Shown here: piece after piece, positions 1 through 64,000 of the stretch
Numbering within the stretch: position 1 is the first letter of the stretch
Layout: the number at the start of each line of letters is the position of its first letter
DNA from: Styela clava
Lineage: Eukaryota; Chordata; Ascidiacea; Stolidobranchia; Styelidae
NCBI RefSeq assembly: GCF_964204865.1
Contig: NC_135258.1
Location: 5,385,001-5,449,000, forward strand
Reading direction: 5' to 3'
DNA: 64,000 bases
Made by a program: the position numbers and the translations under genes
The notes under the pieces: generated by a model
What the model saw: the letters and a program-made list of their open reading frames with translations, nothing else
Told to the model about the DNA's origin: nothing
Database searches by the model: none

Positions 1-922
1 CATTTGAAATCGATTAGTTCGTTATATTTCACTGAACAACAACAATTAAGCAAAATGGTTCGCGAAGAGGCGCACCAGTGAACCAATATGGAGGTAAATC
101 ATTTTTTTTCGCCTATTTTACATCAAGTTGTGTAAAGGGGGTGAAACCTATGGGCCAGGGGTATATCCAACTCGTAGTAGAACTAAATAGGGAAATCGCA
201 AGTAAATTATGGCCCATCCCTAACCTGGTACACATACTACGGGAGTACCCAAGTAAACATTTCGTGTCCGATATCAGTGCGCTGTTGCCAGAGCGAAAAG
301 CCGAAAATTCACCTGCTATCAAGTCAAGTAAAGTTTATTTTTTTCAACCGGTAAAAAAAAATCATACAAGCACAAATTACGATAAAATGATAAGTTTTAC
401 TGGGGAAGGAAGTCGCGGAAAACCAAAACTGGTTATCGAGCAGCAACACCCAAGGTTTGTATTATAAACATTACCCGGTAGAATTGCATGTTTTTGTATT
501 GTTTCGGATCTCCACCAGATTAGCGTTAATTGCATTCATCTTTTCATCAAGCAATGCAGTCATTTCTATAATAAATAAATAAGAAATTGATTTTATTCCC
601 TTGACAGGTTTGAGGTTATGGTGGATGGCAATGTTCTGTGCGTTGCAGAATGCGGGAGTCGGTCAGTCAGTAGTTTATTCTATCACCAACTAAAAGTACC
701 CATTGGAAAAACTTAAGAAAGATAAAAAAAATGCATTTCAGTGTGAAAGGAGACGCGATAAACCAGTGATAGTTATGAAGCAGCGTCGCCTATGAGGGAG
801 TGGGCCTAACATTAAATCATACTGAGAAAGAAGTCAAACATAAAATAACTAGACACGACAGGCCCGGGTAACCAAGGCAACCGCAGATCATTGAGTAACC
901 AACGAAGAGCTATTTCATGACT
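1..922. other. Repeat-rich left edge without recognised gene
   Basis: No convincing coding segment was seen on either strand. The stretch holds a GGxxCTCC-ended MITE (67-250), a copy of a dispersed repeat containing the motif CACCCAAGGTT (about 364-465), and a segment at about 600-800 that recurs at about 2520-2660 (shared CAGTCAGTAGTTTATT). Further 3' exons of the minus-strand membrane protein gene could lie here or beyond the edge, but none was identified. Confidence 0.5.
67..250 (+). mobile_element. MITE, family Q (GGxxCTCC ends)
   Basis: The copy runs from a gaggcgcacc-like end, through the family core ATATGGAGGTAA, CATCAAGTTGTGTAAAGG and GGGCAGGGGTATAT, to an end reading CACATACTACGGGAGTACCC. 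The same core and ends recur at 5042-5239, 7253-7684, 12118-12265, 12956-13110, 19024-19239 and 60823-61007. There is no coding capacity, and the ends are inverted and related to those of family P. It is a non-autonomous DNA transposon by structure; the superfamily is not proven for this copy. Confidence 0.75.
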
Positions 923-1101
923 TTAGGACATGTAGGCGTAGTCAGAGAGGGACTGTAAGGATAAAACAAAATTCAACGTATGTATTTTTGAAAAGCGATT
1001 TTGCGGCATTTGCAGTGAGGCACGAACTTGTACGTGTTTTTCAACACTATATTGCAACAATTCACTGATATCACGACGTTTTTTCTCTTTATCAATCCGT
1101 T
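923..1101 (-). CDS. Possible terminal exon of the type II membrane protein gene
   Basis: Acceptor ggttgtttcgttccaag, then 58 codons in the required phase (RIDKEKKRRDISELLQYSVE...) to a TAA at 923-925. The phase agrees with the stalk exon, but a cluster of Lys/Arg is unusual for an ectodomain and no globular domain follows. The true continuation could lie left of the window, with this ORF being chance. Confidence 0.35.
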
Positions 1102-4100
1102 CTTGGAACGAAACAACCGAGATAGGAGAGGAGAGATTATTTAAAGATATCATCAAATACCAGTGGCTATCTTTATCTGACCTTATTAGGAAAGGAAGGT
1201 GCGATTAAGCGTCGTTCTACGCCATTCTAAAAAATCCATTCCCGAAAAATTGTTGGGCCCTGGTCCCAAAATCTTCGACAAAAATACTTCGGACAACAGT
1301 CAAACAAAAAATAATAGTTCACCTGAGATGAGAGAGACGACGGTGCCATTCAGTTGAGTAAACTGAGTTTGTAGTTCGGTAATGTTTGCAGTAGCCGTGA
1401 AGTTCAAGACTGGGTAGGTTATATTGACCTCGGAGTTCCTGGCGACGTATGCACGAGTGGTATTCAATTCTGAAGAAATGAACTTTTTTTAATTTGACGC
1501 TTATCCGGAGTTTTCGCTCTAAACATGGCCTTATACAAGCAGTCACCGATATGTAAGAAGCCACTATTATTTGGAAGGACCGCGATATTTCTGATTTGGC
1601 AATTTATTGCACCATTGTTGAAGCAATGCCAACTCTTGATAATTTGAAGTGGTGGTAAATTTCGAGAGCAAATACATGATTAAATGTGATCGCATAAAAA
1701 ATTTCAAGGTTCGCATTGCAATTTAGAAACCTCGGGTCCAAAGCCTATGGTCACCACCACGCCCAGGGTGTATAAAATTGGTTAGGTAATGCCAAACCGG
1801 AAAAAATCCAGACTTTCCAGTTTAGAGTAGCTCCTAATCTAGCAGTGACAGTAGATTCGGAAAGTTCATATCTATAATATTGGTCGAATGGATTTATAAA
1901 TTTCCCGGAATTAGGGTCAAAAGTTCAAAGTTCCCACTCTCAACATCTGGGACCAGCGTAGACAATTTTAACCGAAACCATAAAAGGCATACAAAAAAGT
2001 TTGTAAAATTTTGCAAAATAAGTATATGCATGGGTCGAATCTAGATGTCATTGTTCTGTGACTCGACAGTCGAAGTACATACAGTAGCTGCTTCTAGGCC
2101 AAGAAAGCAAATAAAAATAGTCAGACCAAATGTAACTGCTTCGATGCTAAAAACAAAAGAAAAAAGAATAGCATGCTGTCTTGTTTTACTCACCCACTGC
2201 TAGTTCGTCGAGATTGTTTTGCATCTGGATAAAGAAAAAAAGTACCCTCAATTAAATTACAATTAAAAGCAATGGCCATCTGAACAAAGACAAGCTATTA
2301 TTTACATGGGCGTAACCAGGTTACAAAAGGCGGAAGGGATTCTGAAATTTGTGATTGCCAAGATGGGCTGGATAGCAGGAAAGGAATTCTTACACAGGGA
2401 GGAATTTTGTTGTTATGGTTAGAAATACTGAACTATTATTTTGTATTTGACGCGGTTTCATTTCGAGTTGCGCGTGTCAGTATAGCTACTGACCTTTTAA
2501 AAATGATCAAATAACGGAAACAGAGTCTCAATCAGTCAGTAGTTTATTTATCACCAAAATGAAAATACGCTAGGGTGGGGGGGTTGGTCATGGAAATCGC
2601 ATTTCATGGTGAAGGGTGACGCGAAAAAAACAGTGATGGTTATAGAGCAGCGTCAGCAATAAGTCTTAATCATTGCTTTTCCTACACCCCCCTATAAGAG
2701 GTGAACTCCCCCCCCCCCCCCCCCTTAGGTGTAACACCATACTTTAATGCTTGACCTAAATAAAATGGACCTCCTGAAGTATGCGCACCAAGATGGCGCA
2801 CAACCTGAACTCGGGTCGTGTACCAGGTTATGGTTCAGGTTGTGCGACATCTTGGTGCGCATACTTCAGGAGTACCAATAAAGTTGTATATGAATATGCA
2901 GAAAGTGGTTTATATGCCACCTGGGGAACATACGGGTCTTAATAATAGTAAAGGAGGAATAAAGAGTCGGAACCCATGCGTTTCATTACTTTCAATCCTC
3001 TATTCCCCACACAAATTTGAAAATCTTGTCTTACCTGAAACATCATGTATACGCTATAACCGACTGCAGATGTACAAGCTACAATGAGGAGAATTATGGA
3101 GACGAGCAGGCAATACGAAAGTTTGTCGGTTTTAGCTTTCACTTCAACGTCTGAGATGAAACTGTCCATTCGCGCCGGGGCTGAAAAACATAGTTTTTTG
3201 GGTGAAAAATAGTAGCAAGTATGAGGATTTTGATATCGACCGTGTTTCCCTGAAAATAAGAAATAAGGGTATTATTTAAATTTTCTTTTGAAAAATCTCG
3301 TAAATCTCGCACTAGGGCTTATTTTCGAGGGATGTCTTTATTTTCATTTATCAAGAACAAAATTAAAATGTAGAGAAATACGAGATTTTCAAATATACAC
3401 AATATGAAAACTATTCATTTATGAACAATACGTTTTTATTTAAAACAATTTTTTTTAAAACTGCTAAACATTGACCATTCAAAAATTCAAGCTAGGTCTT
3501 ATTTTCGGGGAAACACGGAAAAGGGGAGCCGATATGAACGCCTAATCATACTGCGTACCACGGCCACTCTGATTCAAACAATGAAACAAAGACCAGCATT
3601 TCTATAGCGAGAGCGGGAAGTACGTCATCAGTTTCTTCGCATAAAACATTGCATTAAAATATCATAAAAGAATTCGGCAACGACCTTGTTTCAGGAATAA
3701 CATGCGCTATTGTCAATAAGTGGCTAAATGTATTGAAATCCACAGTAACTATCGTTATGTACTCGCTATGGTTTTTCGCAAGCAAAATATAAAAATCGAA
3801 TATTGTGAGGCATATTTAACTTACTGAAAATAACTTGAGACCAAAAAGGGGGAAAAATTACAGCCCTCTTCGGCCCACCAAAGTGTTTTATCCGGCCCAT
3901 TTGTGCCTGCTGTAATAAGGACCATAAATTCTATGGATATGAATTTCTGTTAAAAATATCAATGAAACTAAAGAATCGCCGGCTAAAAAATATACCGTAA
4001 TTCTCCACGTTTTAAATATTATGTGCAAAACGAGCCACATATACTTCATACTCACTCATCGGAATAAATATTCCGGAGTATTAATCATTGTGCCACTTGA

Positions 4101-6198
4101 CTACAGTACAGTACACCAGCTGTTTGTTGTACATTATCTGTTAGGCTAGTTATTTGTTAATAAACTGTTGTTTTCTGTTCATTGTTTCATATTATTCTTC
4201 GGCCCAGTAACCAAGTATATCTGTGGCAGGCCCACTCGGAAAAGTAATTGCCCACCGCTGTGCTATATCTTTACCGGGATTATTGGACACTACAGCTAAA
4301 CCCATAAAACGTTTTGCTACATTCTTTCTGTTGTTCTTTGAAAAATCGTTCCTCATCAAATAACCGATCAATTATATATTTGCAGTAAAAAGGTCGCTTG
4401 ATGGGTATTACTTTTATTTATTTTCATGGTTTTATTTTTCAAATTTCCCCTAGTCTTTGAGACCCAATACTTTGGTTCAACGCTTTGTTTTAATTTCATT
4501 TTCCTTTTTTTATTTATATTTGTTCGCCATGTTGCTCGACCGCTTACGTAGCGCTTTCCGCCAATCTTTGAGAAATAGTTAATATTATGATTACGTAACA
4601 ATTATGAAACAATGCAACAATTAAAATTATTCGTCGTTAGCTGACTTGATCTGATGATATCCAATATGCAAGATCAAGTTTTGCATTAATGGTAAATTTC
4701 ACGGGGATGCATTGTTTCTTTTCTCAATCTCATTGTTGGTCGCACAGAAAAAATTGCAATAAAAAGTGTGTCGCAAACTGAAAAAGGTTGAGAGGCAATG
4801 CACACCTGTTTCCAACCAAATTCGGTGCGCTCGAGACTCACCGTACCGGCGTTCCTCAACCTTCGCGACCATATATTTGAGCATCGCTCGTTTGTTATTT
4901 TATAATAGTTTAAAATAATATATATATATATAAATTGCATATTATAATAATGTTTTGATAAACGTCATGCCACGAAATTTTTCACAAATAGATCACTGTA
5001 TCAATATTCGCGAAATTTGAGATTCAGATTATTCCAAAAATGACGCTCCATAAGTTTATGTACCAGTATGGAGATAACTAATTTTGTTCGCCTATTTTAC
5101 ATCAAGTTGTGTAAAGGAAGTGAAAGCTATGGGAAGGGGGTATATTCAGTCCTCGAACTCGTAATAGAACTAAAACAAGGACAATCGGAATAAAATTATG
5201 GCCTAACCCTAACCCGGTACACACACTACGGGAGTACCCAAAAAATAGCAGCCAGCTCACGGTTGTTTTGAATTTTTTGTTCTAGACTCGCATCTCAAAG
5301 TCCCCGAGTGCTTTGTCTCGATGGAACTAGATGACTCACAGCTAGTAGATATTACCGACCTCAAGCACGCAACGCGCACTAGTATCAGTGGTCCCCTGTA
5401 CAAGACCATCTTCGGAGAGAAAGACATAAGTAAACGTCGTAACTTTATGATTATTTTCAAGTTTTTTGTTTCAGACTGAGCACTAGGGTTAATTTTTCTC
5501 ATAATCCTTAGTACTTTGAAACGCGCACACGCATTGAAAATATATAGTATTGATATCAGTAGATATTTATGTTAATAAATAGGTTGACACAGAGAAGTTG
5601 GAGGAAGGCCATGTGGTTTCCACATGTTTATTACTCGTGTTCCCTCCCGATGGATATATGTGAATTTATAGCCTTAGAAGATAAGTTTAAATTATGGTAT
5701 TAGAACTTGTGTTTGTTTTTATTTCGTCGTTATAAGCCAGTGGCCTTTTAACATGTTTTCTTTCGTGGTCAACTTTCGCTGCACAAAGAATTCCGTACGA
5801 CTTTCACTTGGCAAGAAAACCCCTCATTATTCCTAGTTTCATTGCTTGGTAAGGTTTTCACTTTGCTGAGTATGAATTGTTTGTACATGATAGGATTCGT
5901 GATCTACCACTCAAAATAACATTATAAATATCATTGGGATGATAAACAGGGAGCTCATGAGTGCTAAAGCCATCGGGAGGGAACACGAGTAATAAACATG
6001 TGGAAACCACTGCCCTAAAGCTTCATTTCCTAATCAGATAAATCTTGTTGAGTCAGTTTTGTGGGGTTGGCCGACTTCAAACATGCTACGGACACTCAAT
6101 AAATACATTAAAATATTCTCACCTCTCCTATGGGATTCCTCGGTGGCAACCCTCTGTTCCATTTCAATAGTTGGAGGGAGATCATATAGGCTGTCCAT
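923..6198 (-). CDS. Multi-exon gene for a type II single-pass membrane protein (assembled from splice sites)
   Basis: Gene-level entry. Exons by splice consensus and phase: 6198-6123 (ATG), optional 5409-5356 and 4886-4842, then 3180-3035, 2224-2194, 1469-1323 and 1101-923 (stop). Phases agree at every junction, and no stop appears in about 190 codons without the optional exons. The N terminus is polar and cytosolic-looking (MDSLYDLPPTIEME). A single hydrophobic segment of about 25 residues follows (LSYCLLVSIILLIVACTS...). The stalk after it has five Asn-X-Ser/Thr sequons (NTT, NIT, NFT, NIT, NGT) and heptad-like leucines. The order cytosolic tail, membrane anchor, glycosylatable stalk is typical of type II receptors and ligands. 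No terminal lectin, TNF or scavenger domain is visible, so the real 3' end may lie outside the window. I do not recognise the family. Confidence 0.6.
1323..1469 (-). CDS. Glycosylated-stalk exon (147 nt)
   Basis: Acceptor gttcatttcttcag and donor CTCAG|GTGAAC enclose 147 bases, phase 1 in and out. The peptide begins ELNTTRAYVARNSEVNITYP and ends LNGTVVSLIS. It carries five Asn-X-Ser/Thr sequons in about 45 residues and Leu/Gln spacing suggestive of a short coiled coil. This is the clearest sign that the part after the membrane segment is extracellular. Confidence 0.65.
2194..2224 (-). CDS. Short stalk exon (31 nt)
   Basis: Acceptor ttttttctttatccag, 31 coding bases (MQNNLDELAV plus one base), donor G|GTGAGT. 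It enters in phase 0 and leaves in phase 1, matching both neighbours. Splice signals are strong at both ends for so short an exon. Confidence 0.6.
2708..2724. repeat. Poly-C tract (17 C)
   Basis: An uninterrupted run of 17 cytosines follows GTGAACT. The complementary strand can form a G-quadruplex. It lies in an intron of the minus-strand gene, so the transcript would carry the G-run. Confidence 0.85.
2771..2872. repeat. 40-bp-arm hairpin, shortest member of MITE family P
   Basis: Bases 2771-2810 pair with 2833-2872 with a single mismatch across 40 bp, around a 22-base spacer that contains GTACCAGGTTA. The arm sequence (CTCCTGAAGTATGCGCACCA...) is the terminal repeat of MITE family P. It is therefore a near-minimal foldback derivative rather than an unrelated hairpin. 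Confidence 0.8.
3035..3180 (-). CDS. Membrane-anchor exon of the type II protein gene
   Basis: Acceptor actatgtttttcag, then 2 + 144 bases, then donor CAG|GTAAGA (phase 1 in, phase 0 out). The peptide PARMDSFISDVEVKAKTDK is followed by the hydrophobic run LSYCLLVSIILLIVACTSA and ends in YSVYMMFQ. Lys residues before and none after the hydrophobic run fit an inside-to-outside (type II) orientation. An ATG at 3169 could be an internal start. Confidence 0.7.
3241..3517. mobile_element. MITE with CGTGTTTCCC...GGGAAACACG ends
   Basis: The left end reads CGTGTTTCCCTGAAAATAAG, and the right end is its inverse with one change (CTTATTTTCGGGGAAACACG). A second inverted motif, CTAGGGCTTATTTTCG, lies inside. 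A broken copy with the same right end lies at about 12587-12665. There is no coding capacity. No clear target duplication was seen. Confidence 0.75.
4842..4886 (-). CDS. Possible cassette or alternative first exon (45 nt)
   Basis: The minus-strand segment reads MLKYMVAKVEERRY, then a strong donor G|GTGAGT in phase 1, compatible with exon 3180-3035. The acceptor in front (aacaaacgag) is poor. The ATG at 4884, with a TATA-rich tract about 35-50 bases upstream on the same strand (4919-4935), suggests an alternative promoter and start instead. This is inference from sequence only. Confidence 0.3.
5042..5239 (+). mobile_element. MITE, family Q
   Basis: Full-length copy in the same orientation as 67-250, starting GACGCTCC and ending CACACTACGGGAGTACC. 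It carries GGGGGTATATTCAG and ATTATGGCCTAACCCTAACC. It lies in an intron of the minus-strand membrane protein gene. Confidence 0.75.
5286..5429 (+). other. Competing plus-strand exon-like segment
   Basis: The plus-strand acceptor aattttttgttctag is followed by 144 bases open in one frame (SHLKVPECFVSMELDDSQLV...), ending near a weak donor AA|GTAAAC. It is symmetric in phase 1. No neighbouring plus-strand exon was found, and the minus-strand gene runs through here, so it may be only the shadow of a minus-strand exon. Confidence 0.25.
5356..5409 (-). CDS. Possible cassette exon (54 nt, phase 1-1)
   Basis: On the minus strand the strong acceptor tctttctctccgaag is followed by 54 bases open in the required phase (GLVQGTTDTSARCVLEV) and the donor G|GTAATA. 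Length divisible by three and symmetric phases would let it be included or skipped. The same place is also open on the plus strand behind a good acceptor (see the competing plus-strand entry), so the call is uncertain. Confidence 0.35.
5611..6012. mobile_element. hAT-type MITE with near-perfect ~40-bp inverted ends
   Basis: The sequence from GTGGTTTCCACATGTTTATT (5613) is repeated in inverse at 5971-6010 over about 40 bp without visible mismatch. The outer end matches the CAGTGGTTTCC-like ends of hAT non-autonomous elements. It sits in the intron between exon 1 and the optional exon of the minus-strand gene. Confidence 0.7.
6123..6198 (-). CDS. Exon 1 of the type II membrane protein gene
   Basis: An ATG in the context CCAAGATGG starts 25 codons (MDSLYDLPPTIEMEQRVATE..., ending HRR) plus one base. 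They run into the donor AGAG|GTGAGA, so the exon leaves in phase 1. The peptide is hydrophilic and acidic with a YDLPP motif, fitting a cytosolic tail. The next constitutive exon (3180-3035) accepts phase 1. Confidence 0.65.
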
Positions 6199-6566
6199 CT
6201 TGGTTGTTCACTTCAACGATGCGGAATACTTTTCTAATTACCAAGTATAGTAGACTTATTAGATATAAATTTTTACTCTGGGTTTTGAATATAAAAGTAA
6301 GAAAAAAAGATCGTTAGAAAATTGTGCCCGCGATAGTTGAACTTCCACGCTCTGTGGCCCTTTCAAAGACTCTCATCAATCCGGGGATTTTTGATCTTCA
6401 ATAAATAAAAAATATAGTTTTGTTTTTAACCGGTTTCCGTCAGTTTCTTCATTCGTCATCTTTAATAATAAAACAACAGCATAGGATGGGATAAATGCAT
6501 TACGGACAAGGAAATAAAAAATTGCAGTTATTTCAATTTATCTTTATCGAAGGGTATGTAGGCCAA

Positions 6567-6755
6567 GGCTATGTACCAGGTTAGGGTTAGGACATCATTG
6601 AATTCAAATTTCCCTTATTTTAGTTCTATTACAAGTTCGAGGACTAGCCGAATGATTCTCATGGTATTTGTATCTGAAATCATGGCCTAACCCTAACCTG
6701 GTACACATACTACGTTCCGGTGTCCGCCATCTTGGTTTACATACTACATGAGTAT
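6567..6755. mobile_element. MITE, family P, left end truncated
   Basis: The body runs TATGTACCAGGTTAGGGTTAG ... CTAACCCTAACCTGGTACACATACTAC ... GTCCGCCATCTTGG. The right terminal repeat is partly preserved, but the left outer terminus is missing. Confidence 0.65.
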
Positions 6756-7252
6756 ACCGCCCGACGACAAGTAATGTTGCGCACCCCTGCACTAACGCTT
6801 GCAATAATCTGCACTAAAGACAGACCTAACGATTCCACTGTCTCAATTCAAAGATACATACGCGTCAATAAAATGCGTACGTGTTCCAATATGTCATCTT
6901 TGCAGGGTCAGTGCCGGAAGAGCAGGGTTTCGTTCCCATTGATCTTCCAACAATTTTTGTTCTATTGTATTTATTCATTTTTATTACTATAGAACGTGAA
7001 TAAACTTCGCACGAAAAAAGCCTGACGCAAATGCGATCTCGTAATGTGCTGTCTGCATTAGTACCTATATTCTGATCTATCTAGACGTCAATGAAAGTTC
7101 CCGGACTTCAGTATTTTACATACACAATGAATGATACATATTACCTTGTTCTAAAAATAAAGGTTCAAAGTTTCCATATAGTTACGTACAGGCCGATCGC
7201 GTCATAATATGACGTTAGTATTGGTCCTCAAAGTCATAGTCAAGTTTATTTT

Positions 7253-7684
7253 GAGCGATCCAGAAGTGTGTGTATTAATATGGAGGTAACGGACTTTTGT
7301 TGAAGTTGTGTAAAGGGGCTGAAACCTATGGGCAGGGGATATATTCACTTGGCGGTGCTCCCGAAGTATGCGAACCAAGATGGCGGACATCGGAACGTAA
7401 CATGGGTAACAGGTTAGGGTTAGGCGATAATTTTTTTCAAATTTTCCTTATTTTAGTCATATTATCAGTTCGAAGACTAGCCAAGAGCCTCCCGTAGTAT
7501 TTATACCTAACATTATGGCCTAACCCTAACCTAGTACACATATTACATTCCGATGTCCGCCATCTTGGTTCGCATACTTCGGGAGCCCCCACTTGGCTAA
7601 CACAAACAGTCCCCGAATAGAACTAAAATAAGGAAATTTGGAATGAAATTATGGCCTAACTCGGTCACACAATACGGGAGTACT
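7253..7684 (+). mobile_element. MITE, family Q, interrupted by a family P element
   Basis: Family Q sequence (ATATGGAGGTAA..., GGGCAGGGGATATATTCACTTGG) stops at 7353 and resumes at 7590 (CACTTGGCTAACACAAACAG...). The insert between is a complete family P element. Joining the flanks across one copy of CACTTGGC restores the Q consensus seen at the other copies. Confidence 0.8.
7354..7589. mobile_element. MITE, family P, with perfect 8-bp target duplication
   Basis: 236 bp. Its ends are GGTGCTCCCGAAG and CTTCGGGAGCCCC, with CAAGATGGCGGACATCGGAA and its inverse inside. It is flanked on both sides by CACTTGGC. An 8-bp duplication is typical of the hAT superfamily. It carries GGTTAGGGTTAGG and the inverse. 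It inserted into an older family Q element. Confidence 0.85.
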
Positions 7685-8464
7685 TTATTTTTTATATAAT
7701 TGAGATGAATAAAAATTGAACTCGCGATTTCACCGGGGAAAGGGAAACCGCGTAAAACCAAAGCTGGCTATCGAACTTCGACACCCAAGGTTCTAATATC
7801 CAATTAAAATTTATGAAGTAAGTATTTTTTGTTTTCGAGTACTGTTATTGTTAGGGAGTATAGATTTTTCATTCGCGTAAATTATCAAGTTACTGTTGGA
7901 AGGTAACAGCTAATGCAAATTGAGAATGGTCTGAACCTGACATGGGAAAAGTACGGCCCGCGGGATTAACACGTTGGATTATTCAATTTGCCCCGCCTGA
8001 TGCTGCCATAACCGAACTAAAACCATATTTTGGTGTTTCAGCTAAAGATAGCTCAAATAATTTGTTAAGATTGCAGGTTGAGAATAAGGATTATTGTTTT
8101 CCATCTTTGTTTTTGTAATACTTTAACCATTTCATACAATGTAACATTTTACTTCGCACTCACATGGCCCGCCAGTCTATGTGGGCAAAATCTTTGACCC
8201 CTGGTAAAAAAAAAACCTTCAACTATTAACCTCGAATGATATACGTCATTATTTTCTCGGATGGGTTTTGATAGGATTCCTACATTGAATTAGATCTGTG
8301 AGTCATTTATTTTGCACAGCCATATTGTATCCATTGTGTTTGTCTATTACAATTGATTAGTGCATGTTAACCTTCCCGCGACTCAACGCAAGGATGGCGA
8401 ATTTCGCTATGCACATGGCGCTGCACAACAGCGAATGCTAAGGAGCCTAACAAACATATTACAT

Positions 8465-8936
8465 CAGGGGTCGGCAACCTTTTGTCTCTCGCGGGCCAAA
8501 TTTAGGGGTTGTAAGTCATTGGCGGGCTGCACATGTTTTTAGAAAGTTGAAAAACCGAACGGATGATACTTTTTATAATAAAAATCAAGTAGTGATACAT
8601 CTCTCGAAGAGAATATAGATTTATTTTCTCATTGCATTGCATCCTAAAATATTCCATTTCAATATTCGGGGCCATTGAACCCTTTGCAGTTAGCATCAAC
8701 TTTTCCGCGTTTTGTAGCCATTCGTCTAATTATATTTAAAAATTATATTCTCATTAAGCGAGTAATTGTGAATTTTATACTTGTTAGATTATAATATATT
8801 TTAGCCTACACGTGACTCGCGCAATAAATTCTGTTACGTTAAGAATATAATCGTCAAAACAGCTGTTTTGTTACTATAATTCAGTAAAGCGTCGCGGGCC
8901 GGATCCGGCCCGCGGGCCGTAGGTTGCCGACCCCTG
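8465..8936. mobile_element. hAT MITE with CAGGGGTCGGCAACC ends
   Basis: 472 bp, with perfect 15-bp inverted ends CAGGGGTCGGCAACC / GGTTGCCGACCCCTG. The flanks are TATTACAT and TATTACAC, an 8-bp duplication with one change. GC-rich subterminal CGGGCC motifs and an AT-rich centre are visible. This is a widespread animal hAT non-autonomous type. Confidence 0.85.
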
Positions 8937-9345
8937 TATTACACCATAGGCGGGTCATAGCCGGAAATTTTCAAAGAGGGAAGGGGGTGCGAAAGTTTTT
9001 ATAGCCGACCGGAAAGCGTGGAGAGTCTTGAGGGTCTAAAAAGCGTTCCAAGCTACGAGTACGACCCATATTGTCTATTTCAATTGTGACCACGCGGTGG
9101 TGGTTGTCCATTAAGTTTCCCATATAAGGCTAAAACTACAAGAAAAACAAAAATTACTTCCTGCAAAAACAGAAAATTTCACTTTAATAATAAGAATGGA
9201 AATTGCTACCCTTTAGCAAAAAAAATAACTCAACCTAGCTTACCAAACATATTACATCCTGGGTGAGGCGGTAGGATTGAATTTATATCTGAGATTTTGA
9301 ACTGCGTGTCCATTTTCGCTGATTCGTTCATTTCTATTGAGAGAA

Positions 9346-9655
9346 CACGGTAGTTCCTAAACTGGTGTCCGTGGACCCCTGGGCCTGGCGGTTCGTGTTG
9401 ACTGCACAGGGGGCCCGCAACATTATGAGTCTAAAACATTTACAAAAATATCATAATCTTATCGAAGTGCCGTTAGCCAGTATTTACCGTTAGTATGTTT
9501 CGATTCAGACTTTTGTGAGTTATATTTTGTCAAAGGAAACATTATACTTCTTCGTTGGTTAGGCACAGAAATTGATACGACATAGGATGGGGGTTCGTCA
9601 AAAATATAATTCACAAACAGGGGTTCGCGGCTCAAAAAGTTTAGAAAACCCGGTG
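9346..9655. mobile_element. hAT MITE inside a diverged duplicated segment
   Basis: The ends CACGG...TTCCTAAACT and AGTTTAGAAAACCCGGTG are inverted and flanked by TGAGAGAA / CCAGAGAA (6 of 8 match). It splits the left member of a duplicated segment whose other member lies at about 9930-10330. Shared motifs are GAGGCGG, ATCTGAGATTTT / ATCCGAGATTTT and GAATGTCATCGGA. Confidence 0.65.
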
Positions 9656-10029
9656 CCAGAGAATGTCATCGGATATGTATATCCTACTTTCTACTACATA
9701 ATGCCAGAATCACACACGCAGAATACTAAGTCTGATGATCCATCAACGTAATATCTACATAGGATAAATCTTAGCTATTTGACTTGTACAGTGAATAAAA
9801 TCCCAAGTTTCGGTTTCCATTTATATATGACGTAATTGTACGCCTAAACAACGTAGCCATTACTAACCAGGGAACTATTATTTTTAAAAGGCGTCCGGCA
9901 TAGTCTACAGAATTTATTACGCCCAATGAGGCGGAGGGCATAGAATTTGTATCCGAGATTTTAACTTGCATTTTTATTGTATTTGTCTGTTTCTCTTGAG
10001 GAAACGCGGAAGTGAATGTCATCGGAAAT

Positions 10030-10202
10030 ATAGGGTGTCCATGAAGTCTTGGAAATTTTTAAATTTACGAAGAGAATTTATCGAAACTACAAATCGTTTT
10101 GTCCTGCAGATATATTAGATGAAATAAAAATATTTAGATATATTGAGAACTGACTTCATAACAAAATTGAAATTGTGGACGGACTTCATGGACACCCTAT
10201 AT
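10030..10202. mobile_element. TA-type MITE with AGGGTGTCCATGAAGTC ends
   Basis: It starts ATAGGGTGTCCATGAAGTC and ends GGACTTCATGGACACCCTAT. The same ends flank elements at 29823-30020, 34091-34271, 38554-38745 and 43004-43189, with degenerate copies near 10606-10806 and 56930-57090. There is no coding capacity. A TA target is suggested by the flanks. Confidence 0.75.
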
Positions 10203-12117
10203 AACCTTTCTACGACTCAGTGCTTGAACGACGCATAAAAGTCTGATGTTCTATCGATGCACTATTTCCATTAGATTAATGTTAGGTTTTGACTGGCGTA
10301 GCCAAGAATAATTCTAAGTTTCGACACAGTAACATAACGGTGATCTCGTTGGCGGGGAGTCATAATGAGACGTAATCAATGGATTGGATTTTTTACGTTC
10401 ATTCTCGCGCCTACTAAGGTTTTCCGATTTTGTGTTATGGCACCATATTGTTTTATTTACACTACAATGCCTGCTTTCTAAGATCTTAATTCAGTGGTTT
10501 TCATAATGTAACACGGAAACAATTGCATTTATTCTGGGTAAAACATAGTATTAGAATTAGACATACAGGGTGCTTCTCTCCCCTGGGATAAATATGTAAA
10601 TTCTATCCTATCCATATAGTCCTTTTACAATTTCGTCATGAAGTCAGTTATCAATATATATTAACCGGATTTGTTATTTTTAATCAGTAATTGTTTACGT
10701 GATTTCTACTTCATTTAATACATCTTTAAGGCCCAAGACAATATATGGTATCGATAAATTTCATTTGCAATTTTGACAAATCTTACGACCTTATGGACAC
10801 CCTATATTCTGAATTTTCGATAATTGTTTTTTCTTCTTCTATATTAAGTTTTATTCTAGGAATTTTGAATTTGTGATTAAATGATCTGTTACAATAATAT
10901 CAAAATGATAATGGCATTTGTATATAAACGGTTCTTCGAATATGGAACTTGTGGTCCGTCATAATCTAAAAAAAAAAATGAAAGAGGAATATTCGCCATA
11001 ATTGCCGACAAAATGCGTGTATGGTTGTCAACGGTGGGACCTCGTTTCAATTTTATTCACTTTCAATCGTAATAACTTTGTTTTGAATTGATTGGCCCTG
11101 CGATTTCTTAGTTTGTAACGAGATGAGAAAGTTTGAGAACCAATGCCATGTGAGAACCTTGGGTGTCGCTGCTAATAATCAGCTTTGGTTCCCCGTGGTG
11201 TCCATTCCACAGTAAAACTGTGCGCTTACTTTATTCCTCCAAATTTGTGCACGATTGATTTTTTGAGTCTAGCGAAGTAAACGCCGTAACTCGTTGAATA
11301 ACGCTAAACAAAAGTGTAATCTGTCTGGCGTGAAATGAAATTCGCAAATTCGCGCTCGACAGGCTGTCTATTTCAAGTCAAACCCACCCAATCTATGATT
11401 AAGCCGGTTTGTCCCATGTCATATAGGGTATAGCGTGATTTGAAGAAATAAAATTCGGGCGATATTTTTGAATCACATTTTTCTATGGCGTTGTTAGCAG
11501 TTACAGCATTTACATTAACATAACATTTTTGTCTGGCGTTATTTGAGCACTTACGGCGTGTGGGTTTCAGACACGATTTTTCAGGGGTAGGAAAAATAAA
11601 CTTGTCCTAACTACACAATTGCCTGTCTCAAAATACTGATAGACTTTTTCTTATAAACATATTCTCGCTATGTCTATTCTATGTCTTGCGAAACCTCAAC
11701 TGATAGTTACACGAATTATTGTCTCAGTAAAGCTCGACTCTACTGTTCTGAATGATGAAACCTTTAATTTATGTTAATTGTCCAAATAAACGTCCATCAA
11801 CCACGCTATTCTACACAAAAACATGTAATACCAATATGGGAAATATGTCGTCATTGCGTGGGACAGTCAGGAAATATGAAGGAGTGGAAAAATCCGTATA
11901 AATGACTTAGGAGGCATCAAAACAATGAGAATGTCCGAGGTCATGTATGATTACAGATATGTTTATCTACGGCTAAGCTAAATATTAAACACGACTTAGG
12001 TAATACTATAATTATGCATGAGCATTCAGGGTAGGCCTTACCTAGGCTGTGTGCTCGCCAGCTTTTACATTTACGCGGAGAGAGGTGTTTCCTAACTCAG
12101 GGGTTGGTACAATTTTG

Positions 12118-12265
12118 GGTACTCATGTAGTATGTGTACCAGGTTAGGTCATAATTTTCCTTATTTGAGTTTCATTACGAGTTCGGGGACTGTCTGTGTT
12201 AGCTAAGTGAATATATCCCCTGCCCATAGATTCCAGTCCCGTTACACAACTTGACGTAAAGTGAC
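12118..12265 (-). mobile_element. MITE, family Q, 3'-shortened inverse copy
   Basis: It starts GGGTACTCATGTAGTATGTG and passes through GGACTGTCTGTGTTAGC and CACAACTTGACGTAAAGTG. The distal terminal repeat is lost. Confidence 0.6.
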
Positions 12266-12820
12266 GATTAGTGACTTGAGAAATTGTGTTTTGTATTTGG
12301 CTTACCATCTGTACTGGAAGGAATATACGCCACTTCCTGAATATTCAAATACAAATGTATTTATATCCTCGAACTGTATTTACATATTGTTTGCATTAAT
12401 TGTCTAGTCGATAGCGAAAAATCTCGCCTACACGTTTTAAATGATTAATAATCTATGTTTTGCAATTATCTTGAATAAAAACGTGTTATTTATAAGTAAA
12501 TGGATATCGGTTCTCATATTTTGTATTTCAAAATCTCGCCATTCTCTTTTTTGTAAGTTTGTTTTCGGTAAATGAAAATAGAAGACATCCTCCGAAAATA
12601 AGCCCTAGTGTTATTTTTCGGATAAAAATTGAAATAAGACCCAGTCTTATTTTCGGGGAAACACGATATTTATACGAAGATAATTATGTTTAGGATAAAT
12701 CTGAATGTGTGTTTGCTATGAATAACCGACACATTTTTTTTACACACGTATTGCTGTATTGGGCCATCGAGTAAATGAGTGCGGGTTGGCTTAATTGAAC
12801 TTGCTGGTGTAATTCACGTA

Positions 12821-12957
12821 AACGCTGGTCGACTACGGATTCTAAAAACAAATACCTGGTCAACTATTCCATACCCGACATAGACTTGTAAACGTGGCCG
12901 TGGTTCATCATATGATTAAGCCGTCGGCTTTCATCTTCTCAACAGCCTTTTCTCCAT
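12821..12957 (+). repeat. SINE 3'-part fragment
   Basis: It matches the tail of the tRNA-derived SINE: CGCTGGTCG, AACAAATACCTGG, CCATACCCGACATAGACTTG, then CATATGATTAAGCCGTC. No tRNA head is present, so the copy is truncated at its 5' side. Confidence 0.65.
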
Positions 12958-13110
12958 TTTTAGTTCTATTGCGAGTTCGTGGACTGTCTGCGTTAGCCAA
13001 GTGAATATACCCCGTGCCCATAGGCTTCCGTCCCTTTACACAACTTGATGTTTATTAAGGCGAAAAAAAATAGTTACCTCCATATTGGTACACATACGTC
13101 TGGAGCGCCC
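12956..13110 (-). mobile_element. MITE, family Q, partial inverse copy
   Basis: It begins inside the element (TTTAGTTCTATTGCGAGTTCG) and ends at the outer terminus CATACGTCTGGAGCGCCC. It directly abuts the preceding SINE fragment. Confidence 0.65.
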
Positions 13111-14539
13111 AAAAATAATGTATGAAACACGTCATAACAGAATTTTTCACTCTCGAATTTGAGCCTCTCATATTTACCGAAAACATAAGTGATGTTTTCT
13201 TGACCTTCCAGAAATTTTTTTTTATAACAATTGCAAATTTTTCACTTGCTGTCAATCATCAGTTTCTATTTATTTTCCTTGTTTAATTAAACTCTTTCAT
13301 CAACATAGAACGCGGGGGCTAAAGGTCACCTTTTTATTTACTAATGTGATGACGACAATGCCAAGAAGTCATGAATTGGTGACACTATTGTGTTTCTGAA
13401 ATTTCCCGTGTTTGGAGTCGGACGAAGTCTGGTATCTGCTGAAGAGAATATATATCAATGTCCAAATTAAAAAATCAATGTTCAATACATTCATTTTGCG
13501 TTTCTCAAGTTCCTCTATGAAGATATATATCTCAGCAAGAAAAATATCTAAATCGGCGCCGTCGGATGGTCCTTCATTTCACGCTCTCGCTCTCTACGGC
13601 TTTCTTTCCATCATTCCCTATTGGTGTTGTTCGCTACGTCTCTTTGTTCATTTGCTGAACTTTGCCTCTATGCCGTCATCAAGCCTGAATTCAAATTCTG
13701 ATGATTCAACTACCAAGCCTCGCTTATCAATGATAACAGTTCTCCAACAATTAAGTTGCTAAAACTTGGCTAATGTTTATTTAGATATTTGAACCTTGGG
13801 TGTCGCTGCTTGATAACCAGCTTTGGTTCCCCGCGGCTTTCCTTTCCCAGTGAAATGTGTATTCGATATTATTTATTTGTCTTAATTTTGCATGTATACT
13901 TTTTTTACTGAATGGAAAAAATAATCTTGACTATGACTATGACTTATCTGGTTTGCGACACATTGTAGCAGAATTACAGCCGAAAATAAAGCAAAGGAAA
14001 CATTTACTTATTCGAATGAAAGCCGTTCACGGGCTAATCGTGTGTATTGCTTAATATTTGTTTACTTTAATATTACTCACCATCATGATTCAAGAATTCA
14101 AGATTCAATTTATTGTCTCAATGTTACAGCCGACAGGATAGATGCGGCGTGGATAAGACGTGTCAATGTGCATCTGTGAACCACGATTTTAACAAGAAAT
14201 TGTTTCCCGTACAAAATCGCGTTAGCGCTACAATCTGAAAACAATTCGCTAAGTGGGCAGGCACACGTGCTGAGCAAAGCGCGGTGTCTTCACGCTCAAT
14301 TCCAGGCTTCGGCATTATTGTACGAGCTTTTCCTTTGCCAGTACACCAGAAATAGTTTCATAAATATGATATATAGTGCTCGTTTACCTGGTAGATATTT
14401 TCGTAGATATTTTCGTGTTCAGAGATTAGTATGGAATAGGATTTTTTTTATTCATCCAAAGGACAGAGGGAAGAGGAAAGTCGATAAGTCAGCATAATCA
14501 TACCGGTACTGTTTACCACGACTTATGGTCCAGTTGCAC

Positions 14540-14563
14540 TACCGGTACCGTACGGTACCGGTA
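14540..14563. repeat. Perfect 24-bp palindrome of GTACC/GGTAC units
   Basis: Bases 14540-14563 equal their own reverse complement exactly; the core is CCGGTACCGTACGGTACCGG. Further CCGGTAC motifs lie nearby (about 14502 and 14695). It could be an AT/GC-alternating transposon core or a cruciform-prone site. No function is assigned. Confidence 0.85.
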
Positions 14564-14717
14564 TCAGACTATTCGCCAACAGCCGAGATTACTCGATTAG
14601 GCTGTCTTCTCTGACTTTTAGGGTATCCTAAATCTATAATGATCCTCTAAATACAGAAATATCTGAATTCGCTTGGCATTGGTGTACCGTACCGGTACTG
14701 ATAATTAGAGATAAAAG

Positions 14718-14835
14718 CTCAGCGGTGTGGCGCATTGTCTAGCCAGTAGTCAGATCGTGGTAAGCGTAAAGATAATGCTTGCCACGGCACCTCGACTGTT
14801 GATTACCTGAGATGGGATTCCCTCTAGATTGGGAA
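14718..14835 (+). repeat. SINE head fragment
   Basis: It reads CAGCGGTGTGGCGCATTGTC ... GCTTGCCACGGCACCTC ... GATTACCTGAGATGGGATTC. This corresponds to the tRNA-like head of the local SINE family with an internal insertion. The tail is lost. Confidence 0.55.
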
Positions 14836-15654
14836 ACGCTGGATTACCATTCTTTGAAATAACTTTTCAGATAGAGAGACATAGTCCCGTTTCAGAGAAT
14901 CCCATTTTGACGAAGAAAAAACACCCCTCCTTTGGGGGAGATCTTGACATTGTTGTCCCTCAATATCAATAAAATGAAGTTGCACAAAAAACTACAAAGA
15001 AGCGCAAGAATAGACCGATTTACTGGAGGAAATAATTTTCTAACATGGCATTCGAGAGTGTTTAGCAAAAAACGGCAATATTGATCATGTGGCAGCCGCA
15101 ATTAATTTAGATTATTATCGAGGCAAGCATGGCGCGATATGACGCATCTGCCGTCGTGTCAGACGCCCCTCGTGAGACACATGCAGTGTTTGTTTGTTTC
15201 ATTGAACCAAATGAAGAGATATTCTTGGAATTTGCATAGTGCGTCGTACTGTAGGTGGGGTTTTTTGTATATTTCATTCGCGGAAAAAAGCAATATTATG
15301 GCCTTTCAGGTCTAATTTAAAACTAACTAACTGAATGGTTTTACTAAATTTCAGCATTATCCCACGCAGATAATCAGAGGTCCGATGACAAACACATTCT
15401 TAACGTTTAGAAAACGGAATGAGAAATCAAAGATTTACATTTTTTCTGTATTTTTGAAACAGTGCTTGTAGTTCCGCCATTTTGGATTAATGACCTTATA
15501 TATTATGAATAGTGAATTATGAATAGTGCTTTGAGAAATTGCTTTAAACATTTTATTTTTCTATTTCAATTTTCTTATTATGAATTAAATATCATTAGTT
15601 ATATTGTCATATTCTCGAATGTAACATAAATTGTTACTTGATGTATTAATATTC

Positions 15655-15966
15655 ATGGGAAATCATCCTTCATCAAAATTTTCTCCTGAATTTGAAGAAT
15701 TGCGAAAAAAGTCTTTTAGAAAAGCAAAACCACGGTTAATAACAGGAACGTCCGTCGGTGATATACTCTTCCTTGTTGTCTTCACGTCAGCGTTTGCTTA
15801 CACAATTTATACCGAAGGAGCAAGGCGACAAGCGGATCCGAACTCTTCAATTTATACTGTTGATAATCCTCCCCCTACTTTATTTGAAAGAGGTCAAAAA
15901 ATCTATAAAGAAAAAGGATTTGAGGGATTATTGGGAATAGATAAAAACGATGGGAAGACTAAATAA
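15655..15966 (+). CDS. Small single-pass membrane protein, first gene of a probable dicistron with NOP2
   Basis: 103 residues from the ATG at 15655; the in-frame codons upstream contain no other ATG. The N terminus is MGNHPSS, then a basic stretch (RKKSFRKAKPR, residues 17-27). One hydrophobic segment follows at about residues 34-53 (VGDILFLVVFTSAFAYTIY), then a polar tail (TEGARRQADPNSS..., NPPPTLFERGQKIYKEK). MGNxxS is a consensus for N-myristoylation, but the downstream membrane segment alone could anchor it. The size, single span and basic flank resemble small mitochondrial or ER membrane proteins; I do not recognise the family. It overlaps the NOP2 start by 17 bases in another frame, so both must come from one transcript or from trans-splicing inside it. 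A possible acceptor (atcattag) lies about 50 bases upstream. Confidence 0.75.
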   Translation: MGNHPSSKFSPEFEELRKKSFRKAKPRLITGTSVGDILFLVVFTSAFAYTIYTEGARRQADPNSSIYTVDNPPPTLFERGQKIYKEKGFEGLLGIDKNDGKTK

Positions 15967-18232
15967 AGATGAGATAAACCAGAGAGTTAGGGGGCCTGGT
16001 AAAAAAGCAAGACGGCAACAAGATTTCGAAATGCCAAAGGTATGGAAAGATGAACAAAAAGAAGGAAAAGGAATGACTAGTAGAGCGAAAAAACGAATGA
16101 AAACTCGCGAACAAAAACAGAAAAAAACGAAGACAACGCAACTTGACGAAGTCGGACAAGAAGAGAATGGGATAACGGACAACGATGTTTATATGGAGAA
16201 CGATAAACTTGGTGTGGATTATTCGAATAACAACGGCGATGGATTAAAACTTTTTTCTGGTGACGATGATTCAGAATTGGAAATGGATGATGATTACGGC
16301 GAGCAAATGGACAGCGAGGACGAGGCTAAAGCTGCAATAAAACAAAAAGTTTTAGAAGAAATGCTGAGCGATGAGGAAGGGACAGAAACCGAGGATGAAA
16401 ATGATACAGGAACACTTCTTGATGTAGAAAAAAAGACGAAAGCTCTACAGAAAAAAAGAATGGAAATTAACATCGCAGTCAAGGACGATCAAATTCAAAC
16501 GAATATCCAAGAATCTGAAGCGTTTGTTCTACCAAGTGGGCAAGAGATAGAAAAGGATAGCATTCCTGCTGCTGGTTTGGAAGTTATTCAGCAAAGAATA
16601 AAAGATATTCTTTCTATATTATCAGATTTTGCCAACAAGAGAGATCCAAATCGAAAAAGGAAAGAGTATTGCACTGTGTTGTGTAAAGATTTATGTACAT
16701 ATTACAGCTATAATGAATTCCTTATGTCCAGGCTCATGGAATTGTTTTCCTTATCTGAACTAGTTGAATTCTTGGAAGCAAACGAAGTACAACGTCCGAT
16801 CACCATTCGTACAAATACTCTGAAGACAAGAAGAAGAGACCTGGCACAGGCTTTGATTGGCCGCGGAGTGAACTTGGATCCGCTCGGTAACTGGACTAAG
16901 GTTGGGTTGGTTGTCTATGATTCTTCTGTTCCTATCGGAGCAACGCCGGAGTACTTAGCTGGTCATTATATACTTCAGGGAGCATCAAGTTTTCTTCCTG
17001 TTATTGCATTAGCTCCTCAACCAGGAGAAAGAATTCTTGACATGTGTGCTGCCCCTGGCGGCAAAACGTCTTACGTTGCTCAATTAATGAAAAATACTGG
17101 CCTGGTGTTTGCGAATGATGTCAATGCTGCTAGAATACGTGCTGTAGTTGGAAATCTGCACAGACTCGGGGTTAGTAATTCTGTCGTTTCGAATTATGAT
17201 GGGAGATCGTTTCCTACCATTATGGGTAATTTTTCTCGGGTTTTACTGGATGCTCCATGCAGTGGAACCGGTGTGATATCTAAAGATCCTTCAATAAAAA
17301 CAAATAAGGACGAAGACGATATAAAACGATGTTCCCATTTACAAAAAGAATTAATTTTGTCGGCTATTGATTCTTGCAATGCTAAATCAGATACAGGTGG
17401 ATATATTGTTTATTGTACTTGTTCTATTCTGGTTGAGGAAAATGAGGATGTGGTGAATTACGCTTTGAAAAGGAGAAACGTAAAACTTGTTGAAACTGGC
17501 CTCGATTTCGGCACAGCTGGATTCGTAAATTACCGTAATTTCCGATTCCATCCTTCGCTGAAATTAACAAAACGAGTGTACCCACATACTCAAAATATGG
17601 ACGGTTTTTACATTGCAAAATTGAAGAAATTTTCGAACACAATTCCTGTCGTGAAAGACGAAGAAATTGAAGGAGGGGAAGATGTTGAGATTGAAAATGC
17701 TGAAAAGACAGAAAAAACAGAATCAGAAACAGAAAAACCACAGGGAAAAAAGAAAATTCAAGATTCAAAAGGAACAAAACGGAAAGTAGATGCAATGAAA
17801 CAGCTTAAAAAGTATCAAAAGAATAAACATAAACCCGGTGCTTTAATTCGTCCAATCATTGGAGTGAAAGAGAAAAAACGTAGTATTACTAAATACATAG
17901 AGGCCAAACAAGGTAAAATAGCACCAAAGAACATAAAGAAAGAAAAGAACGTGCCCCAAGCCAACCCAAAAAAGCAAAAGTCAAAGAAACCTGATCAGAA
18001 GTTGAACAAAATAAACAAAAATACAAAACCGAAAATTAACGAAACGAAAAAAGTGGACATTCTACCCGCCGTGAAAAAGGACTCTGAAAAGTCGCCCAAA
18101 ATTGAAAAACCTGCGACTGAAAAACCTAAAATAGAATCAGGTATTCAGCAAAAAAGTCCCAAAGCTAAAAGTAAGCGTCGTATGAGCATGAAGGAGATTA
18201 TACGAATGCGACAGAACCTTCTAGACGAGTGA
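15950..18232 (+). CDS. NOP2: NOP2/NSUN1, nucleolar rRNA cytosine-C5 methyltransferase
   Basis: 760 residues in one exon. NOP2 methylates a conserved cytosine of the large-subunit rRNA and is needed for 60S assembly in the nucleolus. The N-terminal third is basic then acidic (Asp/Glu-rich about 95-150). The catalytic core spans about 260-560. It has the NOP2-type block RPITIRTNTLKTRRRDLAQA, the SAM-binding motif DMCAAPGGKT (364-373), motif IV DAPCSGTG (434-441) with the release Cys437, and motif VI YCTCS (488-492) with the nucleophile Cys491. Both catalytic cysteines are present. From about 570 the tail is Lys-rich with no fold visible, as is common in NOP2. The start overlaps the upstream gene by 17 bases. 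An ATTAAA at 18327-18332 may be the poly(A) signal. Identification is firm; the absence of introns over 2.3 kb is notable. Confidence 0.96.
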   Translation: MGRLNKDEINQRVRGPGKKARRQQDFEMPKVWKDEQKEGKGMTSRAKKRMKTREQKQKKTKTTQLDEVGQEENGITDNDVYMENDKLGVDYSNNNGDGLKLFSGDDDSELEMDDDYGEQMDSEDEAKAAIKQKVLEEMLSDEEGTETEDENDTGTLLDVEKKTKALQKKRMEINIAVKDDQIQTNIQESEAFVLPSGQEIEKDSIPAAGLEVIQQRIKDILSILSDFANKRDPNRKRKEYCTVLCKDLCTYYSYNEFLMSRLMELFSLSELVEFLEANEVQRPITIRTNTLKTRRRDLAQALIGRGVNLDPLGNWTKVGLVVYDSSVPIGATPEYLAGHYILQGASSFLPVIALAPQPGERILDMCAAPGGKTSYVAQLMKNTGLVFANDVNAARIRAVVGNLHRLGVSNSVVSNYDGRSFPTIMGNFSRVLLDAPCSGTGVISKDPSIKTNKDEDDIKRCSHLQKELILSAIDSCNAKSDTGGYIVYCTCSILVEENEDVVNYALKRRNVKLVETGLDFGTAGFVNYRNFRFHPSLKLTKRVYPHTQNMDGFYIAKLKKFSNTIPVVKDEEIEGGEDVEIENAEKTEKTESETEKPQGKKKIQDSKGTKRKVDAMKQLKKYQKNKHKPGALIRPIIGVKEKKRSITKYIEAKQGKIAPKNIKKEKNVPQANPKKQKSKKPDQKLNKINKNTKPKINETKKVDILPAVKKDSEKSPKIEKPATEKPKIESGIQQKSPKAKSKRRMSMKEIIRMRQNLLDE

Positions 18233-19377
18233 ATTTGGCATTACGGCCCTTCTCCCCATGAAACGTCCTCCCCCCACCCTCTTCTCAAAAAAAAAATCAA
18301 ATAAGTATAATTTTTCCTTTGATGTCATTAAATAAGTCATGGAACATTGTAAAAATATTTGCTGGGAAATTCTGACTGACATCAATAATATTAAATCATA
18401 AATCAGAATTCTAAAATATCTAATTTTTCGATAAAAACAGTTCTAGTTTAGCTGCATGCTAATTTCTGTTTAACATTTTGGACATTAATTTTGAATGCTG
18501 TTTTCCGCCAGTGATTGTAGAGATATCATATTATTCTGTATTTTTTTGTTTAAACTTATTTCCAATGTTCGCATTGTATTTGCCTTATACTTTGCCTCAT
18601 TTGAACTTTACAACTTCTGGTGTGGTGCCCTAAATGGTCTCAATTATTTTGATCTTACAGCTCAATGACTCCCACTTTACCCGATGTATTGAATTGGGTA
18701 AGCCATAACAACTTCCCCTAAAAAATAGTATTTAAAAAACCTATTGTAAAATGTGTATTTCTTGAATAGAAAAATTTGAAATTTAGTGAATGAAATGGCA
18801 TAATTATTATGTCCCAAAATGTTTGGCACACTGATGGTCTTGCAGCTTGAAGACTTCACAATGAATACCCACCACTTTGGCCAGGATAAGCCATGCTAAA
18901 CACACTATTTGTGAAAAATTAATTGCGTTTCCGAACTGAGTATCGAATGGAAAAACTTTGATTTAGTGAAGGCATTTGTAAACTTATTTCCCAAAATATT
19001 TGGCACATGTTACATTATTTTCAGGGTACTCCTGTAGTGTGTGTACCAGGTTAGGGTTAGGCCATATTTCATTCCTATCTTCCTTGTTTTAGTTCTATTT
19101 CGATTTTGGGGACTGTCTGTGTTAGCCAAGTGAATATACCCCCTGCCCATAGAGTTCCGTCCCTTTACAAAATTTGATGTAAAGTGGGCGAACAAAATTA
19201 GTTCCCTCCATATTGGTACACACACTTCTGGACCGCCCTCTTTAGTACCCATGATGACTTTAAATTATTCGCCCTGTTTCAATTTGTTAATCACAATACA
19301 TTAATGCGACTTTTGTTGTTTAATTGTAGATTATTAGTTAATGTTAACGTTAATATACTTGGTAGCAGTCTACAAAA
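18233..19377. other. NOP2 3' region and kelch gene upstream region
   Basis: No further gene was seen. It contains possible poly(A) signals (ATTAAA at 18327), two similar AT-rich stretches sharing ...CAAAATGTTTGGCACA / CAAAATATTTGGCACA (about 18815 and 18990), and a family Q MITE (19024-19239). A pyrimidine-rich acceptor-like site, tttgttgtttaattgtag, ends about 50 bases before the kelch ATG. Confidence 0.55.
19024..19239 (-). mobile_element. MITE, family Q, full-length inverse copy
   Basis: It starts GGGTACTCCTGTAGTGTGTG and ends CACACTTCTGGACCGCCC, with GGTTAGGGTTAGGCC near the start and CTCCATATTGG near the end. It sits about 140 bp upstream of the kelch gene start and may affect its promoter. 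Confidence 0.75.
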
Positions 19378-20622
19378 ATGGGAAATGAAGCTTCGCAACC
19401 GACTTCAAGTAAAAAGATTGAAAACGACATAAAAATAAATTGGAAGCAGCTCAGTAAATGCCCTTTTCAACCAAGAGAAGGGCAGTGCTGTGCAAGCATC
19501 AGAAATAAATTATATATTTTTGGTGGAGTTATTTGCGGCGCTGAACAGCAAACTGCGAATAATAAAGAGTCAAATCAACTTATTAGTTTCGACGTAGAAT
19601 CGAATAAATGGGAAGAAGTTGAAGTATCGAATGAAATACCAGAACCACGATCAGGAGCGACGCTATCTGCTGTGGGAGATAAGTTATATTTGTTTGGAGG
19701 TTTGAGTGAGAACCATGGTTGGCTAAATGACATGTATGTCTTTGAAATAACAAGCGGAAAATGGTCGAAAGTTTCTAAATTTGAGGGTGAACCTCCATGT
19801 CCAAGGGATAAATTAACATCTGGTGTGTTTGGGACCGATGTATATTATTTCGGTGGGTTTGGACCGGGTGCTTCTCCCACTGATTTGGAAGATATTCCAG
19901 AAGATGACGGCGATGAGAATTATGAAGATGAAGAAGTACAAGAGTTTGAACAAGAACAGCAAGCCGCCATGTTCACCTGGTTTAACGATGTTTACAGATT
20001 TGATACTTTAACACAGCGTTGGGATTGGTTGCATAGTGGAACTAATAGACTATCTCCAAGCCCAAGAGCTGCACACACAATGTGTACCATGGACCAATCG
20101 TTGATCGTTTTCGGTGGAAGAGACTCTGTCGGACGTAAAAATGATGTTTGGTCGTTTTCAGTTGCTACAAATGAGTGGACCGAGTTGACAACACTAGGTT
20201 ATGCTCCTGAGCCACGTTCGTTTCATGCTGCCGCCGCTATTAGTGGAAGAATTGTCATTCTTGGTGGTCGTGGAATTGACAATACGCATTTCAAAGACTT
20301 TCATGTATATGATCTAGACACAAATCAGTGGTTTCAACCAAATTTTTCTGATGACGCTGCCACGCCTCCAGCTATGGGGTTACATTCACTCTCTGCCGTC
20401 AAAAATCATTTATTGCTTTGTTTCGGAACGTCAGATCTTGACCCGGTATTGAACTCTTGCACTACATTTTATACAGATTGTTATGCAGTGCCTGTTGAGA
20501 ATATTTTGACTGGTGGGGCTTTAAAGAAAGAAGAAACCGAGCAACAACAAGTGAATGAACAACAATCTTCTTTACCTGCATTCCTGAACTTGCAACCAAC
20601 ATCCAATAGTAGTAATAACTAG
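19378..20622 (+). CDS. Six-blade kelch protein, KLHDC1/2-like
   Basis: 414 residues, one exon. Six kelch blades are marked by LYIFGG, LYLFGG, VYYFGG, LIVFGG, IVILGG and a degenerate LLLCFG. The order and loops resemble KLHDC1/2, which in human recognise C-terminal glycine degrons for a CUL2 ubiquitin ligase. Arg248 and Arg253 (GGRDSVGRKND) and Ser281 (EPRSFHA) have the same spacing (5 and 33) as the human KLHDC2 degron-pocket residues R236, R241 and S269 (from memory). DKL before blade 3 is also shared. Differences: a ~30-residue Asp/Glu-rich insert before FTWFND, an MGNEAS start that fits N-myristoylation, and a Gln/Ser/Asn-rich tail with no elongin-BC box. It may bind C-termini at membranes without being a ligase receptor, or recruit a ligase otherwise. 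The kelch fold is certain; orthology is likely but unproven. Confidence 0.85.
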   Translation: MGNEASQPTSSKKIENDIKINWKQLSKCPFQPREGQCCASIRNKLYIFGGVICGAEQQTANNKESNQLISFDVESNKWEEVEVSNEIPEPRSGATLSAVGDKLYLFGGLSENHGWLNDMYVFEITSGKWSKVSKFEGEPPCPRDKLTSGVFGTDVYYFGGFGPGASPTDLEDIPEDDGDENYEDEEVQEFEQEQQAAMFTWFNDVYRFDTLTQRWDWLHSGTNRLSPSPRAAHTMCTMDQSLIVFGGRDSVGRKNDVWSFSVATNEWTELTTLGYAPEPRSFHAAAAISGRIVILGGRGIDNTHFKDFHVYDLDTNQWFQPNFSDDAATPPAMGLHSLSAVKNHLLLCFGTSDLDPVLNSCTTFYTDCYAVPVENILTGGALKKEETEQQQVNEQQSSLPAFLNLQPTSNSSNN

Positions 20623-21626
20623 GAAAATTTGTAGAAATTAGTTTATTATTATTATGTTCATGCCGTAGATGAAATCATGGTTAACGTCGATGATCTCCAT
20701 AAGCTTCAGTCCATATTTTTGGCATGGCTGTAAGATTAAGATTCTATTCAATTCAAAACTATTTGAAAAACTGGCTCCCACTCCCACCACCAAAATACAG
20801 ACTTCATTATCCTGACATACAGCCAGGGGAAACCCCCCTTTTTGAAATGTAAAAAAAGGCATTTTTACATACATAGCAACTTTTTGTTGCTTAAAACGCT
20901 TTTTAGACCGCCAAGACTTATGAAAACCTATTTCTTTCATCCTCTGGCCAGACCCATGGATCGTATGAACTAACTTGGCAATTAGAAAATTATGGGCTAC
21001 GCTTAGTGTATCAATTCAACTATATCTTACTAATATGTGCAGGTATCCCATGTCAAATTGAGCATAAACAATGTACCTGAATTTTTAATATGCCTTATTT
21101 CCCTTTTTATAAAATTCATCCGCCCACTGCCCTTCATTTATACCTTAAATTGTAAAAATTAAAATTTTTGTAGATTTTTTTAGCCTTTCTTATCATACTG
21201 ATATATATTTAATGTGTATCTTTTTAACTATATCTCACTAATATGTGATGTTATTGTTATCCAATGTCAAAGTAAGCATGAATTTTGTACTTCAATTTAT
21301 AATGCAGTTGTTAGATTCAATTTGAAATAAAATTTGTTCTGTTTTTTATTAGAAAGCGAGCTATCTAAGTCTATTTCAGTTTGTTGTTTAAATAATTTAT
21401 TCCAAATTTGTGACACCAGGTTACGAATTGCTGTGATGATGCCGTAAAGTGGATAAAGCGTTAGAATGGCATTATAAGTTGAACATCTCAGGTTCAAACA
21501 CCTCTCCCAGAGTGCAAGAAATTGGGTAGGCAGTACTGAGCCGGAAAGATTCTGTTTCCTACTTACATATTCCCATTAGTAGAGGTTACGCGAGACAAAC
21601 TCTCAATCCTTTTTTAATGTCTTAGT

Positions 21627-21804
21627 CAGTAGTGGGATTCAGCCGGTTCGCACCGAGTCTATAGAACTGTCTCACAGTATTTTATGAGATCAGGGAACCG
21701 GTTGGCATTATTGAAAAAAACTTGACTTTATGTAACAGAATCGGCTGAAAAATATGGCATTTGTTGATGGAACCGGCTGACAAAATATTTGAACCTCACC
21801 ACTG
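21627..21804. mobile_element. hAT MITE, 178 bp, perfect target duplication
   Basis: It starts CAGTAGTGGGATTCAGCCGG and ends CCTCACCACTG. It is flanked by the identical 8-mer GTCTTAGT. A second 178-bp copy is at 46954-47131. Internal motifs GAACCGGTTGGCATT and TAACAGAATCGG are shared. Confidence 0.88.
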
Positions 21805-21965
21805 GTCTTAGTGCTAGTGGATTTGTATAATGCAAGAATAAAAATACGATTTTCTACAATTCAAGACACACCAAAACCAATATATTTCCCTAACATTTCG
21901 TTTAAAGTTCGTCAGACAAGCAGTTTACAGGACTCTTGAATTGCATAGTATGGTATTTTTATTGT

Positions 21966-22290
21966 GGTGACCGTACATTTGAACCCATGTGTATATCCGC
22001 GGGTTCAATCTATATGCAGGTGCTAAAACCCATGGGTTAGGGTTAGTATGGGTTCAAATGTCCGCAAAACAAAAAAATTTCTATAGGTGCAATAGTATGC
22101 AGGGGTTCCATTACATTTGAACCCATGACAATTGCACCTGTATGCTATTGCATCTATGGAATTTTTTTTGTTTTTCGGATAGTTGAACCCATACTAACCC
22201 TAACCCATGGGTTTTAACACCCGCATATAGATTGAACCCGTGGATATGCACATGGGTTCAAATGTACGTGGGTTCAAATGTACGGTCACC
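21966..22290. mobile_element. 325-bp palindromic element with telomere-like motifs
   Basis: The first 22 bases (GGTGACCGTACATTTGAACC...) are exactly inverted at 22269-22290, and homology continues inward through AACCCATGGGTTAGGGTTAG and its inverse, so nearly the whole element folds back. The motif GAACCCAT recurs many times. A further partial end lies just outside at 22305-22333. No target duplication is clear. Confidence 0.8.
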
Positions 22291-22785
22291 GTATGCAGGT
22301 GCTATTGTCGTGGGTTGAAATGTACGGGAACCTTTTATTGTTATTACATATTGTTAGATACCAGTGGCTGTTTGTACAGGGCCTTGTTCTGAGCAAAAGG
22401 CATGAACTAGTGTTGTTAAAGGAAATTAACATGATTTTCACTTGCCCTGGTATACTTGAATACTTGCTGATGCCAAAGCACGGGCCCAATGGCATGTTCA
22501 CCCCAGAGTTGTGGAGTCAAAAAATATTCACAAATAACCTCTGACTTTGTAATAAAAAATAATTTTACTGTGACGTCTATGATGTAATCCAGCTTCGTAT
22601 AATAGACTGTTTTTAGGAACACTTAGTAAAGTTAAAGCTTTTTAGGTTTCTGAAGATAATTTTAATACTCAGCATAAAATTTAGACTCTCTACTTCGGAG
22701 AAGAGACTCTTTATAGAGTTTTATTCCAGTGATAAATGCATTTCTCAAATTCTTTATAGTCCTCCCAGTTTACCTCCATCATGAA

Positions 22786-23225
22786 AATTATTACTTATCG
22801 ATCTTAAGATCGGTAAGTATATTGATAGGTATTTGTCTGTATGTATGTCTGTCTGTGTGTCTGTTAGATGAACGCGATATCTCGCGAATGCGAGGTTGAA
22901 TCTGCTCCAAATTTTGCATGTGCATTCATCTTATCTCGGACCAGAAACCTATTGATTTTGGGCGAATTATGTCGTATAATTAGCGAGTTATCAATCAATT
23001 ATTGATATAGTGAGCTAGATTTTTGTAAAGCGAGAGAATTTTGAGACGAGTGTGTGTGTGCGATGCGCAGTGCGCAAGTTACAAGAGCGGATGAATCGAA
23101 ACTGCAGTTTCTGTTTTGGGGATCCCCTATCGATCGATAAGTCTTCGGTTTCCAACCGATATTCTCGTTTATATCTTGAAAGCGAGCGGATTACTTGACT
23201 ACTGTGTGTCACAGGTTGATTCATA
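22786..23225. repeat. Dispersed repeat family R
   Basis: It begins with the palindromic CGATCTTAAGATCG, then (TGTCTG)n-like sequence and ACGCGATATCTCGCGAATGC, TTTTGCATGTGCATTCATC and ATAATTAGCGAG. A shorter copy with the same order lies at 49355-49500. It is probably a decayed transposon; the end is not defined. Confidence 0.55.
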
Positions 23226-23429
23226 TAACTATATATAACTGTTTGTGAATTTTATTTTTGACGGATCCTTATTCTATGCCGTATCAATTTCAATGCCTAA
23301 CCAATGATAAAGGATAATGTTTTCTTTGACGAATTAAAACTCATGGAAGTCTGATTCAATACATACCGTACTATTTGAACACATTGACCTAATTTAATTG
23401 TGTATATAACTACAGTGTCACACAGTCTA

Positions 23430-23975
23430 CTAAATTTTGTTCCATGGCCCTTCTTTGCAACAACGGTAACAGGCTCAAATGACCTTAGCAAAGTCGTACA
23501 AGTTATCAACTGGTGATAACTCAGTAACCCATACGATCAATTATTACCGACGATGTAGCTCTGTGACGAAGGTCTACCTCACAGACGCTAAAAACAAGAA
23601 TCCTTCTACAACATCTTTTTCACCCCCATTGTTGAAGTTTCGTAACACTTGCGATTGCGTGAACTTAAGATTTTATCTCGTTCAAGAATGTCTATGTGGC
23701 GACATATTTAACTAAATTCCGTTTCATGCCCCTTCCTTGCAGCAACGGTAACAGGCTCAAATGACCTTAGCAAAGTCGTACAAGTTATCGACTGTTGATA
23801 ACTCAGTAACCCATACGATCAATTATACCGACGATGTAGCCCTTTGACTCTGACGCTAAAAGCAAGAATCGTTCTACAACATCTTTATCACTCCCATTGT
23901 TAAAGTTTCGTAACAATACCGATTTGCGATTGCTTGAATTTTTGACTTTATCTCGTTTGAGAATGTCTATTTGAC
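23430..23975. repeat. Tandem duplication, unit 282 bp
   Basis: Two adjacent copies (23430-23711 and 23712-about 23975) share CTAAATT...CCATGGCCCTTCTTTGCA / ...CATGCCCCTTCCTTGCAG, then GGTAACAGGCTCAAATGACC and CAGTAACCCATACGATCAAT. The second lacks a short internal piece. No open frame is conserved between them. Confidence 0.75.
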
Positions 23976-24559
23976 AGTGTTTGTATACGGTAAAATGTAT
24001 ATGTTTCAAACTCTTTTTATATCGTTGCGGACCCCCTGTGCAGTCATTACAGACCCCAGTTTGGCAAACCCTGTTGTAACTGACCGATTACAGTTTCTTC
24101 CAATTCCACATATTTGGTTTATCTTCCTCATGAAAATTATCTATGTTGACGTATTGTAGATCTGGGTAACTTTGGATGGTTTCACTATTTCACTATATTT
24201 TCAATAATATGTTTTCCATTTGTTGTCCACTTTACGTCAAATTTGGGATATATTACATTATTGTTATTTTTCTTGCCTTATTTTCTGTTATCTGTCACCA
24301 CGCCACTAAATGTCTAACTTCGGATGGAGAATCCCCGCTCTTTGTCACCGCAACTTAGAGCGGAGAAGGAATTTAGTTGGGATATAAACAATTGGAAAAA
24401 TAATCCGAAGTTACAGGTTTTACTGTATCTTGGCGTCACAGTGTGGTTTATGTAACTTTTCATGGTTTATTTAAACTTCACATCCCTGGTTTATCTTTTT
24501 AAATATTCACATTCTTATATTGAAGTATGTCATGCCAAGTTGTCTGAGTTATTCTAGTT

Positions 24560-24825
24560 CAGTGGTTCTCACCCTGTGGCCCATAGAGAGGGCCACAATG
24601 CTAGACGCAAACTGATTTTTCGTTCCCCTTCACAAGAGCATTCCCCGTTCTTCCTAGTTTCATTGCTTGATAAAGTTATTTCACAGGGTGTTTTCACTTT
24701 GTTCAGCATGAATTGTTTGAACATAATGAAATTTGGAATTTACCACCGAAAGGATAAAAGGGGGCCATGAGTGCTAAAAGCCTCTAGAAAAGGGGCCATG
24801 AGCCTTAAAAGGTTGAGAAGTACTG
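24560..24825. mobile_element. hAT-type MITE upstream of zinc-finger gene 1
   Basis: The ends are CAGTGGTTCTCACC and GGTTGAGAAGTACTG; flanking TTCTAGTT / TTCTATCC agree at 5-6 of 8 positions. Orthologous copies precede genes 2-5. Internal GGGGCCATGAG motifs recur across the family, including 46625-46926. Confidence 0.7.
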
Positions 24826-24931
24826 TTCTATCCGATCCTATTTCTTACTTTGTATATTCGCCGGCGTTTCAGACTGATTGAACAAAGAATGCCAACTTAT
24901 TATCATTGTTTTCTTTTTATACTTTTAGAAT

Positions 24932-27007
24932 ATGGAAACTGTGCCTAAAGATTTCACTTATGTTGAAATCTGTATAGATGAAGACATAATATATGAAGCA
25001 AGTCATTTATCTGGGGGTTTTTCTTTATCGACCAATGACTGTAGAACATCTGATAGAGACAAAATTACAAATATTTCTGGCAACACTACAATCAAAGATA
25101 ATGGCAATGCTGATATCAATGATAAATATATGCTATGTGAAGACACGGGAGAATTTACGAGCCATAACCAAGATACTGTTAGAGCTAATATAAACAGTAC
25201 TGTTGTCTATGAAAAAGACAATCATGAATTTGATTCTGTCATGGCGGTACAGGAGCAGAATGAATCTAATGCTGATCTTCTAACTGGTTCCAATTTAGGG
25301 TTCTTATCAAATGGTGAGTTATCTGACTATCTTCAAGAGGATTTGCCTAACTGTACAGATAACGCCTATCAAATTGAAAAGGGCCTAATTACTGATGAAG
25401 GGCTAACTAATACCACTTGTCTAGGTGATAAGAATGAACCGAAATTGCTCACCAGTATTGATAAGGCTTATCTAACTGATAACAGGCAGAAATCGTCTGA
25501 TTGTAATGAAGGCACCCATCTGAGTGATAAGGAGTTAACTACTGATAACACTTCTTTAAATGCTACTTCTTTAAGTGATGAATATCTCATTATTAATAAG
25601 GATTTCATTACTGATGAAAATTGTTTTGAGATAGCTCGCAGTCTTTTGAATGATATTATTGATTATATCATCAAAAAAGATATTTCTAATAAAACTGAAA
25701 TTTGTAACATATGTGAGAGGATGTTCGACTCGTCAGATAAATTGGAAAGGCATTTAAAGTTCCACAAAAAAGGTCGAAAAGTACTATATTGCCATGTGTG
25801 TGGCAAGGATTTTGATCAAAAATCGCATCTGGAGTATCATATTATGGTGTTTCACACCGGTGTAAAGCCTTATACATGTGAAATATGCGGGAAGACTTTC
25901 ACTCATAAATCGTCATTAAACATGCACATAAAATCTCACACATCTCAACCAAATGTTCCTTGTGAAATATGCGGAAAAAAGTTTTGGACAAAACACATCT
26001 TAAATACGCATAAGAAGAAACGACATATGGGGAAGCCTTTTGTTTGTACCATTTGTGGAAGCTCTTTTAGTCAAAAAAAAAGTTTGGTAAGACATGTGAA
26101 CCAGCATCCGCCACATATATGTGAAATATGTGGCAAGAAGTTCGACAATTATAAAAGTCTTCGCTGGCATTTTCCTTCTCATAAACCGAGCTGCCCTGAG
26201 CATGTCTTTGGGGACGATGCGAACACTTTTTTATGCAAAGTTTGTAAAAGAACATTTCGTCGACGACAAGACCTGACTTTCCATTCGCAAGCTCATGCTC
26301 CAAGAGTTCATAAATGTCAAGTTTGCGGGGCTGGTTATGTTCGCGATAGCTTTTTAAAGAAGCATATGATTGCACACTCGAACAGACCATATAAATGTAA
26401 ATTATGTGGGAAAAGTTTTCATTATGAATGGTCGTTAGAAAATCATCAAAAATATCATACAGGATTTAAGCGCTTGGGTTGCCACATTTGCGGAAGAAGA
26501 TATTATTTTAAACACCGCTTGGCTATACATCTAAACCATCATAAAAATGTGATAACTGAAAATGCTGTACCTAGTAATGATTCTGAATTCACTCAGCAAA
26601 CTTCTTCTACATTACAATGTGGAAGAAAGAAGATAGATGAAGCATCTGGAATTGGTAGCACAGCACCAAGTAATGGAGGTAATTGTATTTCCGTAGGACA
26701 AAAAGGGAACTCACAAACATCAACATTCACAATAGGGGAAGCTGAGGAATTCAATCTTGGCTCTGTGAAATTAATCGGGCATAAAATAGTATTCTCTCCT
26801 GAAGTGAATTCATTGTCTCTCCCTTCTGAACAAACTCAAGCAATTGCAATTTTAGATGCTAAATCGATACTCACATTTGCGATGCATAATTTCTCGAAAA
26901 AAACTAACGAATCAGTTAAGGTGCCAAAGATGACTAACATAATGACAATCAGAGAGGGGGAATCTGATCCATATAAGATCAGGACTATAGGTGATGAGCA
27001 CTCATAA
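24932..27007 (+). CDS. C2H2 zinc-finger protein, array copy 1 (10 fingers)
   Basis: 691 residues, one exon. A 3' splice acceptor (tatacttttag) ends three bases before the ATG. Residues 1-257 are acidic and repetitive (LTTD/LSD blocks) with a conserved start TYVEICIDEDIIYEAS. Ten C2H2 fingers fill 258-537. Linkers are often not the TGEKP type, and several are longer. The C-terminal 150 residues are conserved in all copies (EFNLGSVKL..GHKIVFSPEV). It is the most diverged member. Contact-position differences from the others are visible in finger 3 (HKSS), finger 5 (QKKSLVR) and finger 9 (YEWSLEN). It is probably a nuclear DNA-binding protein; targets are unknown. No KRAB, BTB, SCAN or ZAD module is recognisable, so the N-terminal region may be a lineage-specific effector domain. 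Confidence 0.9.
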   Translation: METVPKDFTYVEICIDEDIIYEASHLSGGFSLSTNDCRTSDRDKITNISGNTTIKDNGNADINDKYMLCEDTGEFTSHNQDTVRANINSTVVYEKDNHEFDSVMAVQEQNESNADLLTGSNLGFLSNGELSDYLQEDLPNCTDNAYQIEKGLITDEGLTNTTCLGDKNEPKLLTSIDKAYLTDNRQKSSDCNEGTHLSDKELTTDNTSLNATSLSDEYLIINKDFITDENCFEIARSLLNDIIDYIIKKDISNKTEICNICERMFDSSDKLERHLKFHKKGRKVLYCHVCGKDFDQKSHLEYHIMVFHTGVKPYTCEICGKTFTHKSSLNMHIKSHTSQPNVPCEICGKKFWTKHILNTHKKKRHMGKPFVCTICGSSFSQKKSLVRHVNQHPPHICEICGKKFDNYKSLRWHFPSHKPSCPEHVFGDDANTFLCKVCKRTFRRRQDLTFHSQAHAPRVHKCQVCGAGYVRDSFLKKHMIAHSNRPYKCKLCGKSFHYEWSLENHQKYHTGFKRLGCHICGRRYYFKHRLAIHLNHHKNVITENAVPSNDSEFTQQTSSTLQCGRKKIDEASGIGSTAPSNGGNCISVGQKGNSQTSTFTIGEAEEFNLGSVKLIGHKIVFSPEVNSLSLPSEQTQAIAILDAKSILTFAMHNFSKKTNESVKVPKMTNIMTIREGESDPYKIRTIGDEHS

Positions 27008-27132
27008 TAAGGGGGAGTTGATCGCCGCACCATGCTAAGCTTTAGGAATACTCTTGACAAGGTACCTCTGATTACTCTATGCTGGTTAGAGTCTCATGGG
27101 GCGTAACTATTTCCATACCCCACATGGACAGG

Positions 27133-28611
27133 TATGGTGGCCCATCGTTGTCACTCGTAAAATTGAAAAATAAAAATAAATTAAAAAAATAGTTGTGAAA
27201 AAACATTAAAATAAAATGAGAAAAAAATAAAATGCAAAAAAAAAAGTTAAAAATAAAGCGAAAATAAAATAAAAACGAAATAAAAAAAAGCAAATAAATA
27301 AACGTGAATAAAAAGGTTGACAACGATTTCATTTTGAGAAAATTTGCTACTGCTTGGGACCAACGTTGTCATGCATAATCCTACGCGCACAAACTGGGTT
27401 TCTAACTCACTGATTTTCTTGAGCAATATCCAATAAATTCAAAACGAAAATGTTCTCTAAATTCTCCATGCTACAAGTTTGACTAGAAGTAATATATTTA
27501 TTATGTTGATAAGAGAATATAGAATTGAGTACGAAAATTCGGGAAATTTGTTTTTACGTGTAGAAGGTAATTAAAGTGCTGCTCAACTGCTCAGTTGTCT
27601 AGCTAGACACTCTTGCGATACCGGTACCATCTGACCGCAATTGTACCTATGCAAGACCTCTTTTCAGCCATTGTAATAAGTACCTGTATAGTAATCGTAA
27701 TTTGTAATAACTGCAAAACTAAAATGTGAATAATTCACAAAGCACAGACTTGAATTATTAGAAAAAAGACTGTGTGCATAAAGTAGCCTAGTTAGACTCG
27801 TCCGTCGGCTCTAGCCACTACTGTTCGATCGTACAACCACGAGGCGATTAGGGTTAGACCTGATTTCAATGGAACGTGCATTTCGGCATGTGCATACGGT
27901 ATGGCATACCGTACAGCCGTAACGTACCGATCCAGACGAATGATAAATCACGCGGGCTCAACCATTTATTTCAATCCTACCGCGATTCACCATATTATTC
28001 TACTAGACTATCCGTATTTCCCACTCGTGTCATGCGTGACTATATGCTGGGTACCGGTACGATCAGACAGTATCGGTATCGCACGAGTGTCCGGACAACT
28101 GAGCATTTAAGCAGCATTCTCCAATTCAATTACCTTCCACACGTAAAAACAAATTTCTCGAATTTTCGTATTCAATTCTATATTCTCTTATCGATATTTT
28201 AATTATATATATTACTTCTAGTTGAACTTGTATCATGGAGAATTTATAGAACATTTGCATATTAAATTTATTGAATATTGCTCAAGAAAATTAGTAATGA
28301 GTTAGAAACCCAGGGAACACCGTTTGTGCGCGTAGGATTATGCATGACAACGTTGGTCCCAAGCCGAAGCAAATTTTCTCAAAATAAAAACACGTGACAA
28401 CGATGGGCCACGAGGCGGCCCATCGTTGTCAACCGTTTATATTTTCTTTTTATTCACTTTTTTTTTTTTTTTTCACCTTTTTTTATTCCGTTTTTATTTT
28501 ATTTTTGTTTTTATTTTTAATTTTTTTTTTTACATTTTATTTATGTTTTTTCAGAACTATTTTTTTTATTTTAATTTTCAATTTTACGCGTGACAACGAT
28601 GGGCCACCATA
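27133..28611. mobile_element. Large foldback transposon (1479 bp) in the 3' flank of zinc-finger gene 1
   Basis: The left end TATGGTGGCCCATCGTTGTC and the right end GACAACGATGGGCCACCATA are exact inverses. Homology runs inward about 500 bp on each side (arms about 27133-27633 and 28047-28611, including ...TTTGTTTTTACGTGTAGAAGG and CGCGTAGGATTATGCATGAC). The right arm holds an extra internal head-to-head pair of the terminal motif (28392-28431). The flanks GACAGG / GACGGG look like a 6-bp target duplication with one change. The sibling units show the uninterrupted site (CATGNACTGGTAACC). The centre has ACCGGTACC motifs and no transposase. Confidence 0.88.
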
Positions 28612-29505
28612 GACGGGTAACCGAACAAGCTAGGCTTTAGTTATTCCCATATCGGGTATGGGCTGGTAACCAGTTGAGGTTTACCATATGATTAAGCCGT
28701 CTTACCGACTTTCCTATTCTCTCCCTATTTTTGATGACGTCCAGAGATTAATAAAGTTGCATGCATTCAGGCAACCACAGAAATGCAGAGAGCTATTGAA
28801 TCTGCTAATTTGAATATGGATGGGAGACTTCAGCATTTCAAGTCATTACTATAAAACGAACATCCAAAAGGTAGAATTTCTACATAACTGGCATTCTTTG
28901 AATAAACTATTGGAATTAAAATTTCTTTGTTTAATGAAGGGCATGCTCACAGTAAACGAATGAGAGTTTGTGTCTGAAAACTTTTCTTAATACCATTTTT
29001 TTTAAATATGAATTTCATATATTATACGGTAATCAAATTCCTTTTTGTAGAATTTGCTGTTTTTTCTTTCGAAGTATGATCATTATCAATCTGGCTGTGT
29101 CTCCAATATTATTCACTTGCTGATAAAACATTTTGTTTGACTATTTGTATTGAAATTGGTCACAAGAAGGGTTTCGTATAAAGGAGGACTGAGATTACTG
29201 GTAGCCAATAACACAACGCAAATTTATTTTCATTGGATATCTGAGGTCAGTCAGTCAATACACATATTACATATAAAAGTAATGATTTTTGTGCGAAATT
29301 CGCCACATTTTAGAAAGTTACACACTCTCCCATTCCCACCACCTAACGCCATTGATTGTCTACAAAGTTGTCATGTTCAAACTCAACTCTCGTGAATTTT
29401 CTTTTGTGTGTTGTCATAATTTTTCTATCTTATGGTTATTAGTTTTTTTTTTTTAAATCACCCTATTAGGCTGATTTTTTAGTTCAGAAATAAATTTATT
29501 GTCCA

Positions 29506-29642
29506 AGAGAGTGTGCCGGTTTTATGTGAATCACACTACAACGGCGAGGAGTCCAGAAATCTTCTTGCACATGACTATTTCTACATGGGAATCGAACCTG
29601 CGAACCAACGCAGGGTATAGCATCATGTGCGGTATCGCCGAG
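29506..29642 (-). repeat. SINE head, inverse orientation (unit 2)
   Basis: It reads GAGTCCAGAAATCTTCTTGC, GGAATCGAACCTGCGAACCAACGCAGGG and ATCGCCGAG, the inverse of the tRNA-derived SINE head with its box B. Orthologous pieces are at about 33826-33910, 38219-38360 and 42671-42815. The head lies inverted to the SINE about 480 bp downstream. Confidence 0.65.
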
Positions 29643-29822
29643 CATTAACATGATTTTCACTTGCCTTGGTATACTTTATTATTTGCTGATGCTGAAGAAG
29701 GGAGCAATGGAATGTTCACCTCAGGTTTGTGGATTTAAAAAAAATTCACAAATACCTCCAGACTTTGTAATAAGAAAAATATGACTGCGACCTCTTGGTT
29801 TTTGGAAAATGTTTTTTTTTTC

Positions 29823-30020
29823 TATAGGGTGTCCATAAACATAGTCTTAATTTTTTTCAGATTGCGAAGGGAATTTATCGATACAATGTTTTGTTTTGGC
29901 CCTTAAATGAAGTAAAAATACTTAACTATTACTGATTAAAAAAACAACAAACTTGGTCAAGATTTATTAGAACTGACTTCATAGTGAAATTGTAAATAGA
30001 CTTTATGGACACCCTGTATA
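29823..30020. mobile_element. TA-type MITE (array unit 2)
   Basis: ATAGGGTGTCCATAAAC ... GACTTTATGGACACCCTGTATA. The same position in later units is occupied by copies at 34091-34271, 38554-38745 and 43004-43189, so insertion preceded the duplications. Confidence 0.75.
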
Positions 30021-30117
30021 TCTGGATACCATGAGGCAATAGAATTACCAGACTTCTCTGCGCCACACAGTGGTTCATGTAACTGACCGATTACGACTTC
30101 TTTCAATTCCATATCTG

Positions 30118-30436
30118 ACACGGCGGTGTGGCTTATCGTGCTAAGCGTTAGGCATATGCTGCCACCGCACCTCTGATTACCCTGCGTGGGTTTGAATCTC
30201 ATGCAGGGATGGTTACGTGCGAGAGGATTGCTGGACTCCTCACCGCCGATTGCGCGGTTAATGTAAACGCTGGCCGGTTACGGCTTCTTCCACCATCAAG
30301 TCCATGCTTCCAAAAACAAATACCTAACTAATCCCATACCTGAGTTGGAATGGAAACTGGACGAGAGGCCATGGTTCGCCATATGGTTAAGCCGTCTTAT
30401 CGGCTTTCCTCTTCCCCAGGACACATATGTAAATCC
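30118..30436 (+). repeat. tRNA-derived SINE (unit 2; also 34370-34695, 38846-39138, 43285-43600)
   Basis: The head GACACGGCGGTGTGGCTTATCGTG ... is followed by box-B-like GGTTTGAATCTCATGC. The conserved body has GAGAGGATTGCTGGACTCC, GGTCGGTTACGGCTTC and CCATCAAGTCCATGCTTCC, and the tail CATATGGTTAAGCCGTCTTATCGGC. The tRNA-like head, composite body and many copies support a SINE. The poly(A) or simple-repeat end is unclear. Confidence 0.75.
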
Positions 30437-30774
30437 TATTCGTGGTTTACCTCCCTCATGAAAATTATCAATGTTGAATCTGAATACCCTGTAGGAGAGG
30501 ATTGCTGGGATCCTTAGTGTCACATTGTGGTTTATGTAACGTCTTATGGCTTCTTCAAAATTCATATTCACATTTGCTGCTTAATCTCAGTTGCAAAGTG
30601 TCTCAGACTAGATGACTCTGTGAGTCTTTTCGCGTCAACTGCAACAAGCCGATATCTGTTTGTCATTTATTTACAATATATTATTTATTCATTCTTCATA
30701 TCGCGCATTCTTTTTGCATGGCGAAAATATATATCTGAAGTATATCATGCCAGATTTTCTGAGTTATTCTAGCT

Positions 30775-30973
30775 CAGTGGTTCTCAACCAGGGAATTGTA
30801 GTCCATCAAGAGGCCCACAAGGCCCATTCTCTCTACAAGATAACTCTCCTTCCTACTGAGTTTCATTGCTTAATATGGTTATTTCGTGGGGCGTTTTCAC
30901 TGTTTGAGCATAATGAAATTGATAAACAGGGGGGCCATGAGGCCAAAAGCCATAAAATGTTGAGAACCCACTG
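30775..30973. mobile_element. hAT-type MITE directly before zinc-finger gene 2
   Basis: CAGTGGTTCTCAACCAGGG ... GTTGAGAACCCACTG. It ends about 40 bases before the ATG of gene 2, so the splice acceptor of the gene lies immediately outside the element. Equivalent copies precede genes 3 (35074-35312), 4 (39523-39762) and 5 (43990-44211, left end shortened). Confidence 0.75.
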
Positions 30974-31012
30974 CCAACTTATTATCCTTGTTTTTTTTTA
31001 TAACTTCAGAAT

Positions 31013-33100
31013 ATGGGATCTGTACCTAGAGATTTAACTTATGTTGAAATCTGTCTTGATGAAGACATAATATATGAAGCAAGCCTTTTATCTGAGGAGA
31101 TAAATAGAGAGGAAATTACAAGTATTTCTGGCAACACTACAGTCGAAGATATTTGCAATGTTGATAATAGTGATGAATATACGCCATGTGAAGACACAGG
31201 AGAATTTACGAGCCATAAGCAAGAGACTGCTAGAACTGATATAAACAGCACTGTTATCTTTGAAGAAGATAATCATGAATTTGATTCTGAAGAATCCTCC
31301 GTCATAACAATGCAGGAGCAGAATGAACCCACTGCTGTTTTTGTAACTGATTCCAACTCGGGGTTCTTATCAAAAGATGAATTATCTGACTATCTTCAAC
31401 AGGAATTGCCCAGCGGTATTGATAATGCATATCTAAGTGATAATGGCTTAATGACTGATGATGGGCACAATAATAACACCCGTCCACGACTAGGTGATAA
31501 GAATGGATCGAAATTGCCCACCAGTATTGATAACGCTCATCCATTCGATAACAGGCGGAAATCGTCTAATTGTAATGTAGGCACCTATCTGAGTGATAAG
31601 GAATTAACTACTGATAAAGAAGGAATGTTACCCAACTCCAAAGATAGCACTTCTCTAAGTGATAAAGATCTCATTGTTGATAAGGATTCCCATACTAATG
31701 AGAATTATTTTGAGATAGCTCGCAGTTTCTTGAATGACGTTATTGATTATATTATCGAAAAAGAAGTTTCTGATAAAACTGAAAGTTGTAATATATGTGA
31801 GAGGAGATTCGGCACATTAGCCAAATTGGAAAGACATTTGAAGTTTCACTATAAAGGCCGAAAAATACTTTATTGCTCTGTGTGTGGCAAAGATTTTGGT
31901 CAAAAATCGCATCTGGAGTATCATATGGTGCTGCACACCGGTGTAAAGGCGTATTCATGTGAAATATGCGGAAAGACTTTCACTCAAAAATCGTCGTTAA
32001 ACATGCATATAAAATCTCACACATCTCAACCAAATGTTCCTTGCGAGATATGCGGAAAAAAGTTTTGGACAAAATACATCTTAAATTTACATACGAGGAA
32101 ACGACATATGGGGTTGCCCTTTGTTTGTAACATTTGCGGAAGTTCTTTTAGTGGAAAACAAGGTTTGCTACACCATGTGAGCCTACATCCTCCACATATA
32201 TGTGAAACATGTGGCAAGGAGTTTGACAATTATAAAAGTCTTCGCTTGCATAAAGATTCTCATAAACCAAGTTGGCCTGAGCATGTCTTTGCGGACGGTG
32301 TAAAAGGTTTTCGCTGCGAAGTTTGTAGAAGAACATTTCGACGAAGACAAGACTTTACTTTCCATTCTCAAGCTCATGCTCCAAAAGTTCATAAGTGTCA
32401 AGTTTGTGGTGCTGGATTTGTTCGTGATAGCTATTTAAAGAAGCATATGATTGCACACTTAGAAAGACCGTATAAATGTGAATCATGCTGGAAAAGTTTC
32501 CATCATAAAAAGTCGTTAGAAAATCATCAAATATATCATACAGGAATAAAGCGCTTTGATTGCAACATTTGCGGAAAAGGATATTATTGGAAACATCGCT
32601 TGGCTATACATCTAAAACTTCATAAAAATGTAAAAACTGAAAATGCTGTACATAGTAATGATTCTGAATTTGCTCAGCAAACTTCTTCTACATTACAATG
32701 TAGAAAAAAGGAGATGGATGGAGCATCTGGAATTGGTAGCACAGCACCAAGTAATGAAGGTGTAATGTTGGGAAATTGTATTTCCGTAGGACAAAAAGGG
32801 AATTCACAAACATCTACATTCACAATAGGGGAAGCTGAGGAATTCAATCTCGGCTCTATGAAATTTATCGGGCATAAAATAGTATTCTCTCCTGAAGTGA
32901 ATCCATTGTCTCTCCCTTCTGAACAAACTCGAACAATCGCAATTTTGGATGCTGAATCGATAGTGAAATTCGCTATGCATAACATGTCGAAAAAAACTAA
33001 AGAACCAGTTAAGGTTCCAAAGATGGCGAACATAATGACAATAAAAGAGGGGGATTCTGATCCCTATAATATCAGGACTATGGGTGATGAGCACTCATAA
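31013..33100 (+). CDS. C2H2 zinc-finger protein, array copy 2 (10 fingers)
   Basis: 695 residues, one exon. The acceptor tttataacttcag ends three bases before the ATG. The N terminus is MGSVPRDLTYVEIC where copies 1 and 3-5 have METV. The acidic N-terminal region is the longest of the family. Ten fingers lie at 259-537 and the conserved C-terminal region follows. Contact positions are intermediate: finger 2 as in copies 1 and 5 (QKSH), finger 3 QKSSLNM, finger 5 GKQGLLH as in copies 3-5 except the last residue. Finger 9 has CESCWKSF, an unusual Trp for Gly after the second Cys. All zinc-ligand Cys and His are kept. It is an intact gene by sequence. Confidence 0.9.
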   Translation: MGSVPRDLTYVEICLDEDIIYEASLLSEEINREEITSISGNTTVEDICNVDNSDEYTPCEDTGEFTSHKQETARTDINSTVIFEEDNHEFDSEESSVITMQEQNEPTAVFVTDSNSGFLSKDELSDYLQQELPSGIDNAYLSDNGLMTDDGHNNNTRPRLGDKNGSKLPTSIDNAHPFDNRRKSSNCNVGTYLSDKELTTDKEGMLPNSKDSTSLSDKDLIVDKDSHTNENYFEIARSFLNDVIDYIIEKEVSDKTESCNICERRFGTLAKLERHLKFHYKGRKILYCSVCGKDFGQKSHLEYHMVLHTGVKAYSCEICGKTFTQKSSLNMHIKSHTSQPNVPCEICGKKFWTKYILNLHTRKRHMGLPFVCNICGSSFSGKQGLLHHVSLHPPHICETCGKEFDNYKSLRLHKDSHKPSWPEHVFADGVKGFRCEVCRRTFRRRQDFTFHSQAHAPKVHKCQVCGAGFVRDSYLKKHMIAHLERPYKCESCWKSFHHKKSLENHQIYHTGIKRFDCNICGKGYYWKHRLAIHLKLHKNVKTENAVHSNDSEFAQQTSSTLQCRKKEMDGASGIGSTAPSNEGVMLGNCISVGQKGNSQTSTFTIGEAEEFNLGSMKFIGHKIVFSPEVNPLSLPSEQTRTIAILDAESIVKFAMHNMSKKTKEPVKVPKMANIMTIKEGDSDPYNIRTMGDEHS

Positions 33101-33104
33101 AAAA

Positions 33105-33312
33105 TGGACAGTTGACCGTCGTGTCGTGCTGAGCGTCAGGAATACGTTGCCATCGAACCTATGAACATCCTACGCTTAAAATCTCATGGGCATTATTATC
33201 ACCATGCCCGACATGAACTGGTAACCAAACGAGCTAAGCATTAGTTATTCCTATACCGGGGCTGTGGTTTGCCATATGATTAAGCCATCTTATCGACTTC
33301 CCTTTTCCCTCC
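33105..33312 (+). repeat. Degenerate SINE in the 3' region of gene 2 (also behind genes 1, 3, 4, 5)
   Basis: It begins four bases after the stop codon: GTTGACCGTCGTGTCGTGCTGAGCGTCAGG, then GCCCGACATGAACTGGTAACC and CATATGATTAAGCCATC. The same piece follows every copy of the gene, so it was present before duplication and is probably part of the 3' UTR. AATAAA motifs follow at about 33353 and 33370. Behind gene 1 the piece is split by the foldback transposon. Confidence 0.7.
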
Positions 33313-35349
33313 GAACAGCCATAAGTTAGTGAGTCTACATAACTGGCATTTTTTGAATAAACTATTGGAATAAAAATTTCTTTGTTTGATAAAGGGCATG
33401 CTCAACAGTAAACGAATGAGAGTTTGTGTCTGAAAACTTTTCTTAAAAATATTTTTTAAAATATGAATTTTATATAATTTGCCGTTTTTCCCCTCAAAGT
33501 ATGATCCTTATCAATCTGGTTGTGTCTCTGCTGTTATTCACTTGCTGATAAAACATTTTGTTGGACTATTTGTATTAAAATTGGGTCACAAGAAGGGTTT
33601 CGTATAAAGGAGGACTGACAATACTGATAGCCAATAAGTACACCGCAAATTTGTTATTTATTGAATATCTGAGGTCAGACAGTCTATATACATATTACAT
33701 AAAAAATTAATGATTTTTGTGAAAACTTCGCCACATTTTAGAAAGTTTCACATCTCCCATTCCCACCACCTGACGCCATTGATTGTCCATAAAGTTTTCC
33801 CTTTTGTGTGTTGTCATTTTTTATAGCCTCTTGCACATGACTATTCTCACATGGGAATTGAGCCTGCGAACCAACGCAGGGTATAGCATGATGTGCGACA
33901 TCGCCGAGTGTTAACATGATTTTCACTTGTCCTGGTATACTTTTATATTTGGTGATGCTGAGGCATGGGCACAATGGCCTGTGCACCCCATGGTTGTGAA
34001 TTTGAAAAAAAAAACGCAAACAAATTTTCTACATTTCTCAAATTCTTTATAGCCACAGTTTACCTCTGTCAATAAAATAGTTTTTGTTCTATAGGGTGTC
34101 CACAAACATGAAGTCTTCAAATTGCGAAGGGAATTTATCGATACCATATATTGTTTTGGCCCTTAAATGAAGTAAAAATATTTGAACTATTACTGATTAA
34201 AAAAACAACAAACCTGGTCAAGGTTTATTGAGAACTGACTTCATAGCTAAATAGTATCGTCACCCTGTATATCTGGATACCATGAGGCAATAGAATTACC
34301 AGACTCCTCTGCGCCACAGAGTTGTTCATGTAACTGACTGATTACGGCTTCTCGCTCAATTCCATATCTGACGCGGCGGTGTGGCTCATCGTTCTAAGCT
34401 TTAAGAATACGCTTCCACCCCACCTCTGATTACCCTGCGTGGGTTTGAATCTCATGCAGGGATGGTTACGTGTGAGAGGATTGCTGGACTCCTCACCGCC
34501 GATTGCGTGGTTAATTTAACCAATGGTCGGTTACGGCTTCCTCCACCATCAAGTCCATGCTTCCAAAAACAAATAACTATCTAATCCCATACCCGACTTG
34601 GAACGGTAACCAGACGAGAGGCCATGGTTCACCATATGGTTAAGCCGTCTTATCGGCTTTCCTCTCCCCCAGGACTCATGTAAATCCTATCCGTGTTTTA
34701 CCTCCCTCATGAAAATTATCACGGTTGAATCCGAATACCCTGTATGAGAGAATTGCTGGAATACTTGGTGTCACATTGTGGTTTATGTAACATCTTATGG
34801 CTTCTTCAAACTCCATATCCACATTTGTTACTTCAACTCAGCTGCAAGCTGTCGCTGACTAGATGACTCTGTGAGTCTTTTCGCGTCAACTGCAACAAGC
34901 CGATATCTGTTTGTCATTTTGTTACATTATATTATTTATTCATTTTTCATATCGCGCATTGTTTTTGCATGATGAAAAAAATAAATATCTGAAGCTATCC
35001 CTGGTTACCTTATTAAATACTCATTTGCTTATATTGAACTATGTTGTGCCAGATTGTCTGAGTTATTTTAGCTCAGTGGTTCTCAACCAGTGATCTGTGG
35101 TCCATCAAGAGGCCCCTGATTTTTCTATTGTCTCTACAAGACAACTCCCCCTTCTTCTTAGTTTCATTGCTTGATAAGGTTATTTCGTGGGGTGTTTTCA
35201 CTGTTTGAGCATAATGAAATTTGGAATTGACACAGAAATGATAAACGGGGGCCATGAGTGCCAAAAGCCTTCAGAAGAGGGCCACAAGCCATAAAAAGGT
35301 TAAGAACCACTGTCAACTTATTATCTTTGTTTTTTTATAACTTTAGAAT
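33313..35349. other. Intergenic spacer of array unit 3
   Basis: No gene. It holds the TTGCTGATAAAACATTTTG block, inverse SINE head, TA-type MITE (34091-34271), SINE (34370-34695) and hAT-type element (35074-35312). The same order recurs in the spacers before genes 4 and 5. Confidence 0.7.
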
Positions 35350-37389
35350 ATGGAAACTGTGCTTAAAGATTTAACTTATGTTGAAATTTGTCTTGATGAA
35401 GACATAATATATGAAGCAAGCCTTTTATCTGAGGAGATAAATAGAGAGAAAATTACAAGTATTTCTGGAAACACTGCAGTCGAAGATATTTGCAATGCTG
35501 ATAATAGTGATAAATATGTGCCATGTGAAGACACAGGGGAATTTACGAGCCATAACCAAGATACTGCTAGAACTGATATAAACAGCACTGTTATCTTTGA
35601 AGAAGACAATAATGAATTTGATTCTGAAGAATCCTCCGTCATAGCAATGCAGGAGCAGAATGAACCCACTGCTGTTTTTGTAACTGATCTCAACTCAGGG
35701 TTCTTATCAAAAGATGAATTATCTGTTTATCTTCAACAGGGATCTATTGATAACGCCCATCAAAGTGATAATCGCTTAATTACTGATGAAGAGCAAAATA
35801 ATAAGTTAATCGGAGGTAATGGACAGAAATTGTCCAACTTTATTGATAACGCTCATGTAACTGATAACAGGCAGAAATCATCTGATTGTAATGAAGACAA
35901 TCTTCTGAGTGATAAGGTATTAACTACTGATAAAGGAGGAATATTGCAAAGTAATCATGATCTCATTATTGATAAGGATTCCCATACTAATGAGAAACAT
36001 TTTAAGATAGCTCGCAGTCTCTTGAATGATATTATTGATTATATTATCGAAAAAGAAATTTCTGATAAAACTGAAATTTGTAACATATGTGGGAGAGGAT
36101 TTGACTCATCAGCTAAGTTGGAAAGGCATTTGGAGTTCCACATAAGAGGTCGAAAAATACATTATTGCTCTGTGTGTGGCAAGGATTACGATCGAAAATC
36201 AAATCTGGAGTATCATATGGTACGACACACCGGTGTAAAGCCTCATACATGTGAAATATGCGGGCAGAGTTTCACCCAAAAACCATGGTATAACATACAC
36301 ATAAAATCACATACATCAAAACCAAATGTTCCTTGTGAAATATGCAGAAGAAAGTTTTGGGCAAAACACATCTTGAATAAACATAAGAGGAAACATCATA
36401 GTGGGTTGCCTTTTGTCTGTAATATTTGCGGAAGCTCTTTCAGTGGAAAACAAGGTTTGGTACAGCATGTGAACGTACATCCGCCACATATATGCGAAAC
36501 ATGTGGCAAAGAGTTTAATAATTATAAAAGTCTACGCTTGCATTTTCCCTCTCATAAACCAAGTTGGCCTGAGCATGTCTTTGCAGACGGTGTAAAAGGT
36601 TTTCGTTGCGAAGTTTGTAAAAGAACATTTCATCGAAGACAAGATCTGACTTTCCATTCGCAATCTCATGCTTCTAAAGTTTATAAATGTCAAGTTTGTG
36701 GTCTTGGATTCGTGAGGGATAGCTTTTTAAAGAAGCATATGATTGCACACTCAGAAAGACCGTATAAATGTAAATTATGCGTGAAAAGTTTCCATCATGA
36801 AAAGTCTTTAGAAAATCATCAAATATATCATACAGGAATAAAACACTTCGGTTGCCATATTTGTGGTAGAAGGTTCTATTGGAAACATCGCTTGGCTATA
36901 CATCTAAAACGCCATAAAAATGTAAAGACTGAAAATGCTGTACCTGGTAACGATCCTGAATTCGCTCAGCAGACTTCTACATTACAATGCGAAAAAATGG
37001 ATATGGATGAAGCATCTGGGATTGGTACTGTAGAACCCAATAATGGAAGTGTAATGTCGGGAAATTGTATTTCCATAGGACAAAAAGGGAACTCACAAAC
37101 ATCAACATTCGCGATAGGCGAAGCTGAGGAATTCAATCTTGGTTCTGTGAAATTTACCGGGCATAAAATAGTATTCTCTCCTGAAGTGAATTCATTGTCT
37201 CTCCCTTCTGAACAAACTCGAGCAATAGCAATTTTGGATGCTGAATCGATAGTGAAATTCGCTATGCATAACATGTCGAAAAAAACTAAAGAATCAGTTA
37301 AGGTACCAAAGATGGCGAACATAATGACGATAAAAGAGGGGGATTCTGATCCATATAAGATCAGGACTATGGGTGATGAGCACTCATAA
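35350..37389 (+). CDS. C2H2 zinc-finger protein, array copy 3 (10 fingers)
   Basis: 679 residues, one exon; the acceptor tttttataactttag ends three bases before the ATG. Fingers lie at 244-522. By eye it differs from copy 4 at about 17 residues. Finger 2 carries Arg282 and Asn285 at helix positions -1 and 3. Finger 3 has QKPWYNI, where Tyr replaces the usual core Leu at helix position 4. Finger 4 starts CEICRRKF. Finger 8 has GLGF where others have GAGF. The zinc ligands are intact. The N-terminal region lacks one acidic repeat present in copy 2. Confidence 0.9.
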   Translation: METVLKDLTYVEICLDEDIIYEASLLSEEINREKITSISGNTAVEDICNADNSDKYVPCEDTGEFTSHNQDTARTDINSTVIFEEDNNEFDSEESSVIAMQEQNEPTAVFVTDLNSGFLSKDELSVYLQQGSIDNAHQSDNRLITDEEQNNKLIGGNGQKLSNFIDNAHVTDNRQKSSDCNEDNLLSDKVLTTDKGGILQSNHDLIIDKDSHTNEKHFKIARSLLNDIIDYIIEKEISDKTEICNICGRGFDSSAKLERHLEFHIRGRKIHYCSVCGKDYDRKSNLEYHMVRHTGVKPHTCEICGQSFTQKPWYNIHIKSHTSKPNVPCEICRRKFWAKHILNKHKRKHHSGLPFVCNICGSSFSGKQGLVQHVNVHPPHICETCGKEFNNYKSLRLHFPSHKPSWPEHVFADGVKGFRCEVCKRTFHRRQDLTFHSQSHASKVYKCQVCGLGFVRDSFLKKHMIAHSERPYKCKLCVKSFHHEKSLENHQIYHTGIKHFGCHICGRRFYWKHRLAIHLKRHKNVKTENAVPGNDPEFAQQTSTLQCEKMDMDEASGIGTVEPNNGSVMSGNCISIGQKGNSQTSTFAIGEAEEFNLGSVKFTGHKIVFSPEVNSLSLPSEQTRAIAILDAESIVKFAMHNMSKKTKESVKVPKMANIMTIKEGDSDPYKIRTMGDEHS

Positions 37390-39799
37390 AAAATGGACAG
37401 TTGACCGCCCTGTCGTGCTCAGCGTCAGGAATACGTTGCAATCGAACCTCTGAATATCCTACGCTTAGAATCTCATGGGCATTATTATCACCATGCCAGA
37501 CATGAACTGGTAACCGGACGAGCTAAGCCTTAGTTATTCCTATACCGGGGCTGTGGTTTGCCATATGATTAAGCCATCTTATCGACTTTCCTTTTTCCTC
37601 CGAACAGCCATAAGTTAGTGAGTCTACACAACTGGCATTTTTTGAATAAACTATTGGAATAAAAATTTCTTTGTTTGATAAAGGGCATGCTCACAGTAAA
37701 CAAATGAGAGTTTGTGTCTGAAAACTTTTATTAAAAATATTTTTTAAAATATGAATTTCATATAATTTGCCGTTTTTCCCCTCAGAGTATGATCCTTATC
37801 AATCTGGTTGTGTCTCTGCTGTTATTCACTTGCTGATAAAACATTTTGTATGACTATTTGTATTGAAATTGGTCACAAGAAGGGTTTCGTATAAAGGAGG
37901 ACTGACAATACTGATAGCCAATAAGTACACCGCAAATTTGTTATATATTGAATATCTGAGGTCAGACAGACAGTCTATATACATATTTCATGAAAAATCG
38001 ATGATTTTTGTGAAAACTTCGCTACATTTTAGAAAGTTACACATCTCCCATCCCCACCACCTGACGCCATTTATCGTCTATAAAGTTTTCCCTTTTGTGT
38101 GTTGTCATTTTTTATAGCCCAGTTCAAAATAAATTTTCTATCTCATAGTTATTGCGCTTTTAGTTTTTTTCGAAATCACCCTATTTGGCTGATTTACTAG
38201 TTCGGAAATAAAATTAATGTTGAAGAGAGTGTGCCGGTTTTATGTGAACCACCCTACGACGGCAAGGAGTCCAGCAATCCTCTTTCACATGACTATTCTC
38301 ACATGGGAATTGAGCCTGCGAACCAACGCAGGGTATAGCATGATGTGCGACATCGCCGAGTGTTAACATGATTTTCACTTGTCCTGGTATACTTTTATAT
38401 TTGGTGATGCTGAGGCATGGGCACAATGGCCTGTGCACCCCATGGTTGTGAATTTGAAAAAAAAAACGCAAACAAATTTTCTACTAGAAAACTACATTTC
38501 TCAAATTCTTTATAGCCACAGTTTACCTCTGTCAATAAAATAGTTTTTGTTCTATAGGGTGTCCACAAACATGAAGTCTTCAAATTGCGAAGGGAATTTA
38601 TCGATACCATATATTGTTTTGGCCCTTAAATGAAGTAAAAATACTTGAACTATTACTGATTAAAAAAACAACAAACCTGGTCAAGATTTATTAGAACTGA
38701 CATTTATAGCTAAATTGTAAATAGACTTCATGGACACCCTGTATATCCTGGATACCATGAGGCAATAGAATTACCAGACTCCTCTGCGCCACAGAATGGT
38801 TCATGTAACTGACCCATTACGACTTCTTTCAATTCCATATCTGACGCGGCGGTGTGGCTCATCGTGCTAAGCTTTAGGAATACGCTTCCACCCACCTCTG
38901 ATTACTCTGCGTGAGTTTGAATCCCATGCAGGGATGGTTACGTGCGAGAGGATTGCTGGACTCCTCACCGCCGATTGTTACGGCTTCCCCCACCATCAAG
39001 TCCATGCTTCCAAAAACAAACAAACAACTAATCCCATACCCCACTTGGAACGGTAACCGGACGAGAGGCCATGGTTCACCATACGGTTAAGCCGTCCTAT
39101 CGGCTTTCCTCTCCCCCAGGACACATATGTAAATCCTATTCCTGGTTTACCTCCCTCATGAAAATTATCACTGTTGAATCCGAATACCCTGTATGAGAGA
39201 ATTGCTGGGATCCTTAGTGTCACATTGTGGTTTATGTAACATCTTATGGCTTCTTCAAACTCCATATCCACATTTGTTACTTCAACTCAGCTGCAAGCTG
39301 TCGCTGACTAGATGACTCTGTGAGTCTTTTCGCGTCAACTGCAACAAGCCGATATCTGTTTGTCATTTTGTTACATTATATTATTTATTCATTTTTCATA
39401 TCGCGCATTGTTTTTGCATGATGAAAAAAATAAATATCTGAATCTATCCCTGGTTACCTTATTAAATACTCATTTGCTTATATTGAACTATGTTGTGCCA
39501 GATTGTCTGAGTTATTTTAGCTCAGTGGTTCTCAACCAGTGATCTGTGGTCCATCAAGAGGCCCCTGATTTTTCTATTGTCTCTACAAGACAACTCCCCC
39601 TTCTTCTTAGTTTCATTGCTTGATAAGGTTATTTCGTGGGGTGTTTTCACTGTTTGAGCATAATGAAATTTGGAATTGACCACAGAAATGATAAACGGGG
39701 GCCATGAGTGCCAAAAGCCTTCAGAAGAGGGCCACAAGCCATAAAAAGGTTGAGAACCACTGTCAACTTATTATCTTTGTTTTTTTATAACTTTAGAAT
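37390..39799. other. Intergenic spacer of array unit 4
   Basis: Same organisation as the spacer before gene 3. It starts with the degenerate SINE behind the stop codon (37390-37600). Then come the TTGCTGATAAAACATTTTG block, inverse SINE head (38219-38360), TA-type MITE (38554-38745), SINE (38846-39138) and hAT-type element (39523-39762). No gene. Confidence 0.7.
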
Positions 39800-41839
39800 A
39801 TGGAAACTGTGCTTAAAGATTTAACTTATGTTGAAATTTGTCTTGATGAAGACATAATATATGAAGCAAGCCTTTTATCTGAGGAGATAAATAGAGAGAA
39901 AATTACAAATATTTCTGGAAACACTGCAGTCGAAGATATTTGCAATGCTGATAATAGTGATAAATATGTGCCATGTGAAGACACAGGGGAATTTACGAGC
40001 CATAACCAAGATACTGCTAGAACTGATATAAACAGCACTGTTATCTTTGGGGAAGACAATCATGAATTTGATTCTGAAGAATCCTCCGTCATAGCAATGC
40101 AGGAGCAGAATGAACCCACTGCTGTCTTTGTAACTGATCTCAACTCAGGGTTCTTATCAAAAGATGAATTATCTGTTTATCTTCAACAGGGATCTATTGA
40201 TAACGCCCATCAAAGTGATAATCGCTTAATTACTGATGAAGAGCAAAATAATAAGTTAATCGGAGGTAATGGACAGAATTTGTCCAACTTTATTGATAAC
40301 GCTCATGTAACTGATAACAGGCAGAAATCATCTGATTGTAATGAAGACAATCTTCTGAGTGATAAGGTATTAACTACTGATAAAGGAGGAATATTGCAAA
40401 GTAATCATGATCTCATTATTGATAAGGATTCCTATACTAATGAGAATTATTTTAAGATAGCTCGCAGTCTCTTGAATGATATTATTGATTATATTATCGA
40501 AAAAGAAATTTCTGATAAAACTGAAATTTGTAACATATGTGGGAGAGGATTTGACTCGTCAGCTAAGTTAGAAAGGCATTTGGAGTTCCACATAAGAGGT
40601 CGAAAAATACATTATTGCTCTGTGTGTGGCAAGGATTACGATCGAAAATCAAATCTGGAGTATCATATGGTACGACACACCGGTGTAAAGCCTCATACAT
40701 GTGAAATATGCGGGCAGAGTTTCACCCAAAAACCATGGTATAACATACACATAAAATCACATACATCAAAACCAAATGTTCCTTGTGAAATATGCGGAAG
40801 AAAGTTTTGGGCAAAACACATCTTGAATAAACATAAGAGGAAACATCATAGTGGGTTGCCTTTTGTCTGTAATATTTGCGGAAGCTCTTTCAGTGGAAAA
40901 CAAGGTTTGGTACAGCATGTGAACGTACATCCGCCACATATATGCGAAACATGTGGCAAAGAGTTTAATAATTATAAAAGTCTACGCTTGCATTTTCCCT
41001 CTCATAAACCAAGCTGGCCTGAGCATGTCTTTGCAGACGGTGTAAAAGGTTTTCGTTGCGGAGTTTGTAAAAGAACATTTCATCGAAGACAAGATCTGAC
41101 TTTCCATTCGCAAGCTCATGCTTCTAAAGTTCATAAATGTCAAGTTTGTGGTGCTGGATTCGTGCGGGATAGCTTTTTAAAGAAGCATATGATTGCACAC
41201 TCAGAAAGACCGTATAAATGTGAATTATGCGTAAAAAGTTTTCATCATAAAAAGTCTTTAGAAAATCATCAAATATATCATACAGGAATAAAACACTTCG
41301 GTTGTCATATTTGTGGTAGAAGGTTCTATTGGAAACATCGCTTGGCTATACATCTAAAACGCCATAAAAATGTAAAGACTGAAAATGCTGTACCTGGTAA
41401 CGATTCTGAATTCGCTCAGCAGACTTCTACATTACAATGCGAAAAAATGGATATGGATGAAGCATCTGGAATTGGTACTGTAGAACCCAATAATGGAAGT
41501 GTAATGTCGGGAAATTGTATTTCCATAGGACAAAAAGGGAACTCACAAACATCAACATTCGCGATAGGCGAAGCTGAGGAATTCAATCTTGGTTCTGTGA
41601 AATTAACCGGGCATAAAATAGTATTCTCTCCTGAAGTGAATTCATTGTCTCTCCCTTCTGAACAAACTCGAGCAATAGCAATTTTGGATGCTGAATCGAT
41701 AGTGAAATTCGCTATGCATAACATGTCGAAAAAAACTAAAGAATCAGTTAAGGTACCAAAGATGGCGAACATAATGACGATAAAAGAGGGAGATTCTGAT
41801 CCCTATAATATCAGGACTATGGGTGATGAGCACTCATAA
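39800..41839 (+). CDS. C2H2 zinc-finger protein, array copy 4 (10 fingers)
   Basis: 679 residues, one exon, same acceptor and start as copy 3. Fingers 244-522. Finger 2 again has Arg282 and Asn285. Finger 7 begins CGVC where the other copies have CEVC or CKVC. The C-terminal segment reads VKLTGHK, where copies 3 and 5 have VKFTGHK. It ends DPYNIRTMGDEHS. The frame is intact, and near-identity to copies 3 and 5 points to recent duplication or gene conversion. Confidence 0.9.
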   Translation: METVLKDLTYVEICLDEDIIYEASLLSEEINREKITNISGNTAVEDICNADNSDKYVPCEDTGEFTSHNQDTARTDINSTVIFGEDNHEFDSEESSVIAMQEQNEPTAVFVTDLNSGFLSKDELSVYLQQGSIDNAHQSDNRLITDEEQNNKLIGGNGQNLSNFIDNAHVTDNRQKSSDCNEDNLLSDKVLTTDKGGILQSNHDLIIDKDSYTNENYFKIARSLLNDIIDYIIEKEISDKTEICNICGRGFDSSAKLERHLEFHIRGRKIHYCSVCGKDYDRKSNLEYHMVRHTGVKPHTCEICGQSFTQKPWYNIHIKSHTSKPNVPCEICGRKFWAKHILNKHKRKHHSGLPFVCNICGSSFSGKQGLVQHVNVHPPHICETCGKEFNNYKSLRLHFPSHKPSWPEHVFADGVKGFRCGVCKRTFHRRQDLTFHSQAHASKVHKCQVCGAGFVRDSFLKKHMIAHSERPYKCELCVKSFHHKKSLENHQIYHTGIKHFGCHICGRRFYWKHRLAIHLKRHKNVKTENAVPGNDSEFAQQTSTLQCEKMDMDEASGIGTVEPNNGSVMSGNCISIGQKGNSQTSTFAIGEAEEFNLGSVKLTGHKIVFSPEVNSLSLPSEQTRAIAILDAESIVKFAMHNMSKKTKESVKVPKMANIMTIKEGDSDPYNIRTMGDEHS

Positions 41840-44247
41840 AAAATGGACAGTTGACCGCCATGTCGTGCTCAGCGTCAGGAATACGTTGCCATCGAACCTC
41901 TGAACATCCTACGCTTAGAATCTCATGGGCATTATTATCACCATGCCCAACATGAACTGGTAACCGGACGAGCTAAGCGTTAGTTATTCCTATACCGGGG
42001 CCGTGGTTTGCCATATGATTAAGCCATCTTATCAACTTTCCTTTTCTCTCCGAACAGCCATAAGTTAGTGAGTCTACATAACTGGCATTTTTTGAATAAA
42101 CTATTGGAATAAAAATTTCTTTGTTTAATAAAGGGCATGCTCACAGTAAACGAATGAGAGTTTGTGTCTGAAAACTTTTCTTAAAAATATTTTTTAAAAT
42201 ATGAATTTCATATAATTTGCCGTTTTTCCCCTCAAAGTATGATCCTTATCAATCTGGTTGTGTCTCTGCTGTTATTCACTTGCTGATAAAACATTTTGTT
42301 GGACTATTTGTATTAAAATTGGGTCACAAGAAGGGTTTCGTATAAAGGAGGACTGACAATACTGATAGCCAATAAGTACACCGCAAATTTGTTATATATT
42401 GAATATCTGAGGTCAGACAGACAGTCTATATACATATTTCATGAAAAATCGATGATTTTTGTGAAAACTTCGCTACATTTTAGAAAGTTACACATCTCCC
42501 ATCCCCACCACCTGACGCCATTGATCGTCCATGAAGTTTTCCCTTTTGTGTGTTGTCATTTTTCATAGCCTAGTTCAAAATAAATTTTCTATCTTATAGT
42601 TATTGCGTTTTTAGTTTTTTTTCGAAATCACCCTATTTGGCTGATTTTCTAGTTCGGAAATAAATTTAATGTTGAAGAGAGTGTGCTGGTTTTATGTGAA
42701 CCACCCTACGACAGCGAGGAGTCCAGCAATCCTCTTGCACATGACTATTCTCACATGGGAATTAAGCCTGCGAACCAACGCAGGGTATAGCATGATGTGC
42801 GACATTGCCGAGTGTTGACATGATTTTCACTTGTCCTGGTGTACTTTTATATTTGGTGATGCTAAGGCATGGGCACAATGGCATGTTCACCCCATGGTTG
42901 TGAATTTGAAAAAAAAATGCAAACAAATTTTCTACTAGAAAACTACATTTCTCAAATTCTTTATAGCCACAGTTTACCTCTGTCAATAAAATAGTTTTTG
43001 TTCTATAGGGTGTCCACAAACATGAAGTCTTCAAATTGCGAAGGGAATTTATCGATACCATATATTGTTTTGGCCCTTGAATGAAGTAAAAATACATGAA
43101 CTATTACTGATTAAAAAAACAAACCTGGGCAAGGTTTATTGAGAACTGACTTCATAGCTAAGTTGTAAATAGTATGGACACCTTGTATATCTGGATACCA
43201 TGAGGCAATAGAATTACCAGACTTCTCTGCGCCACAGGGTGGTTCATGTAACATACTGATTACGACTTCTTTCAATTCCATATCTGACGCGGCGGTGTGG
43301 CTCATCGTGCTAAGCTTTAGGAATACGCTTCCACCCCACCTCTGATTACTCTGCGTGAGTTTGAATCCCATGCAGGGATGGTTATGTGCGAGAGGATTGC
43401 TGGACTCCTCACCGCCGATTGCGTGGTTAATGTAACCGATGGTCGGTTACGGCTTCCTCCACCATCAAGTCCATGCTTCCAAAAACAAATAACTAACTAA
43501 TCCCATACCCGACTTGGAACGGTAACCGGACGAGAGGCCATGGTTCACCATATGGTTAAGCCGTCTTATCGGCTTTCCTCTTCCCCAGGACACATATGTA
43601 AATCCTATTCCTGGTTTACCTCCCTCATGAAAATTATTACTGTTTAATCCGAATACCCTGTAGGAGAGAATTGCTGGGATCCTTAGTGTCACATTGTGGT
43701 TTATGTAACATCTTATGGCTTCTTCAAACTCCATATCCACATTTGTTACTTCAACTCAGCTGCAAGCTGTCGCTGACTAGATGACTCTGTGAGTCTTTTC
43801 GCGTCAACTGCAACAAGCCGATATCTGTTTGTCATTTTGTTACAATATATTATTTATTCATTTTTCATATCGCGCATTGTTTTTGCATGACGAAAAAATA
43901 AATATCTGAATCTATCCCTGGTTACCTTATTAAATACTCATTTGCTTATATTGAACTATGTTGTGCCAGATTGTCTGAGTTATTTTAGCTCAGTGGTTCT
44001 CAAGAGGCCCCTGATTTTTCTATTGTCTCTACAAGACCACTCCCCTTTCTTCTTAGTTTCATTGCTTGATAAGGTTATTTCGTGGGGTGTTTTTTGACTG
44101 TTTGAGCATAATGAAATTGGGAATTGACCACAGAAATGATAAACGGGGGCCATGAGTGCCAAAAGCCTTCAGAAGAGGGCCACAAGCCATAAAAGGTTGA
44201 GAACCACTGTCAACTTATTATCTTTGTTTTTTTTATAACTTTAGAAT
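41840..44247. other. Intergenic spacer of array unit 5
   Basis: Degenerate SINE behind the stop codon (41841-42055), inverse SINE head (42671-42815), TA-type MITE (43004-43189), SINE (43285-43600), and a hAT-type element with a shortened left end (43990-44211). No gene. Confidence 0.7.
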
Positions 44248-46287
44248 ATGGAAACTGTGCTTAAAGATTTAACTTATGTTGAAATTTGTCTTGATGAAGA
44301 CATAATATATGAAGCAAGCCTTTTATCTGAGGAGATAAATAGAGAGAAAATTACAAGTATTTCTGGAAACACTGCAGTCGAAGATATTTGCAATGCTGAT
44401 AATAGTGATAAATATGTGCCATGTGAAGACACAGGGGAATTTCCGAGCCATAACCAAGATACTGCTAAAACTGATATAAACAGCACTGTTATCTTTGAAG
44501 AAGACAATAATGAATTTGATTCTGAAGAATCCTCCGTCATAGCAATGCAGGAGCAGAATGAACCCACTGCTGTTTTTGTAACTGATCTCAACTCAGGGTT
44601 CTTATCAAAAGATAAATTATCTGTTTATCTTCAACAGGGATCTATTGATAACGCCCATCAAAGTGATAATCGCTTAATTACTGATGAAGAGCAAAATAAT
44701 AAGTTAATCGGAGGTAATGGACAGAAATTGTCCAACTTTATTGATAACGCTCATGTAACTGATAACAGGCAGAAATCATCTGATTGTATTGAAGACAATC
44801 TTCTGAGTGATAAGGTATTAACTACTGATAAAGGAGGAATATTGCAAAGTAATCATGATCTTATTATTGATAAGGATTCCTATACTAATGAGAATTATTT
44901 TAAGATAGCTCGCAGTCTCTTGAATGATATTATTGATTATATTATCGAAAAAGAAATTTCTGATAAAACTGAAATTTGTAACATATGTGGGAGAGGATTT
45001 GACTCATCAGCTAAGTTGGAAAGGCATTTGGAGTTTCACATAAGAGGTCGAAAAATACATTATTGCTCTGTGTGTGGCAAGGATTACGATCAAAAATCAC
45101 ATCTGGAGTATCATATGGTACGACACACCGGTGTAAAGCCTCATACATGTGAAATATGCGGGCAGAGTTTCACCCAAAAACCATGGTATAACATACACGT
45201 AAAATCACATACATCAAAACCAAATGTTCCTTGTGAAATATGCGGAAGAAAGTTTTGGGCAAAACACATCTTGAATAAACATAAGAGGAAACATCATAGT
45301 GGGTTGCCTTTTGTCTGTAATATTTGCGGAAGCTCTTTCAGTGGAAAACAAGGTTTGGTACAGCATGTGAACGTACATCCGCCACATATATGCGAAACAT
45401 GTGGCAAAGAGTTTAATAATTATAAAAGTCTACGCTTGCATTTTCCCTCTCATAAACCAAGCTGGCCTGAGCATGTCTTTGCAGACGGTGTAAAAGGTTT
45501 TCGTTGCGAAGTTTGTAAAAGAACATTTCATCGAAGACAAGATCTGACTTTCCATTCGCAAGCTCATGCTTCTAAAGTTCATAAATGTCAAGTTTGTGGT
45601 GCTGGATTCGTGCGGGATAGCTTTTTAAAGAAGCATATGATTGCACACTCAGAAAGACCGTATAAATGTGAATTATGCGTAAAAAGTTTTCATCATAAAA
45701 AGTCTTTAGAAAATCATCAAATATATCATACAGGAATAAAACACTTCGGTTGTCATATTTGTGGTAGAAGGTTCTATTGGAAACATCGCTTGGCTATACA
45801 TCTAAAACGCCATAAAAATGTAAAGACTGAAAATGCTGTACCTGGTAACGATTCTGAATTCGCTCAGCAGACTTCTACATTACAATGCGAAAAAATGGAT
45901 ATGGATGAAGCATCTGGAATTGGTACTGTAGAACCCAATAATGGAAGTGTAATGTCGGGAAATTGTATTTCCATAGGACAAAAAGGGAACTCACAAACAT
46001 CAACATTCGCGATAGGCGAAGCTGAGGAATTCAATCTTGGTTCTGTGAAATTTACCGGGCATAAAATAGTATTCTCTCCTGAAGTGAATTCATTGTCTCT
46101 CCCTACTGAACAAACTCGAGCTATAGCAATTTTGGATGCTGAATCGATAGTGAAATTCGCTATGCATAACATGTCGAAAAAAACTAAAGAATCAGTTAAG
46201 GTACCAAAGATGGCGAACATAATGACGATAAAAGAGGGGGATTCTGATCCCTATAAGATCAGGACTATGGGTGATGAGCAATCATAA
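44248..46287 (+). CDS. C2H2 zinc-finger protein, array copy 5 (10 fingers)
   Basis: 679 residues, one exon, acceptor tttttataactttag three bases before the ATG. It differs from copy 4 at about 16 residues. Finger 2 has Gln282 and His285, like copies 1 and 2, not Arg/Asn as in copies 3 and 4. The final residues are MGDEQS instead of MGDEHS. All ten fingers are intact. Its 3' flank beyond about 46450 resembles that of copy 1 rather than copies 2-4 (shared GAGACTTCAGCATTT), so it is the outer right end of the array. Confidence 0.9.
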   Translation: METVLKDLTYVEICLDEDIIYEASLLSEEINREKITSISGNTAVEDICNADNSDKYVPCEDTGEFPSHNQDTAKTDINSTVIFEEDNNEFDSEESSVIAMQEQNEPTAVFVTDLNSGFLSKDKLSVYLQQGSIDNAHQSDNRLITDEEQNNKLIGGNGQKLSNFIDNAHVTDNRQKSSDCIEDNLLSDKVLTTDKGGILQSNHDLIIDKDSYTNENYFKIARSLLNDIIDYIIEKEISDKTEICNICGRGFDSSAKLERHLEFHIRGRKIHYCSVCGKDYDQKSHLEYHMVRHTGVKPHTCEICGQSFTQKPWYNIHVKSHTSKPNVPCEICGRKFWAKHILNKHKRKHHSGLPFVCNICGSSFSGKQGLVQHVNVHPPHICETCGKEFNNYKSLRLHFPSHKPSWPEHVFADGVKGFRCEVCKRTFHRRQDLTFHSQAHASKVHKCQVCGAGFVRDSFLKKHMIAHSERPYKCELCVKSFHHKKSLENHQIYHTGIKHFGCHICGRRFYWKHRLAIHLKRHKNVKTENAVPGNDSEFAQQTSTLQCEKMDMDEASGIGTVEPNNGSVMSGNCISIGQKGNSQTSTFAIGEAEEFNLGSVKFTGHKIVFSPEVNSLSLPTEQTRAIAILDAESIVKFAMHNMSKKTKESVKVPKMANIMTIKEGDSDPYKIRTMGDEQS

Positions 46288-46624
46288 AAAATGGACAGTT
46301 GACCGTCGTGTCATGCTGAGCATTAGGAATACGTTGCTATCGTACCCCTAAATACCCCACGCTGCTTAGAATCTCATGGAGCATAATTATTCCCATACCG
46401 GACATGGACTGGCAACCAGACATGCCGCCGTGTCGCCATATGATTAAGCCATCTTATCGACTTCCCTTCCTATATTTGATGAGAATTAAATAAAGCTACA
46501 TGCACTCAGAAATAAAAGAGGCAAAATTAGAGAGAACCACTGAAATGCAAACTGCTACTACATCCACAAGTAATTTTTGATTGCTGAGAGACTTCAGCAT
46601 TTTAAGTCAATACTATCAGGATAA

Positions 46625-46926
46625 CAGCGGTTTCCAACCGGTGGCCTGCTCAAAAGGGCCACAGAGCAGTTGGAGGGGGGCCATGATGCTAGACGAAAAA
46701 CTGATTTCACCTTTACATTACAATAAACTCCCATTTTTTCCTAGCTTTATAAGGCTATTTCACAGAGTGTTTCTACTTTGTTAAGCAAGAATTGTTTGAA
46801 CATGATTGGATTTGGAATACAACAATCGAAATAACACTATAAATTTCAATGGAATGATGAACAGAAGCCATGAGTGGTGAAAGCCTTCAGAAGGAGGCCA
46901 CGATCCCAAAAGGTTGAGAACCACTG
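46625..46926. mobile_element. hAT-type MITE downstream of the array
   Basis: CAGCGGTTTCCAACCGGTGG ... AAAGGTTGAGAACCACTG, with GGGGCCATGATGCTAGACG inside as in the element before gene 1. It has inverted ends and no coding capacity. Confidence 0.75.
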
Positions 46927-46953
46927 AGCTATAAGGTAGTGAGGGCACAAAAC

Positions 46954-47131
46954 CAGTGGTGGGATTCAGCCGGTTCTAAAGAACCATCTCATAGAATATT
47001 GAGAAATCAGCGAACTGGTTGGCATTAAGCGGTTTATTTGTTGAAAAAATATGACTTTTTGTAACAGAACCGGATGAAATATATGACTTTTGTGATGGAA
47101 CCAGCTGACAAAAATTTGAATTCCACCACTG
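46954..47131. mobile_element. hAT MITE, 178 bp, second copy
   Basis: CAGTGGTGGGATTCAGCCGG ... AATTCCACCACTG, flanked by CACAAAAC / CACATAAC (7 of 8). It is the same length and internal order as 21627-21804. Confidence 0.85.
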
Positions 47132-47518
47132 CACATAACTAACGTGTTTGTAAGAAACTATTTCTTTTTTTGAAGTGTACACTGAAAATGACTGAAAAGC
47201 ATGTATCCTACTATGTTTTTCACTTATGTTCACATACTAACCCAATAAATAGAAAGTATGTCATTTCACTGATAGGGATTGTGATGAAAGTTCTCCATTA
47301 TTCGCTCTTGTGTATTGTCATTTTTTTGTAAAATTGCTGAGTTGTAAAAAAATCATTATCTCTTTTATATTTTGGACAACCAACCTATTCACGCTATATT
47401 GTTAAATTTTAATTTGGAAATAAATTTTATGTTGAAAAGGGGATTTCTATTTGATCTCGTAATAGCTTGTTGCTCATACAGCATCTGCTAACCGTCTATG
47501 CCAGTGGTTCCGGAATAG

Positions 47519-47835
47519 CGGACGCGGCGGTGTGGCTCATCGCGATAAGCAATAGGAATACGCTCGCCACCGCACCTCTAATTACTTCGAATCCCATGCG
47601 GGATGGTTATGTGCGAGAGGATTGCTGGACTCCTCGCCGCCATAGGGTGGTTCACGTAACCGCTGGTCGGTTACAGCTTCTTCCACCGTCAAGTCCATGC
47701 TTCCGAAAAACAAGTAACTAACTAATCCAATACCCGACATGGATTGGTAATCGGTCGAGAGGCCGTGGTTCACCATATGGATACGCCGTCTTATCGGCTT
47801 TCCACTCCCCTGTGATGAATATGTAAATCCTATCT
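47519..47835 (+). repeat. tRNA-derived SINE, well preserved
   Basis: It reads GGACGCGGCGGTGTGGCTCA, GATAAGCAATAGG, CGCTCGCCACCGCACCTC, TTCGAATCCCATGCGGGATGG and GCGAGAGGATTGCTGGACTC, then the body to CGCCGTCTTATCGGCTTTCC. Box A-like and box B (TTCGAATCCC) are both present. Confidence 0.78.
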
Positions 47836-48657
47836 TACCGTGAACCAATTACGACCTGCCAAACTTGGCTGAAATAATTGAAAAATCATGTTTTTTTTAA
47901 TTTTCTGTGTTTTTAAGACCTCTGATTGTTACTTCATTATCACCATTTGGATGTATGTATACTCGTAACAATCCAATTATACAATCTTAATTATACATAC
48001 CGATATTGGCCCCCCACGTCTAATTTGGTCCCCAGTCAATCAACTTTTGTTATAAGCATTCAGTTCCCTTGGCTAAAAAGATGCGTGGTTGGTGTGTCAT
48101 GCGTCAGGAACAACTCTGTCTTTCAGATTTGAATCCTGCCGGGGAAATTTATGTGTGACAGAGTTGCTGGACACTTACGCAACTTATGGGAATGACTGAA
48201 CACGTCCATAACTCTATATCCGACATGAACTTGAAACCAGACGAGAGTATGTGGTACACCATATTATTATGTCATCTAAATATCTACAAAAATCCCTTAT
48301 TATCATTTCCTAAATTATAATAGGCTTATAGTTTGAAATTTACAATTAACGCTTTTTCCAATGTGTCAGCAATTATTGGTTAATAAGGCACATTAAGGTC
48401 AGTTTTGCTATGAATCCGATCAGAATGTTGGTTTTCAACTGGGCATCCTCTGGTTCCGCAAGCTTCCATTCAAATCAGAGAATCTGTATTATTATATGTA
48501 AATTGTTTAAATATACCCAAATACCAATTCGATTTGTAACTTGTTGAACGTGCTACACTTTGAAAAATTTTAATTTATAGTTGATGAAATTCAGACAATA
48601 AGACTATTATTACACACGGATTCTCTGAACTCTTGGAAAATTTTATTGGGGTTTGAC

Positions 48658-48847
48658 CAGGGGTGGGCAACATGCGGCCCGCGACGAGATTTTGACCGGC
48701 CCGCTTACATTATGATAAATTTAAACTTTACTTCAAACGCGATTTATAATTTTCTTTCTTGCATTAGCGAATAAATATGTGATTTAGATATTGAATACTA
48801 TTCATGGTATAATCCCGCCCGCTGAGAACTTCATTTTCCCACCCCTG
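48658..48847. mobile_element. hAT MITE, 190 bp, perfect target duplication
   Basis: Ends CAGGGGTGGGCAAC and TTTTCCCACCCCTG, flanked on both sides by GGTTTGAC. CGGCCCGC motifs near both ends resemble the element at 8465-8936. Confidence 0.9.
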
Positions 48848-48849
48848 GG

Positions 48850-49105
48850 TTTGACTTTGCCTAAAAGGATGAAAACCACTGGATTATGGCTCCTAACCCA
48901 CAAATTAAGGGCAATGAAATTTCATATGCACTCGTTAAATTCTGAGCCGTTAAAAAAGCACATTCAAGCAAGGCTTGAAAATCCTGTTCCAGATGCATGT
49001 GGACTTGAAAATGTATTGCATCGGAAAGTATCTTGGGGCAGTATATATAGCACATCGCAAATCGATTATAATGTGACTCGTGCAACACCTGAAGAGGCAA
49101 ATTAA
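48850..49105 (+). pseudogene. Isolated open frame, possible relic
   Basis: About 85 codons stay open after the MITE (LRAMKFHMHSLNSEPLKKH..., ending TRATPEEAN and a stop). Composition is protein-like, but no start of its own, no splice context and no family could be recognised. It may be a decayed transposase or gene fragment, or chance. Confidence 0.2.
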
Positions 49106-49591
49106 AAATGTCTTCCCCCGCTATGGACTTGTAATTTTGCACAGATATATAAGTATTGGGTTTTGAACTACTATTGCAATCTTGCCGGTTCAAATTTTTT
49201 TATCCTTGGAGGAATCTAATGACTTTTGACCTGCGTGCTGGCCCCAATGATGCACAAATTACAAGGTTGGCTTTCTTTCATTATTTATTTTAAAAAACAA
49301 TATAGATGACAAAATACTATAATTCAAAAACGGTAGTATACAGTACATAGGTATTTGTCTGTCAGTTAGATACACGCGATATCTCACCTGCTCCAAGTTT
49401 TGCATGTGCATTCATCATATCTCGGATTGATTTTGGATGAATTATGCCATATAATTAGCGAGCTATCAATTAATTAGTGATGGGACAAATGTGTTGTTAG
49501 AACATAATGAAATTTTCAGAGTGTATCTAAAATGGTAATTTGATTTTGGCTTGAAGAAAAAAATAAATGAACTAGCAACATTAAATTATAA

Positions 49592-50377
49592 TCATGAGTC
49601 ATCGCTATGATGGACATTCCCTCTGTTTGGAAGAACACCAATTTCAGAATTGATGTCTTCATTCCGACTTAAAGCCATGAGAAGCCCAAAGTATGTTGTT
49701 TTTGAAGATTTAGAAAGTTCACTGTGAACATGTTGGGAGTCTGGACTTGGCGCACTTTTTGGTAGCTTTACTTTTAGCTTCTCAATCGCTTCATAAAAAG
49801 CTTGACTCTGTACACCTTCAGTGTTCCCCTGTGAAAAATTTCTCTTTTTCTGTTGCCAGGTATCAGATGTGGGAACAACAATGGATGAACCATTAATCAA
49901 ATGTTCATAAACTTCTTTACATAAAGTTAAATATTCCTCGTAATAAAACTGAATTTGAAATGCATATACAAAGTCTATAAAGGACATTAAACAGTCAAGA
50001 GCATCTTCCATTAGCACAATATGTGCAGTTCTCTGAACAATGTCCAATGGAAAATCATAACATAACAAACATAGTAGGGAATGATATTCTTTACCACTCA
50101 GCAGTTCGCCGTAGCCTGCAAGTTTATTAAAGCATCTCCAGAAACATGAGATTAAACTTTTTCTGTTTTTTGTTGTGGCAGAAACATATTCAAACTCTCT
50201 AAATAAAGTATTTGTTCCTTCATGTGCACTTTTAAAATAATCCGATAAAAATCGAGCGGGAACCATTTTTGGAGTTTCATCTTTTTGTTCTAGTAGTTGA
50301 TTAATTGCATCTTCCATGTATTTCACAATTTCATGACGCTCCAGATATTCACTCAAAGATTCTCTTGCTTGGGACAT
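49592..50377 (-). CDS. CSTPP1: CSTPP1 (C11orf49), centriolar-satellite regulator of tubulin polyglutamylase
   Basis: 261 residues, one exon. In vertebrates CSTPP1 associates with the TPGC tubulin polyglutamylase complex at centriolar satellites and affects microtubule glutamylation and cilia. Recognition rests on family blocks in the right order: YMEDAINQLLE (about 20-30), ARFLSDYFKSAHEGTNTLFREF (42-63, quoted with its key GTxxLFREF), GELLSGKEYHSLL, YDFPLDIVQRTA, VLMEDALDCLMSF, VYAFQIQFYYEE and YFGLLMALS. It lacks most of the Ser/Glu-rich tail of the human protein (about 330 residues). On the minus strand the acceptor tatatatttcag ends at 50400, so the exon starts at 50399 with a short leader before the ATG. 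Lack of introns and the close acceptor fit trans-splicing. Confidence 0.92.
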   Translation of the reverse strand: MSQARESLSEYLERHEIVKYMEDAINQLLEQKDETPKMVPARFLSDYFKSAHEGTNTLFREFEYVSATTKNRKSLISCFWRCFNKLAGYGELLSGKEYHSLLCLLCYDFPLDIVQRTAHIVLMEDALDCLMSFIDFVYAFQIQFYYEEYLTLCKEVYEHLINGSSIVVPTSDTWQQKKRNFSQGNTEGVQSQAFYEAIEKLKVKLPKSAPSPDSQHVHSELSKSSKTTYFGLLMALSRNEDINSEIGVLPNRGNVHHSDDS

Positions 50378-50481
50378 TTTGTAAAATAAATTAAATATTC
50401 TGAAATATATAAAATATTATTAGTTATAATCAGGGCTTTTTAGTCATACTATGAATCATAGTCTATGATACTTATTAATTT

Positions 50482-50700
50482 TCAACAACAAATACGAGGA
50501 ACTGCATCCATACATCTGAGGGTATTTACCGGTAATGATATATTGCAGCATGGTCGATGCATGTTTTGCTTGGTGAAAATTTTTTCTGTCAGTTTTGATC
50601 TGTATTGATTGAGTTCGGTTTCGGATGGCGTCATCTCAATCGGCCGTGAGCTCCGCTCGGCTTGTTCGAGTTCCGAATTATGTTCCGAATGCCGCAGCAT
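50482..50700 (-). CDS. Small open frame upstream of CSTPP1, 72 codons, uncertain
   Basis: The ATG at 50700 follows GTCAAAA. The peptide MLRHSEHNSELEQAERSSRP continues IEMTPSETELNQYRSKL and looks protein-like and charged in its first 45 residues. A possible donor CCG|GTAAAT lies near 50530. Splicing from there to the CSTPP1 acceptor would meet a stop two codons into that exon, so it cannot simply extend CSTPP1. It could be a first exon with an upstream frame, a small separate gene, or chance. Confidence 0.3.
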   Translation of the reverse strand: MLRHSEHNSELEQAERSSRPIEMTPSETELNQYRSKLTEKIFTKQNMHRPCCNISLPVNTLRCMDAVPRICC

Positions 50701-52381
50701 TTTTGACTTGAATGCGTTTGTCGACTACCGAAGTATCATTGTACACTCAATTTGTATTGTACTACTAAATTGTAGTTTTTGATATCGCAACTGCAAAATC
50801 ATTACCCGACAACATAACAGAAAAACATTATCCCTTGAAAAAATGGGCTATTTCACAAGTGGCCTGCCTGATTGCGGTGACGGTTTTATGGAAATTTCTG
50901 ATTTATACTCCCCCTCCTCTTTTTGGTAATTCTGACGGCGCCCTTGAACGTATTTCAACCTCTGTGTTATCGAACCTTCCTTTATGACATTTTGTGTCTG
51001 GTTCAAAATTCAAATTCTGCAATCTTTTCTAACCAGAACCTGAATCGCAACTAGATAATTACTAGTTTATTATTTCAGAATGTAGCGCTTTTTTCAAATA
51101 TCACATTAGTGGTGAGGGCTTTGTACCAAAGATCCGTATTTTGCAAGCCTTTGGATACAGAAATTATAAACGAAACCATACTGTGACCATCAACTGATTT
51201 TTAAAACATAGGCATTTATTCAAGATCTTGCATTGTTTTAATCACTGAGCTGAAGTTATAAACCTTTTATTACTTTCAAATATCTCGTGTATCATGCGCC
51301 AAAGCATTACATTTCCCAAGGTGAGTTAACCTCTTCTCCATTAATGCATATGCGTTTGCCGATAAAACAGCGTAACAAGGCTAAGACAATCGTTGTTTTG
51401 ACAAACGAAACAAGATGTACTGCAAATAGCGTTGCCAGTAATATAAGTGATACAGGCGCTCCCGTTTTCTTTCTAGAGTCCCTAAACTGCTAAAGGTTTA
51501 TGACTTCAAGCCGAACATGCTGATTTCAATAAACAAATGTGTCCAGGCAATGAATAAATAATGTAAACAATGAATAGCTTGACAGTGTGGCGTATCATGC
51601 TAAGCGTTAAAAATAGGCTCGCCATCGCACCTCTGATTACTCTGTGTGGGCTTGCAGGTTTGAATCCCTTGGGGGTATAATTAGGCTATGTGCAAGAGGA
51701 TTTCTCACCGTTTTAGGGTGGTTCAAGTAACTGCTGGCCAGCTACAGCTTACTCTACCGGTCCTAAGTTACTAAGCGTTACTCTAAGTCCATGCAACTGG
51801 AATGGTGGTAACAACACAATATGGACTGTTAACCGGATGAAGTGCCATGGTTTTTACAATATCACTAGGCCGTCTTATAGGCTTTCTTCTCTAATAATGT
51901 AAATCTTATCTAACGTGGTATGAACAGCAAGAATGTTAGAATTTATTATTCTAATCAAGTCCATTACACACCCAACTAAACTGAACAAAGGGGTACCGAC
52001 CATTAGGGATCAACCTATTACAGTATTAACAAGCCACTACATTCAGATATTGGTTTCCGATCCCAGCAATTTTTTCCCAAACGCTAATTACCGGTACTCT
52101 AGCATTATTGTTGAAATATTTAGCTATTCATCCTTGAATAAAGTTTGCCTGCGTTAGCCATAACAAAACTGCAGCAAGATTGGTGAGAAAACGCGTGGTC
52201 TTTCAAGAGCTAGTTGCATGCTTTCAAATTAACTGTTGGGTTAGTTAGTTTCAGTCAGTTATTAAACTCGTTAGTATAGTTTACGAACTGTGTTTGTTAC
52301 GATCTGAGAGTTGAAAAATCCAGATTTCTCGGTGGTTACAAGAAAACCGTTAGCTGCAACGCATGTCTGAGTGACGTTGCC
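50701..52381. other. Spacer with a SINE
   Basis: Apart from the SINE copy at 51588-51912 no coding segment or RNA gene was seen. Confidence 0.5.
51588..51912 (+). repeat. tRNA-derived SINE
   Basis: GACAGTGTGGCGTATCATGC, TAAGCGTTAAAAATAGGCTC, GTGTGGGCTTGCAGGTTTGAATCCC, then GTGGTTCAAGTAACTGCTGGCC and ATCACTAGGCCGTCTTATAGG. The head is better preserved than the body. Confidence 0.72.
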
Positions 52382-52549
52382 TTGGCGACATCTCTCATGC
52401 GTGATCGGCGCGTTTCGTCAAGAATATTTTCTTTGTTTTTTTATTTGTGTTTCTTAGGTTTGAATATAAATCAAACAATTCAATGTTCATACATACCGGT
52501 ACGGTACCCTATTCCGCTGTCTCATACTGCTGTACTGCCTTCCATTGGA

Positions 52550-52858
52550 AGAAAAACGTCTGCATCTCCTCTAGGACAAACAAAAAGAAACCTAGCAGTT
52601 TCTGCCAAAGTATCCCAGTGTGTTGATCAATCAGCTCTACTAGCAATATTTCAATCATTACTACTTAGCCATATTCGATATTGTTGTTCAGTCTGCCTTC
52701 ATGGTAATAAAACACTTGTCTCAAAACTGCAGAGTATTTGTAATAATTTTTTAAGAACAGTTTTTTTAAGTGTAGACTCTTACTTCAAATCACTAAATAA
52801 ACCTAAGGTTGAATATATGATGAAATTTGAAATATTATCCCTAGCTCACGACTTATGA
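52550..52858 (+). pseudogene. Non-LTR retrotransposon reverse-transcriptase fragment
   Basis: The open frame ends ...SKVSQCVDQSALLAIFQSLL-type sequence followed by LSHIRYCCSVCLHGNKTLVSKLQ and ICNNFLRTVF, then a stop. The pattern (short Leu-rich helix, S-H/L-x-Y-C, then LxxLQxxxNxxLR) is that of the thumb region following the RT domain in LINE-type elements. The catalytic YADD region is absent, so it is a dead fragment. Clade is not determinable by eye. Confidence 0.6.
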
Positions 52859-55775
52859 AACGGTATTGTGACATGCATGAGTATATTTTTTTTTAAATAT
52901 ATAGGTAGCTGACATACCCGAATGATATTTTCTTTAAATAACTTATCACTTCACGTTGTGTTTTTATCTTTTTCTAGCTGTGATGTCCTTATCATACACG
53001 CTTGGTCCTATGTTTGAGTGGTGGTATAAGTGCAACTAGGCGAACAGTAGAGCTATGTTGGATTCTCCCCTTCAGATTTTAGTTTGCTGTGGGTCATTGT
53101 AATTGGATGTGGTTTTTATATCATTTATGTATGCATGCATGTTATGTTAAGGATTGGTATTGGTGTTTGAGTTGACTTGTTGGCCAAGGTATAGATAGTA
53201 AAATTTTGTGTGTTTTTTTGCATGGTGTGATAAATTTTTCCCGGTCCCAAGCAGAATGTCATCATAGATCATCTATCCATCGCTACCGGTATATAATGAC
53301 AATACATCCCATTTAATCAAACAATTATTTTTTGCCTGTGATAAATAGTTCAGAGCGTTCCCCTTCACCCAATCATTGAAACATCTACTCGCGGTTTTAA
53401 TTTTTGTTTTTCAGGTTACTTCAAAGTGATTAAATGAAGTAAAACACATAAGGAAAAAATCAAAAAAAGACTCCGATATCCTGTGAAATAACAACCTTAT
53501 TCCTATATCCTTGTCTGAAATCAATACCCAAGAATGAAAAACCTCACTTACACTCTTTGTAACCAATTTATTTCCACATCCTACTTTACTTAATTATAGT
53601 AATTTTACTGTTACCGGTAACTTTAATTACTTATTTCAATCTGGACTACAAATTGGCAATAATAGGATCTAATTTGGGGAATGAAATGGTCTGTCTCGCC
53701 CACCTCTTCATGCACCCAATTCTGGCAACTTTGGTTGGGCAACTTGGCATTTGACTCCAACTATAATCAGCTTGGCAATATGTTTTCAATAGAATCTTCC
53801 TTTTATATTTTATTTAACGATTAGAAGATCGATCAATTTGGCAATGGCAACCATTACAAAAATATCAATATGGTGTGGCAAATAATTTTTTTCTTTTCTA
53901 GTATTTATTTATTTTTTTGTTTACCGTATAGTATACCCTAAATTTATCGCGTTTTATTCTTACCCAAATAACTTCTCAGTGGTTGTGTGTGTGTATTTGC
54001 ACCTGCCAACCTTCCAGGCAGCCGCAATTATAAGTAACCAAGAACCAAGTTATCTACTCTTCAGTTTCATCTTGGTTTACTACAAATCCGCGCTGTTTCC
54101 CAATTGCTCCACACCAAAATATAGAAACATAACTAAAAACTTACTCTTGGGACCAGAACTAATATTATGTTGAATGCTTGCAGGGGCATATGAAAATCTG
54201 AGCAGCAAATTAAATTTTGACAATTACTTAACGCCAATTTGTTGTAACACTCAAGAATATTGATGTCTATGGAAAAACAGGTTGTGAGGACACAAAACTT
54301 GTCTTTGTGTAAGCAGGTAGCTGCAAAGCTAATTTCATGGTGGCAAATGCTAGCGACAAAATATGAGAATATAACAATAATTTTGGGTCGGTGTCTATCG
54401 TTTTCAAGATTCCATTGTGCTACGCAACCAGACAGTCATGCACATGAAAACATATTAGATATCCTGGATATATATTTTCGTGAATAACATACATGCGATT
54501 CAATATATACATATACAAGTTTTTCAAAATGCATTGTAACGTAAGAGAACAAATATTTCAACCATTAGTAAACAAACTAAGTTGTATGGTGAAATTACTT
54601 TATCTCATGATTCAAAGTAAGTGTTCTATCTCCATCAATTTCAGTTTAACTGCCACATCTTTAGACAAGCAGTTCTTCAAAATAAGCTTTGAAAGGCAGA
54701 AATATCCATTTCACCAAATGCAGTGGTGTGTGTAGGCCACCACCACTTCAATAGTTCTCCCATTCCACCTCGCTTGAGAGAGAGAAGTGCTCAGATGACA
54801 TCCTGGAGATTCACACTTTACAGCATAATAAGCGATGCATTTTGTTACATAAAAATGTTTTAAGAGTCATTAATTAAACTTCAAAGTCTTGTGTGATCTG
54901 ATCTTGTAATCACTATATTTTGGCACACAGCTTTTAGCTGGCCATTTTTGCTGATAATGCAGTATTCAGCATAAGTAAGTTTTCATATATTCATTCTTTG
55001 GAAGGACCGAGGTCCTACCCGTTTTATTACTCACACCCAGTTACATAAAAATGTTTTAAGAGTCATTAAATAAACTTCAAAGTCTTGTGTGATCTGATCT
55101 TGTAATCACTATATTTTGGCACACAGCTTTTAGCTGGCCATTTTTGCTGATAATCCAGTATTCAGCATAAGTAAGTTTTCATATATGCATTCTTTGGAAG
55201 GACCAAGGTCCTACCCGTTTTATTACTCACACCCCGGGTGAAGGGGTGGGCATGAGATGGTACTCATTCACGCCCTTCACTTCGTACAAAGCCCTGCACA
55301 AGCAGCAATAGATCAATACGTAAGGGACTACTATTTTTGTAGGGACGGGAATCTTTTCGGTTCGGCAATGCCTACCCAATTTATTACACCCTGGGTGAGG
55401 TGGTGGGCATTGCATGCCAACATAGGTAAATCGAATAATCTAACTACTTGGCCATCGCGCCCAAACATATTTTAGTAAAACACAATTTCAAATTACAAAA
55501 TAGGCGAAAGATTTGAAACTATCATTACCATTGTTCCTATGATGTAAGACATATTCATGGTGATTTGCGTTGTTACATCACATGAGCCAATTTGAAATTG
55601 ATAGTTTCAGATATCTTGCTTCACATATTTCATAAATATACAATCAGTCATATTTACAATAGAAATAATAATCTATATACAAAAGATAATGATTGTGTGA
55701 TTCAATTTGAATTTACATTAAAACTTTCTATATTTATCTTGGGAAAGAGGAAAGCAGATATATCGCTCAAGCCAT
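52859..55775. other. Low-information stretch with a tandem duplication
   Basis: No gene supported. It has AT-rich unique sequence, a 196-bp tandem duplication (54844-55235) and a repeat with TTTATTACACCCTGGGTGAGG (about 55371-55415) that recurs near 9247 and 61196. Confidence 0.45.
54844..55235. repeat. Tandem duplication, unit 196 bp, two copies
   Basis: 54844-55039 and 55040-55235 differ at only a handful of positions (for example GACCGAGG / GACCAAGG). Each runs from GTTACATAAAAATGTTTTAA to TTATTACTCACACCC. It is recent by its low divergence. Confidence 0.9.
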
Positions 55776-55995
55776 GGTACTCCTGTAGTATTTGAACGAA
55801 GATGGCGGGCCCCCGGAACGTAGTATATGTGCCAGGCTAGGGTTAGGCCATAATTTCAAACACTAAGGGAGTCACTTGGCTAATCGCCGAACTTGTAATA
55901 GAATTAAAATAAGAAATAAAATTATGGCCTAACCCTAGGATGGTAGACGTACTACGTTACGTTGTGCGTCATCTTGGTTCATACTTCTGCAGCGC
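55776..55995. mobile_element. MITE, family P
   Basis: It starts GGTACTCCTGTAGTATTTGA and ends TACTTCTGCAGCGCC, with AAGATGGCGGGC and GCTAGGGTTAGGCCATAATT inside, and the inverse near the right end. Confidence 0.75.
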
Positions 55996-56652
55996 CTTTT
56001 TATCTAGTTACCAGTCCATGTCAGGTATGAGAATAATTAAGCACAGTACTGCTTCTGAGATTCTGATATCTGGGTATATGCTGATAGCATACTTCATATT
56101 AACCAGGGTGGTCATATAAATTGAAATTGTTAGGCCATAATATGTATGTACGCAAGAATATAGTATCGGTGTGCGCCGTGAGGTAGCTACATAATACCTG
56201 GAATGGTTTAGTAATCTTTATATCAGACATGGACTGAAAAATAGAACAGAGTTCATAACTTGATAGTTTGCCATTCCTCCCTCTCTGCCAGGGTAAATAT
56301 GAGAAACTCCGTCCTATTTATTACAACATCACATTTATCAATCTACTCTAAATTAACTGTAAATTACTACCAGAATATATACATAGAATATGGCAATCCA
56401 AAATTCATAACACTTTTAAATTGCTTAGCTACCAAAAAATCATAGCACCCACTAGTGATACTGAAATTGGAAATCATGAGAGTTACTCAGAATGTCATTT
56501 TTTCTCTAACACAGAATTTAAATTTGTTAAATACTTCTTACATTTAGCTGGCGATTTAATATACATACCAATTCAAATTAAATATTTTCACCAAATTTGA
56601 AAGGGAAAAATATGACAATTTACTATAGTGCCAATCAATACCAAAATAATTT

Positions 56653-56809
56653 GGTACTCCCGAAGTATGTGAACCAAGATGGCGGACATTGAAACCTATA
56701 TATGTACCAGGTTAGGGTTAGGCCATGATTTTATTCAAATTTTTCTTATTTTAGTTTTACTAAGAGTTTGGGGACTAGCCAAGTGCCATCTTGATACTTT
56801 GGGAGTACC
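56653..56809. mobile_element. MITE, family P, internally deleted
   Basis: GGTACTCCCGAAGTATGTGA ... ACTTTGGGAGTACC, with GGTTAGGGTTAGGCCATGAT. The right arm is shortened. Confidence 0.75.
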
Positions 56810-57220
56810 ATCAATTGCATACGTCATCCATAACACGCTATCAAAAATTCCAATATTTCAGTTTGTAACAATACTATTCAAGGTTTCTTTTAGATATACA
56901 GGTATTCATACAGTTTTATAAAAGTTTCTCGAATTGCCAAGTAGCCACATACAGTTTGGTGCCCCCTAAAAGTGTATTGAATGAAGTAAAAAAAAACTAA
57001 ATTAAACACTGATGAAAATAGAAAAATAAATCTTGAGTACCGGTTTCATAAGAAAATTGAATTTGTAACAGGACTTTATGAATACCTTGTATATCTAAAT
57101 CTGATTTGGGTTATACAAACACGCTGACGAAACAGCAAAAAAATAATTTGAGTGGCAAAAATTATAAAAGATATTGACATGATTGTCAAAACATTCGTTA
57201 TTTAACAAAATATGGATAAA

Positions 57221-57527
57221 GTATCGAATTCCCAACCTTTCCCGTGGCCCCCTTTCTGGAGTCTTCTAGCATTCATGAATCCGCTGTTTGTCATTAAAGT
57301 AGTATTTATAGACATAGTGTTATTTTGATTACTCGTAATAGATTCCAAATCCAATTATGTTCAAACAATTCATCTTCAACAAAGTGTGAATACCCTGTAA
57401 AATGACCTTATCAAGCAATGAAACTAGGAAGAACTGTTTTCTTGCAAGGAGGAAAAGTAAAATCAATTTTGCGAACAACTTAAAGACCCCTCGGGGGTCA
57501 TGGGCCCCAGGTTGGGAGCTGATGTGC
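57221..57527. mobile_element. hAT-type MITE, diverged
   Basis: Inverted CCCAACCTTTCCCGTGGCCCC ... GGGCCCCAGGTTGGGAG. Internal sequence resembles the element at 5611-6012 (TATTTTGATTACTCGTAATAG, CAATTCATCTTC). Confidence 0.6.
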
Positions 57528-60376
57528 TAGTTGGTCTCTATAGACCTTCACCACAAAACTAAGCCCATATTTTGAAGCTGCTCAATCAGAATTATATTCC
57601 CAAAAAATTATATAACCGATAATAGATCAATCAGGATTATTAGATTTTCTGTGGTGAAATTTTAGTTTTAAGTTAGGAGTCTGAGTCAAAAACCAAGAGT
57701 CAGAAACAAGGATGTATGGAGTCAAATTTTAAAGTCAAAATTTCCAGACAGCTCTGGTCATGACTCTCTTCCCTCATTTTCTGATGGGAAAAAGCTTCCA
57801 GGATAACGTTTTTCGAACCTTTCTTTTAATCTCGGCTTTAGAAAATGGTTGGAAAATCTATTTTTGTTCGAAAATAAAATTCCCTGGAAACTACAGATAA
57901 CAAACGTCTTTAAAAGGCAAAAACATTAAAAATATAAAAAATAAAAAATGAGAAAATGACTCATGTATGACATAAAATATGCTGTCAAAATAATAAGATG
58001 AAGATGGGGTTGAACCTGTGACACTTTACCATAGTAGTCCATAGCAAAAGTCAATTACAATCTGTATGCAAAATATAAAAAATAGGCACCGCCTATTTAT
58101 AATATCTTCACAGAACCAGGTCAAATTAATATATATAATCAAAGCATATATGTATACTTATAACTAAAATAATGGATACTGATGTCATACATGGGTCATT
58201 TTCAATGAATTCACAGTGTTAAAATAAAGGTATAAGGCACAGTGTTAGAATAAAGCTATGTACAAGACTTTACAAAGATGCGGTGGAATGAACATGAATG
58301 TACACCTTTAATTTGTCATATTCGAAAGAATGATACTGAACTTTCCAAAACTTGAAATTAACAGATTTTTTGCATCTAGCACTTTAAGTTAAAATCGATC
58401 AAATTTTAAGAGATTCTTAGGAGTTATAAATATTCTTAGTAAAAACATAGACTTGTCAAAGTTTACTATCATAAGACTTATAGAATTATTCATTTCATGG
58501 TATCAAGAAAAAATGGCAGATGTTGAAATTTTGAAGAACAGTTTACTTAAAAATATTACAAAGAAATAGGCGCTCTTGAAGCAGATATCTAATCATAGTT
58601 TAAAATAATTTTCAATAAATAGGCCGAGGGTTAAAGCCCATTAAAAGTCACAAGAAAATCAAAAATTTATGTCTTCTTCTATTTCTCAAAACAGCTTTTT
58701 TAAGAATTTTTTGTTTCCGCACTTCATAGAGAATTTTTTTCACGTCTCGGATATAAAAGCTTTTGAAAGAACAAGAAACAAAGGTGATAGGTCAATAGCT
58801 TTCCACCGCATCTACATTTGGAGGGTGAGCGCTGCACAAACATTACATGATAAAATATTATAATGGAGATATTGAATTCAAATATTGACATACAAATTTA
58901 TGAAATTTATATGACCAGAATCTTTTAAACGGTAAAATTATAATGTACTATTCTAATATTGCAAGAAAACACTGTATTTCTCCGGGTATAACACTCACTT
59001 TCATGTTTAAATTTCACCTCCAGAATAAGAGGGTACGTAAAAATCAGACAGAATGTCTGAAATCCCTGGCAAAAAAAAAACCTGCAAAGAAAGAGATGAA
59101 GGAAAACATAATATATGGAAATTGGAACTTTCTGCTAAAATACGCATGTGTATTATTATTATTGGTGCGTGTTATGCAGGGAGAAATACGGTATACCCAG
59201 AATCTAGATAAGTAAGGCTAAATGGGAAAAAATTTCAAAAGGACCGAAAAAGTTTCTAATGTTAAATCAAGTGTCACAAACTATTATTCAAATCTAAACC
59301 AAGATAGATAAAGACTTCATCAGAAGTTTTAATGAGTTAAAAAATGTATATCATCGCATATAAGCTGACCTGAAAGAGCCCTTAAATGGAGAATTTATAA
59401 AAATTCATGACAACCAATCACAGATAGTTATCGCTGTCATAGCATACCAAGCACTGCTTCACGTGTGTGCATGCACACTCTTCAATTAATTTAGTGTAAT
59501 ATCATTTCGTTTTAGTGCAATCAGAGTTATGCACGGCCCATTTAGTTTGGCGGCTTTTTTTTTAGATTTTTAAAATCAGCTTATATGCCAGAGTATACAG
59601 TTATTCAAATTTAGAATTTCAAAAAACAGAAAATCAGTAAGCTTATTATCATGTAATATGTTAGCAGCAAAATACAACAAATATTGAGAATTCAATTCTC
59701 TTTTCCATAACAGCAACACGTAAACAAAGATGTCCAAATCGAATAATATGAAATTTCTGAAGACATTCGATAATTGTATTTTTGAGCATTGAATATATTT
59801 GAAAATATTCTGGAGCACTGGTTCTCAAATTAAGGGGCGCGCCCAACAAGGGTGGTGTAGACAATTTTTTAGATTTGATCCTACCCGCCCTATTTTGGAT
59901 ATTTACATTTCTTTCTTTTGGATATTTAAGTTCCATCCACATGTTTTTAGAATATAACATACTTTTGTCATAGCTATTTTTGAGGTGTGGCACGAGATTT
60001 GACAAATTCTTAAAAAGGGGGGTTGCTTGAAAAGTTTGAGAACCACTGTGATAAAATTGAATTAAAAAAAAAAATGGAAAGTTAAAACAAATAATGAACA
60101 GATTGGCCATTTCATTTTTACAGTCTTCAGAAATTAAAAAAAGGCCTTTTTGATCATGATGTGAAACATCAATTGCTAGAAATTATGCCTTTTCAAATGA
60201 AACTAATCAAAGTCATTCTAAAAATAAAAAATACACTGAATTAATTTTATTCGTTTTGGACATCTCTGCAACACGAAACAATACGGTCACCCTCCATACT
60301 CTAAAAGAAACGATAACACAGTGTCATTGCACAAGTTTTTGTCACAGTGATTGAAAATACGAAAAAAAGAATTTAC
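57528..60376. other. AT-rich stretch, 3' side of the right-hand membrane protein gene
   Basis: It holds one hAT-type MITE (59816-60048) and several acceptor-like sites on the minus strand (near 59755, 59352 and 58838). Short open ends follow these sites; I could not choose a terminal exon. Confidence 0.4.
59816..60048. mobile_element. hAT-type MITE
   Basis: CACTGGTTCTCAAATTAAGG ... AAAGTTTGAGAACCACTG, GC-rich near the left end (GGGGCGCGCCC). No clear target duplication. Confidence 0.7.
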
Positions 60377-60424
60377 CACTATTGCACCAACATTCTGTAC
60401 AGATGGACGTAGTACACGCAGAAT
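60377..60424 (-). CDS. Exon d of the right-hand membrane protein gene
   Basis: Acceptor ttacttattttcag, 16 codons (ILRVLRPSVQNVGAIV), weaker donor GTG|GTAAAT. Phase 0 in and out. The short length makes it the least certain of the four. Confidence 0.5.
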
Positions 60425-63400
60425 CTGAAAATAAGTAATTTCTGGAAATTGTTAAGAAAATTATTTTTATTAAAATATTTATGAAGAGTGAAACGGTTTT
60501 GTTTTTGTTATGACTGAGAATTGCCAATATTTTGCTTATGCCTCATTTTTTCATCACAATGCTCGTGTCTCTCGCTCTATACAGGGCATTTTAAATGCAA
60601 CCACTGCAAGATAAGAAGCTATAATAGCTTGGAATGATCTAAATCAGAGCTACCCAAACTTTTAAGTTCCCGACCCTTTTCAATATATAAAAATTTTCTG
60701 TGACCCCTGTTAGGTCAGCATTGATATGCAAGCGCCTTGCTCAGTCTTACTATCAAAGTCGGCATTACTATGCAGGCTTTTCTGATTCTATGTATTCTCT
60801 CGAAATTGCAAGATTTGTGTTTGGTACTCCCATAGTATGTTTACCAGATTAGGGATTGTTAGGTCATAGTCCTATTCCAATTTTCCTTTTATATCTATTA
60901 CGAGTTCTGGACTTGCCCATGGGTTTTATTCCCTTTAGACATCTTGATGTAAAATAGACGAATAAAAAACTATACCTTCACATCGGTACACACACATTTG
61001 GAGCGCCTTATGTTTTGCGCTAGTTCTAATTATTGTATTTTGAATTAGCTCTAAAAAAAGGGAAATAAATATAGTATATTATAGGAAATGGTGAACTCTT
61101 TGCAACCCCGAAAATTCATTGTGTGCCCCTCAGCGAAGTCGCAAATCCCAGTTTGGGTGGCCCTGATCTAGATCTCTCCTGTTCAGCATTGCTCACCCAC
61201 TTTATTACACCCTGGGTAAGGTAGGGGGCAAAGGATTTGAACCCATGAGTTTTGATTGAACAATTAGTGAACACACAGAAAGAATAAAAAACATACCTCT
61301 GAAGAGATACGTGCTTGGCAATGTTCAGGAACTGGGGGTTTCTTGTTTATGATTGACAGCAATAGCAGTGGAGATAATATTATGATTAGTCCTTCCCCCC
61401 AAACCTGCCAAATTTTTTAAAGATATTGATTAACGGCTTGCCGTGGTGTGGCGCATTGTTGTGTGGAATATGCTCGCCACCGCACCTCTAATTACTCTGC
61501 GTGGGTTCGCAGGTTCAAATCTTATGTGGGGATGGTTATGTGCGAGAGGATTGCTGGACTCCTCGGCGCCATAGGGTAGTTCACGTAACCGCTGGTCAGT
61601 TTCGGTAACACAGCTTAATCACATGGCGAACCACATCTTCTCATCCGATGTCGGTATGGGATTAGTTAGCCAAGTATTAGTATTCGAAAACATAGACTTG
61701 ATGGGAAGGAAGCCGTGACCCACCAGCAGTTTGGTGAACCACCCTAGGACGATGAGGAGTCCAGCAATCTTCCCGTACATTATCGACTTGGAAACCCACG
61801 CATGTCAATCAGGTGCGGTGACGAGCAATCCATTATTTTAATTACCGTAGTAACATTTACTTGTGCTGTGTTAAGTTAAAAGGCCTATTTTTAAGATACT
61901 TATTTTTGAATCATTACAGGCGACTAAAAAAAACCTGTACACGTGGCCACTGATATTTAATGATATGTTAATAGAAATTATTTTTTGGGAACTAAAGTAT
62001 GACCATAAAGCCCTATATCTAGGATTACCATATATATGAAAATAAAAACCAGGACAGATTGGATTGGACAAGCCTTGGTTCGATTTTAAGGCTTAGCAAT
62101 ATTCAACTCATATGAATATTCAATATAATAGATAATTTGAATAATCAGTGATAATGGCCTCCATTAACAAATGAAAATTTTGTATTAATATGGATTAGAA
62201 AATTTCTATATGATGGACATACCGGGGCAGCTTGTCAGAATTGGGAGTGTCCTGGCTAAACCAGGATGTATTGTAATAGGCCTACCTATATCACATTTTT
62301 GAAAACAGATAAAATAGTGAACATATTTCCTATTTTTTTTATTTTTCAATATAAAAATAAAGCTCCCGAAGTATGTGCACCAAGATACTTCGAAAGCGCT
62401 AAAAAATATCTCTCACTTAAACTTACCAGAAGTCTTGAAAGTTGATAATTGTTGCCAGGTGCAGACGCCAAAGAGGCAGTTTCTCCAAGTATCATGGAAA
62501 AATTACTAGAAGATCCTGTTAAAAACATGAATATCGCTGTGAAAGCTAAGTTCTTGATGAGTGAGATTTCTTGGTGTATTTTGTCAACTGGGTTGGATAA
62601 AATACATCAGTTTAAAAATATGCGTAAACGTTGAAATAACATTTCCTCACACTGATGCATAAGAAGCACCAGTTAATTTTAAAAAATTAAACTAACAAAA
62701 ACAAAATTCAGTTTGATTTTCATAAATATCAGCTAATTTTGAAAATTAAGTTTAGCTTTGAGAAATATGGTAAATACCAAGGTACTCCTGAAGTATGCGT
62801 ACCAAGATGGTGGACACCAAAACGTAGTATTTGTACCAGGTTAGGGTTAGGCCATAATTTTATTCCAATTTTTCTTATTTCAGTTCTATTACGAGGTCGG
62901 GAACTAGCCAAGTGACTCTCGTAGTATTTGTACCTGAAATTATGGCCTAACCATAACCCGATATACATACTACATTCCGGTGTCCGTCCTCTTGTTACGC
63001 ATACCCCAGGGGTACCAATACCAAAGCATAAAGATAGCAACAGTCTCTTGGAAGGCGTATTTTTCGTTTTACCAAGCATTGTACGAATGAATTGCATTGT
63101 AAAAAAAATTCTATCAAATTATATAATGAGTCCTCACATATCAACGACTGGTTTGTGTAGAGCAGTTGTACCCAACCTTTAATGGCTCGGGGCCCTTTCA
63201 AACGCTTTTAGCGCTCACGCCCCCCCGTTTGTCATTGCAGTAGAGTATTTTTTTCATTGGTAGATTCCGAATCCCATTAAACAATAAATGCCCAATACCC
63301 TGTGTAAAACACCCTGTGAAATAGCCTCTTAATGAAGGTGAAGTTTCTTTGTAGAGAGAAAAGTAAAATCAATTTTGCACCTAGCAGTGTAGCTCTCGGT

Positions 63401-63566
63401 TGAGAACCGCTTGTATAGACCCTCGTCTGTAATGCAGGAGTGAAAAACTTACCCATTGTCAATGCTCTATCAGATGCTACAGATGAGGCAACATCACTCC
63501 CAGAAGCTCTGATAGCAAGTTCAATTTCGGGAAGTTGGAATCGGAATGGATCTGGGTTTTCATAAG
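60377..63566 (-). CDS. 3' part of a multi-pass membrane protein gene (four exons)
   Basis: Gene-level entry. The exons 63566-63453, 62587-62427, 61404-61297 and 60424-60377 have splice consensus at every end and matching phases (1, 0, 0). They give about 143 residues without a stop. The peptide starts YENPDPFRFQLPEIELAIRA. It has two hydrophobic segments (LAFTAIFMFLTG; GLIIILSPLLLLSII) and then a basic loop (KKPPVPEHCQARISSE, ILRVLRPSVQ). MITEs and an inverted SINE pair lie in the introns, not in the exons, which supports the model. The 5' exons are beyond the window and the 3' end is unresolved. I do not recognise the family. Confidence 0.65.
60645..61165. mobile_element. hAT MITE carrying a nested family Q MITE
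   Basis: Ends CAGAGCTACCCAAACTTTT and CAGTTTGGGTGGCCCTG, flanked by ATCTAAAT / ATCTAGAT (7 of 8). Bases 60823-61007 are an inserted family Q element. The whole lies in the intron between exons c and d. Confidence 0.85.
60823..61007 (-). mobile_element. MITE, family Q, nested
   Basis: GGTACTCCCATAGTATGTTT ... CACACATTTGGAGCGCC. It carries family motifs (GATTAGGGATTGTTAGG, diverged) and interrupts a hAT MITE. Confidence 0.75.
61297..61404 (-). CDS. Exon c of the right-hand membrane protein gene
   Basis: Acceptor aaaatttggcag, exactly 36 codons, donor GAG|GTATGT. The peptide VWGEGLIIILSPLLLLSIIN is a strong membrane helix, followed by KKPPVPEHCQARISSE. Phase 0 at both ends agrees with exons b and d. 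Confidence 0.65.
61436..61836. repeat. Head-to-head inverted pair of SINEs
   Basis: A forward copy (61436-61620: GCCGTGGTGTGGCGCATTG, GTTCGCAGGTTCAAATC, GCGAGAGGATTGCTGGACTC) is followed at once by an inverse copy (61621-61836: TTAATCACATGGCGAACCAC ... GGAGTCCAGCAATCTTCC ... GGTGCGGTGACGAGC). The pair could form a long intronic hairpin. Confidence 0.78.
62427..62587 (-). CDS. Exon b of the right-hand membrane protein gene
   Basis: A branch-like actgat precedes the acceptor ttttatccaacccag. 161 bases follow, with donor CTG|GTAAGT. The first two bases complete a Val codon from exon a. The peptide DKIHQEISLIKN runs into the hydrophobic LAFTAIFMFLTG, then NFSMILGETASLAS and NYQLSRLL. Confidence 0.7.
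62781..63016. mobile_element. MITE, family P, perfect 8-bp target duplication
   Basis: 236 bp: GGTACTCCTGAAGTATGCGT ... ATACCCCAGGGGTACC, flanked on both sides by AATACCAA. It has exactly the same length as the copy at 7354-7589. It lies in the intron between exons a and b. Confidence 0.9.
63163..63412. mobile_element. hAT-type MITE in the intron between exons a and b
   Basis: CAGTTGTACCCAACCTTTAA ... CGGTTGAGAACCGCTT, flanks GTGTAGAG / GTATAGAC (6 of 8). GGGGCCC motifs near the left end as in sibling elements. Confidence 0.65.
63453..63566 (-). CDS. Exon a of the right-hand membrane protein gene
   Basis: Acceptor gctttttgttgttcag, 114 bases, donor ATGG|GTAAGT. The peptide (YENPDPFRFQLPEIELAIRA, then SGSDVASSVASDRALTM) is soluble and Ser-rich. 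It enters with two bases of a split codon and leaves with one. Confidence 0.7.
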
Positions 63567-64000
63567 CTGAACAACAAAAAGCTTATTTTAAGGGCACTGC
63601 CATGAGAGGTCATAACATAAAATTCCATATCTACCTTTGTTTGGTCACTGTTTCGTCCACTATCACTCAACTATTTTTACAAAAACTCTGTATACGAAAC
63701 TTGAAAATTTGTGGGATCCAGTCTTCCCAGAAAATATACTTCACAGTAAGCCTAAAGCCTAAGCTTATTTAACAGTAAATAAATAGTGTATTTGACTTTT
63801 TAGTTGGAGAGGTAACGGAAAAGCAACTCGTGTTAAATTGGATAACCACAAAGTGCAAGAAGAAATCTTCAATAAAGATTGTTGTAGTTCCCCGACTGGG
63901 GATTATTTGCCAACCGAGACAGTCTATTATTGCATCACAGTTCTTTTTGTATATAATTTGGTGCAAATATGAGAAAATGATGAAAACAACTCTAAAACTA
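63567..64000. other. Right edge, intron sequence of the minus-strand gene
   Basis: Upstream of exon a on the minus strand; no further exon with both splice signals was found, so the next 5' exon probably lies beyond the window. Confidence 0.5.

Follow-up and report, generated by a model that had tools for sequence, protein, structure and literature searches.

Tandem clusters of C2H2 zinc-finger genes that include recent lineage-specific duplicates are found among the KRAB-type genes of tetrapods. Emerson and Thomas described positive selection at the DNA-contact residues in vertebrate zinc-finger expansions, and the lineage-specific expansions of D. melanogaster and A. gambiae were without significant positive selection (PMC2604467, Table 2). 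FiNZ, a conserved 28-residue sequence, is described in a lineage-specific C2H2 family of cyprinid fish with an acidic N-terminal part; zebrafish has ~700 such genes (PMC10547256). The five-gene, probably tunicate array analyzed here resembles the tetrapod clusters in its tandem layout and recent duplicates, the FiNZ genes in being an apparently lineage-specific set of C2H2 genes whose products are acidic at the N terminus, and the insect poly-zinc-finger expansions in showing no clear sign of positive selection. It differs from the first in that no KRAB was found, its linkers are not TGEKP and mostly not seven residues long, and the maximum likelihood omega at its contacts is below 1; from the second in counting only five genes and lacking a demonstrable N-terminal domain; and from the third in that no ZAD was found in its frames. 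Among the titles listed in a literature search, none described this five-gene C2H2 family.

Organization and age of the array

The window, a 64-kb stretch of DNA (C10:5385001-5449000), belongs to a 376.6-Mb genome in 379 contigs. The preliminary description had placed in it a tandem array of five intact frames of one architecture, each with ten fingers, between 24932 and 46287; all five were found there on the plus strand, with ten C2H2 motifs per copy (Table 1). A self-comparison of the window resolved c2-c5 into head-to-tail units of ~4.45 kb for c3-c5 (start-to-start 4450 and 4448), with a c2-c3 spacing of ~4.3 kb; c1 matches the rest of the array in the gene body and in short stretches upstream of it. 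Protein identity was 73-74% between c1 and the other four copies and 80-81% between c2 and c3-c5, in agreement with the view that copies 1 and 2 are older. The youth of copies 3-5 was also upheld, except that they differ at 16-19 of 679 residues (c3-c4 17, c3-c5 19, c4-c5 16) and not at about 16-17. The cluster is thus confirmed as real and partly young.

Table 1. Features of the array and its surroundings (positions within the window).
Feature	Position	Strand	Description
MITE-like element upstream of c1	24560..24825		alignment of upstream regions
Copy 1 (c1)	24932..27007	+	691 aa from ATG; ten C2H2 fingers; most divergent copy
c2-c5 tandem array	28857..46468	+	head-to-tail; self-comparison of window
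MITE-like equivalent upstream of c2	left end 30775		upstream alignment
Copy 2 (c2)	31013..33100	+	695 aa; ten fingers; probable mosaic, with c1-like and c3-like tracts
Dispersed repeat, ~320 bp, in c3 unit	34369..34692		equivalents in c2, c4 and c5 units
MITE-like equivalent upstream of c3	35074-35312		upstream alignment
Candidate splice acceptor	35331..35349	+	T-rich + TTTAG; ends three bases before c3 ATG
Copy 3 (c3)	35350..37389	+	679 aa; ten fingers
MITE-like equivalent upstream of c4	39523-39762		upstream alignment
Copy 4 (c4)	39800..41839	+	679 aa; ten fingers
MITE-like equivalent upstream of c5	43991-44209		upstream alignment
Copy 5 (c5)	44248..46287	+	679 aa; ten fingers

Synonymous distances among c3-c5 were 0.020-0.030, a size that alleles of a very diverse animal can reach. 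These three copies could be, in part, haplotypes of a single gene that the assembly placed in tandem. However, they lie near-constantly spaced within one contig, their units line up with the older unit of c2, and we regard such an artefact as very improbable.

Frames for an RsmB/F-type methyltransferase (15941-18232) and a kelch-repeat protein (19366-20622), both assigned with Pfam, flank the array; Rfam at gathering scores and ARAGORN found nothing in the 64-kb window. In the source genome a GH6 exon was present (35.4 bits, Pfam cut-off 27), and we know of no GH6 in animals other than tunicates; a tunicate source is therefore likely. A COX1 search of the assembly, meant to give access to the mitochondrial code, had no match. 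Two genes of tunicates, CesA and GH6-1, are described as having GH6 domains (PMC7464555).

Limits of the family and probable mosaic structure of c2

The preliminary description had proposed a search with the terminal regions; when run within the source genome, it returned the five array frames only. The c3 N-terminal query (239 aa) gave 5 matches among 11 scored candidates, all in the array, and the C-terminal query (143 aa) gave 5 among 8 scored candidates, in the same frames. The c1 finger query recovered the five copies followed by generic fingers, the best listed of these at 46% over 137 residues (135 of 906 candidates scored). These searches support a single-locus family within its own genome.

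Among 319 informative sites in c1, c2 and c3, c2 agreed with c1 against c3 at 140 and with c3 against c1 at 179. The two classes were clustered along the gene, their runs value being reached in 0 of 5000 permutations, and this held at the codon level too. At third positions the N-terminal region split 12:30 (c1 = c2 : c2 = c3) and the fingers 37:27 (p = 0.005). Since third positions divide by region, conversion or unequal crossing-over is favoured over selection on the protein, and c2 is probably a mosaic, as from gene conversion, although lineage-specific rate changes could account for part of the clustering. It is conceivable, if doubtful, that the array represents a tunicate-specific family with no effector of a known type, whose neighbouring genes exchange sequence by conversion, pair fast-changing acidic tails with different finger sets and so yield new regulators in this chordate lineage.

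Domain content and distribution of constraint

All five frames matched the zf-C2H2 Pfam model at 93.6-112.8 bits (cut-off 25.2), and no non-zinc-finger Pfam family exceeded its cut-off in them. As first described, no KRAB, BTB, SCAN or ZAD module was recognizable: none occurred among the matches that Pfam listed for the five frames up to E = 1. ZAD is the hallmark of insect zinc-finger expansions, and to our knowledge KRAB is lacking in the tunicate lineage. The tails gave sub-cut-off Pfam matches to DUF7659 and DUF3285, which were taken as chance, and the N- and C-terminal tails of c3 had no relative among solved structures up to E = 10. The acidic start reported earlier, TYVEIC.DEDIIYEAS, was present in all five copies, and the region N-terminal to the fingers carries a net charge of -31 to -38. 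A CoRNR-like corepressor-type motif, by what we take to be its definition, also precedes the fingers in all five, and was rejected as evidence because shuffling the c3 N terminus 5000 times produced one in 11% of cases.

Constraint sits in the fingers and the C-terminal part. In gap-free columns, pairwise omega of the fingers was 0.39, 0.28 and 0.25 for c1-c2, c1-c3 and c2-c3; that of the C-terminal region was 0.42, 0.36 and 0.30, and that of the N-terminal region, where the intervals included 1, was 0.74, 0.82 and 0.83. Maximum likelihood estimates from the five genes under two models gave 0.31-0.36, 0.34-0.42 and 0.93-1.03, respectively. When all columns were used for each pair, N-terminal omega was 0.69-0.83 over seven older pairs; the young pairs gave 0.84 (c3-c4), 1.69 (c3-c5) and 0.64 (c4-c5), values that rest on nine, eight and eleven changes. 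The N-terminal alignment has 122 invariant columns out of 262. Its longest invariant run, of 9, did not exceed chance (permutation p = 0.12), nor did its best segment (p = 0.40). The N-terminal frame is nevertheless open in all five copies, despite several length differences; under simulated random substitution of c3 it stayed open in only 0.4% of 3000 trials at 138 changes, the full c1-c3 difference in this region, and in 6.0% at half that difference. An open frame without an invariant run beyond chance indicates that coding sequence has been kept but a recognizable conserved domain has not. The C-terminal region, earlier described as conserved, has an omega of 0.30-0.42, whereas the N-terminal domain was not supported, with omega of ~0.7-1.0 among older copies. 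Identity among recent duplicates is, as a general caution, no evidence of a conserved domain.

Repeats and upstream sequence

The claim that the region is transposon-dense was checked in part, and two elements were found. The first is the ~320-bp dispersed repeat of the c2-c5 units. Among the 40 candidates scored of 8296, it recurs at 84-87% in at least 36 places beyond the array, and a 1521-bp upstream stretch has full-length matches only at the array's four places. The second, a MITE-like element, stands just upstream of each copy. Terminal repeats like CAGTGGTTCTCAACC had 14 matches in the window with at most 2 mismatches, against 0.12 expected, and the terminal inverted repeats are presumably of hAT type. 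The presence of the element upstream of c1 as well suggests that its insertion predates the array.

A candidate splice acceptor equivalent to that of c3 precedes each of the five ATGs by three bases. Similar sites precede 104 of 1290 plus-strand ATGs of the window, so that the five are suggestive because they are conserved and not because they are rare. An upstream reading frame could be joined at the acceptor in frame with the ATG, and far upstream c1 and c3 share a 99-bp stretch that is 82% alike. All three observations would fit an effector domain encoded in an upstream exon, the real proteins then being longer than the frames. Among 119 upstream open stretches of at least 20 aa in c1 and c3, however, the 20 searched contained no Pfam family over cut-off, a search in which short exons could be missed, and no KRAB, BTB, SCAN or ZAD to E 0.1, which leaves room for an exon in upstream sequence outside these stretches; overall, we find an upstream effector exon rather improbable. 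The Ciona spliced-leader pattern, with GTA added, had no match in the genome with at most 1 mismatch, a result compatible with a different leader.

Linkers and DNA-contact residues

The linkers are non-canonical and unlike those of a canonical poly-zinc-finger array. Each of the five copies has TGE[KR]P in 0 of 9 linkers and seven residues in 3 of 9. The corresponding counts at 28 other zinc-finger loci of the genome were 139/303 and 287/303 (one copy against the 28 loci, p = 0.005 and 4e-6), a contrast that is overstated because these loci were selected by match to consensus fingers or to c1 fingers, which favours canonical linkers, and because some genes are repeated among them (L002 = L003 = L041; L004 = L031).

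Contacts were taken as helix positions -1, 2, 3 and 6, in what we assume to be the standard numbering. Zinc ligands were unchanged in all seven pairs compared. Contacts differed at 14/40 positions in c1-c2, 17/40 in c1-c3 and 11/40 in c2-c3, and among the young copies at 0 in c3-c4 and 2 in c3-c5. Relative to other finger residues, an excess was found in c1-c3 (28/171 others, p = 0.0009; 28/131 with zinc ligands excluded, p = 0.013), c1-c5 (p = 0.005; ligands excluded, p = 0.059) and c1-c2 (p = 0.029; ligands excluded, 30/131 others, p = 0.15). No excess was found in c2-c3 (p = 0.39; ligands excluded, 35/131 others, p = 1.0) or c2-c5 (p = 0.51; ligands excluded, p = 1.0). Scaled by the gene-wide synonymous distance, contact and other-finger change was 0.87 and 0.44 in c1-c2, 0.76 and 0.35 in c1-c3, and 0.54 and 0.54 in c2-c3; contact change reached 1.05 in c4-c5, on two differences. 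Contacts thus change at up to twice the rate of other finger residues. Contact omega was 0.23-0.52 across the seven older pairs; by maximum likelihood it was 0.41-0.44, and the remaining finger residues gave 0.29-0.35. There is no clear sign of positive selection at the contacts, and five genes in three distinct lineages give little power to detect it.

Control pairs from the same genome were kept if similar in finger number and length and 0.6-0.999 in identity, which gave at least 11 control rows (L031 and L004 being the same gene). Among the eleven-finger pairs L027-L038 came closest in divergence; it differed at 17/44 contacts and 29/143 other residues (scaled 0.65 and 0.24), much as c1-c3 does (17/40 and 28/131). 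Because this pair behaves alike, we dropped the claim that arms-race features are weaker in this family than in the genome's other zinc-finger genes. L026-L032 gave scaled values of 1.05 (contact) and 0.54 (other-finger). Older control pairs had larger ratios. L006-L007 had a contact ratio of 2.41 (p = 0.095). The near-identical pairs L036-L039 and L036-L040 had 0 contact changes.

These measurements bear on transposon restraint, in which the fingers would bind local repeats and the tails recruit silencing partners, as in KRAB or FiNZ proteins. A young tandem array that adjoins repeats, the contact excess in three pairs involving c1 and the scaled contact change among c1, c2 and c3 and in c4-c5 would all be consistent with such a role. 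So would the acidic N terminus, FiNZ being described as glutamic acid-rich, as is KRAB (PMC10547256). We nevertheless consider transposon restraint unlikely: contact omega stays below 1 in both estimates, c2 shows no contact excess against c3 or c5, the linkers are non-canonical, and only five members were found in the genome.

Discussion

Given the anatomy, array, limits within the genome and constraint pattern observed here, the locus probably holds a small C2H2 family of sequence-specific nuclear transcription factors, found at one place in its probably tunicate genome, that grows through tandem duplication and, in all likelihood, gene conversion. The ten fingers would bind DNA, judging from the family to which they belong. 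The acidic, fast-changing N-terminal region would most likely be a flexible tail with a regulatory role, with the C-terminal region, which is under more constraint, as a second functional part. The extra copies c3-c5 may mainly have raised dosage, and the divergence of c1 and c2 from c3-c5 may have allowed specificity to drift. About its DNA target, direction of regulation and expression we can speak only by inference. The array looks like an ordinary small family of presumably DNA-binding regulators. It provides a clean example of C2H2 family growth beyond the vertebrates, in which old, mosaic and young copies are neighbours. If its proteins do bind repeats, they would become candidates for controlling transposons in tunicates.

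Features within and outside the tandem array

Frames considered (plain positions count within the window)
Feature	Position	Strand
274-aa frame	49592-50416	minus
L006, zinc-finger frame	C10:2917877	
L007, zinc-finger frame	C10:5270796	

Between c1 and c2, two of the five ten-finger C2H2 genes, the interval 27133-28611 contains an inverted match (27133-27637 against 28611-28060; 76% over 567 aligned positions), which is possibly a fold-back element. One more copy of the ~320 bp dispersed repeat of the c2-c5 units lies downstream of the array, at 47515-47833. Comparison of the 274-aa frame with Pfam gave no family above the cut-off; it may resemble C11orf49/CSTPP1. Further along, a 196-bp unit occurs twice in tandem (54844-55234), the copies matching at 97%.

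The control zinc-finger loci L006 and L007 were 92.6% identical, and their DNA-contact positions changed faster than synonymous sites across the gene, at a ratio of 2.41; for contacts versus other finger residues, p = 0.095. With regard to diversifying specificity, this pair is perhaps a better candidate than the array.
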